Source of the DNA: Dryococelus australis
Lineage: Eukaryota; Arthropoda; Insecta; Phasmatodea; Phasmatidae
Direction: 5' to 3'
Assembly: GCA_029891345.1 (NCBI GenBank)
Contig: CM057005.1
Location: forward strand, 68,891,760 to 68,955,759
DNA: 64,000 nt
In this document: piece by piece, positions 1-64,000 of the stretch
How positions within the stretch are numbered: position 1 is the first letter of the stretch
Layout of the letters: each line of letters opens with the position of its first letter
Program-made: the position numbers and the translations under genes
The notes under the pieces: generated by a model
Told to the model about the DNA's origin: nothing
Seen by the model: the letters and a program-made list of their open reading frames with translations, nothing else
Databases searched by the model: none

Positions 1-1889
1 GGTGCTTCCCAATCACCGCACTATTGAGACTAAGGGTTCTCTAGGATGCTGTGAGTTCTGTGTGTCCGTCTCACCCATGTGTACTTACAAACACGTTGGC
101 AATACTTAACTTTTAATAAAATCACTGAAATAAAAAATTGATAAAACATGTGGCTACGACACTGTCACTACTGAATAAAAAATTAGTTCACTGTAGACTT
201 GTTTTTATTGATATTGTTCATACACATCAACGTGCCAATGAAATTATTATCTCGGTCATGACTAGCCAATTCTGCTTGGGTGCTCCCCAGCCCATAATTA
301 ATCTCGCGCACTCCTAAATGGATGATCTCACTGAGGTGCGTGAAAGCACAGCCTCCACAAGAGAAGAGGGCCGACAGCCGCTAGGGTGGACTGACGGTCA
401 TCCCTGAAGACAGGACACTGTGAATTACAAATGAAAACCCTTAATACACATTAACACGTGTGATTACTCTGCATCACTAACGCAAACTCGCCGGGGCTCA
501 CCCTCCAGCATGTGGTTAGTGTGGTGATGGTCTATACACAGAGCAGGCTAGGACGGGAATAATTGCACCATACACTAATTACACAATTACATAGACCCTT
601 GAATGATACATGAAATAAAATTGGACACAAGACGAATATTCCCAATAAACACACACATGTAAAAACAAGCTTAGGTGGCGCAGATGCTGCTGGATGAAGT
701 TCATAGAGGACCACATGGTACAGGTGAAAATGCAATATTTCTGCATGGAAACTGCAAACTAAATTCAGATAAAATATTATTCGTGTTGAGCAAGTGGTTC
801 TCTTTACGATTTGCATTGTTACAGGCTTGTAACATGCCTGATGGCGGTGAAATCAAACATTAATGTGACCGCGTGGTCAAGTACAAAAAGCATCAATTTA
901 CGTGAAAAATACATTGAACCCTGAATGAAATTGACATAGAACCCTGAAATAAATGATTGCACATACAATGTTATATAAATAAGCTCTTAAAATGCATTGC
1001 TGTTGCATACAAAGACTTGGCTTCAGCCGGCCACGTGGTTATAAGTGATGTTGCCATAAAATATTCAAACACGAAAATTACCCTCAAATACATACATAAA
1101 AATAAAGCTCTTAAAATTGTGTGTAGCAATTATTTAGAAGTTACACTGAAATGCCATAAACATAGGCAGATGGTGCCTGATTCAAAATGCACGGATCGCG
1201 TGACCTCTCTGACATCTTTCTCCTCCTTCTCCTATATTAAGTTAAAAATGCCATAAGGGCGTACGAATTAGTAAAGCAGAAGCATAATGCTGAGGAAACT
1301 GTCTGGCAAAAACGTACGCAAGCAAAGATTAACCGGTAAACTACATTGACTATGGAAACCTAAATCAGTGAACAAAAGTTGTAGTATGTATGTGACAGTG
1401 TCTTACCATGCCACCTCTCCCCGACAGACTGTCCAGATACATGTGTTGCACGGACCTACCATGGTCGCCTACGGGGTTCACATAAGCGGAAGTGCTATGC
1501 ACGCTGAGTGAAATATTTTACATTGAAAATAAAATGGCACAAATTAAATTTAATATTGTTTTACATTTCTACAATTTTCTTATGAATTTCAATATTATTT
1601 TAATATCTCTTTGTGATGGCTTTCATGCCGGAGTATTAAGTGTTCTTAATCTCGCTGCCATGGGCACTGTGAATATTCATAACCAAACAATTAAAATTAG
1701 TACAAACACTTTAAAACATTTTATGATATATTAAACTCTGTAATGACAATATAACACATTTTACCCTGAAATTAACATTTATAGGAAAGTTCCAAATTAT
1801 TGGCCCCTTTGCGTACATGCCATACACGTGACACGTGCTTGGTGAGTGCCGTCATGGACTCTAGCTCCACTGGCTGTTAGCCGGCGTCA
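1..1889 (+). mobile_element. Solo-LTR-like repeat, copy 1 (cut by window edge)
   Basis: This is the first of three copies of a 1.82-kb repeat; the others are at 12691-14509 (inverted) and 18233-20057. It begins inside the element: base 1 corresponds to about 70 bases into copies 2 and 3. It ends with GCCGGCGTCA at 1889, where the other copies end GCCGGCATCA. Open frames inside (for example 675-863 and 1492-1734) have counterparts in copy 2 but break in copy 3, so I read them as chance frames in related DNA. CACGTG occurs at 455, 1032, 1825 and 1832. The TG...CA-like ends and the short target duplication of copy 2 suggest a solo LTR; a large non-autonomous DNA transposon remains possible. Confidence 0.7.
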
Positions 1890-2895
1890 ATATTTTCACA
1901 TTATTTCTTGGTGTTTCTGTGTTACTTTTCATTGCACATGCTATATCACTAAATTCCTCTTAGCACGTATTTTCAAATGTCATTGAAATAAATATATGTT
2001 TCCAGGGGAAAAATCATACGTGCGTTAATTATCTCTGTCCATACACAAGTTACAGTCACTTTGCGGAAAACTACTTGCCCCGTACGTAATTTCATTTAGC
2101 GAAAACCGCATTTTGTAATCTGCAACCGTTCCGGAAATTTTGGGATGTCCACGTTAGGCAGACCATCCTGTATAAAGTCACTGTACTTCCACCAACTATA
2201 CACTTCTTTATCCATCTCTATATCTACCTTTATTCATATCATCATCATTTGACCATGCAAAGTAGCTGCTCATGGAGCAATGGCAGAACCATGCACCAAA
2301 TATGCAACATTGTTTGTGCTTCATATTTTAGCATTCATCCTCTATGAAAATTAGCCAGTGCTTTTGTTGCGACATTGTTTAAAAACTAGTAATAAAACCT
2401 AGGATATTTGGCTTATTGAACCTAATCAAACACAATGCACTTGCCTCTATTTTGGCCACCAAAATTTTGACACATGAGAAGTTACTGTATACATTCAAAT
2501 TTCCAAAGAATTTGCTCAACATAAAACAATATCAAAAGGATTAGGCTTGGCTCAATTTTAATAACAAATTTTTTTTTTACCAAACAAATTATTTTTTTTA
2601 AGTACAATCCACAAATAATATTAGGTTTTCAATTAAAAAAAAACTGGTAGATATACATGGAGATTATAAAGGAACAAATAAACAATATAGCCAAAATGTT
2701 GGAAATAAAATGTACATTAGTTCCCTCAAAAATAGTAGCATTAGCAAAATATCCCTTCAATAAGATACCTAACAGATCATTCATGTTCATACACTGTATC
2801 AATCTTATATCAATACTGTACACCATCAATAAGCTGTTTTAAATATTTGAACTACCAAAATCATGTAGATTAATTAACATAATTCCGTGGCTTAC
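1890..2895. other. AT-rich interval, nothing recognised
   Basis: The interval contains A/T runs and chance frames only. If the exon at 2896-3007 belongs to an NSMCE1-like gene on the minus strand, this is the first part of its next intron; no second exon could be recognised here. Confidence 0.5.
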
Positions 2896-3007
2896 CATGG
2901 ACAACTTCATATATATTTGAAAACACAGTCAGAGCTTCTTTTTCTGCTAGCATAGTGTGACTCATCATTCCTTGAAGGAACATCCTATGGACGTCATTAT
3001 ACTCCAT
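2896..3007 (-). CDS. NSMCE1: First coding exon of an NSMCE1-like gene (partial)
   Basis: On the minus strand a splice acceptor (pyrimidine-rich tract ending in TTTCGCAG, AG at 3009-3010) is followed by G and an ATG at 3007. A 37-codon open frame runs to a strong donor, G|GTAAG, with the intron starting at 2895 (phase 1). The peptide begins MEYNDVHRMFLQGMMSH and ends in EVVH plus a split Gly/Asp-type codon. This resembles the start of NSE1, where a DVHR.FLQ..M.H block is followed by L.E and, about 20 residues later, VHD. NSE1 is the RING subunit of the SMC5/6 complex, which acts in the nucleus in DNA repair. The winged-helix and RING exons are not visible; they would lie at lower coordinates, through or beyond the repeat at 1-1889. 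Identification rests on one short exon recalled from family knowledge, so it is moderately supported. Confidence 0.5.
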
Positions 3008-3010
3008 CCT

Positions 3011-4050
3011 GCGAAAACAAAGAAAATTCATTAACTTTGACCGGGAATTACGCAAACTCAATGACTTAGGCTAAGTATACCGCTGAGAAGTATCATCAGT
3101 ATAGCCGATGTAAGTGATCTGGATGTAGAAAAGGGGTTCCCAAAATTACATGTAACAAATATATAAGTATGTCCACAATAATCACTTCTCAAATGGATAG
3201 TTAGAATAAGATATGAAATTCCACAGCCTGTCTGAGTGTACAGTAATTTTGAAGAACCGTTGTTGAACATGTACCACGAAAATACTTCTTTCTACCCACA
3301 CTGAAAGATTGAAAATCACTATACAAATCACAAATCATTATAAAAAAAAGTTTAAGAAAACTATATATACTAAACATATGCAGCCTTATGGTCATCAATT
3401 CAAATGGAACATTTAAAGACACAGCAAGCCATAGCTTTACACATTCATGTTAGAATTACCATTAAATTCTGTTATTAAACAGAAGTACTTGAGAAACAAA
3501 CAACAATAAATGTACACATGTAAGAGGCACATTATCTAAAATTAATAAATAGTAGTGGGTTTAAGAAGCCCAATATCAAATGTCAAAAGCATTAGGCTCA
3601 TCAAACATCAAGTTATGAGTGCAAAATGATGGAAAATGATTGCACTGGTACAAGCACGACAGAACACGCAATCACACAGTGTGGGAGGCATATTCCCACT
3701 TGTTTAGGTTAATTTTGAATCATCTGACTGCAACTTGTTATGGGACCTCCAGTTTGTCCAAACCTCCTCTTGTCATGGGAACAGGCATTCAGTACGTTCC
3801 CTTCAAGTGGCAGCAGCACAATGCATTCATAACTTCCAGATTGCCCTTACCAGAGGTTTCTGATGTCTGGCTGAGGCTTTTGATCAGTGGCATAACAACT
3901 ATGGGTCACAGAGTGAACATTTCTCCACCCTAAATTTAGTTAAGGGTATCACAATGACAGCAAATGGACACTCAAACTGTTTTTTCTCACCAATACGCAT
4001 TGATATATTGCATACAATCTTTAATGATCCCTTATAATGTATTTCTGTTA
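3011..4050. other. Non-coding interval upstream of the NSMCE1-like exon
   Basis: If the exon at 2896-3007 has a true acceptor, this is the intron or 5' flank of that gene. A 97-codon plus-strand frame at 3640-3933 has no recognisable motif or splice context and is not called as a gene. Confidence 0.4.
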
Positions 4051-4052
4051 TA

Positions 4053-4186
4053 AGCTATTCACAGTAAAGTAAGCACTCTTGTACAATGCAATATTTATTT
4101 AAAAATGGTGGTTACAGAATAAAAAAATGGCTGAAAGGAAAACGTAAACTAGGGCCTCAAAAGTGCTCACTTTAACGTGAACAACC
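4053..4186. mobile_element. TA-flanked MITE, family A, short copy
   Basis: The ends are inverted repeats of the family consensus GGCTGTTCACGGTAAAGTGA. The left end reads AGCTATTCACAGTAAAGTAA and the right end GTGCTCACTTTAACGTGAAC plus AACC. TA lies on both sides (4051-4052, 4187-4188), as expected for a Tc1/mariner-type target duplication. At 134 bp it is the shortest of seven copies in the window. No coding capacity. Confidence 0.75.
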
Positions 4187-4651
4187 TACCTATACTTATA
4201 TATTGGGCATCTTCGCCAGTATTCCAGAACATTTTTATAACTCAGTTCATACCCAGACCTTATCAGTATTCCAGAACGTTATAATGGCAGCTAAGGCCTT
4301 AGTTGCACCACGGCCGAAGCCTTAATCTTAGGGCTCCAATTGTGCTGATTTATTCTTGGTGCATACGAAACCTACGTATGCGCAGAACGCATATTTTGCT
4401 GGCGCTGGTACCATGATGAATGTTCATAAACTATATGATGCATCCAGACCGTTATACGGTTTGATGTAATTATTTATCTATAAATATGGCAACCTACACA
4501 ATTAAGTTATTTTGTAAATGAAAGTTAAAGTCGGCAAGAATACTGTGTAAAATGTGCAACTTTTTTTTTAAAACCTCCACCATTACAAACAATGCTAAAC
4601 ACGTAATCGGTCAACGAATATATATACAGTTTATTCAGTTCTACAAAGTGT

Positions 4652-4734
4652 GTGTTGTGTAAGCGCAACTGGTAGCATGTCTGACTATCAAGTGCAAATT
4701 TCGGGTTCGAATCTCGGTTGATGCAACCTTTTTT
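4652..4734 (+). tRNA. tRNA-like sequence with Pol III terminator, probably a pseudogene or SINE head
   Basis: A box-A-like GCGCAACTGGTAGCATG (about 4663-4679) is followed by a perfect box B, GGTTCGAATC. The T arm folds (TCGGG/CTCGG around TTCGAAT) and a T6 run at 4729-4734 follows directly. The D-arm to anticodon stretch (GGTAGCATGTCTGACT) resembles tRNA-Trp, but the acceptor strands do not pair and the anticodon arm is disrupted. I therefore read it as a tRNA-derived relic rather than a working tRNA gene. Confidence 0.4.
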
Positions 4735-5109
4735 AAGTTTTTAAAATTAACTAGAAATCTCTTATTTTCACAGGTATTATGTTGAATGAAGTCTATTTAT
4801 TTTAATAACTACACTAAGTAATACAATACTACGATGAATTATTAACAGTACGATATAACTAAAATCATTTGACAATAGGGCTTTTCATTGGTACCAATAA
4901 TTACATCTCTCAGAACTTTTTCAACAAAACCCACTAGTCACGCTCGAAATGCATTTCACGTTTCTCTCTTTTTATTTGAAGACCTTACTAGGCAAAAGAA
5001 AATAGTATAACATGTGTGCAAATTTCTTGTAAGCTACATCTCAGTGATGGGACGAATTAGGACATTATATTGGCATGACTGACGACATGGCTTTTTGATT
5101 GTTGACGTA

Positions 5110-5390
5110 GCTCGGACAAGCCGAAGCTAGGTGTAATTGAGTGAGTGAAAATATTTGGACGGCTCTTAACATTGAGGTCTTCAGAGCCGATGAGAGTGAT
5201 TGAGGTGAGGATGGAGCAGCACAAGAATAAAAGGGCGGGGGAAACGGGAGATTACCCGAGAAAACCCACCGACCAATGGCATTGTCCGGCATGATTCCCA
5301 CATGCGAAAATAGGAGTGACCCGGCCGGAAATTGAACCCGGATCGCCGTAGCGCCACAATACCAAGCATCACTCACAGAGACATTATGTC
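5110..5390 (-). mobile_element. tRNA-derived SINE, copy 1
   Basis: Read on the minus strand, a tRNA-like head with box B GGTTCAATTT (plus-strand 5329-5338) is followed by GGCCGGGTCACTCC, then a conserved body (GCATGTGGGAATCATGCCGG) and a tail with TCGGCTCTGAAGACCTCAATG, ending near TTTTCACTCACTCAATT. The same head-body-tail order is seen in the plus-strand copy at 11285-11560, and parts recur at 47680-47840. Box A is degenerate here. Confidence 0.75.
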
Positions 5391-6189
5391 AACAATGATA
5401 GTGATGTGGGGAAGTGATATAAAATTGGGAAATTGCAGTCAGTCATGCCTAATTATTTAGACAAGTCCTGCATATGCTTAGATCCCCTCTAAAAATGTAA
5501 TAAGTAAAGTTTCTTTATGTTTTGCATATTTGGCATGCCTGCCGTCATCCCATTGGTGGACACACACACCCAGTGGCAAAACTCCTCATTATGGTACAAA
5601 TGAGTAATTATTTTTCTTAAATAAAGTTTTTTAATTATTCAATGACTACTATCACATATTTTCATCATTTCAGCAGACTGCCAACACTGGTCGAACATTT
5701 TATTTATTTAAATGGGGTTGCATATGCCATGCATGTATTGTTATTGTGTTCTGCCATGTACAGAACAGCCAATGGGATGCTCCTCCAGAGGCACCAAGTG
5801 AATATAAATTATCCAGTTATGGTCCTAGTTGAGCATACATTTGATCCCCCTAATTCAAACCAGCATCCTGTTATATTGATGATGTAATAGCTGAACAGTT
5901 TACAACTGGGTTTGACCAGTGAATCGAGCATGCATAGGATCATTCTCAGTTGACATTGAGATTTGTATAATTAACAAAAGCAAACATCCTGGGAAAAATT
6001 AAAAGATTATTCCTATTCCAAAGCTAACTAACAGAGATTCACAAATTATGTTAGTGAAAATCTGCTGCAAATAAAAAATGATTCCTTGTTAACCACACAG
6101 TATCCTTACAAGCACAATACAGCAGGGCGTAGTCGAGTGTGTTCTTGACAAGACGCACATAAACTTGATACATTTCCTTAGTACATAAA
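5391..6189. other. AT-rich interval, nothing recognised
   Basis: An 81-codon plus-strand frame at 5642-5887 has no known motif. The last 100 bases may belong to the 5' part of the LINE relic that follows. Confidence 0.4.
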
Positions 6190-7850
6190 GGATATAATTA
6201 TGCAGGAAAACCACCTAAGGCACCAATATTCACTACACCACGGTTGGAAAACCAAGGCACATAATAATGAAATACGGGCTGTTATTTCAGAGGAAATAAC
6301 ACTCTGGCAAGCCAGTGACTGGGACAGCAAAGTAGCAAAATTATCTGCATGCAAAAATTATTTATGGGGTCTGATGAAGCATCTTTTAAACAAGACGGAT
6401 AAAATCTCACCCTTACAAAAAAACACAAGGATTACAATTACTCCTGAAGAAAAGATCCAGGCCTTTGCCAATATATATTCCAGCTAAATCAGGAGCCCTG
6501 TGATAGGCATTTCACAACACAACTTTACTGTGAATTAAAATTCAAACAAAGGCACCCGACAGGAAGACAAACCCAAACTGACACAGTGAGATGAGATTAA
6601 GCTTGTTATTTGCCACATGCATTTCCAGAAAAGTGCCTGGGGCTGATAGTATACAAGTTATTGTATTAAACAAAACTCCCAAACTGGCCCTCAAGTATTT
6701 AGCAACATGTATTAGTGTTAAACTCATGCTGGAATACTTTCTGGCCGACTGAAAAGCTGCATATAAAAGCGCTCCACAAGCCAGGCAAAGATAAAAAAAA
6801 CTGCCCCAAAATTACAGGCCTATCAGTCTATTAAATTATATAAGGTGATGGATTAATGCCCACCTTACTACCATAACTTATTACCAGAAGAGCAGTTTGA
6901 CTTCCAACAAAAGGAATTCAATGACACAACTCGTCAATAACTGAATACATGACACATATTTTCAACTACAAGGCCTATGTTGGTGCAGTCTTTTTAGACA
7001 TTGAAAAGGCATTTAATTGTTGAATGTTTCATGCTGGCCTACTTTTAAAATCACACTAATTAAAATTCCCCATCTGTTATATAATACTATTAGTCATCTA
7101 CATTGATCACAGAACTTTTTCTGTTCACTGTGAAGGAGTGAAATTGGCCGACAAATCAGTTTATGCAGGCATGCCAAAAAGCAGCCCTGTATTATTTAAT
7201 ATTTATATACATGACTTACCAAAGCCTGATAACCACTTGGTGCAATTTGGCTGTTATGCCAATGACATTGTCAAATTTAATCATTCACATGACACAAAGA
7301 CTACAAAATGCTCTGACAGCCTTTGAGGAATTTTACACGATATAGCAGATTAACATTAATGTCAGAAAAAGTGAAGTTATTGTTTTTACACTAGAACACT
7401 CCCACAAGCTGCCAAGTGCCCACAAACCACGCTCTTTGGTGAAACTGTGCCACACAAAGTTGAGGTGTGCACATGGGCCAAAACCTTACCTATATGGTAT
7501 AGATGCCAAGGGCTAAGTGTTTATGCCAGGTTATATGCCCTCTATCCAATATTAAATAGACAAAGTGTTATAATGTGAAATACAACAGTACTGTTATAAA
7601 AAATGCTCATATGTCAAATATTAGCATATGCCGCACCCACGTGGGCACATGCGGCAAAAACACATTAAGAGACTGCAAATCATTCAAAATTAATGGCCTC
7701 GGTATAGTTGCAGGAATTCCTGGATACTGTCCCATTATACACTTACATAATGAACTCAAAATTGAAGAATTGGGTAAGCAATTTGTCAAACTAAGTGGAA
7801 AATTCTACAGACTGTGCAAATAATGCCAACCCAAAAGTTTCTACTCTAAA
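6190..7850 (+). pseudogene. Jockey-clade-like LINE reverse transcriptase relic
   Basis: Broken frames on the plus strand give a collinear non-LTR reverse transcriptase. 6200-6487 encodes the pre-RT linker, ending in a TPEEKIQAFANIYSS-type stretch. About 6630-6840 encodes PGADSIQVIVL, then QNYRPISLLNYI. About 6960-7020 encodes motif A (VGAVFLDIEKAFN). 7138-7326 encodes motif B (AGMPKSSPVLFNIYIHDLP) and motif C as YANDI, where active enzymes have YADD. 7575-7823 encodes the C-terminal region with IVAGIPGYCPIIHLHNEL. Frameshifts and stops separate all blocks and no endonuclease domain is visible upstream. The C-terminal block is most like Jockey elements; the clade is inferred from motifs recalled, not searched. 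Confidence 0.8.
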
Positions 7851-8039
7851 CGATTATGATCCTGACTAAGTACAGAAAAACAAGTGACCAAAAAGCATAC
7901 TGACTCACAGTCTCCCCTTCTAAACATCATGTATCACTAAATGCATGCATTCAGCCATGCATGCACATGAAATTAGCAGCAGGAAACCTATATTACTGTG
8001 ACAAGAACACCACTCATTTATCAAAACTGCAAAGCACAT

Positions 8040-8392
8040 GTTCAGAAAAGGCAAAACATACACAGAACGGCCTCTGGCTCAGTGGCAGCCTTATGATACA
8101 TATTGCAACCAAATGCACTACGCACATAAATACTCAGAAACAAAATTTGCAAAGCAATATGTGTCCAACGAACAAGACAAAATATAGACAGCACAGTTCC
8201 TGGCCTCGACGGTAGCCCTGTGATGCACATTGCAAATATACTGCTCAACACACACAAGTACCCAAAACAACTAAAGTGAAACACTACACACTCACAGAAC
8301 AAGGTGAAACACTACACGCTCACAGAACAAGGCGAAACATACACTGCACAGACTGGCTCAATGACAGCCCTATGGCGCACATTACAACCATA
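8040..8392. repeat. Diverged minisatellite, three units
   Basis: Three diverged copies of a unit occur at about 8043-8110, 8169-8240 and 8323-8391. Each reads roughly CAGAAnAAGGCnAAACATAnAC, then a CAGC/GGC-rich stretch, then CCTATGnnnCACATTGCAA. Between units 2 and 3 a 28-bp segment (GTGAAACACTACACnCTCAC plus AGAACAAG) is itself tandemly doubled. A further single unit lies at 57535-57605. Confidence 0.6.
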
Positions 8393-11284
8393 CTTCTCCC
8401 ATCTCTGCTATGAAGACCTCGTTGAAAGCCGCTCAAATCTCTCAACTCCGACTCAAAATTCTCCCATCTGACAGTATGTGTGTGTATGTTGTATCCATGC
8501 AAGTAATTTATGCATATATTTACGTATGTATGTGTGCATGTATTGTCCATCATAGCTGATTCCAATGCATATTGTAATGTGTGCCTAGGCACACAGATAC
8601 TAAAAAAGTACACATAAACACACAATACTACACAAAGTTGAAAGTGAGGTCATGAGCAAGGTGGTGTCCCCATTACCCCTAATCAAATTTCTTCTTCTTC
8701 TTTCCTGGCTGCAATATTAACACCCTTATTCTGTGTCACATAGAGATGGCTGCTATCTATTGGCTGGGAGGGAGGGGTGGTTCAGTTCTGCTACCTGCTA
8801 CATAGCATGACCCTTGTTAACAATCAGCCCCAAACTAACTCATTTACTATCATACTGCACAAAACTCACACGAGTCTATCTTCACTAAATATCAATAATT
8901 CTACTTTCTCCTGATCTAATCCAGTAAAGGATACCTTCTATCATACATGACTGTCACACAGATTTTCCCAGCGCCTCTTCGCTTTGCATTGGTTTGCCAT
9001 GCTTTACAGTATAGAACCTTCGTCTTTCGGGGTGTGCTCGTGGCTACAATTGCGCCATGGCACCAGATGACCCTGCTTTAGCCACAATGGATGTGACCAT
9101 TTTAACATAACTCTGACCTACGACGTATAGGACTTGCACATGCTCCTACCATCATAGCTACTAATGTGCATGTTTGAGGGCCCACAGAACTGTGAAGGGA
9201 CTCGTGCTGGCACGATGGGATTTGGGGGACTGCTAGTTAATATTTTTAAAAAATCCCTTTATCTCAGTGGTGACAATTAAACATACAATGGTATTATGTT
9301 TTGATTCATAACTACGCTCATTCACTCGAAACTCATTGTATGATTTTCTTGTTTGTTATAAGTGCTGACTGTGAACATTATTTTGACTTATATATATAAT
9401 TGCAAATATGTATAAATGACTTGAACTTGTCATCAGACTTTGTCTCATACCAGTGTCAGTCGTGGGTCGTGTACATGCGAGGCACAGGGCCAAATGATGC
9501 ATGTAATACATGTGCTACGTGTGTTAAGTGCACCTGCACCAGATGTAAAGTGCACTGGAGCTATGCCCGATGACTGAAGATAATACTCAAAAGCGTTCAT
9601 GTTAGTTTTACGTAGTTATTTTGAGGTGCACTATGTGCATGTCCTGTAATTAGCCAGTAGGGTTTTGACGTATCTGTTAGCATGTACTCCCGTGCACACC
9701 TTGTGTAACAGCGGCCGAGGCCACCAGCAAAAAGGTTTTGTTAGCACGTAAGATCTTTGTGTATTTGTTTTGCTATGTACTTGTGTGCATGTTCTGTAAT
9801 TCAGTAAGTAAGAATTGATGTATTAATTTTGCCATTATATTCACCTAAGGACTTTTGTAGTCAATTAAACTCTGTGTAACTTCATGCTAGTTCAGACCAG
9901 GTCTCATGCGTTTTCTTTATGCAGCTTTGTTAAAAATTGTATTGGCTAATTTGCTTCTGAGTTCATGTAATGTCGTGCAAAGTTTAATGTAAATTTACCT
10001 TGCAATAAATGCTGCAAAACTCTGGATCTGTACTCCGTGGCCAATAACAGAGCTGCAGAGGTGTGTGTCTTTTGATGCAAGCCACGTGGCCATGCAGCAA
10101 CCTGAGATAGAGACTGTGCACACCATATGACCATGCACGAAATCACAGCGTGGCACTCGGGGAACACTATGTTACCACAACATCTGTTGCCTCACCAGTT
10201 AACCCAATTAACTAACTATATCTTAAAGCTGATGTGCTGATAAAAGACCAGTCTCATCCAATTAATTTGGCAGAATGCCCGAAATCAGTACAAAGGACAT
10301 TCTGTTTTTCCCGAATGGTCTCATGTTGCCTGTTTGCAGGAGGTCTTCCAAGTAGATATTCATTAGCCAGCCCTTTAGCCAGAATTCAACTTCAAAGAGC
10401 TTTCACTCTTTTGCAATGTTGAATTATGCTGGATTTTAGTTTTAACATTTTGTTTACCTTACAACTGATCACTTTGTACATACATCTTTGAACTTATAAT
10501 AGAATCCAGTGTTTTAACAAATGGTAATTTGATTTTAAGTATAGCAATTTTAATGACAACCACCAGCAATTTTTTTCCTTACTTTTTTTGCCTTGCTTGA
10601 GTGTGTCTCAATTCCATATGCTCGTACAACCATGACGGCATCCTGTTAACTTTGTTAACTTTGTTTTCTTCCCTCCCCTGCAGAGTTGCTGGCTGGTTCC
10701 TCGGCTTGGCTGTCCTCCATCTGTTTTTTGTAATACCTCAGTTTCGGATGATGACTCAGCAAAAAGGAGGTGTTGAGTGCCAATGGCACAGCTGTTCAGT
10801 TTTTGACTGGCAAAGCTTTTAGTACACAATTCAGAAAACTAGTCTGTCCGACTATTTTTGTTGCAAGTTTTCAATTAACAATCTTAATATTTAATTTCTT
10901 TTTTTTTTTAAGGATTCTAACCTAACTAACAAAAAAGTTGGATTTATAAATCAAAGTATTTAAGGTTTGAAATATGAGACCAGTTTGATTATCATATCTC
11001 TTAACACCCGTTACTGCAGTAAATGAGGAAACAAAAATCACACAACTGTTTATGGTTATGATTTTTAAAAATACATGATTTATTTATTAAAAATAGCTAC
11101 AATTTAATAGGAAAAACATGAAAAATTTACAAGACGTAAAGGACAAAAGCTAAATACATTATTGTTGGGGAAAAAATTGATTAGCTTTAAGAGAAAAGAG
11201 AAACACTAATTTTTATTAATGTAAATATGACACAATTATTTTTAATGCATTCAAAATGCTTATTATAAAAAGGAGAATTCTCAG
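8393..11284. other. Interval without recognised genes
   Basis: A possible acceptor (CTCCCCTGCAG at about 10672-10682) is followed by an open frame to 10822 encoding a hydrophobic stretch (AGWFLGLAVLHLFFV), but no family could be assigned and no donor or partner exon is evident. Otherwise nothing is seen. Confidence 0.4.
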
Positions 11285-11560
11285 TTTTATCTGGGGCTAC
11301 AGTTGCTGAGTGGTTAGTCTGCTCGCCTCCCACTAAGGTGAACCAGGTTCAATCCTTGGCTGGGTCACTCCGGAATTTCACACGTGGGAATTGTGCTGGA
11401 CAATGTTGCTGGTCGGCTGGTTTTCTCATGAATCTCCCATTTCCCCTTGTCGCCTCATTCCGGCACTGCTCCAAACTAACCTCGCTTCACCCTTAACGAC
11501 TCTAAAGCTACAATGTTAAGAGCCACCAAAATCTCTTCACTTCACTCACATTTATCTAAC
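11285..11560 (+). mobile_element. tRNA-derived SINE, copy 2
   Basis: This is the best-preserved copy. Box A, TGCTGAGTGGTTAG, lies at about 11304-11317 and box B, GGTTCAATCC, at 11346-11355. CTGGGTCACTCCGG follows, then the body (CACGTGGGAATTGTGCTGG) and a tail with GACTCTAAAGCTACAATG and CTTCACTTCACTCACAT. The tRNA-like head ACAGTTGCTGAGTGGTTAG plus CTGCTCGCCTCCCAC indicates descent from a tRNA of the Ser/Leu type (inference). Confidence 0.85.
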
Positions 11561-11763
11561 CAAACCTCTCCTCACCAGCTTCCTGTAACTGATGCCCACG
11601 GATGAAGACTTTGAGAGATAACAACCAAATGTAAAGTATATGAAGAGCTGTCACACAGCATAGTTACCAACTTATTACTGCAATTAGAAGAAATACCTAC
11701 ACAATTTGTACAACTGGACTAAGGTTCAAGTGAGATCCTTGAACCATCTGCCATGAATACCAC

Positions 11764-11940
11764 TGCAAGAAGGCAACCAGATCAAACATCTGCGACTTGG
11801 AGCTGTGCTGAAGCAGGATTTCCCCTCACAAATTAACCATTTGCTGCAAACAGAATCCAGGAATATCACCCCCTCCCCTGGCCCTTCTGGTGCTCCCACA
11901 TCCAGCCTGCCAGAAACAACCCCAGGCAACACTTACAAGG
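11764..11940 (+). CDS. Candidate internal exon of an unidentified gene
   Basis: An open plus-strand frame reads ...GNQIKHLRLGAVLKQDF, then PSQINHLLQTESRN, then a Pro/Ser-rich ITPSPGPSGAPTSSLPETTP. It ends at a strong donor, AAGG|GTAAGA (intron from 11941). Codon use and the charged-to-proline/serine pattern look coding, unlike the AT-rich surroundings. The acceptor is uncertain; CACTGCAG-like AGs lie near 11764-11770 with a poor pyrimidine tract. I do not recognise the family. It could be a single exon of a gene with long introns, or a chance frame. Confidence 0.3.
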
Positions 11941-11944
11941 GTAA

Positions 11945-12690
11945 GAATTGAAGGTGCGACCCACTCACCACTGCACACAGCTGACTAAACCATTTAACAC
12001 TGAACACATCTGTAGTCAGAAAAACGTTAGTAATTGTAGCACATCCAAATAAATATGCACAAGGATGCAGGTAACACGCAGAGTAGTTGTCTGGATAAAA
12101 AGCATGATGATACTGGACAATGTATAAATTGAACTGAAAACTTATACAAAAACCAATACACATTATTTTACTAGATACATTAGCACGGAAATATTTATAA
12201 TATTACAAGAATAATGAGGCAAGTAAGTTACTTAAAAAACGAAATACAAAAATAATGGCGGGCAAGATAAGGGGGAAGGGGGGATGTTTGAAAAAAAAAA
12301 AGTGTGAGTAGTATCAAAAACGTGGATGTATAGATCAATGACAATAACTCAATCCAAAGTACAAAAATCTTTAATAGAGAATAAGATTTACTGTTAAAAT
12401 ACAAGTGAACATACACAATTAATTTTAATTAAAGTAGGATAAACAATGCATGAAACTGCTGACACTAAAAAAACAGTTACACAATCATTTCCATAAAGTT
12501 GCTTAACAAGTTCACGAAAGAAATAAACAAGAAACTTTAAAATAACAGACAAAGCTACGATTTTAAAATATGCAAATAAGAAAACTTTAACATACTGATA
12601 AAGCCTTAATTTTTGAAAAATTAAACATGAAACGTGAAGTTTGACTATTAATAGGAATACTAGGTATTGCTTTTTTTCATAATCTAAGTA
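11945..12690. other. AT-rich interval, nothing recognised
   Basis: Only chance frames are seen. The last four bases (AGTA, 12687-12690) are the target duplication of the following repeat. Confidence 0.5.
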
Positions 12691-14509
12691 TGATGCCGGC
12701 TGACAGTCAGCGGAGCTAGAGCCCATGACAGCGCTCATGTGTTACATGTTCCGCACGTGCGCAAGGAAGCGGATAATTTTGAACTTTCCTATAAATGTTA
12801 ATTTCAGGGTAAAATGTGTTATGTTGTCTTTAATTGTTTGGTTATGAATATTCAAAGTGCCTGCGGCACCGAGATTAAGAACACTTAATATTCTGGCATG
12901 AACGCCATCACAAAGAGACATTAAAATTCGTAACAAAATTATAGAAATGTAAAACAATATCTAATTTAATTTGTGCCATTTTATTTTCAACATAAAATAT
13001 TTCACTCGGCATGCATAGCACTTCCGCTTATATGAACCCCGTAGGCGGCCATGGTAGGTCCGTGCGACGCTTGTATCTGGACAGTCAGTTGAGGAGAGCT
13101 GGTGAGGTAAGACACTGTCACGTGCGCACTACAACTTTTGTCCACTGATGTAGGTTTTCATATTCAATTTAGTTTACCGGTTAATATTTGCTTGTGTACG
13201 TTTTGCCAGACCATTTCCCCAGTATTATGCTTCCGCTTTACTAATTTTTACGCACTAGCGGCATTTTTAGCTTAATCAAGGAGAAGGAGAAGAAAGATGT
13301 CGGAGAGGTCACACGACCAGTGCATTTTCTAATCAGATGCCATCTGCTTATGTTTATGGCATTTCAGTGTAACTTCAAAATAATTGCTACATGCAATTTT
13401 AAGAGCTTTATTTTTATGTATGTATTTAAGGGTAATTTTCGTGTTTGAATATTTTACGGCAACATCACATGTAACCACGTGGCCAACTGAAGCCACACCA
13501 TTGTACGCCATCATTGTGTTTTAAGAGCTTATTTATATAACATTATATGTGCAATAATTTATTTCAGGGTTCAATGTATTTTTCACGTAAATTGATGCTT
13601 TTTATACTTGACCACACGGTCACAGTAATGTTTGAGTTCACCACCATCAGGCATGTTACAAGCCTGTAACGACTCTAATCGTAAAGAGAACCACGTGCTC
13701 AACATGAATAATACTTTATTTGAATTTAGTTTGCAGTTTCCACGCAGAAGTATTGCACTTTCACCTGCACCACGTGGTCCGCTACAAACTTCATCCAGCA
13801 GCATCCGCGCCACTTAAGCTTGTTTTCACATATGTGTGTGTTTATTGGGAATATTCATCTCGTGTCCCATCTTATTTCATGTCTCATTCAAGGGTCTGTG
13901 TAATTGTGTAATTAGTGTACGGTGCAATTACTCCCGTCCTAGCCGGCTCTGTGTATAAGCCGTCACCACACTAACTACGTGCCGGAGGGCGAGCCCCGAC
14001 GAGTTGGCATCAGTGATGCCAAGTAATCACTCGTGTTAATGTATATTAAGAGTTATCATTTTTAATTTACCGTGTCCTGCCTTCAGGGAAAAACCATCAC
14101 TCCACCCTAGCGGCTGTCGGGCCTCTTCCCTTGTGAAGGCTGTGCTTTCACGCACCTCGGTTTGATTATCCATTTAGGCATGTCATGACCGAGATAACCA
14201 TTTCATTGGCACGTTGATGTGTATAAACAATATCAATAAAACAAGTCTACGGTGAACTCTATTTTTTTATTCAGTAGTGAGTGTCCTAGCCACATGTTTT
14301 ATCAATTATTTATTCCAGTGATTCTATTAAAAGTTTAGTATTGCCAAAGTGTTTGTAAGTATGCACGGGTGAGACGGACACACAGAACTCACAGCATCCC
14401 AGAGAACCCCGAGTCTCAATAGTGCAGTGATTGGGAAGCACCGCTGGTGCCCAAATTACCAGTAAGTATTTGTGTCATCGTTCGTCTCGTGTCTCACCCG
14501 ACGGTGTCA
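12691..14509 (-). mobile_element. Solo-LTR-like repeat, copy 2 (complete, inverted)
   Basis: On the minus strand the element runs from TGACACCGTCGGGTGAGAC (14509) to CAGCCGGCATCA (12691), giving TG...CA ends. It is flanked on both sides by AGTA (12687-12690 and 14510-14513), a 4-bp target duplication; a 5-bp AAGTA reading is also possible. Length is 1819 bp against 1825 bp in copy 3. No coding sequence is shared intact by all copies. CACGTG occurs at 12754, 13119, 13476, 13692 and 13771. It faces copy 1 head to head across 10.8 kb. Confidence 0.8.
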
Positions 14510-14513
14510 AGTA

Positions 14514-15726
14514 CAAAACCTCCTAATGAACTTTATCATGAAACATAAAGGTTTTGAAATCCCAAACAATTTAAAGTAACCTTGTCTCAAAATTAATTGT
14601 TATGCAATAGAGTCCAGGGAATCTGATGGTAACAAACCCCTAACCAAAAAAAAAAAAAACCTGCAATACAAATGATCAGACTATTTACATGACTTTATGC
14701 ACAAGTCATCCTGGTCAAAATATTCTGTAGATCATTACTCTCAGTTTGGAATGGTGAGATTGTTTTAACCATGAACATCGGTTATCCGTGAACCTTTAGT
14801 CAGTCATTATCCCTGAAAATCGGGAGTCTATTGTATTTCCAGTGTTAGCCATTGGATTCTACTGTGTTTTGTAGATTTCTGTTGTTCAGATGCCTGTTGA
14901 ATTCTGTTGCAGTTCTGGAGGTTTACATTAACTTTTGTTGTGTTCTGTAGCTATGGAAACAACTGAGAATACAACAACAAAAAAAAAAAAAACAGGATGC
15001 AACACAATAGCATCTATTAAAACACAACACAAATAAGAACCACTGAGGATACAAGAACAAACAGTGATTATTAATTTGGAACCAACAAAAACCACTTGAG
15101 AACAACAGAAACCCGTAATAAATGCAACAGAATTTACAATAGAAATCAACAGATCTGCAATAGAATACAACAAAATTTTTGTTGGTTTCTGTTGTAAATT
15201 CTTGGCAGGGTAGTTACAGAGTGATAAAAAATATATACTTAAAATGTGGATTTCAGATATACAATAGTTATATGCAAGCAGCAAGCACATTCTATGAAAA
15301 GGAGTTTAGTTTCTGTTTGAACACGGAAATGAAGTTTGGAATATTTTTACTCCCTTCCACAAAATTGCCTTTCATGCCAGTACTACTTTTATAAACTGCA
15401 CATAACAGGTATGGAATCGCTGAAAATTGGTATTAGTTGAAGTATGGGTTTACTTACTCATTTTTTAAATATTATAATTTTAAGTGTCATGTTACTGTCA
15501 AAAAAAAGTGCTACATTCATATGTTTTAATCAATGAATTGTAGTTCGCTTCGCATTTACATGAACATTAGTGTCAAACTGCATATGTTGCACTAGTTTTT
15601 GCAAATTGCACATAACAATGTAAAAGTACTGAAAAAATATTTTTGAGAAAACTAATTCTACAAAGTTAACACAAAGCATTACGTGTTTCATTTCCGATTT
15701 TTATCTGAAATAAAAATTACGAAAAC
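14514..15726. other. AT-rich interval with CAACAGAA-motif cluster
   Basis: 14860-15210 contains many imperfect repeats of CTGTTG/CAACAG. The TTCTGTTG orientation dominates to 14960 and CAACAGAA dominates from 15000 to 15180, followed by another TTTCTGTTGTAAATTC. The segment can fold on itself. The rest is unremarkable. Confidence 0.45.
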
Positions 15727-15919
15727 CAGTGCCGGTCTAAAGTTTAAGACCACAGTGCAAAATAATTGAATATCACTTAGAACCTAAACTTTTGCCACCA
15801 GAGCAATGTCGATTTATTTCCGACACCTTACATATATGTATATAGACATGGACAGAAATGTTTGTACATTCACAGGTGCAAAGAGAAACAAACCAGTTTT
15901 TCGTAGAGGGGAAATATGG

Positions 15920-16300
15920 ACACATACAGCTTTACTGACATACTTAAATGTACCTAACTTATAGAAGATCATTGAGAAACTGTGTTTCAGAACAGATTAC
16001 TACTTCCAGAAAGATAACAATCCCAAAAATATGGCAGAAATTATTCAGCCCCAGTTGCTTTACAATATGCCACACCCCCTAAAAACTCCAGCACAGTCTC
16101 TAGATCTCAATCCGACTGAGATTCTGGGGAGTGAGCTAGTGAAAATAAGGAAACATTAGTATCCAGTAAATCACAATTGAAAGAACACACTGTTGCAAGA
16201 CTGACATAATATCAGCGGGGACACAACCAGCAAAAAACGTGTATTCTAATCCCAAACGGATGGAAGAAACCATTCACAGGCATACAAAGAACAGGGTGGA
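15920..16300 (+). pseudogene. Tc1-like transposase C-terminal relic
   Basis: The plus strand encodes, with stops and frame breaks, the second half of a DDE transposase: YYFQKDNNPKNMAEIIQ (second catalytic Asp block, about 16000-16045), then TPAQSLDLNPTEILGSEL (about 16090-16140). Tc1 enzymes normally have QSPDLNPIE.LW here; the Glu is kept but neighbouring residues have drifted. The N-terminal DNA-binding half is not recognisable. The transposase would cut and paste its own TIR-bounded DNA, but this copy is dead. Confidence 0.75.
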
Positions 16301-16319
16301 AGGGGGGGGGGGGGAGCAG

Positions 16320-17735
16320 CATTAATTTGGTTAGTGCTCATGTAAGTTTCATAAAGAATGTTATAGCTATGATGGTAATATACCTGCATGTTAATATGAT
16401 TTATTTTATTTGTGTATGTGAAGAGCAACAATGTTTGATCCTAGAGCACATAACATATTCTATCTCTCTTTGTAGTTGTAACTGTATGAATACTTCTGTC
16501 CATATCTGTATGTATAAGCTTCTGAAGAATTCATTGGGTTAGGCTACATATTGTAGAAGTAATGCATTTTTTAATATTATAAGAAAACACAGATAAAAAG
16601 TGTTGTGTTCCAAAGTTGTTGCCCATTATACTACCAATATTTTTTATAGTGTCAGTGTGGAACAAAAAAATTCCGAAAAAATGCTAGATAATTTGACTAG
16701 ATTTCAGTCTTGTCAAATCCATGAAAAAATCTAAATTTAATTTTTTTTTCCCCCAAATTTATTCCTAGCATGCTAAGTGAACTATTGGAACTGGTCTTCT
16801 CCCTACATGTAGATATAAGTTCACACCCACCTCCTTTGCATGAGGTCTAGCGGCAGATTTGATCTGTTTTATGCTGTGCATGGTCATAAGTAATTCTTAA
16901 GTTGATGCAGTTGGGGTGCGTGGTTTGGGGTTAGAGTGAATTGGAGCAGCAGTAAAAAACATTTAAGAATAAATTGTAAAGGATGGAATTTCCCGAGTAG
17001 GTGCTAGGTACTGTTACCAAGAGGTACGATGTTATTGCTGCAGTGGTTAATCTCAGGGTGCTGTGGGCCGACTGCCAGGGCATATGTAATCCCTCGTTGA
17101 CTTATGACTGCTACTCAGTTGAGATACTTACACTGTTGAATAGTGAGCCTATTTAAGGCCGACCCACATGCCTTGGCTTTAGAAAAACCCATTATGATGA
17201 TTCGTAATAAAGATCAGGATTATGGCGGATTCTAGGGGATCCTTACCCCAAAACGCTCGAAGACAGTACTTGGAATTAATCACACGTGGTTTGCAAACAC
17301 TCATAAATTTTCCTTGTATGTGAATTACACTCCATGCTAGGTACAAACTTACATTATTTCTGGCTGAAACCCACCAGAACGGTGACACTGCAAAGCGTGA
17401 AGCCTACATGAACAATTAAAATGAAAAGTTATGCTTCCCCACTCGATGGACGCTATAGGGAAGGAGAGATGGTATCTCCAGTGGCTAGATAAACAAAAGG
17501 TTCTGAGAGTTTACATGCTATCGATACGCTAAATGGTTGGTGAAAAAGATGTGCGCCACAGGACAGCAAACCAATGCAGACAGTGCCCTCAGAGTTCTTG
17601 GCTGCAACTAGATCGCAGGTGGCTAGCGTGGCATCGGCCTGACAGGACACGACCTGGTGGGAACTATTTTGTGTTGAAACATGCTTTGTGAAACTGTCTG
17701 GGAGGGCCAGAACGCCATCGAACATCAAAGTTATT
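16320..17735. other. Interval with one unidentified minus-strand open frame
   Basis: A 91-codon minus-strand frame at 17453-17728 (…SSHQVVSCQADATLATC…GTVCIGLLSCGAHLFHQ) has plausible codon use but no assignable family. A MITE abuts its first codon at 17736, so it may be the end of a larger, displaced coding fragment. A G12 run lies near 16304. Nothing else is seen. Confidence 0.25.
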
Positions 17736-17969
17736 GGCTATTCATAGTAAAATGAGCACTTTTTTGAAGGTCCATCTAAATTTTTTTATAACCAATTCTT
17801 TTATCTTACAGCCAGTTTTTGATATAAACATTACCACGTGACTAATAAATACAGTGTATACATTCACCATGCTCAAAAGTTAATGTCCAAGGTTACAGTG
17901 AAACATATTTATTAGTGGTTAATGCACGTTGGTAGGGCCTTAAAAAGTGCTCACATTACCATGAAAGCC
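17736..17969. mobile_element. TA-flanked MITE, family A
   Basis: The left end GGCTATTCATAGTAAAATGA and right end GGGCCTTAAAAAGTGCTCAC plus ATTACCATGAAAGCC are inverted repeats of the family TIR. TA follows the right end (17970-17971); the left flank has decayed to TT. Length is 234 bp, the common size class. Confidence 0.75.
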
Positions 17970-18232
17970 TACAGTTGTGTGTAAACAATGGGGAAACAGT
18001 GTGTGTAATAACACAAAATGGCAAATTACTGGCATGTACAAGTGCAACTAAACAAAAAGAAATTTTGCACAGGAGTTAAATGTCAGCACAACATGCATTG
18101 TGAATGCAAAAAAAAAATTTGTGAGTCAGGTGGTATCAGGTAGGAGTACCACAAACTGGTAATCAGCGTGCCGCATCGTTTTTTGTGAGTTCAACAAATT
18201 ACATGGGGAGCTACTCATTACTAGGAACATAT

Positions 18233-20057
18233 CGATGATGTCGGGTGAGACACGAAGATGAACGAATACACTATTTACTTACTGGTAGATGGACGCCAAC
18301 TGTGTTTCCCAGACACTGCACTTTGAGACTCAGGGATCTCTGGGATGCTGTGGGTTCGTGTGTTCGTCTCACCTGTTCATAATTACAAAACACTTTTCGT
18401 TACTAAATATTTTACTTCTGAACACTAGGAGCAAGCTGGGTGTCAACGGTACAAGAAGACATAAGTTTACACTGGTATGAGCGGGTTTATTTTATCCAAG
18501 TTACACATTATGGCAAATGAAAGTTTACGGTTACACTTGGACATGACTAGCCAGTTCCGGTGGGTGATTCAAGTTACTTAACTTGCGCACTCCTAGATAG
18601 ATGATTTCTCCACTGTGTCTAAGAACACAGTCTCCGCAAGGAAAGGGATCTACAGCCGCTATGATTGACTATAGGTTTTTCCTGAAGGCAGGACACGGAG
18701 AATGAACATGAAAACATACACGTGCGTTCATCCTCGTCACTAACGCCTACTTGTCAGGACACGTCCCCAAACCACATGATGTGTGCGACGATCAATTCAC
18801 ATAGCAGGTTAGGACGGAAAATAATACAGCAGTACAAAAGATAAATATCACTGTATGAACATGGGGCACGACATGAATAGGCAAAATAAACATGCAGATG
18901 AGTGAAAACAATCTTAGATGGCGTGGATGCAGCTGGATGAAGTTCTTAGCGGACCACGTGTGCAGATGGAAATTGCATAAATTTTACATGAAAATCTGTA
19001 AATTGCTACCGGACAAAATGACAATGGCGTTAGAATTATTCCCTTCAATATGCGAGCATACAAAAATTCTAAGCACGCCTGATGGCAGGAAAATCCAAAC
19101 ACATGAAAAGACTGTGTTGTCATACTCAAAAAGCATCAGTCATGGAAAACACAAGAACTCTGAATTAAAACAATACATAGACCAATTATGGTGCACATGA
19201 CATTACAGAAATTAGTCCTCTAAACACGTGGATGGCACAGATACGGACTTGGCGGTAGCGAACCACGTGGCCGTGAGCAATGTGACCATAACACAGCTAA
19301 ACATGAGAAAAACCCTGAAATACACACATACAAATATCACCCTTAATATTGCTCAATTAAATTAAAAACCCTAAACATGGGTGGATGGCGCCTGATTCAC
19401 AAGTTGGACGGGCTACATGGCCTCTCCGACATTCTCTCTCCTCATTTTGTTAAGTTGAAAAGCCACATGTGCTGCAAAATTATTTAGTTAAGCAGAAGCA
19501 TAATGCTGGGGATGTCTGGCAAAACGTATGCGAAGCAAAGGTTAACCAGTAAACTTAAGTGATCTATGGAAATCTAACTCAGTGCAAAAATATGAAGTGT
19601 GTACATGACAGCATCTTACCTTGGCAGCTCTCCTAAGACGACTCGGCAGAGGCAAGGGTCGCGCGGACCTACCATGGCTGCCTACGGGGTTCACACAATC
19701 GGAAGTGCTATTCATGCTGAGCGAAAAATATTAATATGTGAAATTAAATCTGAAAATACTGTTGTTAAAAAAATGTCTTTTGAAGGCATTTTCGCCTGAA
19801 TATCAGTGTTCTGTTCTTCGGTGCAGCGCGCACTTTAAATTTCAAAACCAATCATTGCACAACATTGAGAAAAGAACATTTTTACACTTTATAACATATT
19901 TTGGCCTGAAAAAGAAATACACAGCACTCTGGAAACAATTATCCCATGTTGGGAAAGTCCAAGGTTGTGGCGGGCGGCACACACGTGCTTACCCACGTGT
20001 TGTGTGGGCTGCGAGTACCATCATGGCCTAACTGCCGCTGGCTTTTAGCCGGCATCA
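18233..20057 (+). mobile_element. Solo-LTR-like repeat, copy 3 (complete)
   Basis: The copy is collinear with copy 2 from CGATGATGTCGGGTGAGAC (18233) to TTTTAGCCGGCATCA (20057). The flanks are ATAT and ATGT, a decayed 4-bp duplication at best. CACGTG occurs at 18719, 18955, 19225, 19264, 19982 and 19994. The sequence is more diverged than copies 1 and 2 are from each other, and their shared open frames are broken here, arguing against a coding role. Confidence 0.75.
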
Positions 20058-20554
20058 ATGTAAAATAATTTTCCATCCATAGTGAAGGTTATTTGTTGTA
20101 TAATGATCACATTATGTAAGGCTGAATTAAAGTTTCTAAAATTGTGGTGGTCTTAAACTTTTGACAGGTACCATATATTTTTAAGTATTTGGTCATTTGC
20201 TATACATGCTGATATAATTTTGTGATATGTATGTATCAAATACTTAAAATTGACTTGAAATATTAGAAATCAATAAAAAGAAATCAATAAAGTTGTTTTA
20301 CTGATTACCTTAACTTTGAAGTAATTTTTAATTTTAAGTGGCAACAATTTTCCCCAAGTAAATGTATTTGAGACCAACAACATTTTGTTTGCACTTCAGC
20401 CATGACGTTATCAAACACTAAGATGAAAAATGAATTTTAAATGTCCAACATTAAGTAGACTGTAATTAACGTTTAAAAATTTAAATTATAACCATAATCA
20501 GAATTTTTCATTTGTACACTTTAAAGCTTAAAAACACAAGACTTAAGTAGTATA

Positions 20555-20910
20555 GGCTGTTTACGGTAAAATGAACACTTTTGAAAGCCCTGCTTAATAT
20601 CTATTTATATGTACGTTATCTATTATTCCATCTATGTAAAATTAACATTGCCATGGGCCTCATAACCTTATTCATGCATCGGTCAGGTGAAACTGTGAAA
20701 ATATTAGAAAAGAAAACATGTTTCAAATCTGGTCATGTTTAGACTTCGAAGGAAAAAAAAAAAAAACGTTAAGATATGGAACTGCTTTCCATTCATTGTT
20801 ACCAACTTTACCGGGCGCATGTCACTCAGTGCGCACGTTAAAATATATGCAGGCAAGTGATTTTTTTACTAAGGTTGATTTCAAAAGTGCTAACTTTATC
20901 TTGAATAGCC
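20555..20910. mobile_element. TA-flanked MITE, family A, long subtype
   Basis: The left end is GGCTGTTTACGGTAAAATGA after TA (20553-20554). The right end is AAAGTGCTAACTTTATCTTG plus AATAGCC. At 356 bp it shares an internal block (about 20772-20835, with GGAACTGCTTTCCATTCATT) with the 48295-48723 copy, in the opposite orientation. The two form a longer subtype of the same TIR family. Confidence 0.75.
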
Positions 20911-23900
20911 TTTAATGATTTGTTTAATGAAGGGCCTATAGAAAAAAGTAACAGTTATGAAAATGCAACTACACTGCGACATGCAGTATGGCACAACTTT
21001 CATTCATAATCAGAGAGCTGCCTGTGTAATATTACCAGCAGAGCTTAGTCTGCAACATCCAGTTAAGAAAACAGGTCACAAAAATTAAGGTCACACACTC
21101 ACAGCTGTGCGTAGGCAGGCCAATCAACTAATGGAAGATGTGAAATAATTAGTACAGTCATTCTGAACTGATTGTTATAACATTTAGATATTCTGACTAC
21201 ATGGCACAATACATTCTGCAAAGCAACCTGGGAAAAATTTTCTGTTACCAGTGTAGCATATTGAGATGCTACAAAAGTATGGTTTACTTTATTTTGCATT
21301 TCAGCGTACATTTCACAACATTGAGATTATGTTACATGATGTGAGCAGGAAAATGAAATTATTATTATTTTTAATAATATGTTTCTTGCCAGCATAGTTT
21401 TTTGAAAGTTTGCTGACAGCAACAGTTGCATTTTGAATGCAATATGCAGCAAATGTAATTTTATTTTATTTTGAAGTTTCATATGAGAGAAACTTAATTA
21501 TTTGTAAAAATATGTCAATCAAAATGTGTACTTTTTCTTTTAACGCCTAATCATCAATATTTGCGAGGTTCAGCAGGAACTGTACGTCAGAGATGAGAGT
21601 GCATCAAAATGTTTTAACAACACAATATGTAATATTATCTATAGTTCAAATGTTATTTTCCTTAGAACATACTTTTCTAAAGGACAAATAGTACTTAATT
21701 TAAAGAAATATACCTATACCTATTCAGGCAAACATGCTGGAAAAAACGCTATATAGTGAAAATTAAACGCTCTGAAAATACAGGATTAAGTATAAGTTTT
21801 GTAAGTTACTGTTATTTTTACGGCCGAATATAGTTTGTTGCGTAGCTCATAAATATTATTTTTTGTAAGGTTTGAACGTTTACATGTTTTACGTCCAGGC
21901 CTGAATTCATAACCGCAAATTAAATGCATTATTGTTTATTGAATCACACACAGCAAATAACACTTAAACTGCAAAAATCTGGCAAAATTAAATATAAATT
22001 AAAATTTATTAAAAGTGTTTTATATAGAAAACAGATAACATTACAACTACTGTTTCCCAAACTTAGTTTCTATACATCAACATTTTCCTAAATACTCATG
22101 CGTTAATTTTGCTACCATTTCCAGATTATGCATTTATTACTGTTTAATGTTATGCTAATTATCTACTAAAAATTATTCTCTATCAATTTCCAAATTTCTT
22201 TGAGAGTAGTCTAATGTATTGATGTTTTACAGTTTAATCCAGATAGTGAGACACTAGTCAGCAAAATCGGCAATTTAAATATTTTATCTACATATGTAGA
22301 GAAAATCTAGATAAGGTGTGTAGTGAAACACAAAATACAGATAGAGATTATGTGGCATTTAAGATTGATAAACTATCCTAATCTTGCGTGGTGAAACCGG
22401 TGCTTACTTGTTCTACTTCTAACACAAATTAAAGAAGGAAATTAATTTTCAATAATTTTTATACTACATCCTGACATTCTATTTGGATAACCCAAACACA
22501 TCCCTTCTCATAAACTGTGCACAGTGGCAAACAGAACACTGTACTTCACAACAAATATATTTTGTCGCTGAAGATTCCGTGCAAAATTAGTTCAGAAAAA
22601 ACAATGCATAAATTTGCATATAGGCCTAATGCTGGAATAATTTTATCATGCAGTCATGTAAAATAATGAGCCACTTGGCTACATATGTTGTGGAACTGTC
22701 CCCCACAGATACAAAAAATAATACCTTAACATACTAGTCGCACAGAGCAACCACTGTACCACTCTTAAGTACAGTCAGAGTTGCAATGTAATTGCCAGAA
22801 AGTAAGACCCCCCCTAATGATGGGTCACCACATTTTCCAGTTACTATAAAAAAAATTGTAGTAATCAACTTCTTGGTACCGCCCCTCCATCCCCTCCCCC
22901 ACAAGATGCAGAGGTACTATACCTGCTTCACCACAAACCAGTCTTTATGAAACACTGTACACAAAGGTGGACAAGTTGATGAACTTCAATCTCATGCATC
23001 ACGGAAATTCCCCCAAATACACAACAAAGTCCTCCGAAGGCCATCGACAATTCACTACTACTTTTGACAAGGTTATGAGAAACCAGATTCTCAGCAGGAA
23101 ACATCAAGGGCAGGTGTTGTTCAGCCATTAAATGTTACGGAAGTTTGACTTCAAGACATTTTCTTTGTTCAGTGTTGATTATAGTTCGCAGTTTCACGCC
23201 AGTGAGAAGCTACCAAACAAACCTACAAAATGGTACCCATTCACACGCAACTTTAATTACAACACCTAGTCTATTACAAGGGTTTAAAGAAGAGAATGTT
23301 CTAAAGGAGCAGCAAACAATTTTAACAAAACTTTAATAATCAAAAGTTTTAATAAATGAACACTTGTGCTATTTCAAGTTTTACAAACATTCCTCACAGC
23401 TGCAAAAAAAGCCACCCATATTTTTAGTTCAAATTTTGATTAACTAAGAATATTGTGAAGTCCCCCAAAGCCAAAATATCAGAAAATGTTAGCTATACCA
23501 CGCTGCTTGTTTTTCAAAGTTTTAAATTTAGTTTTCCTGATTTTTTTCCCCACAGTGTTAAAATTGTACTAAAAAGACCAAATTTTTTGTGCATGCAAAA
23601 ACTATACAGATCACTGTTTACTTCGCTTATAATTTCAGAAACAAAGAGTTAACCTGTAAGTATAAAATTCAACATAAATTTTCTTTTAAGAACTAATTTA
23701 AGATATAGTTATGTATTGACTTATTCAACAAATAAATAATTAACAAATGAATGCCAGCAACCATACAATGTACTTCAAATAAACCTTTGCAAGCTTTAAC
23801 ATGCAAAGCACATTATGACGCAATGCACACCTCATTTTTTGATGTGAGCATTACAATTCGGCCAGATAAGCATCTCAATACAAGACAATGTAGACATATT

Positions 23901-26900
23901 AGAAAACACATATTATTGGTTAATCTTGTGGCAATGACATGAAATATTTGAATATTTGCTTGCATAGTATAGTAAAACAATACAATGTACTATTAGCAGG
24001 AAATAATTATTAAGTGAACAAGCTTTAAGAAAGGGTCTTGTGATATTAAAAATTAGAATTCTATATATGGTTGGTCTAACAAAACAATTGCTGAAAATTG
24101 TTTGCAACCTCGTATATGCTACATAGACAAAGTGTTTGAAACTGGGATAAAAGGTATTTGTTTCACCTTACATACACATTACGAAAAATGCCTTCAAAAG
24201 TTTAAAACAATTTGATATTCTTATAATTTATTCTGTAACGTTAAGCTATACTATTTTTACCTAAATATAAAAGTTACATGGTCGGTATTAGTATTAAGTA
24301 CAGGCAATGCTGGAAATTACTAGCAAATAAAATATGTAATGTACAGTCTGAAATAACTCCTACAAGGTCATGTTAATAAAAATTTAAAATTATTTTGTGG
24401 GGTATTGTGTGCACATGCAAATGTGTGTGTGTGTGTATATAATTACAATCCATTAACATGTATCACCTAGACATTTTTTACACTGCAAGATGTTACTGTG
24501 CAACAAACGCACTGACTAAGATTCTCCAAATAGGCCAACATTCTACATGAGCTGGTACCATGTTTCTCAAAATAATTTATAGAATTTATGGCACACCAAG
24601 TAAACACACATTTACCCAATACATCTAACTGTTATTGTTTGCCATTATGTCGACTATATCCGAAATTTCACAACTGTGCATCAACAATTAATTATAAAAC
24701 ATCTCTACAATGTAAGGTACAAGACGTGTTAGAAATGAAAGTAGCCAATATACAAATACAACTTTTATTTGCAATATTTTACAATGCATTATAGAATTAT
24801 AATCTCCTTAAATTTACAAATACTCATTTTTGTTAAACAATTTAGCACACATTACACGTAAATAAATGCACTAAAACCACATGAACAAGAGGCTGGCTGT
24901 ATTTGTGTATTACAAGATTACAAGAATTTAAACACTTATCCAAAACCTGTAGTCATAAATGGTAAAACACTGTAATAAGAGTATCTTACATAGTGCAATA
25001 ACATACACAAAAACCCGTTCACACACTAGTAGCAACCATTTTATCACAGTCTTTTCAAAATAAATTAGTAATACAAATTTTTTTTAAATGAAATATTGAA
25101 AATGTCTGCAGCTAACTGAAAAACTGGTAAAATAAAAACATCTCACATCCATTTTATTACAATCTCTTCCAAGCAAGCCAAGAAATTAAATACTATCATA
25201 AATTCTTATTCAACAAAACTGAAAAAATTTCTGCAGGCAAATAAAAGGATCTCAGTAACAAAAAAGAACCTCTCAATTGTTTTACTATAGCCTGTTCAAA
25301 CACCAATAAATTAGTAATTTAATTTTATCACCACAAATTGTGAAAATTTAATATACTGGATTACTAGCAATAAATCTTGCACTAGATTGGCAGACATCAG
25401 TAAAAATATGCATGACCAATCTGAGTCACAATATTTAAGAGCTTGCGTCGGAATAAACATGATGATGGTCTGCTATCACAATCAAAAATTATTGGCTGGC
25501 ATCTAACTCTTATTGTTTACAAACAAAAAATTACATCAGATCTAGTCAATTATGGTACTAATTCTATTTTTACATCATCAGAAATTAAGTATTCTTCTGC
25601 AATAAACAGTTTCTCAAAAGATCGCTGGGCCCCTATCTAATTAAAGCAGACATGCTGATTAGAATAGAAGTGATATCTACAATGCAAAGAAGATAAATGT
25701 AAGAGATTTGGTTCTGATGTGTTGCATAGTTTGCATGTCAGAATATCCTTACAGTAACATACATCATCATGTCAAAAGTCATGGGATAGCAGTAAGTAAA
25801 GGCAACAGTCAGTGATGCCACCATACCGTTACGTCTTGAAAGTGTCCAGAGCCGTTTCAGTTGTGGACTTCACATACCTCCAAACTATCCATGGGAAATT
25901 TCAGCAGGTTAATGAACTGTCTCGTCAGCCCAAGTTGTCCAGAATTTTTTTGACTGGCATTCTGGGGACAGCAGACCTTGCAAATGCCATAAACCCCTTA
26001 GGTTATTTCAAGGAAGCCACAATTAGTTACACTGAATGACTAGAAGGTTTATTTTGAATGACTGTTTTAAGCCCTATCAGCTTTATTTTTTAATACCTAC
26101 ATCATAATGTATCACAAACATGTTCACTTGTATTGGAAAAAAAGTCCGCAATGGCAACACAATTTATAAAAGATTTTTTTTAAAATTACTACTGGTTTAA
26201 AAATTATTGATACAGGAGTAAATTTGCTAGCAGAATGGGAATAACAAGCAGGGAAGGCGGCCACATTTTTTTTAAATTTTATATTACCCAAGATAAACAC
26301 ACGCATAATCCATTTCATATTATGTATATTACCGTACCTTATTTCCTTTTACCAAAAATACTTTTTTTCCCTTGAAAAATATACCCATTTGAGACAAATA
26401 AGTTGTTGCACTATTCCAATGTACATTTACATTTTGTCAAAATATAATATCAAAATTGGTATAAATTGTACTACTTAAAATATTAAAATCCTTTGGAAAA
26501 AGGGGATAGCGGGGGAGATAAAAATTTAATTTTTATTTTAAATGCATGTTACAATCCAGATGTTATCAATAACTCTTAAAATCGATATTTTGCAGTGAAT
26601 ATTTTGCTATTGAAGATAATCATCCGTAGTAAAATATGTACTTTAAATTTCTTGAAATCTGCTTTATTTCACTTAACAAGGTGGCAACTGGGACCCACAG
26701 TTACTTTGCCTCTGAGCCAACAAGCTCCCCCAAACGAGGTCAGTTTTGGCTTTGATCCAAGGTCCAGAACACAGTGTAAATTATTCTAGTAATATTTCTA
26801 TTTGGGTAGTATGGTGGCATGGGGTTTCCCCAGGTCCTTTCCTGTCCCAACTGCTTCACTCCTACCTCATCCATTATTCATATGGTGACCTTACCTAAGG

Positions 26901-27190
26901 TTGGGAAACAAACAGATCTTCATTTGGATTGTAATAAAAATAATTTCTACAGTAGCATAAATAACAAACTAAAATATGACTACTGTTAATTACCTTTAGC
27001 CTAGTACACTGTAGTAATTTGTACTTTATGAAATTGGATAAATTAATGCACTAACGTTTTAATATTTGCTCTAAAGAGAACAAGTTTCTCCAGTTTTCTT
27101 CATACCAAGTGCTTAAAACTATGTGATTAATCCAGGTTACATAAGTTTTTTTTAATCCCAGAATGCACAAGACTCTCTGTATTTGTTTAT
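20911..27190. other. Long AT-rich region, no genes recognised
   Basis: Six kilobases of AT-rich DNA hold chance frames only. A small (GT)n run lies near 24423. At about 25764 TCAAAAGTCATGGGATAGC resembles a Tc1-like terminus, but no partner was found. 26690-26900 has a weak tRNA-like box B (CTTTGATCC) that could be a decayed SINE. An ambiguous frame at 22928-23128 (minus) could not be assigned. Confidence 0.5.
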
Positions 27191-27191
27191 A

Positions 27192-28079
<888 letters not shown>

Positions 28080-28201
28080 TGTACGTGGGTAAATTTATAT
28101 TTTGCAAGTTTCTGAATAGGTAATTTCATAGTGTTGTGTTGATACTGGTGTAAGGTAGTGGAGAAGGAAAAGAAATGTACTGGAGTTAATATGGCAGGAA
28201 T
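28080..28201 (+). repeat. Copia 5' LTR, left half
   Basis: The sequence is homologous to the first 120 bases of the 3' LTR (shared TAAATTTATATT, CAAGTTTCTGAAT, GTTGTGTTG). It is interrupted at GCAGGAAT (28194-28201), one copy of the 8-bp hAT target duplication. Confidence 0.85.
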
Positions 28202-30589
28202 CAGTAATGCCCATTTAGCAATTATATAGCTACATCTAGCTTTTTTTTTTTGAGAAAGCAGTTGCTACAAAATATTCTCTTCTGCTTTCAGCTATTTTTT
28301 AAACTATAAAAATTATTTCTTTATCTATTTTCGGCTTGTTTTTATTTACACACAGAATTGATGTTTTAGTGAGATTCCCTTCTTACCAAAAGCTTACATA
28401 AGGCAGCTAATATGTAAAATTGCATTTATATTCTTTTTTCTGCCTTTACCCATCCTCGCACACTATCCAGTTCTACTAATTTCCACGAAAATGTTGAAGC
28501 TTGATATGAATTATACAATTAAGAATGCCTCAGAGTACGAAATACACACAAGTGTATCAGAAATGAGTTTAAAGAGTGACTCCAACAAGTTTCTAGTGAT
28601 AAAACAAATGCATATTGCAAATACTGTAAATGTGAACTAAATGCAAAACTATTTGATTTCAAACAACATGTTTCGAAGGGGGGAAAAAACAAGAAAGCAT
28701 CAAATCCTTTCACCTGTCCTCGCCAGACAATAGGACTTCACACCTACTAGCACATTGTTAGGAGTGAGGCAGAAGGTAAGACGATTGTGTGTTTGTCTAA
28801 GCATTGCTCAATAATGTACTGACCACCTCCCAAAACTTTGTAAAAGTGCCTTTTTGGATAGCAAAATGTCCGCAGTTAATATGCATTGCACAAAATACAC
28901 ATAATCAGAAATGTATTATCACCTCATTTTGTTCCAAATTTAGTTGAAGACATAGCCAGCAGTAAATTCCACTTAATAGATGAATCAACCGAGATTTAAG
29001 TACTGAACTTCATGCTGTTGCTGTATGCCACTTAACTGTACTCTTAAGTCAGGTGGTGTCCACATCCCTTAGGATTGTAGAACTAAAATCTGGGTGTGAT
29101 GAAAGCATAACAAATGGTATCAAAGAGTTGCTCTCTTTTTACACACTGAATACAAAAAATTTGAATTGTTTAGGTACTGATAATGCCAGTGTTATGACTA
29201 GTGTCATTGCATGATTGTGAAACTTAAAGAAGAATTTCAGAATCCCCACACAGTTTTGTTTTGACGCGTGTCACCCCTTGCAGTTGCCAGTAAAGCCACG
29301 CGTCTGATGAAATTCTACTAAGAAATTTTGACTTTTTGATAAAAGAAACTCACAACTGAATTTTAACTACTGCACGGCAACTTGCTTACAAAGCTTTGTA
29401 CGAAGTCATAAATTGTGATGAACTACCACTAAAATTACCACAATGAACAACACATGTTGGACTCAAATTGAGCCAGTTGTAAGCCCAATTCTAAATCAGT
29501 GGAATGAGCTTCAGTTAAAAATTGATTTATCAAGACAGAAAGAAAAATGTTGTAGGGCTGAATAGCTATTCTCAATATATGCAGACGCACAAACTTTTTT
29601 GTTTATTCTTTACTTGAAACCAAATTTGATTGAAGTTCAAAAGACAAACAAGTTATTTGAGTCAGAGAATGCTGACCCAACAAAGTTACTAACATGACCC
29701 GATTCAGTTGGTAGATCAGTAAGCAGGCACATTTTGATTCCTACTGCAATAATTGACCCACTTGTTACTTCAGTTGAAGGTCACTTGAACCCTAGTCCTC
29801 AACTTGGTTTTGAATTTGAGTCAATTGTAAAAACTCAACATCCAACCTGATGAAGAAAAATAAGTTTGGCAAAGATGCATAAAAATTACTTCAAAATTAG
29901 CTGAAGAACTTTAGTATATTGAGAAAGACAAATATATTTTTGTAGGAGAGACTTGTGAAAGTTTTATAACCCTCAATTATTGACGTGACCCAGTGGAGGA
30001 ACATAACATATCAGACGTGGGAAAATTCCAACAGTACAATTAACTTTTGGGCCGACGTAAGTATAAATACAGAAATGCCAGTGATGAAAATCCTTTTTCA
30101 CGACCTAACATCATTAGCATGTTCGGTACTAGGCCTACCATATTCCAATTGAGCATTTAACCAGGTAAACATAGTTAAGACAAAATTGAGAAATAGGATC
30201 GCACTAAAACACAATGCAATCCTGCATGTGCATTTCGGACTCAAAAAGAAACCATGTTCTGCTATTCCTACCAACTTCCCCAAAGTGTCCTCAAAGTGAT
30301 TGGAAACAAAACTGTATACTGCGCACAAATTGCAACTACTTCTTCAATCACCAGCAGCAGTCAGTTCCTGAAATGTTGAAGGACGAGGAGGAAGACATAC
30401 ATCTACATGGTTTTTAGGTGAATTGACTATATAATTTGAATTGCATTGTAAAATAATTTAATTTAGTGATAGAATTTGCATTATTTGTTAAGCTTATCTG
30501 TATCTTTCTTTGTAACTTTGTTTAGCTATTCCTGGCTATATTTTGACAACTATTTAGCTTTACTTCATGATTGAGAGTTAGTAACACTG
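28202..30589 (+). mobile_element. hAT transposon inserted in the copia LTR
   Basis: The termini are CAGTAATGCC (28202) and, inverted, CAGTGTTACT (ending 30589). The insert is flanked by GCAGGAAT and GCGGGAAT, an 8-bp duplication with one difference; 8 bp and CAG ends are diagnostic of hAT elements. Removing the insert restores a continuous copia LTR matching the one at 32545. The 2388-bp insert carries a decayed transposase on the plus strand. Confidence 0.85.
28540..29850 (+). pseudogene. hAT transposase relic
   Basis: A BED-type zinc finger is seen at about 28590-28680 (AYCKYCKCELNAKLFDFKQH). It is followed, after several breaks, by LNCLGTDNASVMTSV (29161-29205), the region containing a catalytic Asp in hAT enzymes. 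ACHPLQLPV (about 29268-29294) matches the conserved HC/H.LQLA block in another frame. Weak similarity continues to about 29830 (SVEGHLNPSPQLGFEFES). Stops and frameshifts are frequent, so no product is expected. Confidence 0.7.
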
Positions 30590-30691
30590 GCGGGAATGTT
30601 CTGTAGTTGACGTTAAGGTGTACAAGAGAAAGTGAAAGACTATAGTAGTTCAGTGTATACAATTTAATTTAGTTCAACTAGTCTTACAACA
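30590..30691 (+). repeat. Copia 5' LTR, right half
   Basis: The sequence resumes LTR homology at GCGGGAAT (30590-30597) and ends TCTTACAACA, as does the 3' LTR. The primer-binding-site-like GGTTATGGGCCCAGG begins at 30692. Confidence 0.85.
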
Positions 30692-30892
30692 GGTTATGGG
30701 CCCAGGACGTTGCTCAGTATTTAGGCCAAGTGTGGAACAGAAAAGCAGTGACGGAAAATGGCTACGGTGTCGGATGATTCTGCTCTTGTTGAGAAACTTT
30801 TAGGTCACTGAAACTCAAGTATTGGAAATTCCAAATAGCGGTGATATTTAAAACCCCAAATGTGTATGAAGTGATAACCACTACCGTGGAAG

Positions 30893-31273
30893 GTGCTGCA
30901 GAAAAGGGTAAGGATGGACCTGTTCCAGTTTGGTTCTCCACAGATTACGATGAAGACAAATGAAAACAAAATGGAGAAGCAAAGTGAACACAATATCCAG
31001 ATTGAAGAAGTGTGCGCGAATGATGCCCATTTTTTTGAAAATGAAACCATAGATTTCCCGGAGGAGCAACATGATAGAAACCTCCTGATTGAGGTTTGGA
31101 GAGATACAACAGACTGCCAGATATGTTCACTGATGAGTCTCGGCCAAGTAGTCTTAATAAACGAGAGTGGCGAGAAAAAACCTACACACAGGATAAGGAC
31201 ATTGTGTGTTACAGGTGTACATAATAGAGGTCATATTGCTAGGAACTGTGTTCAAGAACCCACAGGAGTGTAA
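30893..31273 (+). pseudogene. Copia Gag C-terminal part with frameshifted zinc knuckle
   Basis: A 126-codon frame ends in HNRGHIARNCVQEPTGV. The CCHC knuckle is split by a frameshift: the CYRC half is read in one frame from about 31207, and the HNRGHIARNC half in another. The acidic upstream region is typical of the end of copia Gag. Protease and most of integrase, which should follow, are missing. Confidence 0.7.
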
Positions 31274-31309
31274 GGTTGAAAATTGCTGGAAAAACAAGAG
31301 TTCTCCTTT

Positions 31310-32500
31310 TCAACTGGGATTGAGAAAGAATTATGTGGAGAAGCTCTGCGTACAGCAACCTACTTATTAAACAGAAGTCCATCAGTTACATTTGAATAAA
31401 CACCTGCAGAACTGTAGTTTGGGGGAAAAAAACCTGACCTCTCAAATTTAAGATCGTTTGGTACCTGGAACAAATGGTTTGTTGATTTCCTTAAGGAACA
31501 CACAATGCAGCAACTTACTACAGACAAATCAGTCTGTAAGAACAGTGAAGGGGATTTATTGTTAGCAATTTGGGTCAATGACTGGCTAGATCTCAAAAAG
31601 GAAAAATCAAATGAACGAACTCCTGGAAAAGCTTAGGACAGAATTTGAAGTTAAAATAACCGAGACCCCAGAAACCTTCATTGGCATTGAAATAATAAAT
31701 ATAAATAAATCCATCAGTCTTCATCAAAGATCTCCCACTGCCTTGATGCTGAAATTGTTTAACATGGACTGTTCAAAATTGGAAAAAACCCCAGCTGTTC
31801 TCCAGTGAGCGAAAATCTAGAAGATAACCAAAAAGAGAGTGGTAAGTTCCCACATAGAGAAGCAGTTGGAAGTCTGCTGTACTTGTCCAATAGAACGAGA
31901 CCAGACACCACCTATGCTGTCAATATAGCTTGAAGGAAAACCACTAACCAGACAACAGAAGATGTCTAAAGTTTCAAAAGAATTTTTAGATATCTACAGG
32001 ATACACAAAACCTAGGACTTCGGTATTCCTCGCAGGGCAATACTACAGTGGTTGATACTTATAGTGATGCAGACTATGCCAGTGACATCATGAAAAAGCA
32101 TGTCGGGATACGTTATCATGTATGCAGGAGGCCCAATTTCATGGTCCACAAAACGACAACCTGTAGTACCACTGAGTACAGCCGAAAGTGAGTTTATTGC
32201 AGCCAGTGTGTGTGAAGGCAGTATTGTTTGTGGAATCACTTTATAAGGAGCTAACAGGTGAGGTAACTTGAATGTTGACAAAGTACAATAAAAATAATCA
32301 AGAACGACAGTGTGTTCATAAGGTCTGAGCATATCTAAGTCAGATTTAAGTTAATTTGTCAACAAGCAAACAAGGAGGTCATTAGCTTGGTGTACTGTCT
32401 TATTGAATGCCAGCTGGCTGATGAGTTTACCAAAGCTGTAACATTAGGTGGTCATAGAAGTCTGGTAGAAAAGTTAATGTTCAAAATTGATGTCTAAGGA
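31310..32500 (+). pseudogene. Copia Pol remnant (integrase end, RT C-terminus, RNase H)
   Basis: Broken frames encode, in order: LWGEALRTATYLLNRSPSV (integrase C-terminal side, about 31330-31385); GIEIININKSISLHQR (RT, about 31683-31730); REAVGSLLYLSNRTRPDTTY (about 31857-31916); a YSDADYASD RNase H motif (about 32058-32084); a STTEYSRK/ESEFIAA region (about 32168-32205); and CQLADEFTKAVTLGGH (about 32410-32457). Many stops and frameshifts occur. The RT catalytic YVDD block is deleted. Confidence 0.8.
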
Positions 32501-32544
32501 TACGCTGTTGTACTGTAATGTTAATTTTAAATACATGGGGAGTG

Positions 32545-32760
32545 TGTTAAATGGATAAATTTATATTGTACAAGTTTCTGAATGGGTAATTTTATAATGT
32601 TGTGTTGGTACTGATGTAAGATAGCATAGAAAGTAAAAAATTGACTGGAGATATGGCGAGAATTTTCTGTAGTTGATGTCAAGGTGTACAAGATAATGTG
32701 AAATAAAGACCGTAGTTCAGTGTATAAAATTTAGTTTCACTGTTATACTGTCTTACAACA
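32545..32760 (+). repeat. Copia 3' LTR
   Basis: The 216-bp LTR starts TGTTAAATGG after a purine-rich ATGGGGAG tract and ends TTACAACA. AATAAAGACC at about 32702 could be the polyadenylation signal. Confidence 0.85.
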
Positions 32761-35360
32761 ATAACTCAGTTGAATTCACAAAAAAAATTGGGCAGAAAAT
32801 TATACCACTATTTGCACAAAAAAGCCTATGGAAATTCGAAATATTTTACAGTACGTATTTTTTAAAAATTTGTAGTTTGTACATAATTTTCAATACCATT
32901 CTTTTTTGTTTAGTTGGAAATAAGACTATGCTTTTTCATCCCCTATTTTAATACAAATATTTTGAAGCAACTACACAATGCAATGTTTCTTCTTTGCTTT
33001 TGTACCTTTATTATGGTAGAAATTTCATTTATTTAACCTAAATGTCTATAGTTTGTTTCATACTTCTAAAACATTTTAAAGGTTAGAACTAATGATCTGT
33101 TTATTTGCAAACTGCATTTTAAAAATAATTTCTTAGTAAAATTATCCGGATTTGCATATTTCATTGTTGAGACATTTGACCATCAAAAACGAGTACACTA
33201 AGATACAACGAGTACACTAAGATACGTACATAATCCTTTAAATAATTTGTAAAAGACATGTGAAATAGGAAATATCTGGGGTTACCAGCAAAGTCTCCAA
33301 ATTTTCTGAATTTGGATCATGTTTTTGAAACACTACGTATTCAGCAGTTTGTAATGAAGTTAATCTCAATCGTCAGCCACGCACTGCACTCTAATGGAGC
33401 CAACGGTATTTTGTGATAATTTTCAGAAAAGTTCAAAAATTATCTCAGATCAAGCAATGAACTTCAAATGATGCAACCAGTCATAAGTTTGTAACTTGTA
33501 AAATGCAACACACACCATACTAAAACAAAACAGATTAAAACTTAGTTAAATACTACACTGGTTAAGTAGAGCTTACTTAATTCACATATGTAATGTACGT
33601 ACTGTGGCAGTGACAGTTTAATTAATAACTTACACCTTAACAAAGACGGAACTAATTCAAAGAAAAAATCCACTGCAGTAAACAGTAAGATTCCACTACA
33701 TATTTTCCATGGAAAATGTCAACTTTTCCTTACACATGTTTTTTCAGCATCTATGTAAGACAATTAAATAAAACAGAATATATCAGTTAGCAAGTTATGA
33801 CATGTTTAGATTACTTATAGTTGTAAGGAACATAAAATGCACTTAACACTTCAAAGACTAATTACAGTTATCAAAAACACTAAATAAGTAGATATAAACA
33901 CTCAATACATGCTACAGTAGAAGCAATCGTACGACATACGGTAAGTATATACTCATTACACAATCCTTCCTTGATGCAACACTAAATGCAGACTACTGGT
34001 AGCAATTACTTACTCAAAACAAATACTTTTATATTCCTTTGACTTAGGTACAAATATTCTGTTTAGCAATCATCTCCATGAAAAACAAAATCAAAAATCT
34101 AGTAAACTCAAAAAAATTTGGTAAAAAAATCTCTACAACACATACTTTGCACTGCAATTTTTCTCCTCCTCGTAAAGGTTCTCGTGAAAACAATTCCTGA
34201 CATAGGGCAGGCTAAAAATGTACACCTCTTGATCAACCAACTGAACTCATGGATCTTGCTCCACACAGTTTTTGAAAGAAGTGAATTACTAATGGAGGGG
34301 GAGGGAAGGAAAAAATTTTTGAGACCGCTGACAAAGTCAAATTTGAGCACACTTCTGATTTGGTCTGTCAACAACAAATGGTCAAGAGAATTTGCAGACT
34401 AATTTTACAACATATGTATACATTTCAAAGAACTGCATTCACAATGATAAGGTCACCATTAATAAATGTCTGCATACAAAATTTCTGCTGTTCTACATAT
34501 ACCATTAAAATCAAGCTTCACCATGAAAAAGGCATAAGTATAGGGAATTAAATGCTAAATTTGTACAAATAAATCCCAGTCATTTATTGTGGTAGTATTT
34601 TCAATTAATAAAAGATTTTCTGTTAGAGATTGAACGCATCTAAATTCGTAAAACTTCCAGATTTTAATTCTTTTAATTTTAAATGCACTTTTTAATTATT
34701 TATAAAATTGTGACATTTTATAAATGATTTAAAAGGCATTTAAAATTTAAAAAATCTAAATTTGAAATGTTTACAAATTTTGATGCGTTTATCTCCAACA
34801 AAAAATTTTACGTTAAAAATACTATCACAAAAAATGACCGAGTGATCTTTAATTCCCTATACGGCCATGCATGAAGCCTGGCCTCACAAACCTTATAGCA
34901 TGCATGCATATGTACACACTATGTACATAACAAAACCAATCAACAAAATATTGGTCAGAAATAATGTGATGTAAAGATTTTATAAAGCATTAAAATAGGA
35001 TATTCCCTAATAAATGCAACGTTCAATGGTTATGCAATAGTATTAGGGTATAATTTAATCAAAATCAAGCTAATAATGTATTTAAATTATGTCAGCTTTA
35101 CAAAGCACACAAACACACTAAAAGGATACAGAAGGGGGGAGGGCAGCATCCAGAATACTTTTCAAGCAAATACACACAAGTGGAACTCCAGAGTGAAGAT
35201 AAAGCTTTATAACAGATGACAAACGAGGTTCTAAAAAAATGCTGCAGTTTTATACATTGCCACAGTTTTACAAGCATAAGCTGTTTCACTTTCTGAAGAA
35301 ACGAACCAATATGAGGACAAACATAACATCTTGGTAAAAGCTGGTCTGCTCAATTTGGAG

Positions 35361-35391
<31 letters not shown>

Positions 35392-36084
35392 TGTCAAGTT
35401 TAATTACCAGTAGGATTGATGAGAAAGCCTAAAACTTTTTGACAGGCTTCTGGAAAATGGATCAATAATTCTATAGGTTATTTTCTAGCATAATGCTATT
35501 TACAGTTATACAGCTAACACTAAACAGATGCATCAAATACAATCAATGTTGGCAATTGCTGTTATTAAACACAAAATACATTAATAGGCCTACAGCATGC
35601 CCTACGCTGATGCAAACACAGATTTTTAACTTAAAGGCTTAACCGTAAAGTTGTGTACAAAAATTAACAAAGAAAAGGAAATTCAAAATTTACGACTTGC
35701 TGCAAAGCTTTGGTTTGGATACCACACTACGTCATACAACAGCTTTACTCCAAACCTATTATGTAAATAAAGTTTAACCACAAAGGGTCACATTAAAGTT
35801 TTGTTAACTAACATCAGTCCTATGAAATACACAAAAATAACTTGATGGAAAAAAATGGAGGTATAACCAATTGTAAGTTATTCAATCAGCCATTTAATCA
35901 TACAACATATTAGTCCACTTGCTGCTTACAAAACTTATCTGAACACAATTTTAAATTACTAACAACTTTTCTCGACCAAGCATGTCGCATGTTACAGACA
36001 CAATAAAATTACTTGTAAAGCAAAGTCATCAACAACTTTGGCATAAACGTTTTCATACAAAATTTTTCTACAAAATTAAATGTC
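32761..36084. other. AT-rich interval; probably includes 3' UTR of the Spot14-family gene
   Basis: No coding sequence is recognised. Because the gene at 36085-36801 is on the minus strand, its 3' UTR should extend leftward from 36084. One possible minus-strand AATAAA lies near 34583. A27 occurs at 35361-35387. A 19-bp motif containing GAGTACACTAAGATAC is doubled at about 33189-33226. Confidence 0.45.
35361..35387. repeat. Poly(A) run, 27 bases
   Basis: An uninterrupted A27 run on the plus strand. No retrotransposon body was recognised immediately upstream. Confidence 0.95.
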
Positions 36085-36801
36085 TTAGCTCTCTACACTT
36101 GTAACATGGTCCTGATAACGTGTTGTCAGATACATTGCTAAATCAGTCATTTTCTCCAGAGAATGATTTAAACCATGCAAATGTTGGGTGAAGTCTTCCG
36201 TGACTAATCTAGAATAGTCTGGTGCGAGCTCCTCTCTAGGATCACTATCAGTCCCAGTCTCCGACATATCTCCATCGGAAATTGAAGGAACAGAATTATT
36301 CGAGGCCACAGACACTGATGAAGGTGTGCGTGTATGACCTTTCCCATGTGAAGATGATGATGAAAACGATGAGGATGATGAACAAATTGAAGCAGGTTGT
36401 TCTTCTACCAGAGGTGTGTGTCCCCACATAAGTTCATTTTTCATGCAGTTAATCATTGTGTAAAGAGCATATAAGTTGACATCTCCAACATGCTTGCACA
36501 TAAATTTTCCATCAAACTGTTTAAAAGTGTTTGTTGAATTTCTGACATCAGGTAATACTTCCCGGTCTCCGTAAGGTAAATCTATAAGCCTACTAGGCAC
36601 CAAGATCGTATTATTCATGTCATTTACAGCTTTGACAAATTTAAGGACAGCATGCAAAAGGCTGTGTCTTGAAAATTCTGTTTTGTCCGACTGTAAAACA
36701 TCCAGCTGACTATTCATGATGTGCATTTCATCACAGAACATATTAAAAAAAAAAACCTTACGTTTATGTAAACGAACAGATAAATTAATTTTCTTCAGCA
36801 C
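36085..36801 (-). CDS. MID1IP1: MID1-interacting protein 1 / Spot14 family protein
   Basis: An intact 238-codon frame. Residues 46-76 (HSLLHAVLKFVKAVNDMNNT, then ILVPSRLIDLP) match the Spot14/MIG12 N-terminal signature (…F..AV..M..T.MVPS.L.D.P). A second block, LYALYTMINCMKNELMWG, follows at about 108-125. A serine-rich, probably disordered linker occupies about 138-185. A C-terminal helix (DFTQHLHGLNHSLEKMTDLA…TTRY) matches the family end. Vertebrate MIG12/Spot14 bind MID1 and acetyl-CoA carboxylase and promote its polymerisation and fatty-acid synthesis in the cytoplasm; that role is inferred here. The first 20 codons contain a T11 tract and have no family counterpart, so the true start is likely Met21 (36741), Met26 or Met29 (36717). 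Vertebrate members are about 150-185 aa; the extra length lies in the linker. It is intronless over the coding region and is the only intact gene here. Confidence 0.85.
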   Translation of the reverse strand: MLKKINLSVRLHKRKVFFFNMFCDEMHIMNSQLDVLQSDKTEFSRHSLLHAVLKFVKAVNDMNNTILVPSRLIDLPYGDREVLPDVRNSTNTFKQFDGKFMCKHVGDVNLYALYTMINCMKNELMWGHTPLVEEQPASICSSSSSFSSSSSHGKGHTRTPSSVSVASNNSVPSISDGDMSETGTDSDPREELAPDYSRLVTEDFTQHLHGLNHSLEKMTDLAMYLTTRYQDHVTSVES

Positions 36802-37065
36802 ACTGGAGAATTAGTATTCAGCTCGACATATTTCACCAGGATCAGTGAAATAAAAAATCGCATCTAAATACTTTGAATGTATGTAGACAAAATATTCGTA
36901 AATACGAATAACATCACAACTTGCCTTAGTTACTGTTAAGAACGGATTGAAACTGCTGCTTCCTCCTAACCACTTAAAAATTTTTGCACTACAAACACAT
37001 AACAGCACGCCCAGCCGTACGCTGTGCGGCGATCACGCCACAATACGCCTTCCTCATTGGCTGAA
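36802..37065 (-). promoter_or_regulatory. Candidate 5' UTR and promoter of the Spot14-family gene
   Basis: Upstream of the coding region the base composition becomes GC/CpG-rich at 36995-37045, unlike the AT-rich surroundings. A CCAAT box lies on the minus strand (plus ATTGG, 37056-37060). No clear TATA box is seen, so a CpG-type promoter with the start near 37000 is plausible. An upstream 65-codon frame (36811-37008) lies in the presumed leader. Confidence 0.4.
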
Positions 37066-37329
37066 CCTGGTGACATACATGTCATTATCGACTTGCAGTG
37101 AAACCCACTTCCTGATTAATTTTAGAAACATACTACATAACAGTAATTAAGTTTGTTGGATTATTTTAATTAAAAAAGAAACGAAGTAAAGCATATGTAG
37201 GAAATAATAAAGCTGTACGTACATGATGAAAATTTAATTTAGACTTCAGATGGGAATGTTTGTTTTCTTGATTTTGCAATGGGTGCTATGTTTAGAGTCT
37301 AAATCACAGAGAAACCATAGAACAAGTAG

Positions 37330-38460
37330 TAGAGAACCATGCATTGCTTTCTTTCTTCTTTTCCTCCCAAATTTCGTTCATTCTTTCTCGATATTTCACT
37401 CTTCTATCCTCAGTCCAAACCTTTTTTTCTTTTTTTTTTTTCGTGAATAGACGTACATGTTTGCAACTTGTCCCTAAGCAGTGAGCGTATTTTAATGTCT
37501 TCTTGGGTAATTTGGATTACCTCCATGACCTTTTCAATTTCTCAAATCCATGTCTTAGTTTCATTTTTTTAAGTAGGTGAAAGGTTTTCCTGTGAGTCTG
37601 TTTGAGTGCATTCTTTTAAGGCGTCCATAAAATGAAGCTGTTCTCTTCCTAATTCCTACGTCTCTGATTTTCTCAATGTGTGTATAGAGCATCGCCTGTA
37701 TTGTTCCCCGTCTTTAACTGGTCTCAGTATCTTTCTTAGTATTCTTTTTTATCTGTGATTTTTCAATATGGTTTTCTTATACAAAATTCAACCATTCCAC
37801 TGCATAGAGTGCTTCTGGACAAATTACTGTTAAGTAATGCCCTAGTTTAGCATTAATGGATATTGACTTCTTATTGTCAACGTTAATTGTTAGTTTATAA
37901 GTTATCTTCAACTTGTTAACCCTTGATCTGATGGTTTCTTTTCGTGAAACACTCTGTTCCATAATTTCGCCTAGATGTTTTAATTTGTCCTTCCTGTTAA
38001 TTTAACAGTACTTTTTAGTTTCTTGGGAGGTGTCTTGTTGTTGGTCATGTATTCTGTTTCCTCAAAGGAAAGTTGTAGACCTGCTTTTCATCTTGCTCTT
38101 TTAGTAGTTCTGTCTGTCTGGTGGCTATTTCAACTCAGGTCTGAAATTATTGTTAGGTCATCTGCGAAAAACTAGCCACAATCAACTGACAGGTTGTCTA
38201 TTCTGTAGCCTATTCCGATTCTCTCATCAATTTGGCTTTCTTTCATTGATTTTCTCCATTCTCTTATAACTTTTTCAAGGACACAATTGAAGAGCAATGG
38301 CGAGATCATCCCCTTGCCTGACTCCTGTGCGTTTTAATCTCAAACTGTCTTGAAATATCCTCTGTATTTGACTTTGGAGTTTGTATTAGTAAATGCTTGA
38401 TTGATTAAACGTATTATTTAATTAATTTCTGGGGATGTGTTTGAAAGGTGGTGGATTTCA
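37330..38460 (-). pseudogene. RTE-like LINE reverse transcriptase relic
   Basis: On the minus strand: LINQAFTNTNSKVKYRG (about 38420-38370), then a GVRQGD-like block broken by a frame change. MISPLLFNCVLEKVIREWRK (about 38310-38250, motif B) is followed by FADDLTIISDLS (motif C, about 38170-38135). Next come an AGLQLSFEETEYM block, NKLKITYKLT and CPEALYAVEWL. The C-terminal domain has RKRTASFYGRLKRMHSNRLT (about 37650-37590) and a basic end near 37420. Several stops and frameshifts are present. The tail pattern fits RTE-related LINEs, but the clade is not certain. The endonuclease relic at 39780-40090 is on the same strand upstream and likely belongs to it. Confidence 0.75.
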
Positions 38461-39590
38461 AAATTTATTTATTTGTTTTGTTTTGCACACTTATATTAAT
38501 ATTTTGCCTGACATGAACCGCACGTCCTCAAGTGCTTCCGTGACTGCTTGGACATCAGCAGTCACATACACCACTAGCTGACATCGAGCCGACCCGCACA
38601 CCAGGCCACGAATGCATAGTACAGGTTGACAAGAATGGAACTTGCACTAACCTGCCAACAGGCACTACGTGACTCAAGAGAGACCATCTTACTTTGTTTA
38701 TACCAAGAGGTAACCCTTGGAATAAATTAGTAAGTAATCCAACATGGCGTCCACCCCAAAGTCACAGCTGTCAGGCACACTGGCAAATGAAGGTTCGAAG
38801 CAGCTTGCACCGCGACAACCGACGTGACCATTCACCAAACGATATCGACTGGTCCAAAGTGAAATACAAACTACATCACACTATGTCACCGAAAATTAAA
38901 TTCAAAGACTTAAAATAAAGTAATATTTAAATAATTTCCAAAGGGTTAAATTTGTGTAATAAATGTAAGAGTGCAAACATGTTCTCTCCACAGTGAATTG
39001 TCTCTATAAAGGCTATTTCATAATTAATAATATTTTTCAAGTTCAGTGACATTCCCTGTGATGTCACGTTCTTAAGCATAATATATACTTGTTAATTCAC
39101 TAGGATGTCACCAATATGTTTATAACAATTTGATTGTATTTTGTATTATTTTTGTTTTCATTGCAAATTTCACACGTATTTTCATGCAATTTTTGACACT
39201 GGCTCATGCAGCTTGTAACAGAAGCCGACACCATTCGTTTCGATCTCAGCACTCGAGCCGGCCGGCAGCTTGAAATCTGCACTCCGCATGAACTCCCTCG
39301 GTACCTACAAACTGTTGCAACAATTTAGTTTACCATAGTCATTTAACTTACTGGAATATTTTCACTATTTTGTACCAAGGGGGAACTAGCTGTTTCCCCA
39401 CTTTCATTGGGGCTTGATGTGTAATGCCTAATGAGTAATTTTCATATATGGCTTATACCATTTTATCCAGTGCAGGTTTCTGTCAGACCATGAGTGCCGT
39501 GCACACTTAACTTTAATGTGACAGTATCACTGTTCACGTAACGTAATAAGTGAAGTAAATATAAGCAAGTATATGCGAGTCTTTTTCTCT
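38461..39590. other. Interval between LINE endonuclease and RT relics
   Basis: 1.1 kb with no similarity to the missing LINE segment. It may be an insertion or extremely decayed LINE sequence. A short CG-rich patch lies near 39240-39270. Confidence 0.35.
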
Positions 39591-39779
39591 TTATCCTTTG
39601 GGATACTTACCCGGTGGATTTAAGGCGTAGGTACGAGGTGGCCTACAACCTCGCAAGTGTAAATCAGTGGAAGTTATAATATATGTAGCTTGTTGGTGAG
39701 TGTAAATCAGCAACGATCCAGCACGATGGAGGCTTCCAGGGTCGCACAAGGACCATCGACCATGTGACCCCTCGTCATT

Positions 39780-40090
39780 AACTATCCCTTGAGTTATGGT
39801 GCCAGGCAATATTCGCCGTTTTTGCCTCAGCCTGGAACACCTCACCCACTTCACACCATTCTTGGTTCTTTTATGTGCTGAATAGTCACTCATAATGTTT
39901 ATAAACTTTCTTTCGTAGCTCAATTATGCATTGATGTCGCCTAACAAAAAAAAAGTGCATTTTTTTCGAAATTTCTATGATAAGTTCTTTTATTTCTTCC
40001 CAGGAACTGACTATTTCCACTCGTTTGGATTTATTGGCTTGATTAATTGGGGTGTGAACATTAACTAATGTGTATTCTTTATTAGTAGAC
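39780..40090 (-). pseudogene. LINE AP-endonuclease relic
   Basis: The minus strand encodes EYTLVNVHTPINQANKSKRV (about 40075-40015), then a SSWEEIKELIIEI helix. After a broken stretch, SDYSAHKRTKNGVKWV (about 39887-39840) follows. These correspond to the middle of the APE-type endonuclease of non-LTR elements (the VNVHAPT-type and G.YT.NKNG-type blocks). The catalytic Asp/Asn loop is disrupted by a poly-A-like run at 39943-39952. It lies about 1.3 kb 5' of the RT relic on the same strand. Confidence 0.6.
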
Positions 40091-40099
40091 TATGTTGGA

Positions 40100-42300
40100 A
40101 TGTCGTTGTACTTAGGGCACCATGTTTTCAGAAGTGGTCGGAGAGTTATAGAGGGCGCCAGAGCAAGAGACTCGTCTAGGGTGCAAGCCACTCGCCTACA
40201 TGGCTGCTCCTGAGGTCTCCCTGCAACGAGGTGATGTCTTAATTATGAAATATTTATGTTATGCCTACCTGAAAGAGTTTTGGCACTCTCATACGCCACT
40301 AACTGTTGAGCTGAGAGTGAAATAAAAACACACAGTTTAAATTGCACTGAATTTACGTACTGTTATACCTTCTTACGAAACACTGGCATAAGTATAGCAG
40401 CTATGGTGTGCTACTCGCCTACAGTGTAAAGAGGCATGTGACGGTAATAATGAATTATAGTAAAGTTACAACCCCAGCACGATTTGAGGTGGTGGGGTTC
40501 GGAGTGGCACAGTCTCCAGATTAACAAGAAAAAGAAATGAAGTTAAGTTCTAGAAAATATAATTACCTATGGAAAGCTAAGTAACCAGTGCAAAAAGGTT
40601 GAAGTTCTGGAGATACGCAGCACGTGGCCACTCCCGACGAGCACCAGAAGCGAACTACTGAAACAATTGTTGGAGTCCGCTGGGATCATCCCTGCACCAA
40701 AAATACATAAACACTTCAATAACAAAAACAAATAAGCATAAATACACTTACCCTAGTTAAAAGACATAAGAAACCCTTTTTACATCAATTTGTGTAAGAA
40801 AATAACATGTTAAAATTAAATGTATTGGTATCAGATTTATTCAGAAATGTAATTTGGATTGTGGCTGGCACTGTCTTCCCCAGTCTGTTGTGTATCTGAA
40901 CATGTTACTAGTACATTTTGCACTCTTTTAGAGCAATTATAAAATATTGCACTCTTGTTTCACAGAATTAGAGGGTGGCAGCAGCTGGCTCGTGGTGGAC
41001 GAATCCATTCTCACCTCGGGAGAGGTGTGGGTAGCTATGACCGATTTGGCTAAAAACCAAGCTAGTTTTACAGAGCTGTAAATTAGTGTGTTTATACACT
41101 GGTTAAACACTCCATGCATTTTGACATGGCGATGACACACTCACACTGCATGCACTATTACACACACACACACAGGGATGCGAACATGAAATGAAAGAGG
41201 GAGCACGAGCGGTTGCTGGAGCACTGTAACCGTGACTCCCTCGCCATATTCATTTACCCGGTGGTATTATTACAGGGGACTTCTCCTGATGGTATAAAAT
41301 TACAGTATGGGCATTTAATTCAGGTAAAATGATGTAATAATGACCCACCCTAACTCTCTTTGTACCCTGGCAAATTAATCTTCTTATCGACAAACATCTA
41401 TTTTTAATGACATGATTACAGACTCGTCGGGCATAGCAGATAGGTTTTATTTCCATGCAAGTGTTGCTTTTAGAGAAATGTAACTGTGTCCTTTGTCAAA
41501 ATACTCAAATTGCATGTACAAAATGCATTTTGTTGTATTCGTAATTCAAAAAATCGTATGATAAGGAATTAATCAGATGCTTGTTAGGATAAATCCTCAT
41601 ATACACATATAAATTATAAGAATTTTGTAAATACAAATTATAAAACTTTTACTTAACAAAAAAAACACATTGGAATTAGATTGCATTACCCTACTCTTTT
41701 AATTTACTTCAAACTAAAAGACAAAAAAGTTACACCATAAAGCACACTATACCATAGAAGAAGAATGAGCAGACTATAAATACAACATAATTCACCCGCA
41801 CCGTTGCAATGCAGGGTAACGTTCGTGTAGTGATTGTAATTGAAAAATACTAACTGAATTTCCGCTGCAAGCAAACACAAACACTGTACAAAGCTATTTT
41901 CAGAGATAAATGAGCATTAAGCTGTTGATGTAATTATGTTCTAATATATTTAAAGTGCAACATTCAAACAATTAAAACAAGAATGCAGAATTAAATATAT
42001 CTGCGATCTTCATTGTATTTACTTTTACCAACTCCTACGATCATTTATTAAATTATTTTCAAATACATTATCTTCCGGATTTTAAATATTAACTTCCACA
42101 ATCACAAAAAACACGTAGCAGAAAACAGATATTTGTAACTGTTATGCCACCAGCAATTTATTAGTAACACCTGCACAGCATAACATACATTTATCAAATA
42201 CGCTCATCAGTCCATTTTGTTGGTGTGACCAAAAGTTAATACATTTTGGCGGAAAATTCGAATGCACTGTTTACAGCTACACAAACAAAAACTAATCCAA
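40100..42300. other. Interval without recognised genes
   Basis: A CA microsatellite of 14 bases lies near 41161. A GC-richer segment at 40135-40220 and 40960-41035 shows no assignable motif. Only chance frames otherwise. Confidence 0.45.
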
Positions 42301-42923
42301 CCCATTCATGGTTACTTCCAACTTTTCTGAAGCCCAACTTAAGTTCTACTTCCAGGATATTCCTCCGCCTCAACACCATAGGGACAAAGCACCTCATTCG
42401 TGTGCACTCAAAGTAATAATATTTTGCATTAGAACTATTTCTTACTAGATATTTATTTATTTGTTTATTTGTTTTTATATCTCCCAATATACTCAGTTGA
42501 GCAGATTGTTCGTTGAATATAGGGCTTGTCAGAAAATGTATCAATAGTTACACTGCATCACAATATAAGTTAACATTAAGTGAATATTAGAGCGATAGAC
42601 AATAACAATAGACTAGCAATGAATATGTACTTAATTACAAAAAAAAAAAATGTTTATAGAAGATAAAAATAAATGGCAATAAATACTTTTAGAGTTGCTT
42701 AAATTAATAATGTCAATAGAAATAGGAATATAAATAATAAATAGCGAATACCTTAAGCACGAATTAAGCATTTCCAACGCATCTAATTTCTCTCAATTTA
42801 TATTCATAATAATAAATAAACTATTATAATACGTAGATAGAATATAAACGTAAGTTGAATTTAACAAATAATAAGGTACTTTTATGCTAACAGAAGCATG
42901 AAATGTTTGTGATACATGCCATA

Positions 42924-43785
42924 CAGAATGTTCCGTGACTCAATCGACATACTTCGGCAGTGTATTATACAGATCATTGGCAACAAAAATGCCATATTTA
43001 AGTTGGTTATGCAGCCCCATTTAGGAGTTACAGGGAGTTATCCAATAAAAACAAAAAATAATAATTACTGCATATATTTACAACAAATGACTTTATTCAT
43101 GTTGTGAGTCCCACACAAGCTGTTCAAAATGTGCCCAATCTGACAGTAAGCAGACTGCAAGTTTGGCTTGCTTTGCCAGTCTTTCTTAGTGTGTCGAGGC
43201 GAGTGGTTGTTCAACAATGCCAGGAATGTTTACGCGTGCAGAGTACGCAGACATGGTGATTGTTTACGGATACTGTGACGGAAATGGGCGTGGTGCAGCA
43301 GCTGAGTATCCGCTTAGGTGGATTGGAAGAGAGGTGGGCGAATCCCATGGCCGGCGCGCTCTCCAGACCTCTCCCCGTTGGAATTTTTATTATAGGACTA
43401 TCTGAATAGTAGGATTTACAGCAGACGGCGATCAGATACTCGAGACCAGTTGCTACAGGCGATAACCAACGCCACTAACCAACTCAGAAATGAACTTGCA
43501 ACCATGCAGTGTGGCAACACGCCATGGTAGGCTACAACGTATCGCAGCCTGTTTACGGTCAGATGGTGCGCATTTTGAACAGCTCGTGTGAGACATTCAG
43601 CATAAATGTAGTCAGTTACATTAAATTAATTTGGCAATTCCAATTTGTGTGTTTGTTGCATTTATGCCCATGTAACACTGAGATGGGGCTGCATAGCCTA
43701 CTTGAGTATATGCCATATTTTTTTGTTGCCAATGATCTGTATAACACACTGCCGAAGGATGTCGGTTGAGCCACGGAACACTCTG
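42924..43785 (+). mobile_element. Mariner-like deletion derivative with long inverted repeats
   Basis: The terminal inverted repeats begin CAGAATGTTCCGTGACTCAA and exceed 100 bp at each end, both reaching ...GCAGCCCCAT. TA flanks both ends (42922-42923 and 43786-43787). The matching empty site is the repeat B copy near 50110. Inside, the start and the end of a transposase-like protein are kept while the catalytic centre is missing. At 862 bp it is a non-autonomous derivative of a Tc1/mariner-type element. Confidence 0.8.
43217..43590 (+). pseudogene. Deleted transposase: N- and C-terminal pieces
   Basis: The N-terminal piece MPGMFTRAEYADMVIVYGYC (from 43217) continues into GNGRGAAAEYPLR. It resembles the helix-turn-helix (DUF4817-like) start of insect mariner-type transposases. 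The C-terminal piece RIAACLRSDGAHFEQLV with a stop (about 43538-43590) resembles their conserved end. No DDE/DDD catalytic region lies between, so the gene is an internal-deletion product. Family assignment is from recalled motifs. Confidence 0.55.
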
Positions 43786-43830
43786 TATTTAGGAAACAAC
43801 CAAAAACGTCATACTAGGATGCTTTTTCAA

Positions 43831-44055
43831 AGGTTTACTTAAAAAAAAGTGCGAAGAAACCACGAATTATGCAAGTTGACATGGGTGATTTATCTTTTGG
43901 TAGTTTATCAAGAGTTACATTCATTGTTTTGCTATATATTACTGTATATATACATTTTACATAAAATATTTAGGCATAACGAATTATATTGTTTGGTACA
44001 CTTTTATGAACCGTAACGAAGTAACTGAAATCACATCAGCATCTGTGTTATATAT
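43831..44055. other. Short AT-rich interval
   Basis: Nothing recognised between repeat B and the solo LTR. Confidence 0.5.
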
Positions 44056-44479
44056 TGTTACGAGACGCCATTCAGCGCCGCGCGAGTAGGCGAGATAAGA
44101 GGCAGGCGATCGAGCGGCTACATACCAGTTTGAAAGCCAGGCCGACAAGATAATATTATGCGGCACGACGCTGTGTGACATTGGTTGTAGTGATTTCCTC
44201 ATTTGTCGAAGAATACTCGGGATTACTGACCTCGTTTCCCAGCGCAACTCGGGTGTGTTGAACCTTCGAGATGGTCAGGGCTAGACTATAACATTATACA
44301 GCATGCCTCTGGACCGGCAGTTTTGAGTTGGAGTGACTGAATGGGTGACTGGCGGGATTCCCAGCGAGCGGCGTGGTCACTGTGGGAAAAGGAAGATGGC
44401 GACTGCGAGTGTCAACGTTTTGAAGGATGTGGCTGGAGCCTGGACAATTGGATCAAGTGCGTGAGTGAAATACATTATA

Positions 44480-44710
44480 GGCTGTTCACGGTAAGTGAAC
44501 ACTTTTTAAGGCGCTTCCAAAAGGTATTAACCCTTATAAATATACTTTTTGCAGTCTCAGACGTTAACATTTCAGAGTGAAGAAATGTATACACTGTGTT
44601 TATTAGTCAGATTACAATGTTTACATTAAAAAGTGGCAGAAAGGTAGAAATTAATTGAAGTGAAAAATTCTGCAGGGCCTTAAAAAGTGCTCACTTTATC
44701 GTGAACGGCT
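44480..44710. mobile_element. TA-flanked MITE, family A
   Basis: The left end is GGCTGTTCACGGTAAGTGAA and the right end GTGCTCACTTTATCGTGAAC plus GGCT. TA lies on both sides (44478-44479, 44711-44712). 231 bp. Confidence 0.85.
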
Positions 44711-44752
44711 TATATAACTGATGGAAACAGATAGACTGAACACAAGCAAAAA

Positions 44753-44981
44753 GGCCGTTCATGTAAAGTGAGCACTTTGAGGCCCTAGTAACTTTTTTCT
44801 TTTAGCCATATTTTATCCTTTAACCACATTTCTAAATAAATATTGCCTTGTAAGTAATAGACAGTGTGTGTATATTCCATTACACTCGAATTTAATGTCT
44901 AAGGCTAAAATAAAACACATTTTTTGACCATTATTTCAAATGAGAGGGCTTTCAAAAGGGCTCACTTTACCGTGAACAGCC
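44753..44981. mobile_element. TA-flanked MITE, family A
   Basis: The left end is GGCCGTTCATGTAAAGTGAG and the right end GGCTCACTTTACCGTGAACA plus GCC, followed by TA. It lies 42 bp after the previous copy. The left TA is replaced by AA. 229 bp. Confidence 0.85.
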
Positions 44982-45234
44982 TATAATAGTGGGTATGAGT
45001 TAATTTACTGTAATGAGGAGAGACATTAAGGACATTAATTAAAGTTGAAATAAACATGAAATAGTGCGCTAACTATTAAATAGGAAGAGTAAAAGTGGAG
45101 ACAGCTAATTGATGTTGTACATAGTAGCAGAGTGAATAAATTAGATATCAAATTTATTTTATTTATTTTTGTTATTAAGACCTCCATCCCTTACGAACTC
45201 AGATACGCCCCGCTGGCGTCTTCAGCTTGTAACA

Positions 45235-45910
45235 GTATTCAAGTGTAGCAAAGTATAAAATGAAGATAAATTAAACTCTTAAATTAAAAAATAATAATAA
45301 TACTACCTGGAAGTAGTGAACTTTGATCAAGAGTGGTAATAAAATACTTGAAGTTGCATATTGTTAAGCTTATGGGTTAAGATAAGTGTGTGTTTTAGTA
45401 CAATGACTGTCTGCTATATTTACTACTACAGTAAAATTCCAATTTTTAAAAACATTTTAATATAATTTGATCCCATATTACGTTTGTCATTAATTTTAAC
45501 ATAATCATAAAACGTGAGAAAAAAGGGTTAGAAAAATCATATCTTATTAATGGAAAATTACGTGATGAAGCGCTGCAGCATATGTGTAAACACCGAAAGC
45601 ACCTAACAACAAACTACTTGCATAAATGATTATTAAACAAAAAAAAACAGCTAATCAGATAATTCTTACCTTTGTACCAGCTAATGTAAAATAGCCTTTA
45701 TATAGTATTAAATTAATCAGCATACAACAAAATGAAATCATGTAATTCTTTCTTGAAATCAGCAAAAGCTTTTTTATTTCATCATGAACAAAATCAAAAA
45801 ACCGGACACGTAAAATTACGCTGTAGTCAGTGCTGGTTGATACTCTAGCTGAAGTAGGCTTTTTTTTTTTTTTTCGTTTACAATTTCGAAATATGTGGGT
45901 GGATGCTTGC
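45235..45910. other. AT-rich interval, nothing recognised
   Basis: Only chance frames and A/T runs. Confidence 0.5.
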
Positions 45911-45911
45911 C

Positions 45912-46612
45912 CAAAGCCCCTGTCACACTCTCAAATTTTTCTGTCAAAATGCTTCCAATAAGATTGGTTAAATAAAGTTGGACAGTTACGACGTCATCGA
46001 AACGTCATAAACGTCGCCATTTTTGTCTGAGAAAGTTGGATGGCTTCAGTTTCCATCAAACATTTGAAAATTGAACCGGTTCTAAAATTTATTTTATGTT
46101 TGACGGTCTGAGCCAATCAGAATCGTTCACGACAAAAATGGATGTCAGGAAACTTAAAATATCGAACAACTGCTGGAAACGGCTTAAGTTATGAAGTTAA
46201 TTAATTTATGCATAAGCTGTCTGAGCATGAATGCTATTTTAAGTGAATATTGTACATAATATTGGAAACTGAGGCATTTATTTCATTGTGCAGGAAACAT
46301 ATTAACTTATAAAAAAAAATATAAATTTAGTGAAGAAACGAAAATAAATTGCAATATTACTTACATTTCTTCCTGTAGTTGACTGCATGGAAAAGCTGAT
46401 GCAATATATCACTATGAAAATAACTTCTAAATAATATTTCGAATTAGATTCTCCCAATGGAAAGTTTGACAGCGTGACACATTTTTAAAGAGTTTCAAGA
46501 TTAGTTCATAAAATTTGTTGGAAAGAAAAATTTGGTGACCGTATTTTGTCCTCAAATTTTATTGTCAAATATAGTTGAAGGCAAAAACTTGACAGTGTGG
46601 CAGGGGCTTTGG
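45912..46612. mobile_element. Non-autonomous TIR element, 0.7 kb
   Basis: The left end CCAAAGCCCCTGTCACACTC plus TCAAATTTTT is inverted at the right end, AAAACTTGACAGTGTGGCAG plus GGGCTTTGG. About 28 bases match with few differences. No coding sequence lies inside. The flanks (TTGC, ACTG) show no clear target duplication, so the superfamily is unknown. Confidence 0.65.
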
Positions 46613-47136
46613 ACTGGCGAGCGGTGCGGAGAGCGACAGTAAGAATGGTTTATAAAAAAAAAAAACATTCACCATTTTGAATTTTTGAACTTAACAACAT
46701 CTAAGAAACGTTATGCATACTCATGTTAATTTCTGTAATGCATTTTTTCCCGTAGTAAAAATATCTGGGAAGATGTGTTTGTGTTCATATTTTTTTGTTA
46801 TGAAATATCCGGTACAGAATCTCTGAAGCAGAACTGGAACGTGTAGCTCGCCGTACCTGTATTGTTATTATTACGTCATGAAGCGAAAGTGTTACCGCTG
46901 GATGATTCAAAGCGGCGGCGCGTTGCCAACGATGTGTCTGCACGTGCACGATAGTTCACTCGCACCTTGATACGACGAGGAAGGACCGGGTTAAGCAAGT
47001 GCGGTGACCGTAGCACATGACTAAGAAAAAAAAACTTTTAAAATTTAAAAGATTATTTGTTTGTATGAAATACGGATTCGATTATTGTCACGTACTAAAG
47101 ATAACTACTGTCTCTGTCTGTCTGGCCGTCTCTCTG
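46613..47136. other. Interval with CG-rich patch, nothing recognised
   Basis: 46900-47010 is rich in CG dinucleotides, but no promoter or coding signal can be defined. Confidence 0.4.
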
Positions 47137-47138
47137 TC

Positions 47139-47161
47139 ACACACACACACACACACACACA
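47139..47161. repeat. (CA)n microsatellite
   Basis: Eleven to twelve CA units. Confidence 0.95.
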
Positions 47162-47674
47162 GCGTGTCTAGGAAACATATGTATTAATTCAGACACGTGA
47201 TTCGTGACCAGAAAAGATGAAGATTGGTATAGGACAACCATGGCCCATCTCAAATAATAAGGGCTGTAGCAGCCCCTGAAGGCGGTGGGCGACAAGAACA
47301 TTACGTGGGATATGAAGCAAAGTTCTTGCGTTAGAAGAACACAAATTGGTGTACGGAGCAAGTAAACCAAGATTTTGGATACACGGTAGGTATGCTCGTA
47401 GACATTCCCATCATGTAACTAATAGTGTTTGGCACCTTTTGATTGTTTGCGGCACGTACATTGTGAGGTTAAATTGATTGTTGATACCATGGGATGAAGC
47501 AGGACGACGTAAGTAGCAATTAAGCTCCCCTTGTTGCAACCGTTTCCAGTTAAATCGCAAACGAAGGGTACAGGGGTACCAATAGTATAGCTTAGTGAGT
47601 TGGCAACCTTTCTCGCATCCGGAGGAATTCAGCGGGGAGTCTCCGCCGATTGCGTGAAGAGTGTGTGGCGGTAC

Positions 47675-47968
<294 letters not shown>

Positions 47969-48294
47969 ACGTTTATATTAAATTAACATATCTGTAGTAA
48001 TTTTTCACGTCGTTATTTGTTCAAGATATTAAAAAAAATCTGCAGTGTAAAATTTACGTCTACTAGATTTATAATGAGAAAGACTGTTGATATATGAAAT
48101 GTTTATTTCACATAAAAGGTCGTGTTCGCAGTACTCAGGATTAAACTGGTCAATCAAGTTTGACCCATAGTGCTCCTTATAGTTCATTTTTTAAAATCCT
48201 TTTTAGTTCATAAAATTAGCATTTCTTACTGTAATCCTCTAAACGCTAGTCATCCATGCGCATTGTAGCTTGTACATATGGGAAATATTTCTAA

Positions 48295-48723
48295 AGTTGT
48301 TCACGGTAAAGTGAACACTTTTGAAATCAACGTTAGAAAAATATCCCTGATCTTGCTTGCATATATTATAATGGGCGCACTGAGTGACATTCGGCCAGTA
48401 AAGTTGGTAACGATGGATGGAAAACAGTTCCATACCTTAACGTCAAATTAAAAGTGTTAGGTAACTATTTGTAATTACTTAAATTATTTCTTTCGCTTTT
48501 CGTTTATTTATTTTATGTATCGAAGCGTAAAAAAGCGAAGGTTTGCGAAATATTTACTTTTCTAATAATTTCACAGCTTCGCTTGACCGATGCGCGAATA
48601 AAGTAGGGCCTAATGAGGCCCATGTCAATATTAATTTTACATAAGGCGAAAGAATACACAACGTGCATACAACTAGGTTTTAAGTAGGGCTTTCAAAAGT
48701 GGTCATTTTACCGTTGAACAGCG
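48295..48723. mobile_element. TA-MITE family A, long subtype
   Basis: The left end has TTGTTCACGGTAAAGTGAAC and the right end AAAGTGGTCATTTTACCGTT plus GAACAGC. The internal block near 48394-48435 (with GTTGGTAACGATGGATGGAA) matches 20772-20835 in the opposite orientation. 429 bp. Confidence 0.7.
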
Positions 48724-48907
48724 TTTACAAAGAACTGTCAGTGATTACGCCCCACACCACACGCTCTGTTTAGCATGGAAATAGTCAGCCTAGACGTACG
48801 CCCAACTAAACAAGAAAAACTAATTTTTCACAATATAATTTTACCTACTCAGCGTGGGGCCTTCGCAAACTCGGGGCCCGTAGCAAATGCTACATTTGCT
48901 ATAGTTA

Positions 48908-49146
48908 GAGACCTGAAGAATTTGCGGATTAATTTTGGAACACACTAGAAGGCAAAACACGTGTGTTTATTTAATTTTAGGCACTGGTCCACACGGTGTT
49001 TGACACCTTCTGGAGGACGCTAGTCCAATCGCTGCCTTCCGTTGTGACAGCAAGCAACCAACGCTCAGTTTATCTCTGCATATGTGTACAATAAGACTAT
49101 AGAGTCTGGCCTGCAGATCATTGAAGTCGCGAATATTTCAGGTCTC
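48908..49146. mobile_element. TA-flanked MITE, family C
   Basis: The left end GAGACCTGAAGAATTTGCGG is inverted at the right end, CGCGAATATTTCAGGTCTC. TA lies on both sides (48906-48907, 49147-49148). 239 bp with no coding. Distinct from family A. Confidence 0.75.
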
Positions 49147-49148
49147 TA

Positions 49149-49774
49149 TCTATAGTCTATTCACATGTACGACGTATTTAGTTGTTTCCTAATTATGTTA
49201 TGTATCACAAGCGTGTTATACTTCTGTTACAATAAAAGTCCCTTATGTTAGGTTAAATTGAAAATGTTTTTATTTTTAATCTATAAATTATAATATTTAA
49301 TTTTATAATTAATATGAATAAAACAATGAGAAAGTAGGTGTACTGATAGTGTCTAGTAAGACATAGTTCTTATACAAAATTTTATTTCACTGAGTGTAAT
49401 TTTCTACTCTCTGCTAGATTTGTTGGCATTAGGAGGAGAAATATCCTGGGCTTCCAGTGGCCAATATTCAGTGAACATACGTCATTTCAATCATCTTATA
49501 AGCCTGTCTGCTAAACAAGCGGTTGATAGAAAACCTCTTATTCCTTGTTTTGTAAATGTCGTCCAGGAAAGTAACACGGTATCGGAGCGATCTGTCACGC
49601 AAGTTTTTGTGGATGTAGTAGAGTACGCAGGTAACTACCGTTGCGGACGTTTTTTTTTGGGCACGTGACGTGTGATAACTTTTTTATTTTCTCAAATTAA
49701 AGGAGGCTTTAGATTTATTTGTTGTGTCGCTTAGTGTTTGTAAATTTGGATTTCTGTGGTGGGAAATACCTTGT
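49149..49774. other. AT-rich interval with an unassigned 82-codon frame
   Basis: The plus-strand frame 49420-49668 has no known motif. Nothing else seen. Confidence 0.4.
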
Positions 49775-49776
49775 AT

Positions 49777-50150
49777 AGGCCGTTCACGGTTACTTCCAAC
49801 ATATCTGAAGCCCTGCTGAAGTTATACTTCCAGGATAATTCTCCTCCTCATGCCAAAACATCAACCAGAGCCTAGAAAATTACACCAAAGGGACAACGCA
49901 CCACATTCGTGTGCACTCAGTGTAATAATATTTTGCATAAGAACCATTTATTAACAGGCATTACTAAAACGCCTATTTTGTTTCTCCTTAATTCATATTA
50001 ACTATAAATTATATATTGTGAATAATATATATAATATTTGTAAAAGTTCAATTTAATAATAAATAAGGTACTTTTTCGCTCTAACACACAATTATAAAAG
50101 GCTTGTGATACATAACTTAATTAGGAAACAACTAAATACGTCATACATGT
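49777..50150 (+). repeat. Dispersed repeat B, copy 2, starting with a MITE-like terminus
   Basis: TA then GGCCGTTCACGGTTACTTCC: the first 13 bases equal the family A MITE terminus and the rest matches repeat B at 42305. The shared region continues to GGAAACAACTAAATACGTCA near 50135. Repeat B may thus be another element with the same end, or a MITE end joined to another repeat. Confidence 0.6.
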
Positions 50151-50469
50151 GAATAGGCTACAGCAGAAGTAGCATTTACTACGGGCCCATCGCTAAGTAG
50201 GACATATTATTTTGTTAAAACTTGGTTTCACTTATTTAGATGGGCATACGTTTAAGCTGACTATTTTCATGCAAAACTGCGTGTGGCGTGACAGTTCTTG
50301 TAGCCATATTTTCCAAATGTATAAACTACCTTGCGCGTCTGTTATTAGTGTTTAGCTATTGCAGTGAATAACGTTAATTCTATTAATAAAAAAGGACCAA
50401 AAAGGACTGAGAACTAAGGAGCACTACGAAACAAGATGTATTTAATTGAGAGCGCATGGTTCAATATAT

Positions 50470-51155
50470 TGTAACGATTTCTCTCTCTATAAATTAAGTG
50501 GGCTATACCAAGTTTGTTAAGGGATGGAGGTCTTAATCAAATAAAATAATTAATTATAATTTTCTTATTTTATTTACAATAACTACAGCAAAATTCTCTG
50601 AACTCAAATTTTTATAATTTATGCATCCATATTTGACAGTTCGAATATTTACAATAAAATCAGTATTACACTTCCATTCAGTCCCACCTCAGTTCAGATC
50701 ATGTCCCGCCATTCGCAATGTTCTAGAGTCCTCCAAGTGCCCTCATGCACAGTAGACTTCAATCGTCGATTTCACACCCTCTCTTCCATTCAAGCCACGA
50801 ACACCTCACTCGCCATCATCCTGCGATCTCCCGTCGTTATCCACACTTTACTTCGCTCGCACACACTCGCCAGGCGGCCTCCATCCAAGCTGCCGGCCGC
50901 GTGATGCGTCGCGGAGGGCTAAGGCGCCAGTCAGTCTCACCAGAACATTCTTGCGTCGTCGCTAAACGTATTGGAAACTCTAGCAGGTGAGAGGAGGTTT
51001 GTGACGCTAGCAAGTCTCGCTGCTGTCGGCATTCACGGGATTCCCAGATGGGGCAGACAGCCACGAGCGCATAGTTCCAGGAAGAGGGGAGGGCGAGGTG
51101 GGTCTCCGATTACGGCGTGGGGCAGCGGAGTTGGTGCCAGCCACAGCACGTAACA
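50470..51155 (-). repeat. Gypsy 3' LTR
   Basis: On the minus strand it starts TGTTACGTGC (51155) and ends AATCGTTACA (50470). The purine tract AAGAAGGGGGCAG lies just before it (51156-51170). The 5' two-thirds is GC-rich and the 3' third AT-rich, with TTAAGACCTCCATCCCTTA shared with the LTR at 44056-45234. Confidence 0.8.
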
Positions 51156-51174
51156 CTGCCCCCTTCTTAAGTCT

Positions 51175-52330
51175 GTTCGTTCCGAACAGATTCTACAGAA
51201 TCAGGACCGTCGTACAGCACCAGTCGGTCGATGTGGACAACCTTAGGTTTTGTCCGAGAGCCCTGTCGGCAAATCCTGTAGACCACATCATTTATCCACT
51301 TCAAGATCCTGTATGGGCCTTCTCAAAATTTCTGTAGCTTCGAGCAATAGCCCTGTTTCTTTTGAGGGGTGTACAATCGCACCAGCTGTCCTTGAAAAGT
51401 CTCCTCAGGTTTTCTTCGGTCATATTGTGTTTTCATTCTGTAACTGTGAATGTTAAGGTGCCTCTGGGCAAACTCATGAATGTCGGTTGACTTCTGACGT
51501 AGCTTAATAGCATATTCTGGAGTGGCTGCTTCTTCCTCCACTGGACGTCCAAACAGCAGATCACCAGGTAGGCAGAGCTCTTTCCCAAACAGTATCCTTG
51601 AAGGTTTTACTATTGTGGACTCGTGGATCGCAGAACGATATGCGAGGAGAAATAAGAGTACCTTAGAGTCCCAATCCCTCTGATTGTCTTCTACGAAGAT
51701 AGCCAGATACTGTTCCAGGGTACGATTTAGCCTCCCAACTATTCCATCCGACTGAGGGTGTAATGCTGTGGTTTCTGTTTTCATCATTCCTAAAATCCTC
51801 GTTAATTCTTGGAAAAGAGTTGCTTCAAAATTTCGTCCTTGGTCCGAATGAAGCTCCAGTGGCACTCCGAACCTGGAGAAAACATGCTCGACAAGAGCAT
51901 CAGCTACTGTTCCTGCCTCTTGGTTTGGCACCGGTATGACCCCGGGCCACTTTGTGAAATAGTCTTGTGCTACCAGAAGGTATCTATTTCCCCTCTCAGT
52001 GATTGATAGGGGTCCGAGAATGTCAATGTCCTCTCGAATGGGGCCCCAACATTGTACTTCAGGAGGGGACCGCGTCCTTTAAACCTCGCGGACCCTTCCT
52101 TGCATCATAGACGGCAACACTTCTCAACATCCTACCGACAATGCAGCCAATAGAATCGCATTCGGACTCTGTCAAGTGTCTTATTTACACCGAAGTGACC
52201 ACCTGCTGCTGTGTTGTGCAGTTCTCTGAGCACTTCTGGGATTCGGCTTTCTCTGGTAGCACCAATTGTAAATGACTCTGTCTCCCATCGTTACTTTCCC
52301 AATTCCTGTAAAGCACACAATTATTTATAA
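51175..52330 (-). pseudogene. Gypsy integrase relic
   Basis: Minus strand: zinc-binding start with HNTAAGGHFGVNKTL (about 52210-52165), broken by TAG and TGA stops before the Cys pair. DILGPLSITERGNRYLLVAQ (about 52028-51969) follows, then a continuous frame 51931-51323 with HSDQGRNFEA (second catalytic Asp) and HPQSDGIVGRLNRTL. In the family the latter reads VERFNRT, and the third catalytic residue is that Glu; here it is Gly (GAG to GGG). The C-terminal GPYRILKWI...VVHIDRLVLY block extends to about 51190 after one more stop. The enzyme would have joined element DNA to the host chromosome. Confidence 0.85.
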
Positions 52331-52579
52331 CAAGGGAATTCCACTGTATCCAGTATGCCTTGAATGTCACGCCTAGGCTAGATATCTCCTCCTATCTCGT
52401 TCGACGCCCGGTTTCCTTCCACTCCAATATTAGACACAAGGTGGGCTCACTTAGCTGATCATTTCTTATGTCCTTTTCATCCCATGTAGATGACCCATCA
52501 CTAGATATAGGGCCTTGAATTCTTGTCCTCCTTACTTTCCACGATTAACCAACCTTCTCCTCCTGGCGTTCACAATGAC

Positions 52580-53060
52580 GACATAATGGTTCGCATGGTC
52601 ACCGGGAGAGTGCATCTGAATTGCTTTGAAGGCGTCCAGACCTGTGGTATATTTCAAAGTCATATTCTTGAAGATGTGGTCTCCGGGAGAGTGCATCTGC
52701 ATTGCTTTGAAGGCGTCCAGACCTGTGGTATATTTCAAAGTCATATTCTTGAAGATGCTGTATCCACCGGGCTATTTGACCTTCGGGGTTCTTGAAATTT
52801 AGTAGCCAGCGTAATGAAGCATGATCAGTTCTTAGGATGAAGTGTCTTCTGCCATAAAGATATAGGTGAATATGGGCAATTGCCTTCACCATTGCCAAAA
52901 GCTCCCTGCATTGCACACAGTAATTCCTCTCGGGCTTGTGTAGCACCTTACTGAAGTATTTAAATGACCGCTCTTTTCCATCCTGGACTGAGAAAAAACA
53001 GCCCCGATTCCAACATCACTAGCATCAGTATCCAGTATAAACTCACCCTCTCTACTCGGA
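52580..53060 (-). pseudogene. Gypsy RNase H relic with tandem duplication
   Basis: Minus strand: EFILDTDASDVGIGAVFSQS (about 53047-52988), a frame break, then YCVQCRELLAMVKAIAHIHL, FILRTDHASLRWLLNF and YHRSGRLQSNADALSRR. An 81-bp segment is directly repeated (52602-52682 and 52683-52763), so the HLQEYDFEIYHRSGRLQSN block occurs twice. This domain normally degrades the RNA strand during reverse transcription. Confidence 0.85.
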
Positions 53061-54090
53061 AAGCCCAGTACTGTGGACGATATCAGAATTTCCTTTAGTC
53101 TATTGAAAGCAATTTCGCACTGTGGGGTCCAACGAGATTTTCCTTTTTGCCTCAGTCAATTCACGCAGAGGTTTGGCGACAGTGGCGAACCCAGGCACAA
53201 ATCGACGGTAGTAAGCACATAAGCCCAGAAAACTTCGAATTTCAGTTTTATCCTTTGGTAAAGACCAGTATCTTATTGCTCTGGTCTTCTCGGGGATTGT
53301 TTCAATCCCATGGGCTGATACAACATGGCCCAAGAAAATAATTTTCTTTTGTAAAAGGTGGCATTTCTTGGGAACCAATTTCAGATTGGCCAAGGTCATT
53401 TTCTGAAACACAGAATCTAAGCGTGCCAGGTGCTCTCCAAAAGTTCTTCCTGTGACCACAATGTCGTCTAGGTACACCTGACAAATATCTAAGGGCAGAA
53501 CTTTCCCCATTAGTCGTTCAAAGGTGGCAGGGGCATTGCACAACCCCTAAGAGCATAACCTTGAATTGCCAGGTTCGTTTCCCTTGGACACAAAAGGCAG
53601 TCTTTTCCTTGTCTTCCCGGACCACCTCGCACTGCCATTACCCGCTCTTCATGTCTAGAGTAGAAAACCACTGTGAACCTGCTAGGCTATTCAGGGTGTC
53701 GTCTATCCTAGGGAGTGGGAAAGAATATTTATTTGTCACATTATTAAGTTGGCGGTAATCAACACAAAATCAAATAAAGCCATCTTTCTTTTTAACAAGC
53801 ACAATGGGAGAAGACCATGGACTGTCTGATGGCTCTATCACATCTAAATCCGTCATCTCTTTTAGAATACCGTCAACGACCTCATATGAAGCTAGCGGTA
53901 GTCGCCTTGGTGGCTGCTTTTTGGGTTTGGCATCCCCTGTATCGATGTGCTGGCATGCAACATTAGTTCTGCCAAGGTCAGTGGGCTCGCAGGAGAAAGC
54001 ACCTCTATTTCTCTGTAACAATTCTGAAACTGCCCTCTCCTGTCGCCAGTTGAGGTTTTCTTTTGTTATTGTCAACAGTTCCCCCTGAGC
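53060..54090 (-). pseudogene. Gypsy reverse transcriptase relic
   Basis: Minus strand: HIDTGDAKPKKQPPRRLPLA (near 53950), VIEPSDSPWSSPIVLVKKKD (about 53835-53776) and DYRQLNNVTNKYSFPLPRID (about 53765-53705, after an indel). Then LDMKSG followed by TAA where Tyr is usual, and TAFCVQGK. A second frame 53543-53100 follows with CNAPATFERLM, VYLDDIVV (catalytic YLDD intact) and FLGLCAYYRRFVPGFA. Two or more frameshifts and a stop disable it. Confidence 0.9.
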
Positions 54091-54309
54091 ATCTGGAAGA
54101 GAACATTTAGTAGGTTGTGACAGTGAAGCTTCTGGAACACTCGGAAGTACCTGTGAGACCAGCTTGCAAAACCCTATTGTGGCCCCCTTTTCAAGGCGGA
54201 TAGCACGGCCAGACAAATTAATCATACTAACGGCAAACTGTCCGATTTTGAAGAAATCACTGTCCTGGCTACAATGGCACCATAGGGTAAAATGCCACCT
54301 TCCTGGGCT

Positions 54310-54780
54310 GGTTAGATTATGCCCAATCGCCTGACAAATTTTCCCTGGCATCTGACCGGAATAACAACTTCGCTAGAAGCAGGGATCACAGTTGACTGAT
54401 TACGCACTACTGGGCAGCTCATTGGCGAAGATAAATCTCGCCGTGTTGACACTACCAACTCGGTATTACCTACACGTAACACCCCCAGTCGAGTATCAAC
54501 ATAACATCCCAGTTTACATAAAACATCAAGACACAAAATCCATTCGTCCTCTATTTCTGCTATGTATATATCATGCTCTGTCTCAAGGTTACCAAGCTGT
54601 AAGAGTACCCTTCTGTTTCCTATCACTAGTGTGGTCTCGCCCGTTACTGTCGTTAAATAGCAGTGATCTATGCTCTTATCGGATGATCGCTGGAGGGAAG
54701 GCTCAAGAATGTCAGGTCATACCACTGTTATAGTCCCTCCTGTGTCAACGACCATCTGACAAGAAACATCATCTAGGTTC
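54310..54780 (-). pseudogene. Gypsy aspartic protease relic
   Basis: Minus strand: MVVDTGGTITVV (about 54755-54720) holds the active-site DTG, followed at once by TGA in place of Arg. The same frame then continues through GNRRVLLQLGN, AEIEDEWILCLDVLCKLG (family: ILG.D.L) and on to 54312. The protease would cut Gag-Pol. Confidence 0.8.
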
Positions 54781-54869
54781 CCCTCCACCAACATGGCATT
54801 GAATTCTTATTTCATTGAACGCGCCTGCAAAAGCAGTGGGGCCTTCCCTCAAGCAATCACCGATCTTTA

Positions 54870-55660
54870 CCCCTGAAGACCGGTGTTTACAAGTTTCCCG
54901 AAGACATTGCACTCTCACCTGCCCCTTGGCACCTGCTCTCTGGCTGCTGCTGCTTCTGCTTCTGCTGCTGTTGCTGCTGCTGAGGACAGTTGACTCTAAG
55001 GTGCCCCGGCTGTCCACACGTTCAACATTCCGGCCGTTTGGGTGGGGGACGGCGCGTCTCTTCGTAGTGCGCACCCTGGAGGCGATGTCCCTCATGGTCG
55101 TCTGCAAGCCCTTCAACAACCCCTTCATCAAGTATCACTGCCCGCACTGGACGTCGGGGCACTGATGACTGCCTGCTGACTCCACTTCCAGTGCTCTGGC
55201 CAAGGAATCCTGCATGGTTTGAGGCGCAGCTAACCGCACAGCTTGCCGCACTCGGTGTCAGCGATAGCGTCGACGAAGAAGCCGAAGACGATAACATCTC
55301 GTGCCTCTTCCGAGCATCCTTCAAGAGACAGGTGCGACAGCCTTACGATGTCCTGCCACAGCTCCTGCAGTGGTTCGCCGGGTCGCTGGATGCAGCTTCG
55401 CAGTTGGGCATGGTGGGCGTGTCGCAGGTACCGGTCGCCGAATCGAAGCTCCAAAGCCGACACCAATGTGGAGTATTCTAGACGACGTCGTTCTGGCAGC
55501 GACTGCAGTATGCTCAATGCTGGTTCCCTCAGTCCAGCCGCCAGGTAGTACGCCGGCTGCTCTTCAGTTCGAATTGGTGCCGGTACTCGCACCAAGGTGT
55601 CTGCACATCGTAGGGGCCGGGCTTAATTGTGACGCCTTTACCCTCCCGTGGCTGGGGCGT
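54870..55660 (-). pseudogene. Gypsy Gag relic with interrupted zinc knuckle
   Basis: Minus strand: GPYDVQTPWCEYRHQFEL (about 55620-55570) is followed, after a frameshift, by a 121-codon frame (55595-55230) with YYLAAGLREPALSILQSLP and a capsid-like helical pattern. A further frameshift leads to LAAPQTMQDSLARALEVES. A knuckle C-(stop)-T-C-GQPG-H-LRVN-C lies at about 55030-54985, with TGA where Trp is expected in CWTC. A Gln-rich run encoded by CAG/CAA repeats follows (54945-54985). Confidence 0.8.
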
Positions 55661-55679
55661 ACCTAAACTGCAGAATAGC

Positions 55680-55898
55680 TACGTCTCCCCTGAGATTATA
55701 AGTGTCACTGCAGTTGTGCGCGTGCCTTTTGTAGCAGCAAATGGTTCCGAAAACTATTATTACAGTTTGCTCCTACAGTATGTCCCGTATCGGAATGAAA
55801 GCGAACTACTGGTCGATCACGATACATCATGGGGATCTTTCTTAACAAGGGAAACCCATATTCGTGATACCAACACATGGTTGGTGACTAAAAAGTGA
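55680..55898 (+). pseudogene. Helitron/PIF1-type helicase-like fragment
   Basis: The plus-strand frame reads VTAVVRVPFVAANGSENYYY, SLLLQYVPYRNESELL and VDHDTSWGSFLTRE, and ends at TGA (55898). The pattern (E.YYYSLL..YVP.RNE.EL......SF) resembles the segment before the helicase domain of Helitron Rep-helicase proteins. Only about 70 residues are present; Walker motifs and the Rep domain are absent. This is recognition from memory on a short fragment. Confidence 0.4.
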
Positions 55899-55927
55899 AA
55901 AATAAAATAAATTCAAATTTTTTTTCG

Positions 55928-56388
55928 AAACCAACCTTTTATTTATAAATGTACTAAAATGAGAAAAATAATTATAATAGTTACACAAGTTGTAGAACTT
56001 GTAAGATGTGGTCGAACAGCCATAATAAACTTTACTACAAATTTATATGTTTGTATCAATTTATATTTAGTATACAAAAGCTTGGCGCGAATAGTCAAGA
56101 GCCTTACGCACGATATGTTCTTCAAATGCTTACGAAAATGTGATATACGTTCTATATTGTGAATAGTTAAGAGCCTTACTCAAGATATGTGCTTACTACG
56201 CTTACGCAAATGAGGTATACGTTCTACATTGCGCCAAGCGTTTGTATACTAAATATAAATTGATACAAACATATTAATGTGTAGTAAGTTTATTACGGCT
56301 GTTCGACCACATCTTAAAAGTTCTACAAATTGTGTAGCTATAATAATTTTTCTCTTTTTAGTTCATTTATAAATAAAAAGTTGGTTTT
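55928..56388. mobile_element. Foldback element with long inverted arms
   Basis: Arm 1 (55928-56089) begins AAACCAACCTTTTATTTATA and ends GCTTGGCGC. Arm 2 (56231-56388) is its inverted copy, beginning GCGCCAAGCG and ending AAAGTTGGTTT. The loop (56089-56232) consists of two tandem 72-bp units, each with GAATAGTnAAGAGCCTTAC and ATACGTTCTA. A-rich and T-rich flanks make a target duplication hard to define. Confidence 0.85.
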
Positions 56389-56410
56389 AAAAGTTTTTTT
56401 ACATTTATTT

Positions 56411-56605
56411 TTTAGATTCAAAACGCGACATGTTCGCGGCATTGACAACCCTGTCGCTGATGCCCTGTCAAGAATGTTTGATCCGAATGATTGCGAGGCT
56501 GTTGGTGGTAATGAACCGGCGTATTCAAGTACTATACAGGGCTTCCCCGAGTGTTTTATTCATCTTAAGTCAGGCGCAAGCTTCCGACGCTGTTGTTTTG
56601 TTTAA
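56411..56605 (+). pseudogene. RNase H end of a second gypsy-like retrotransposon
   Basis: The plus-strand frame reads RFKTRHVRGIDNPVADALSR, then MFDPNDCEA. This is the end of the Ty3/gypsy RNase H domain (HV.G..N.VADALSR). It belongs to a different family and strand from the element at 50470-55670. RT and integrase parts are not found on either side. Confidence 0.65.
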
Positions 56606-57530
56606 ATGCTGCAATTGTTTGATAGCCGCTGTCAGTATGAGTGTTCCTTTCCCTTTGTTTATCCTTCGTTTATTTTCCCCTTTTCACACATTGGTTTTTT
56701 TTTTTTTTTTTTTTTTTTGTTCCTTCAGAGTCCGGACGTGGGGCGTTAGCCCCCCATGTTGAGCTGGCGCCTGACGCTTCCCTCCTACTTTTAATGTCAG
56801 TAAAGTTGCCATTCCTCCAGGCACTGAGTTGCACGCGCGTAGACAGAGCCTTCTTACAGTGCTTGAACGTTCCCCGGGGAACAATACATTTAGTCGACCC
56901 ATCCTCAAAAACTGTGGTATTATTTGGATGTTACTGGACTGACTCCTACGATGCTTGTGTTGTCACTGCACTGTACTTGTATTTTTCTTACCGCTGCGTT
57001 TACTTAAAGATATTATTGTTCGTCGTTTGGAACGTTTCTTCATGATTCTTCGTTTCAAGAATGAACATGTTTGTGTATATGTAACTTTCCTTTCTACTTA
57101 TACATCTACGAACACTGTTTGGACTTGCTAGTGACTAACTTTTCTCCAGCCTGCAGATTTTCAAAGGAGAATGCAAGGGTCGCGGTGCGCTCCTCGAATC
57201 GGCAAGTTTTTAGTTCCGGTCACCACTCCGCTCACTTATCGGTTTCTGTTCCCGTACCTGTTTTCCTTCCTTACTTCCTCTTTGTTGCCTCGCTCCCCTC
57301 CAACGCCCATGCGTGCTGCGACAGTGTCGCCTCTATGGCGAGTTTATTTAAGGCTGTGTTCCTGTGTTCTCCGCCGCTTGGCTCACAGGCCGCCATAAAT
57401 CGCAATTAATAATTGAAACCGGGCCCTCAGCCATGCACGAGAATTTAATTAACACCGGGAAACCCAGCATTGCTGCCACATACTAACACAACTACTACAC
57501 TCGTGCATCAAAAAATTAGCGAAGCACTAC
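56606..57530. other. Unassigned, with T24 run
   Basis: T24 at 56695-56718. A plus-strand frame (56641-57045) spans the T run and has no recognised domain. GC content is higher than in the AT-rich regions. It could be the remainder of the retrotransposon fragment just upstream. Confidence 0.4.
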
Positions 57531-57534
57531 GTGA

Positions 57535-57605
57535 TCACAGAAAAAGACAAAGCATACACTGTACAGCTGGTGGTGGCCCTATGATTTACATTGCAAACAC
57601 ACTGC
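57535..57605. repeat. Dispersed single unit of the 8-kb minisatellite
   Basis: The unit (CACAGAAAAAGACAAAGCAT...CCCTATGATTTACATTGCAA) matches the units at 8043-8391, 49 kb away. Confidence 0.5.
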
Positions 57606-57609
57606 TGTA

Positions 57610-58539
57610 CAGACATACTGTATGTGCAGAAACATTTCTCCCATCCGACAGTTGTAGGTCTGTATGGCCATTCGCCTCAGCCGATTCCAAGGCGACAGGC
57701 GTAGCGAAGCTCTCTGCAGCAGGTGCAACACCACTCGGCACTCACTGAGTCGTTCCAGTCAGACACCCCCCCCCCCCACCTCCACCCACCCATCACCGCG
57801 TCCTTTCTCGGGTTGTGGAGTCGGCGGGAGGGCTGCGGCGATTTCTTGAGATTTCGGGAAGTAGCATAGATTTTGCTGCCTTTCTATGAGAAAATCCCAA
57901 CCTTGCGACCACACACACTTCTCTTTACAATTACACTTTTTCCTCTACGCAGGTCAAGAAGCGACGGAACGTTATGGGCTATACTAACACGCACGCCTAG
58001 CGCCTCATCGTTCCTACGTGCAAGGCGTGCAATGTTTCCATCCTAACGCTTTGTGGGGTTTTATTACACGCGGTGAGTACACAGATCAAACTACCAGCGT
58101 ATAACTGTACTTTCTCTTACCTCTTACAGAAACTTCACAGGCAAGCCTTAAAAATGCGATATTTGACCACTATCACGATTTTTTTCTCTATTAATACACG
58201 TAATATGATAAAAGTAAAAAGATAGCGACATAGACAATAGTTTATCCTTTCTGGCAAAACTTCGTATTTCCAGAACATTTATTTACCAAGACACGCGTTT
58301 ACGCGCAAACAACGATTTCACAGAAACCGTTTCCATACACAGGACCCTTAACACCACAAACCAAGCCTCCCCCCCCCCCCCCCACCCGCAATCACTCAGA
58401 AGTCTGAGGAAATTGAAACTTACTTCGAACTTCAAAAACGAACGGAGAAGAGAAACACCCCGACAGAAAACCGAAAACCAGAGAACAAGCGTCTCTGCAA
58501 AACGTAGTCTGAGTCGTCCACAACAACAATACCGGTATA
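57610..58539. other. CG-richer interval with C runs
   Basis: C-rich runs occur at about 57769-57778 and 58370-58382. Possible splice-like sites (GTGAGTAC near 58073, CTTACAG near 58128) are present, but no coding exon is recognised. The CpG density of 57950-58075 might mark a promoter; this is not established. Confidence 0.35.
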
Positions 58540-58775
58540 GGTGATTCACGGTAAAGTGAGTACTTTTTAAGGCCCTTTCAAATGACTTTAACCACTAATA
58601 AATTTATTTTTGTGGTTTGCTTTAGACGTAGACTTTTGGAATTGGTGAAATACATAAGCTGTTTTTATTAGTAACGTGGTCGTGTTTACATTAAAAATTT
58701 GTAAAAATAGAGAAATTTATTCATAGCAAAAATTTAGCAGGACGTTAAAAAGTGCTCACTTTAACGTGAACAGTC
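58540..58775. mobile_element. TA-flanked MITE, family A
   Basis: The left end GGTGATTCACGGTAAAGTGA and right end GTGCTCACTTTAACGTGAAC plus AGTC are flanked by TA (58538-58539, 58776-58777). 236 bp. Confidence 0.85.
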
Positions 58776-58777
58776 TA

Positions 58778-61700
58778 TATACAAAGTTGAGGTGGGGACT
58801 AGATATGTAGCCAGATTCAATCATGCTGTAAGCTATAAGCTTGATTCTAGCTTATTATGCAATTGGGGATGGCGCGTCCCTCAAAACAACTTGAAAGTTC
58901 ACGATTAGCAAATTCGGCAGCTAAAAATGTGAAGTCGAAACTTGTCTTTCGGCACGAGACTTCTCTTAAATGCTTCTCGTGTTGAGACACCACTGTAAAA
59001 TATTAAAGTTTTCGTGTCACGTGTTTCCTAATCTCAGAAAACACATTTATTGTGCAAGCCAAGGGGAGTCCTTGTATGGAAACAATATTTGAAATGGTAC
59101 GCAATATAAAATTTGCTACTAGTAAAATCTAAAAATTTTGGGAGGTTGTCTAGGAGTATAAAGGTCGGCATGTGGTGACTAAATTTAGCTTGAAAAGATG
59201 AATTGCTACAAAAAAAAAAACTAGGCCGGTAATTAGTTGGAAAAGCGGAGGGGTGTGGGGTGTCTGTTTTGTCTTAACATTCTAATGCTACGAAATAAAT
59301 TACTGCCAGCGACTCTTCCGCACACTTATAAGTAACTTTAAAAAAGAAGAGCTATTCCTTTTAGCAAATTTAGATTCCAAAGAAAAATTCCGTTAATTTC
59401 ACATTTTGAGCCCTGGGGTACGATTAATTATCGTACACTAATTTTACAGAGACGAAACTACCGCATTTGTAAGATAATCACCGTACTCGTACGGTAATTA
59501 TTGCACGGTTGGTAATACACAGGCGCATGTGCACATAGGCTTCTGTCATTCTGTAATACACATGAGAAATCGATCGTGGTAGGACAGAAACAAGGAATAA
59601 ATTGTGATTGTAATGTGATTTTTTTTGTGAGATACAGCTTAGTTAGTACTTCTTGATGAAGACGCTACGCTCTCTTTGTGCAAATAATGTAAGTATTGGT
59701 GCTGTGATAAAGAAGAAAGCAAATAAGCTGTGAAAGGTTGCGGGGGTGCAAATAATTTTTATGAGGGATGGAGGTACTTTTATTTTGGTGCTTATTTAAT
59801 TACGATTGAAAATTTATCAGTTAGTGCACCAGTTATAGTTGTTTGTACGTAATAATGTATAAATAAAGCTGCAGGTTTTTTAATTGTGTGTAATTTAACA
59901 ATTTGCGTTTTCTGATTATAATTAAGGTTGTTAATAATGTATGCTATGTAAAGTATTCTATATTCTGTAGTCCTACAGCTTATTTGTCGCCAGAAGTATT
60001 TTTTGTAGAGCCACTTTACCTTTGTTCGTGGATGCAGTCTTAATAAATTTTAAACAACCATTTTCTCATAAATAAATAATTTTGTAATTTGCCCTTTGCT
60101 AATGTGGGTAATTATTAAGAATAGGAGCTTTTTCGAAAATCGGAAAAATAGGTAGGCCTACCTGGATATGTTTGATATGATTATTAGTAATTATAATTTA
60201 CTAGTAACTTGGTGATAGTATTGGGGAAAAGTGAGCTGTGTTTACTTTCATCTAAGTGCAACCCCTATGGAGTTGGTTTTTGTGATTTTAAGTAAGTTAT
60301 TGGGAATTGGAGTAAAGCTAGTGTTTAAACCGGTGAAAGGTTTGGCATTATTTCATCAGAACTTGTCCTGGGGGTGGGGGAGGTATTTGCTGCCTATTGA
60401 GACATTAGGTATTTCCAAACAAAGCTTTGGTGGTTGGAGCATTCACAAGTTTAAAAGTGTAATGCCTTGTAGCTTCATGTCATAATTTTAAATGTTGTAG
60501 TAAATACATAATGCTCTTTCATATACCTATATTGGCACAGTTTTGACAATTTTGTGAGTTATGCACATGTCCTTCCCGCATAGGTTATACATGTCAACAC
60601 ACTGGTAACTGAGAGCCAATCATCGCATTAGTTTCTTGATGTATTGACAGCAGTGGTATAGCCAGAAATTTATCAATGGTGGAAGGAGGTTACACTGAGT
60701 ACCATGCTCCAAATAGTTGTGAGTTTAGTTTTTGTAATTCGTATTTACCATTTTGTAAGGTTTAGTCGGAACACTGCCATGCTGCTATTATTTTGGTTTT
60801 ATCATGATACCAAAATTAAGACTGAAGCCTCGAACAGTAACTATTCCTGAAAGTTGTTGGAGGGCAGTTAAAAAAATATAAAATTAAAAAAATAAAACAA
60901 ACATGTGAGATTGTTACTTTACAAAAATTGTTTGGTGAGAAAATACTTTTTTCAAGAATATTTCAGTAACTTGCTTTGTGAAATAATAATAAAGCACAAA
61001 TACTAGTTTGTTTATTCCAATAACCTGGCTTGCATGTGTAAACATTTCAAATGGGCAAAACTAATAGGGTGACAATTTGATAATTAGTCAGCTTCGAAGC
61101 TGACAAAATGCAAATTACAAAAATAGAATGTCGATTTTGTAGATGGAAGGGGTCATGTGACAATTTTAACAAAAATTACCTATTGGAACACAGTCTGACG
61201 AGGGAAGGGGAAGGAGGTTATACTAGGTTTATAGATATTGATACACAAGTTAATTACGACAAATGCTAGGAGAAAAAACTTATTCACAGTTATGATAAAA
61301 TGCATCATAGGCAATTAGATATTTTACCACTATTTAAGGCTTACTTATTAGTAATTTTAATGGTAAGTTTGGACAGCCTTGGTGTTACAACCCCCCAAAC
61401 TCCTCCCCCACAAATTACATCCCTGACATTATAGTTAATGTGAAAAATTAATTAATTAAATTAATTCAACATTGTCAAAAAAGTCTTACTTTTTAGGTTA
61501 TTTTCTCGTTAATGGAAGCTATCCTTAATAAATCAAGTTTTAGCATATTTATTGCAGAAAATATAGTATTCTGCCTCGAGCATTTGATAGAGCTTCCCAT
61601 GTTGCTTAAATTAAAATATGGTGTGGTCGCTGCGACTGTTTGCAGATTCTGCACTTTAAAATTCTAGGTACAGTTTGTTTGTTTTCAAATATATTATTCT

Positions 61701-62618
61701 AATTAAAAGGTTTGTGGCAGTAGGATAATTGCTTACTTTGGAAATATGTTTTATACAGGGTTGTCCCAAGATATCCTGTGAATATAATTTTGTAAATTAA
61801 GATTTTGTTCCAGAGGCGTTCTTTCCCTTAACACGATTCAGCGGCCCGATAGAGATTTGACATAATTGATATTTTAAGTGTTTTACCGCATAAACACCCT
61901 AGTCTTCATAGCTCTCCCTACCATCATATTTCATGGTAGGTATATACTGCAAATTACGTGAAGCCCCAATAAAATTTCTATTGTGATTAGTAATGAACAT
62001 AACATTTGCAGGTATTTTCCTGATTTTGGGAAAAGCCCCTATCTATATAATTATTCTGAATCATGCAGTTAATATTTCTGTAGTTGTTGATTTAACTGTA
62101 AATTTTAGTTGGTTTCACTTGTGTGTGATCAGTGTATTTGGTTTGGATCTACCATCAATAATAAATTCCTTCCCATGATGGAAATTTTGGCCATAGGTGG
62201 AAATTCACAAGTAAGTAGGTCTGAAATGACTTTGATCAATTTGATACTTTCATCCACTCAATAGTCGTAGTTTTATACACATCTGCCTGTAGCCTACCCT
62301 AATTGACAAAATATTGAAGACTAGTTGTGGGCTGGCTACCTTTGTATTAATGACTTTAGTAGCGTATACTTTTAATATATCCACAATATTTCTTGGAATG
62401 GCATTCTGCAATTAGGAAGGACAGGGACTTTTCTCGTAAATTGGAGAAAAAGGGCGGAAAAAACCTGAAAATTGTATTTATCGACTGTACCAATAATGTT
62501 GAATTAATAGCTTTGGCACTGTGGCGAGGTCTATAAAGATTGAAGAAATTAGGGAATATAATCGTATAATATCTACAAATGGCATCATAAAAGTGAATGC
62601 CCACAATTTGCACCACTA
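58778..62618. other. AT-rich interval, no genes recognised
   Basis: A short stem GTACGAT/ATCGTAC lies near 59420. GGGATGGAGGTACTTTTATT at about 59762 weakly recalls the conserved LTR motif of the gypsy LTRs (minus strand). An 84-codon frame at 60231-60485 has no motif. Confidence 0.45.
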
Positions 62619-62815
62619 CTTCTGGGAGCACGAGCGATAGCGAGCTTGGTGGGCTGTATAGATAGTTTACCTGCTGTTACATGCTTCTGGGAGCACGAGC
62701 GATAGCGAGCTTGGTGGGCTGTATAGATAGTTTACCTGCTGTTACATGCTTCTGGGAGCACGAGCGATAGCGAGCTTGGTAGGCTGTATAGATAGTTTAC
62801 CTGCTGTTACATGCT
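62619..62815. repeat. Tandem repeat, 3 x 65 bp
   Basis: Three nearly identical copies of a 65-bp unit begin CTTCTGGGAGCACGAGCGAT at 62619, 62684 and 62749. Differences are one base at most between units (TGGTGGGC or TGGTAGGC). A partial CTTC starts a fourth. Confidence 0.95.
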
Positions 62816-63680
62816 TCATGCGTAGCTGGTCAAATGCTGCCAACTGCATGTCAAGAACATGCACATTGACCACTCCATTCTGTTTCATCTATTGCAGCAT
62901 ACCTGGTTTATAGTATTTAGGCCCCTACTGCATACACTTATACAAACAGCTTGGAAACATATAATACTGTTTGTAATGCCCATTCTAATTGTGTTACACA
63001 TTTGCACTGCTTTGCACGCAAGTGTTTTTAAACAAATTGTAACAAATAACTTTCAGGTATGTTTTACAAATGCGTGTCTATAACAGACTCATTGTTTGAA
63101 TATTGTATTATTTGGCTGTGGCCGCAGTCAGTATTTGAAATGGCATTATATTAAATGCTTCAAAAGTAAAGTTAGTGTAAATACTATGCATGCTGAATTC
63201 CAATGCAGTACCGGTAGTGATATTTTATAGAAAGAAAGAAAATGTCATTTTCGTGTTGAGACACGCTCATGGTCCATTTAAACATCGTCCGTAAATTCTT
63301 CCTCCAGTTTCTCATTTTCCATGAATGGGAGAGAAAATCCAAACACTTGCCAAGACTAACGTAAAAGAGTGTGTAGCGTTGAAACTGACTATTTTAATCA
63401 AATGTTGAGCTCCAGTTATTTATGGTTATTTAACAAGATTATCAACTGGCAATGATGAAAATTATATCTCGTAAATCTCCTTTTATTACAGTAATTAAAG
63501 TTGTTAATGTGTAGCAGGTAGGCCTATGTCATCTACCCAATCTAATATGCTTGGATCAGTGTTGATGTAAGAGTACTCGGGAGACATACCACACCTGAAT
63601 ATTTCAAAGTTTTTATAATAAATTAGACAATAAAACTGAACAATGAGCACACTATGAATAACAAGAACACTGATACATCA
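62816..63680. other. AT-rich interval, nothing recognised
   Basis: Only chance frames are seen. Confidence 0.5.
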
Positions 63681-63689
63681 ATTGCAGTG

Positions 63690-64000
63690 GTTGATTGACA
63701 ATATAGCCACAAGACATATCACACAGCCCAAATTTCTTTGTGGATTAAAAAAAATTCAAGACTCCCAGTAGTGTGAAGATTTCGTGAAACTGGAGTGGAG
63801 ACAGTTACAGAAAACCAAGAAAATGTTAAACCACAAGAAGATGACTCTGAGATTCTCAACATTAATAAAACCTAAACATCTTGATGATTTTGTCATGGCC
63901 ACCTGATTGAAGACCCTGAAACATTTGTGGACACTCTGAACCACAAACAAATTGTAAAGAGAAGGGAATCCATGGACAAAGATGGAGTTTGTACAAGAAA
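63690..64000 (+). pseudogene. Second copia remnant (cut by window edge)
   Basis: The plus strand encodes WLIDNIATRHITQPKFLCG (about 63690-63746), like the start of copia protease, where the active site is DSGAT. A frame change follows, then FKTPSSVKIS. From about 63890 GHLIEDPETFVDTLNHKQIV then RRESMDKDGV resembles the start of copia RT. Integrase is missing between them, so the copy is internally deleted. Confidence 0.55.

Follow-up and report, generated by a model that had tools for sequence, protein, structure and literature searches.

Long terminal repeats of an old retrotransposon lineage in Dryococelus australis are rich in CACGTG E-boxes

The three repeats in the window, by which we mean the whole 64,000-bp stretch of DNA analysed here, are long terminal repeats (LTRs) of one old LTR retrotransposon lineage of Dryococelus australis that comprises two subfamilies, A and B. 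The order of RNase H and integrase indicates that the lineage is most likely Ty3/Gypsy, with BEL/Pao staying a candidate. These LTRs are dense in the E-box CACGTG, and on the sequence evidence the E-boxes were probably enhancer sites of the element itself when it was active.

The original prediction described a solo-LTR-like repeat in three copies. All three are indeed LTRs, and copies 1 and 2 are solo LTRs with target-site duplications, whereas no duplication was seen at either edge of copy 3 (tcga and atgt). The predicted edges of copy 2 stand. Copy 1 (L009) proved to be 1,956 bp in full length, of which 67 bp lie outside the window, with ends TGACGCCGG and ACGGCGTCA and an exact 4-bp flanking duplication, ATAT; the start of copy 3 moves to 18236. 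The LTRs and their landmarks are as follows.

1..1889, minus strand: copy 1, solo LTR of subfamily A, cut by the window start
1890..1893, no strand: ATAT target-site duplication of copy 1, partner side outside the window
12687..12690, no strand: AGTA target-site duplication, left side of copy 2
12691..14509, plus strand (sense): copy 2 (L001), a 1,819-bp solo LTR of subfamily A
14235..14240, plus strand: AATAAA, putative polyadenylation signal of the LTR, in the column where this hexamer is most frequent (25 of 28 A copies)
14510..14513, no strand: AGTA target-site duplication, right side of copy 2
18236..20057, minus strand: copy 3, an LTR belonging to subfamily B, a relative of A

The identity of these repeats follows from their relatives elsewhere in the genome. 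LTR termini are of the type TGAYGCCGG..GGCRTCA (TG..CA), and of 28 A loci examined, 19 had both ends recognised; 15 of these carry an exact 4-bp target duplication, three carry one with three of four bases, and L008 has none. Among the best 40 copy-3 candidates, four same-strand LTR pairs have starts 6.75-7.03 kb apart, and among the matches listed for the triple CACGTG array of subfamily A, one pair is 6,978 bp apart. Two of three inspected LTR pairs are flanked by duplications (ACTC and AGTT), with none seen at the third. Upstream sequence is common to 3 of 27 A loci. RNase H was detected in the piece at L017 (E=2e-5, 25.1 bits against a cut-off of 24.8), and the integrase zinc domain (H2C2) in the pieces at L027 (1.3e-15) and L008 (1.6e-12); the RNase H piece begins ~2.2 kb and the integrase pieces ~1.2-1.7 kb before the 3' LTR. 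Such an arrangement next to the 3' LTR agrees with Ty3/Gypsy elements but not with Copia. A fragment beyond the integrase pieces gave no Pfam match, and the four internal element pieces gave no blastn match in the window.

The LTR edges are also informative. After an LTR end, AT is followed by a primer-binding-site (PBS)-like sequence, TGGCGTTCCC, and the PBS-like TGGCGTTCCCAAGTGGGACC lies 2 bases past the LTR end, a position that fits a primer site. The PBS-like sequence recurs in 4 of 14 B LTRs: its start is unchanged after L038, and L042, L049 and L050 are followed by versions with base changes. A purine-rich tract of the GGGAGGGGTCGTT type, with variants, stands immediately before L008, L043, L047, L048 and L051, in the position of a polypurine tract. 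The TG..CA ends, the 4-bp duplications, the PBS-like site 2 nt past the LTR, the purine-rich tract and the order of RNase H and integrase before the 3' LTR are as in Ty3/Gypsy retrotransposons and solo LTRs derived from them; the CACGTG-rich LTR of ~1.9 kb is a point of difference. No paper on the LTR family was among the titles and abstract beginnings listed by literature searches, although one may exist; we take the family to be new, though of a familiar type, and assign it to no named family.

The window contains 26 CACGTG, of which 11 lie outside the three copies, and a recount upheld the predicted four, five and six per copy against about a dozen elsewhere. Copies 1 and 2 (A) and copy 3 (B) belong to subfamilies that are ~65% identical. 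The E-boxes and their recurrent arrangements are as follows.

455, 1032, 1825, 1832: the four CACGTG of copy 1
12754, 13119, 13476, 13692, 13771: the five CACGTG of copy 2
18719, 18955, 19225, 19264, 19982, 19994: the six CACGTG of copy 3
1825..1837, no strand: two tandem CACGTG separated by 1 nt, close to the 5' end of the A LTR
13476..13481, no strand: E-box common to A and B, aligned with 1032 (copy 1) and 19264 (copy 3)
13771..13776, no strand: second E-box common to A and B, at 18955 in copy 3 and CATGTG in copy 1
19982..19999, no strand: two tandem CACGTG separated by 6 nt (CACGTG-N6-CACGTG), close to the 5' end of the B LTR

The sites at 1032, 13476 and 19264, proposed to be equivalent, are one aligned site, and 13476 and 19264 stay aligned when E-boxes are masked before copies 2 and 3 are aligned. 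To describe the family, we scored the best 40 of 13102 candidates from the copy-2 search and the best 40 of 11208 from the copy-3 search. The 28 A copies come from the top matches to copy 2 and so are a non-random sample; for B, the 15 rows comprise copy 3 and 14 of the remaining 39 candidates that were scored. CACGTG recurs at seven positions in A and six in B. The 5' cluster has spacers of 1 and 5 nt in A and of 6 nt in B: in some relatives the 1-nt tandem is followed, after 5 nt, by a third box, an exact 5-nt-spaced pair is present in 4 of the 28 A copies (L004, L012, L025, L026), and the N6 tandem is intact in 5 of the 15 B rows. The A cluster may in part be a short tandem duplication (TCACGTGTCACGTG), and its boxes are for that reason not treated as independent. 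In the last 400 bp of the 43 LTR rows, no CACGTG was found (0/166).

The E-box density clearly exceeds the dinucleotide-shuffled expectation. For each window copy, none of 500 shuffles reached the observed count (shuffle means of 0.37, 0.49 and 0.40 for copies 1, 2 and 3), and CACGTG is the most over-represented hexamer in the three copies pooled, with 30 occurrences on both strands versus 2.6 expected. The remaining 58,462 bp contain 11 CACGTG versus 6.75 expected, a count reached by 7.5% of 40 shuffles. In a test of 29 LTRs (the 28 A copies and copy 3; 150 shuffles per copy), at most 2.7% of shuffles reached the count in 28; the exception, L010, has one CACGTG and is at chance, with 49% of shuffles reaching its count. 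These 29 LTRs hold 126 CACGTG in 55.7 kb, versus 21 in 120.5 kb of flanks from 24 loci, and CACGTG is scarce in the internal element (two in 6.0 kb of the four pieces). Most other copies carry the sites, and neither outcome named as refuting the original prediction (other copies lacking the sites, or a density equal to shuffled expectation) was seen, but a few copies are empty or nearly so: L050 has none, and L010, L037, L043, L044 and L045 have one each, with zero or one in 4 of the 15 B rows. Because the copies are related, their counts are not independent, and the fairer unit is one ancestral LTR. Such an LTR, with ~7 sites versus 0.5 expected, has a Poisson probability of 1e-6, which becomes ~0.002 when corrected for the 2,080 classes of hexamer.

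We suggest that the active element had an LTR of ~1.9 kb with 6-7 CACGTG, laid out as a cluster within ~90 bp of the 5' end followed by single boxes and none in the last 400 bp. A host bHLH dimer, for which Myc/Max, Mondo/Mlx, Clock/Cycle and USF-type factors are candidates, would have bound these boxes and driven transcription of the element. Recombination between LTRs would then have left solo LTRs that still bore the sites. Sites were afterwards lost, chiefly through CpG transitions. Where the promoter lay bears on this proposal. A TATA motif at 13954 in copy 2 was rejected as a conserved promoter element, its column being shared by none of the other A copies among the 28. Two columns far upstream do carry recurrent TATAA-type motifs, in 18 and 19 of the 28 A copies, so the boxes were perhaps not all upstream of the transcription start, which weakens the enhancer reading somewhat.

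A possible but doubtful alternative, which excludes enhancer function for the element and is excluded by it, is that E-box richness was an ancestral accident of the founder sequence and of short 5' duplications, served no role even for the element and grew in abundance with copy number only. The resemblance of the A cluster to a short tandem duplication is consistent with an accident, as are the decay of sites within a subfamily, which resembles that of other CpG sites, and A-B sharing of positions that does not exceed background. An accident is, however, a poor explanation for ~7 boxes in one LTR, given the expectation and hexamer correction above, and for two subfamilies of ~65% identity that each have 6-7 recurrent boxes, about half of them at differing positions. 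A hint of selection on the element while it was live comes only from how many sites were retained, and not from where they lie.

The comparison of positions was made at the level of sites, with 28 A and 15 B rows. Three of the seven recurrent A positions and three of the six B positions are shared. For other CpG hexamers the corresponding counts are 24 of 86 in A (p 0.33) and 24 of 78 in B (p 0.29), or, at a stricter threshold, 16 of 77 (p 0.19) and 16 of 51 (p 0.31). An apparently strong positional conservation of E-boxes between copy 3 and A (36-42% versus 8-9%) was lost when boxes were masked before alignment (p=0.12), and the site-level test likewise does not support it. The check suggested with the original prediction, site conservation relative to background divergence, shows near-neutral decay within A: CACGTG is intact in 48% of pairwise cells (1471/3044), other NNCGNN hexamers in 39% (18189/46050), and the E-box sites rank mid-table. 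Of the 182 ungapped cells at the seven recurrent A positions, 101 are intact, and single CpG transitions make up 50 of 81 losses.

The A sites thus decay much like other CpG hexamers, which gives no sign of preservation by the host, and the family-wide test provides no evidence for selection on inserted copies. This weighs against the view that the insect retained many copies as domesticated circadian or sugar-response enhancers, which we consider very unlikely. Domestication would agree with the 5-nt spacing in A, which is that of carbohydrate response elements (PMC11900861), and with the 6-nt spacing in B, which is that of CLOCK:BMAL1 sites (PMC8240256). The window, however, has no 5-nt-spaced E-box pair under a relaxed pattern (0 matches), and the losses are mainly CpG transitions. 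The window also holds a Spot14/MID1IP1-like gene; a connection between it and the LTRs was rejected, as the window lacks a 5-nt pair and the LTRs lie ~16-36 kb away. Finally, a non-autonomous DNA transposon would account for the short inverted termini, the 4-bp duplications and the lack of LTR pairs among the best 40 scored copy-2 candidates, but is ruled out by the same-strand LTR pairs ~7 kb apart, the PBS-like and purine-rich sequences where such edges should have them and the upstream pol sequence (RNase H and integrase).

Other repeats and response elements provide a frame for the E-boxes. Like mouse RSINE1, the stick-insect LTRs are a repeat family that seeds tandem E-boxes and is shaped by CpG mutation (PMC8240256). 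RSINE1, however, is a SINE whose imperfect boxes mature to CACGTG by C-to-T change and is supported by ChIP (PMC8240256), whereas the stick-insect LTRs inserted perfect boxes that were then lost by CpG transitions. The bovine leukaemia virus LTR likewise has E-boxes, although it is an unrelated element: three in U3 are CAGCTG or CACCTG, and E-box 4 in R, which the review's text gives as CAGGTG but its table as CACGTG, is reported to be bound by USF1/USF2, with activation (PMC10236774), whereas the stick-insect LTR has 6-7 CACGTG. The canonical tandem carbohydrate response element is CACGTG-N5-CACGTG (PMC11900861), a form matched as a motif only, and inside a repeat, by the four A copies with the 5-nt pair. 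The CLOCK:BMAL1 tandem, with E-boxes 6-7 nt apart, is matched, again as a motif only, by copy 3 at 19982.

The E-boxes are a trait of the family beyond the window, and the family has, as proposed, spread them through the genome. Genome-wide there are 277 exact matches to the A triple array, versus none to a reversed control. CACGTG pairs at 5-nt spacing number 2345 (reversed control 257), versus 406 at 8-nt spacing (control 482), and 25 of the first 50 listed places with 5-nt pairs have A-like spacers. Much of the genome's stock of 5-nt-spaced pairs may therefore come from the tandem pairs of these LTRs. It is an improbable extension of the sequence data that the lineage is a main source of perfectly spaced tandem E-boxes, with a Mondo/Mlx-like 5-nt grammar in A and a Clock/Cycle-like 6-nt grammar in B; if true, it could tie neighbouring genes to sugar sensing or the clock. 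Repeats that deliver ready-made factor sites are already known, and an LTR with 6-7 perfect E-boxes offers one that can be measured in a large insect genome. Anyone scanning Dryococelus australis for paired E-box motifs may largely pick up old LTRs.

The window holds 26 CACGTG hexamers (E-boxes), 15 inside three LTR copies and 11 outside. The counts of 4, 5 and 6 that the original prediction gave for copy 1 (1-1889, minus strand), copy 2 (12691-14509, plus strand) and copy 3 (18236-20057, minus strand) were reproduced on recounting, and its coordinates were right to within a few bases. The sites it regarded as equivalent (1032, 13476 and 19264) align as one position across the copies. The copies also stand far above dinucleotide-shuffled expectation, a comparison it had proposed: 0.37-0.49 CACGTG are expected per copy, 0/500 shuffles per copy were as high as observed, and CACGTG is the most over-represented hexamer in the three copies. 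The window outside them is nearer expectation (11 against 6.75; 7.5% of 40 shuffles as high).

The genome searched comprised 3,415,067,245 bases; the D. australis assembly is described as 3.42 Gb in 17 major scaffolds with a scaffold N50 of 262,277,254 bases, 63.29% of it repetitive and most repeats lacking database identification (PMC10268593). Searching with copy 2 gave 40 scored candidates, itself included, and the other 39 show 81-86% identity to it in their main matches, most of which are near full length. The LTRs fall into subfamilies A (copies 1 and 2) and B (copy 3). Our A sample of 28 loci, including copy 2 (L001) and the full copy 1 (L009), carries together with copy 3 126 boxes in 55.7 kb. 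The sites are thus present in other genomic copies, as had been supposed, with 28/29 LTRs exceeding nearly all shuffles and only locus L010 not above its own. Flanks of 24 A loci (excluding L001, L008, L017 and L027) hold 21 boxes in 120.5 kb, and four internal pieces are box-poor (2 in 6.0 kb). Eight additional, tightly fetched A places carry 31 boxes in 16.0 kb (1-6 each), and 15 aligned B copies carry 46 in 28.7 kb (0 to 6). Boxes recur at seven positions in A, with 101/182 ungapped cells (one copy at one aligned site) intact, and at six in B. The final 400 bp of 43 aligned LTRs contain no box (0/166), AATAAA lies within the last 450 bp of 35/43, and TATAA-type motifs recur at columns distant from the TATA column of copy 2.

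Several sequence features together identify the family as an LTR retrotransposon, as the original prediction's "solo-LTR-like" label anticipated. Both LTR ends were recognised in 19/28 A loci, 15 of which have an exact 4-bp duplication and three more a duplication with 3/4 bases alike; L008 has none. Searching with copy 3 gave four same-strand pairs among 40 scored candidates, with starts 6.75-7.03 kb apart. A 4-bp duplication is common to both sides in two of the three pairs read (ACTC, AGTT) and was not seen in the third. Because the two LTRs of these pairs are only 84.7-89.0% identical, the paired insertions look old. Upstream of the LTR, L008, L017 and L027 (3/27 A loci compared) have 1.4-1.9 kb in common, whose frames match an integrase zinc-binding domain (1.3e-15, 1.6e-12) and RNase H (E=2e-5, barely over the cut-off); a fourth fragment, closer to the LTR, had no match in the Pfam search. 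In a stretch upstream of L008 an LTR end is followed by AT and then TGGCGTTCCCAAGTGGGACC, at the position of a primer-binding site, and purine-rich tracts directly precede several LTRs of both A and B. The gene order is compatible with Ty3/Gypsy. L029 2760-3789 is a rearranged element, in which partial A LTR ends stand head to head, an inverted piece (~2760-3139) adjoining a sense piece (3188-3789).

The window has further features:
51323-55622, minus strand: disrupted Ty3/Gypsy-like element with Pfam matches for RT, RNase H and integrase core
36085-36810, minus strand: 241-aa ORF (stop to stop), Pfam Spot_14 match (E=2.2e-16)
62619-62817: 65-bp tandem repeat, 3.1 copies, 99% alike
34579-34838: self-inverted stretch of 260 bp, 79%
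20556-20905 and 48300-48728: second dispersed repeat, inverted orientation, 80-84% alike

The 51-56 kb pol was ruled out as part of the E-box family and represents a different element, since it gave no blastn match to the family's internal pieces and only 45-58% amino-acid identity over short stretches. Its gag match is beneath the Pfam cut-off (3.7e-4), and an 81-bp tandem duplication (52596-52757) lies within its RNase H frame. The ORF is a MID1IP1/Spot14-like gene; mammalian Spot14 is a classic carbohydrate-response target. A motif search found no 5-nt-spaced E-box pair in the whole window.

In inserted A copies the boxes are decaying rather than preserved, because E-box cells are kept in 1471/3044 cases against 18189/46050 for other central-CpG hexamers, E-box sites rank mid-table among these hexamers, and single CpG transitions account for 50 of 81 box losses (another 17 are different single changes and 14 involve several changes). 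Sharing between subfamilies is likewise unexceptional: 3/7 recurrent A positions and 3/6 B positions are common to both, the corresponding figures for the remaining CpG hexamers being 24/86 and 24/78 (p=0.33, 0.29), with or without masking, and a stricter threshold gives 16/77 and 16/51 (p 0.19, 0.31). Site conservation beyond background, which the original prediction had raised, therefore did not emerge. A and B LTRs are ~65% identical, and each has 6-7 recurrent boxes, about half differently placed, against ~0.5 by chance. This recurrence in both lineages, two only, is the sole hint of selection on the live element.

Boxes of the A cluster are separated by 1 and 5 nt, and the two of the B cluster by 6 nt (intact in 5/15 B copies). 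The carbohydrate response element is described with the same 5-nt spacing as A (PMC11900861), and the 6-7 nt described for CLOCK:BMAL1 sites includes that of B (PMC8240256). Genome-wide, there are 277 exact matches to the A triple array (121 + 156), against 0 for the reversed control. CACGTG-N5-CACGTG occurs at 2345 places, the same on a repeat count (reversed control 257), and CACGTG-N8-CACGTG at 406 (reversed control 482). The 50 N5 places at the head of the listing are all from contig C1: at 25 the spacer differs by at most one base from that of A, as would 7.8% of random 5-mers, at 11 it resembles the B spacer shortened by one base, as would 9.8%, and at 14 it is like neither. Such likeness is no proof of LTR membership; five of the 50 are also among the listed A triple arrays. 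Other repeats also carry paired CACGTG: CACGTGTATCTATA units in a 14-bp tandem array (G000, C1:243504377-243504466) and a separate dispersed sequence, CACGTGTTTACCACCACGTG, at 7/50 listed N8 places.

Overall, the original observation was real and well described: an LTR family whose clustered E-boxes are ancestral has dispersed through the genome and is now decaying. A host bHLH factor probably drove the element through these boxes, and LTR families carrying factor sites are an already known kind. The measurable surprise is that a large part of the genome's tandem E-boxes may stem from this family.
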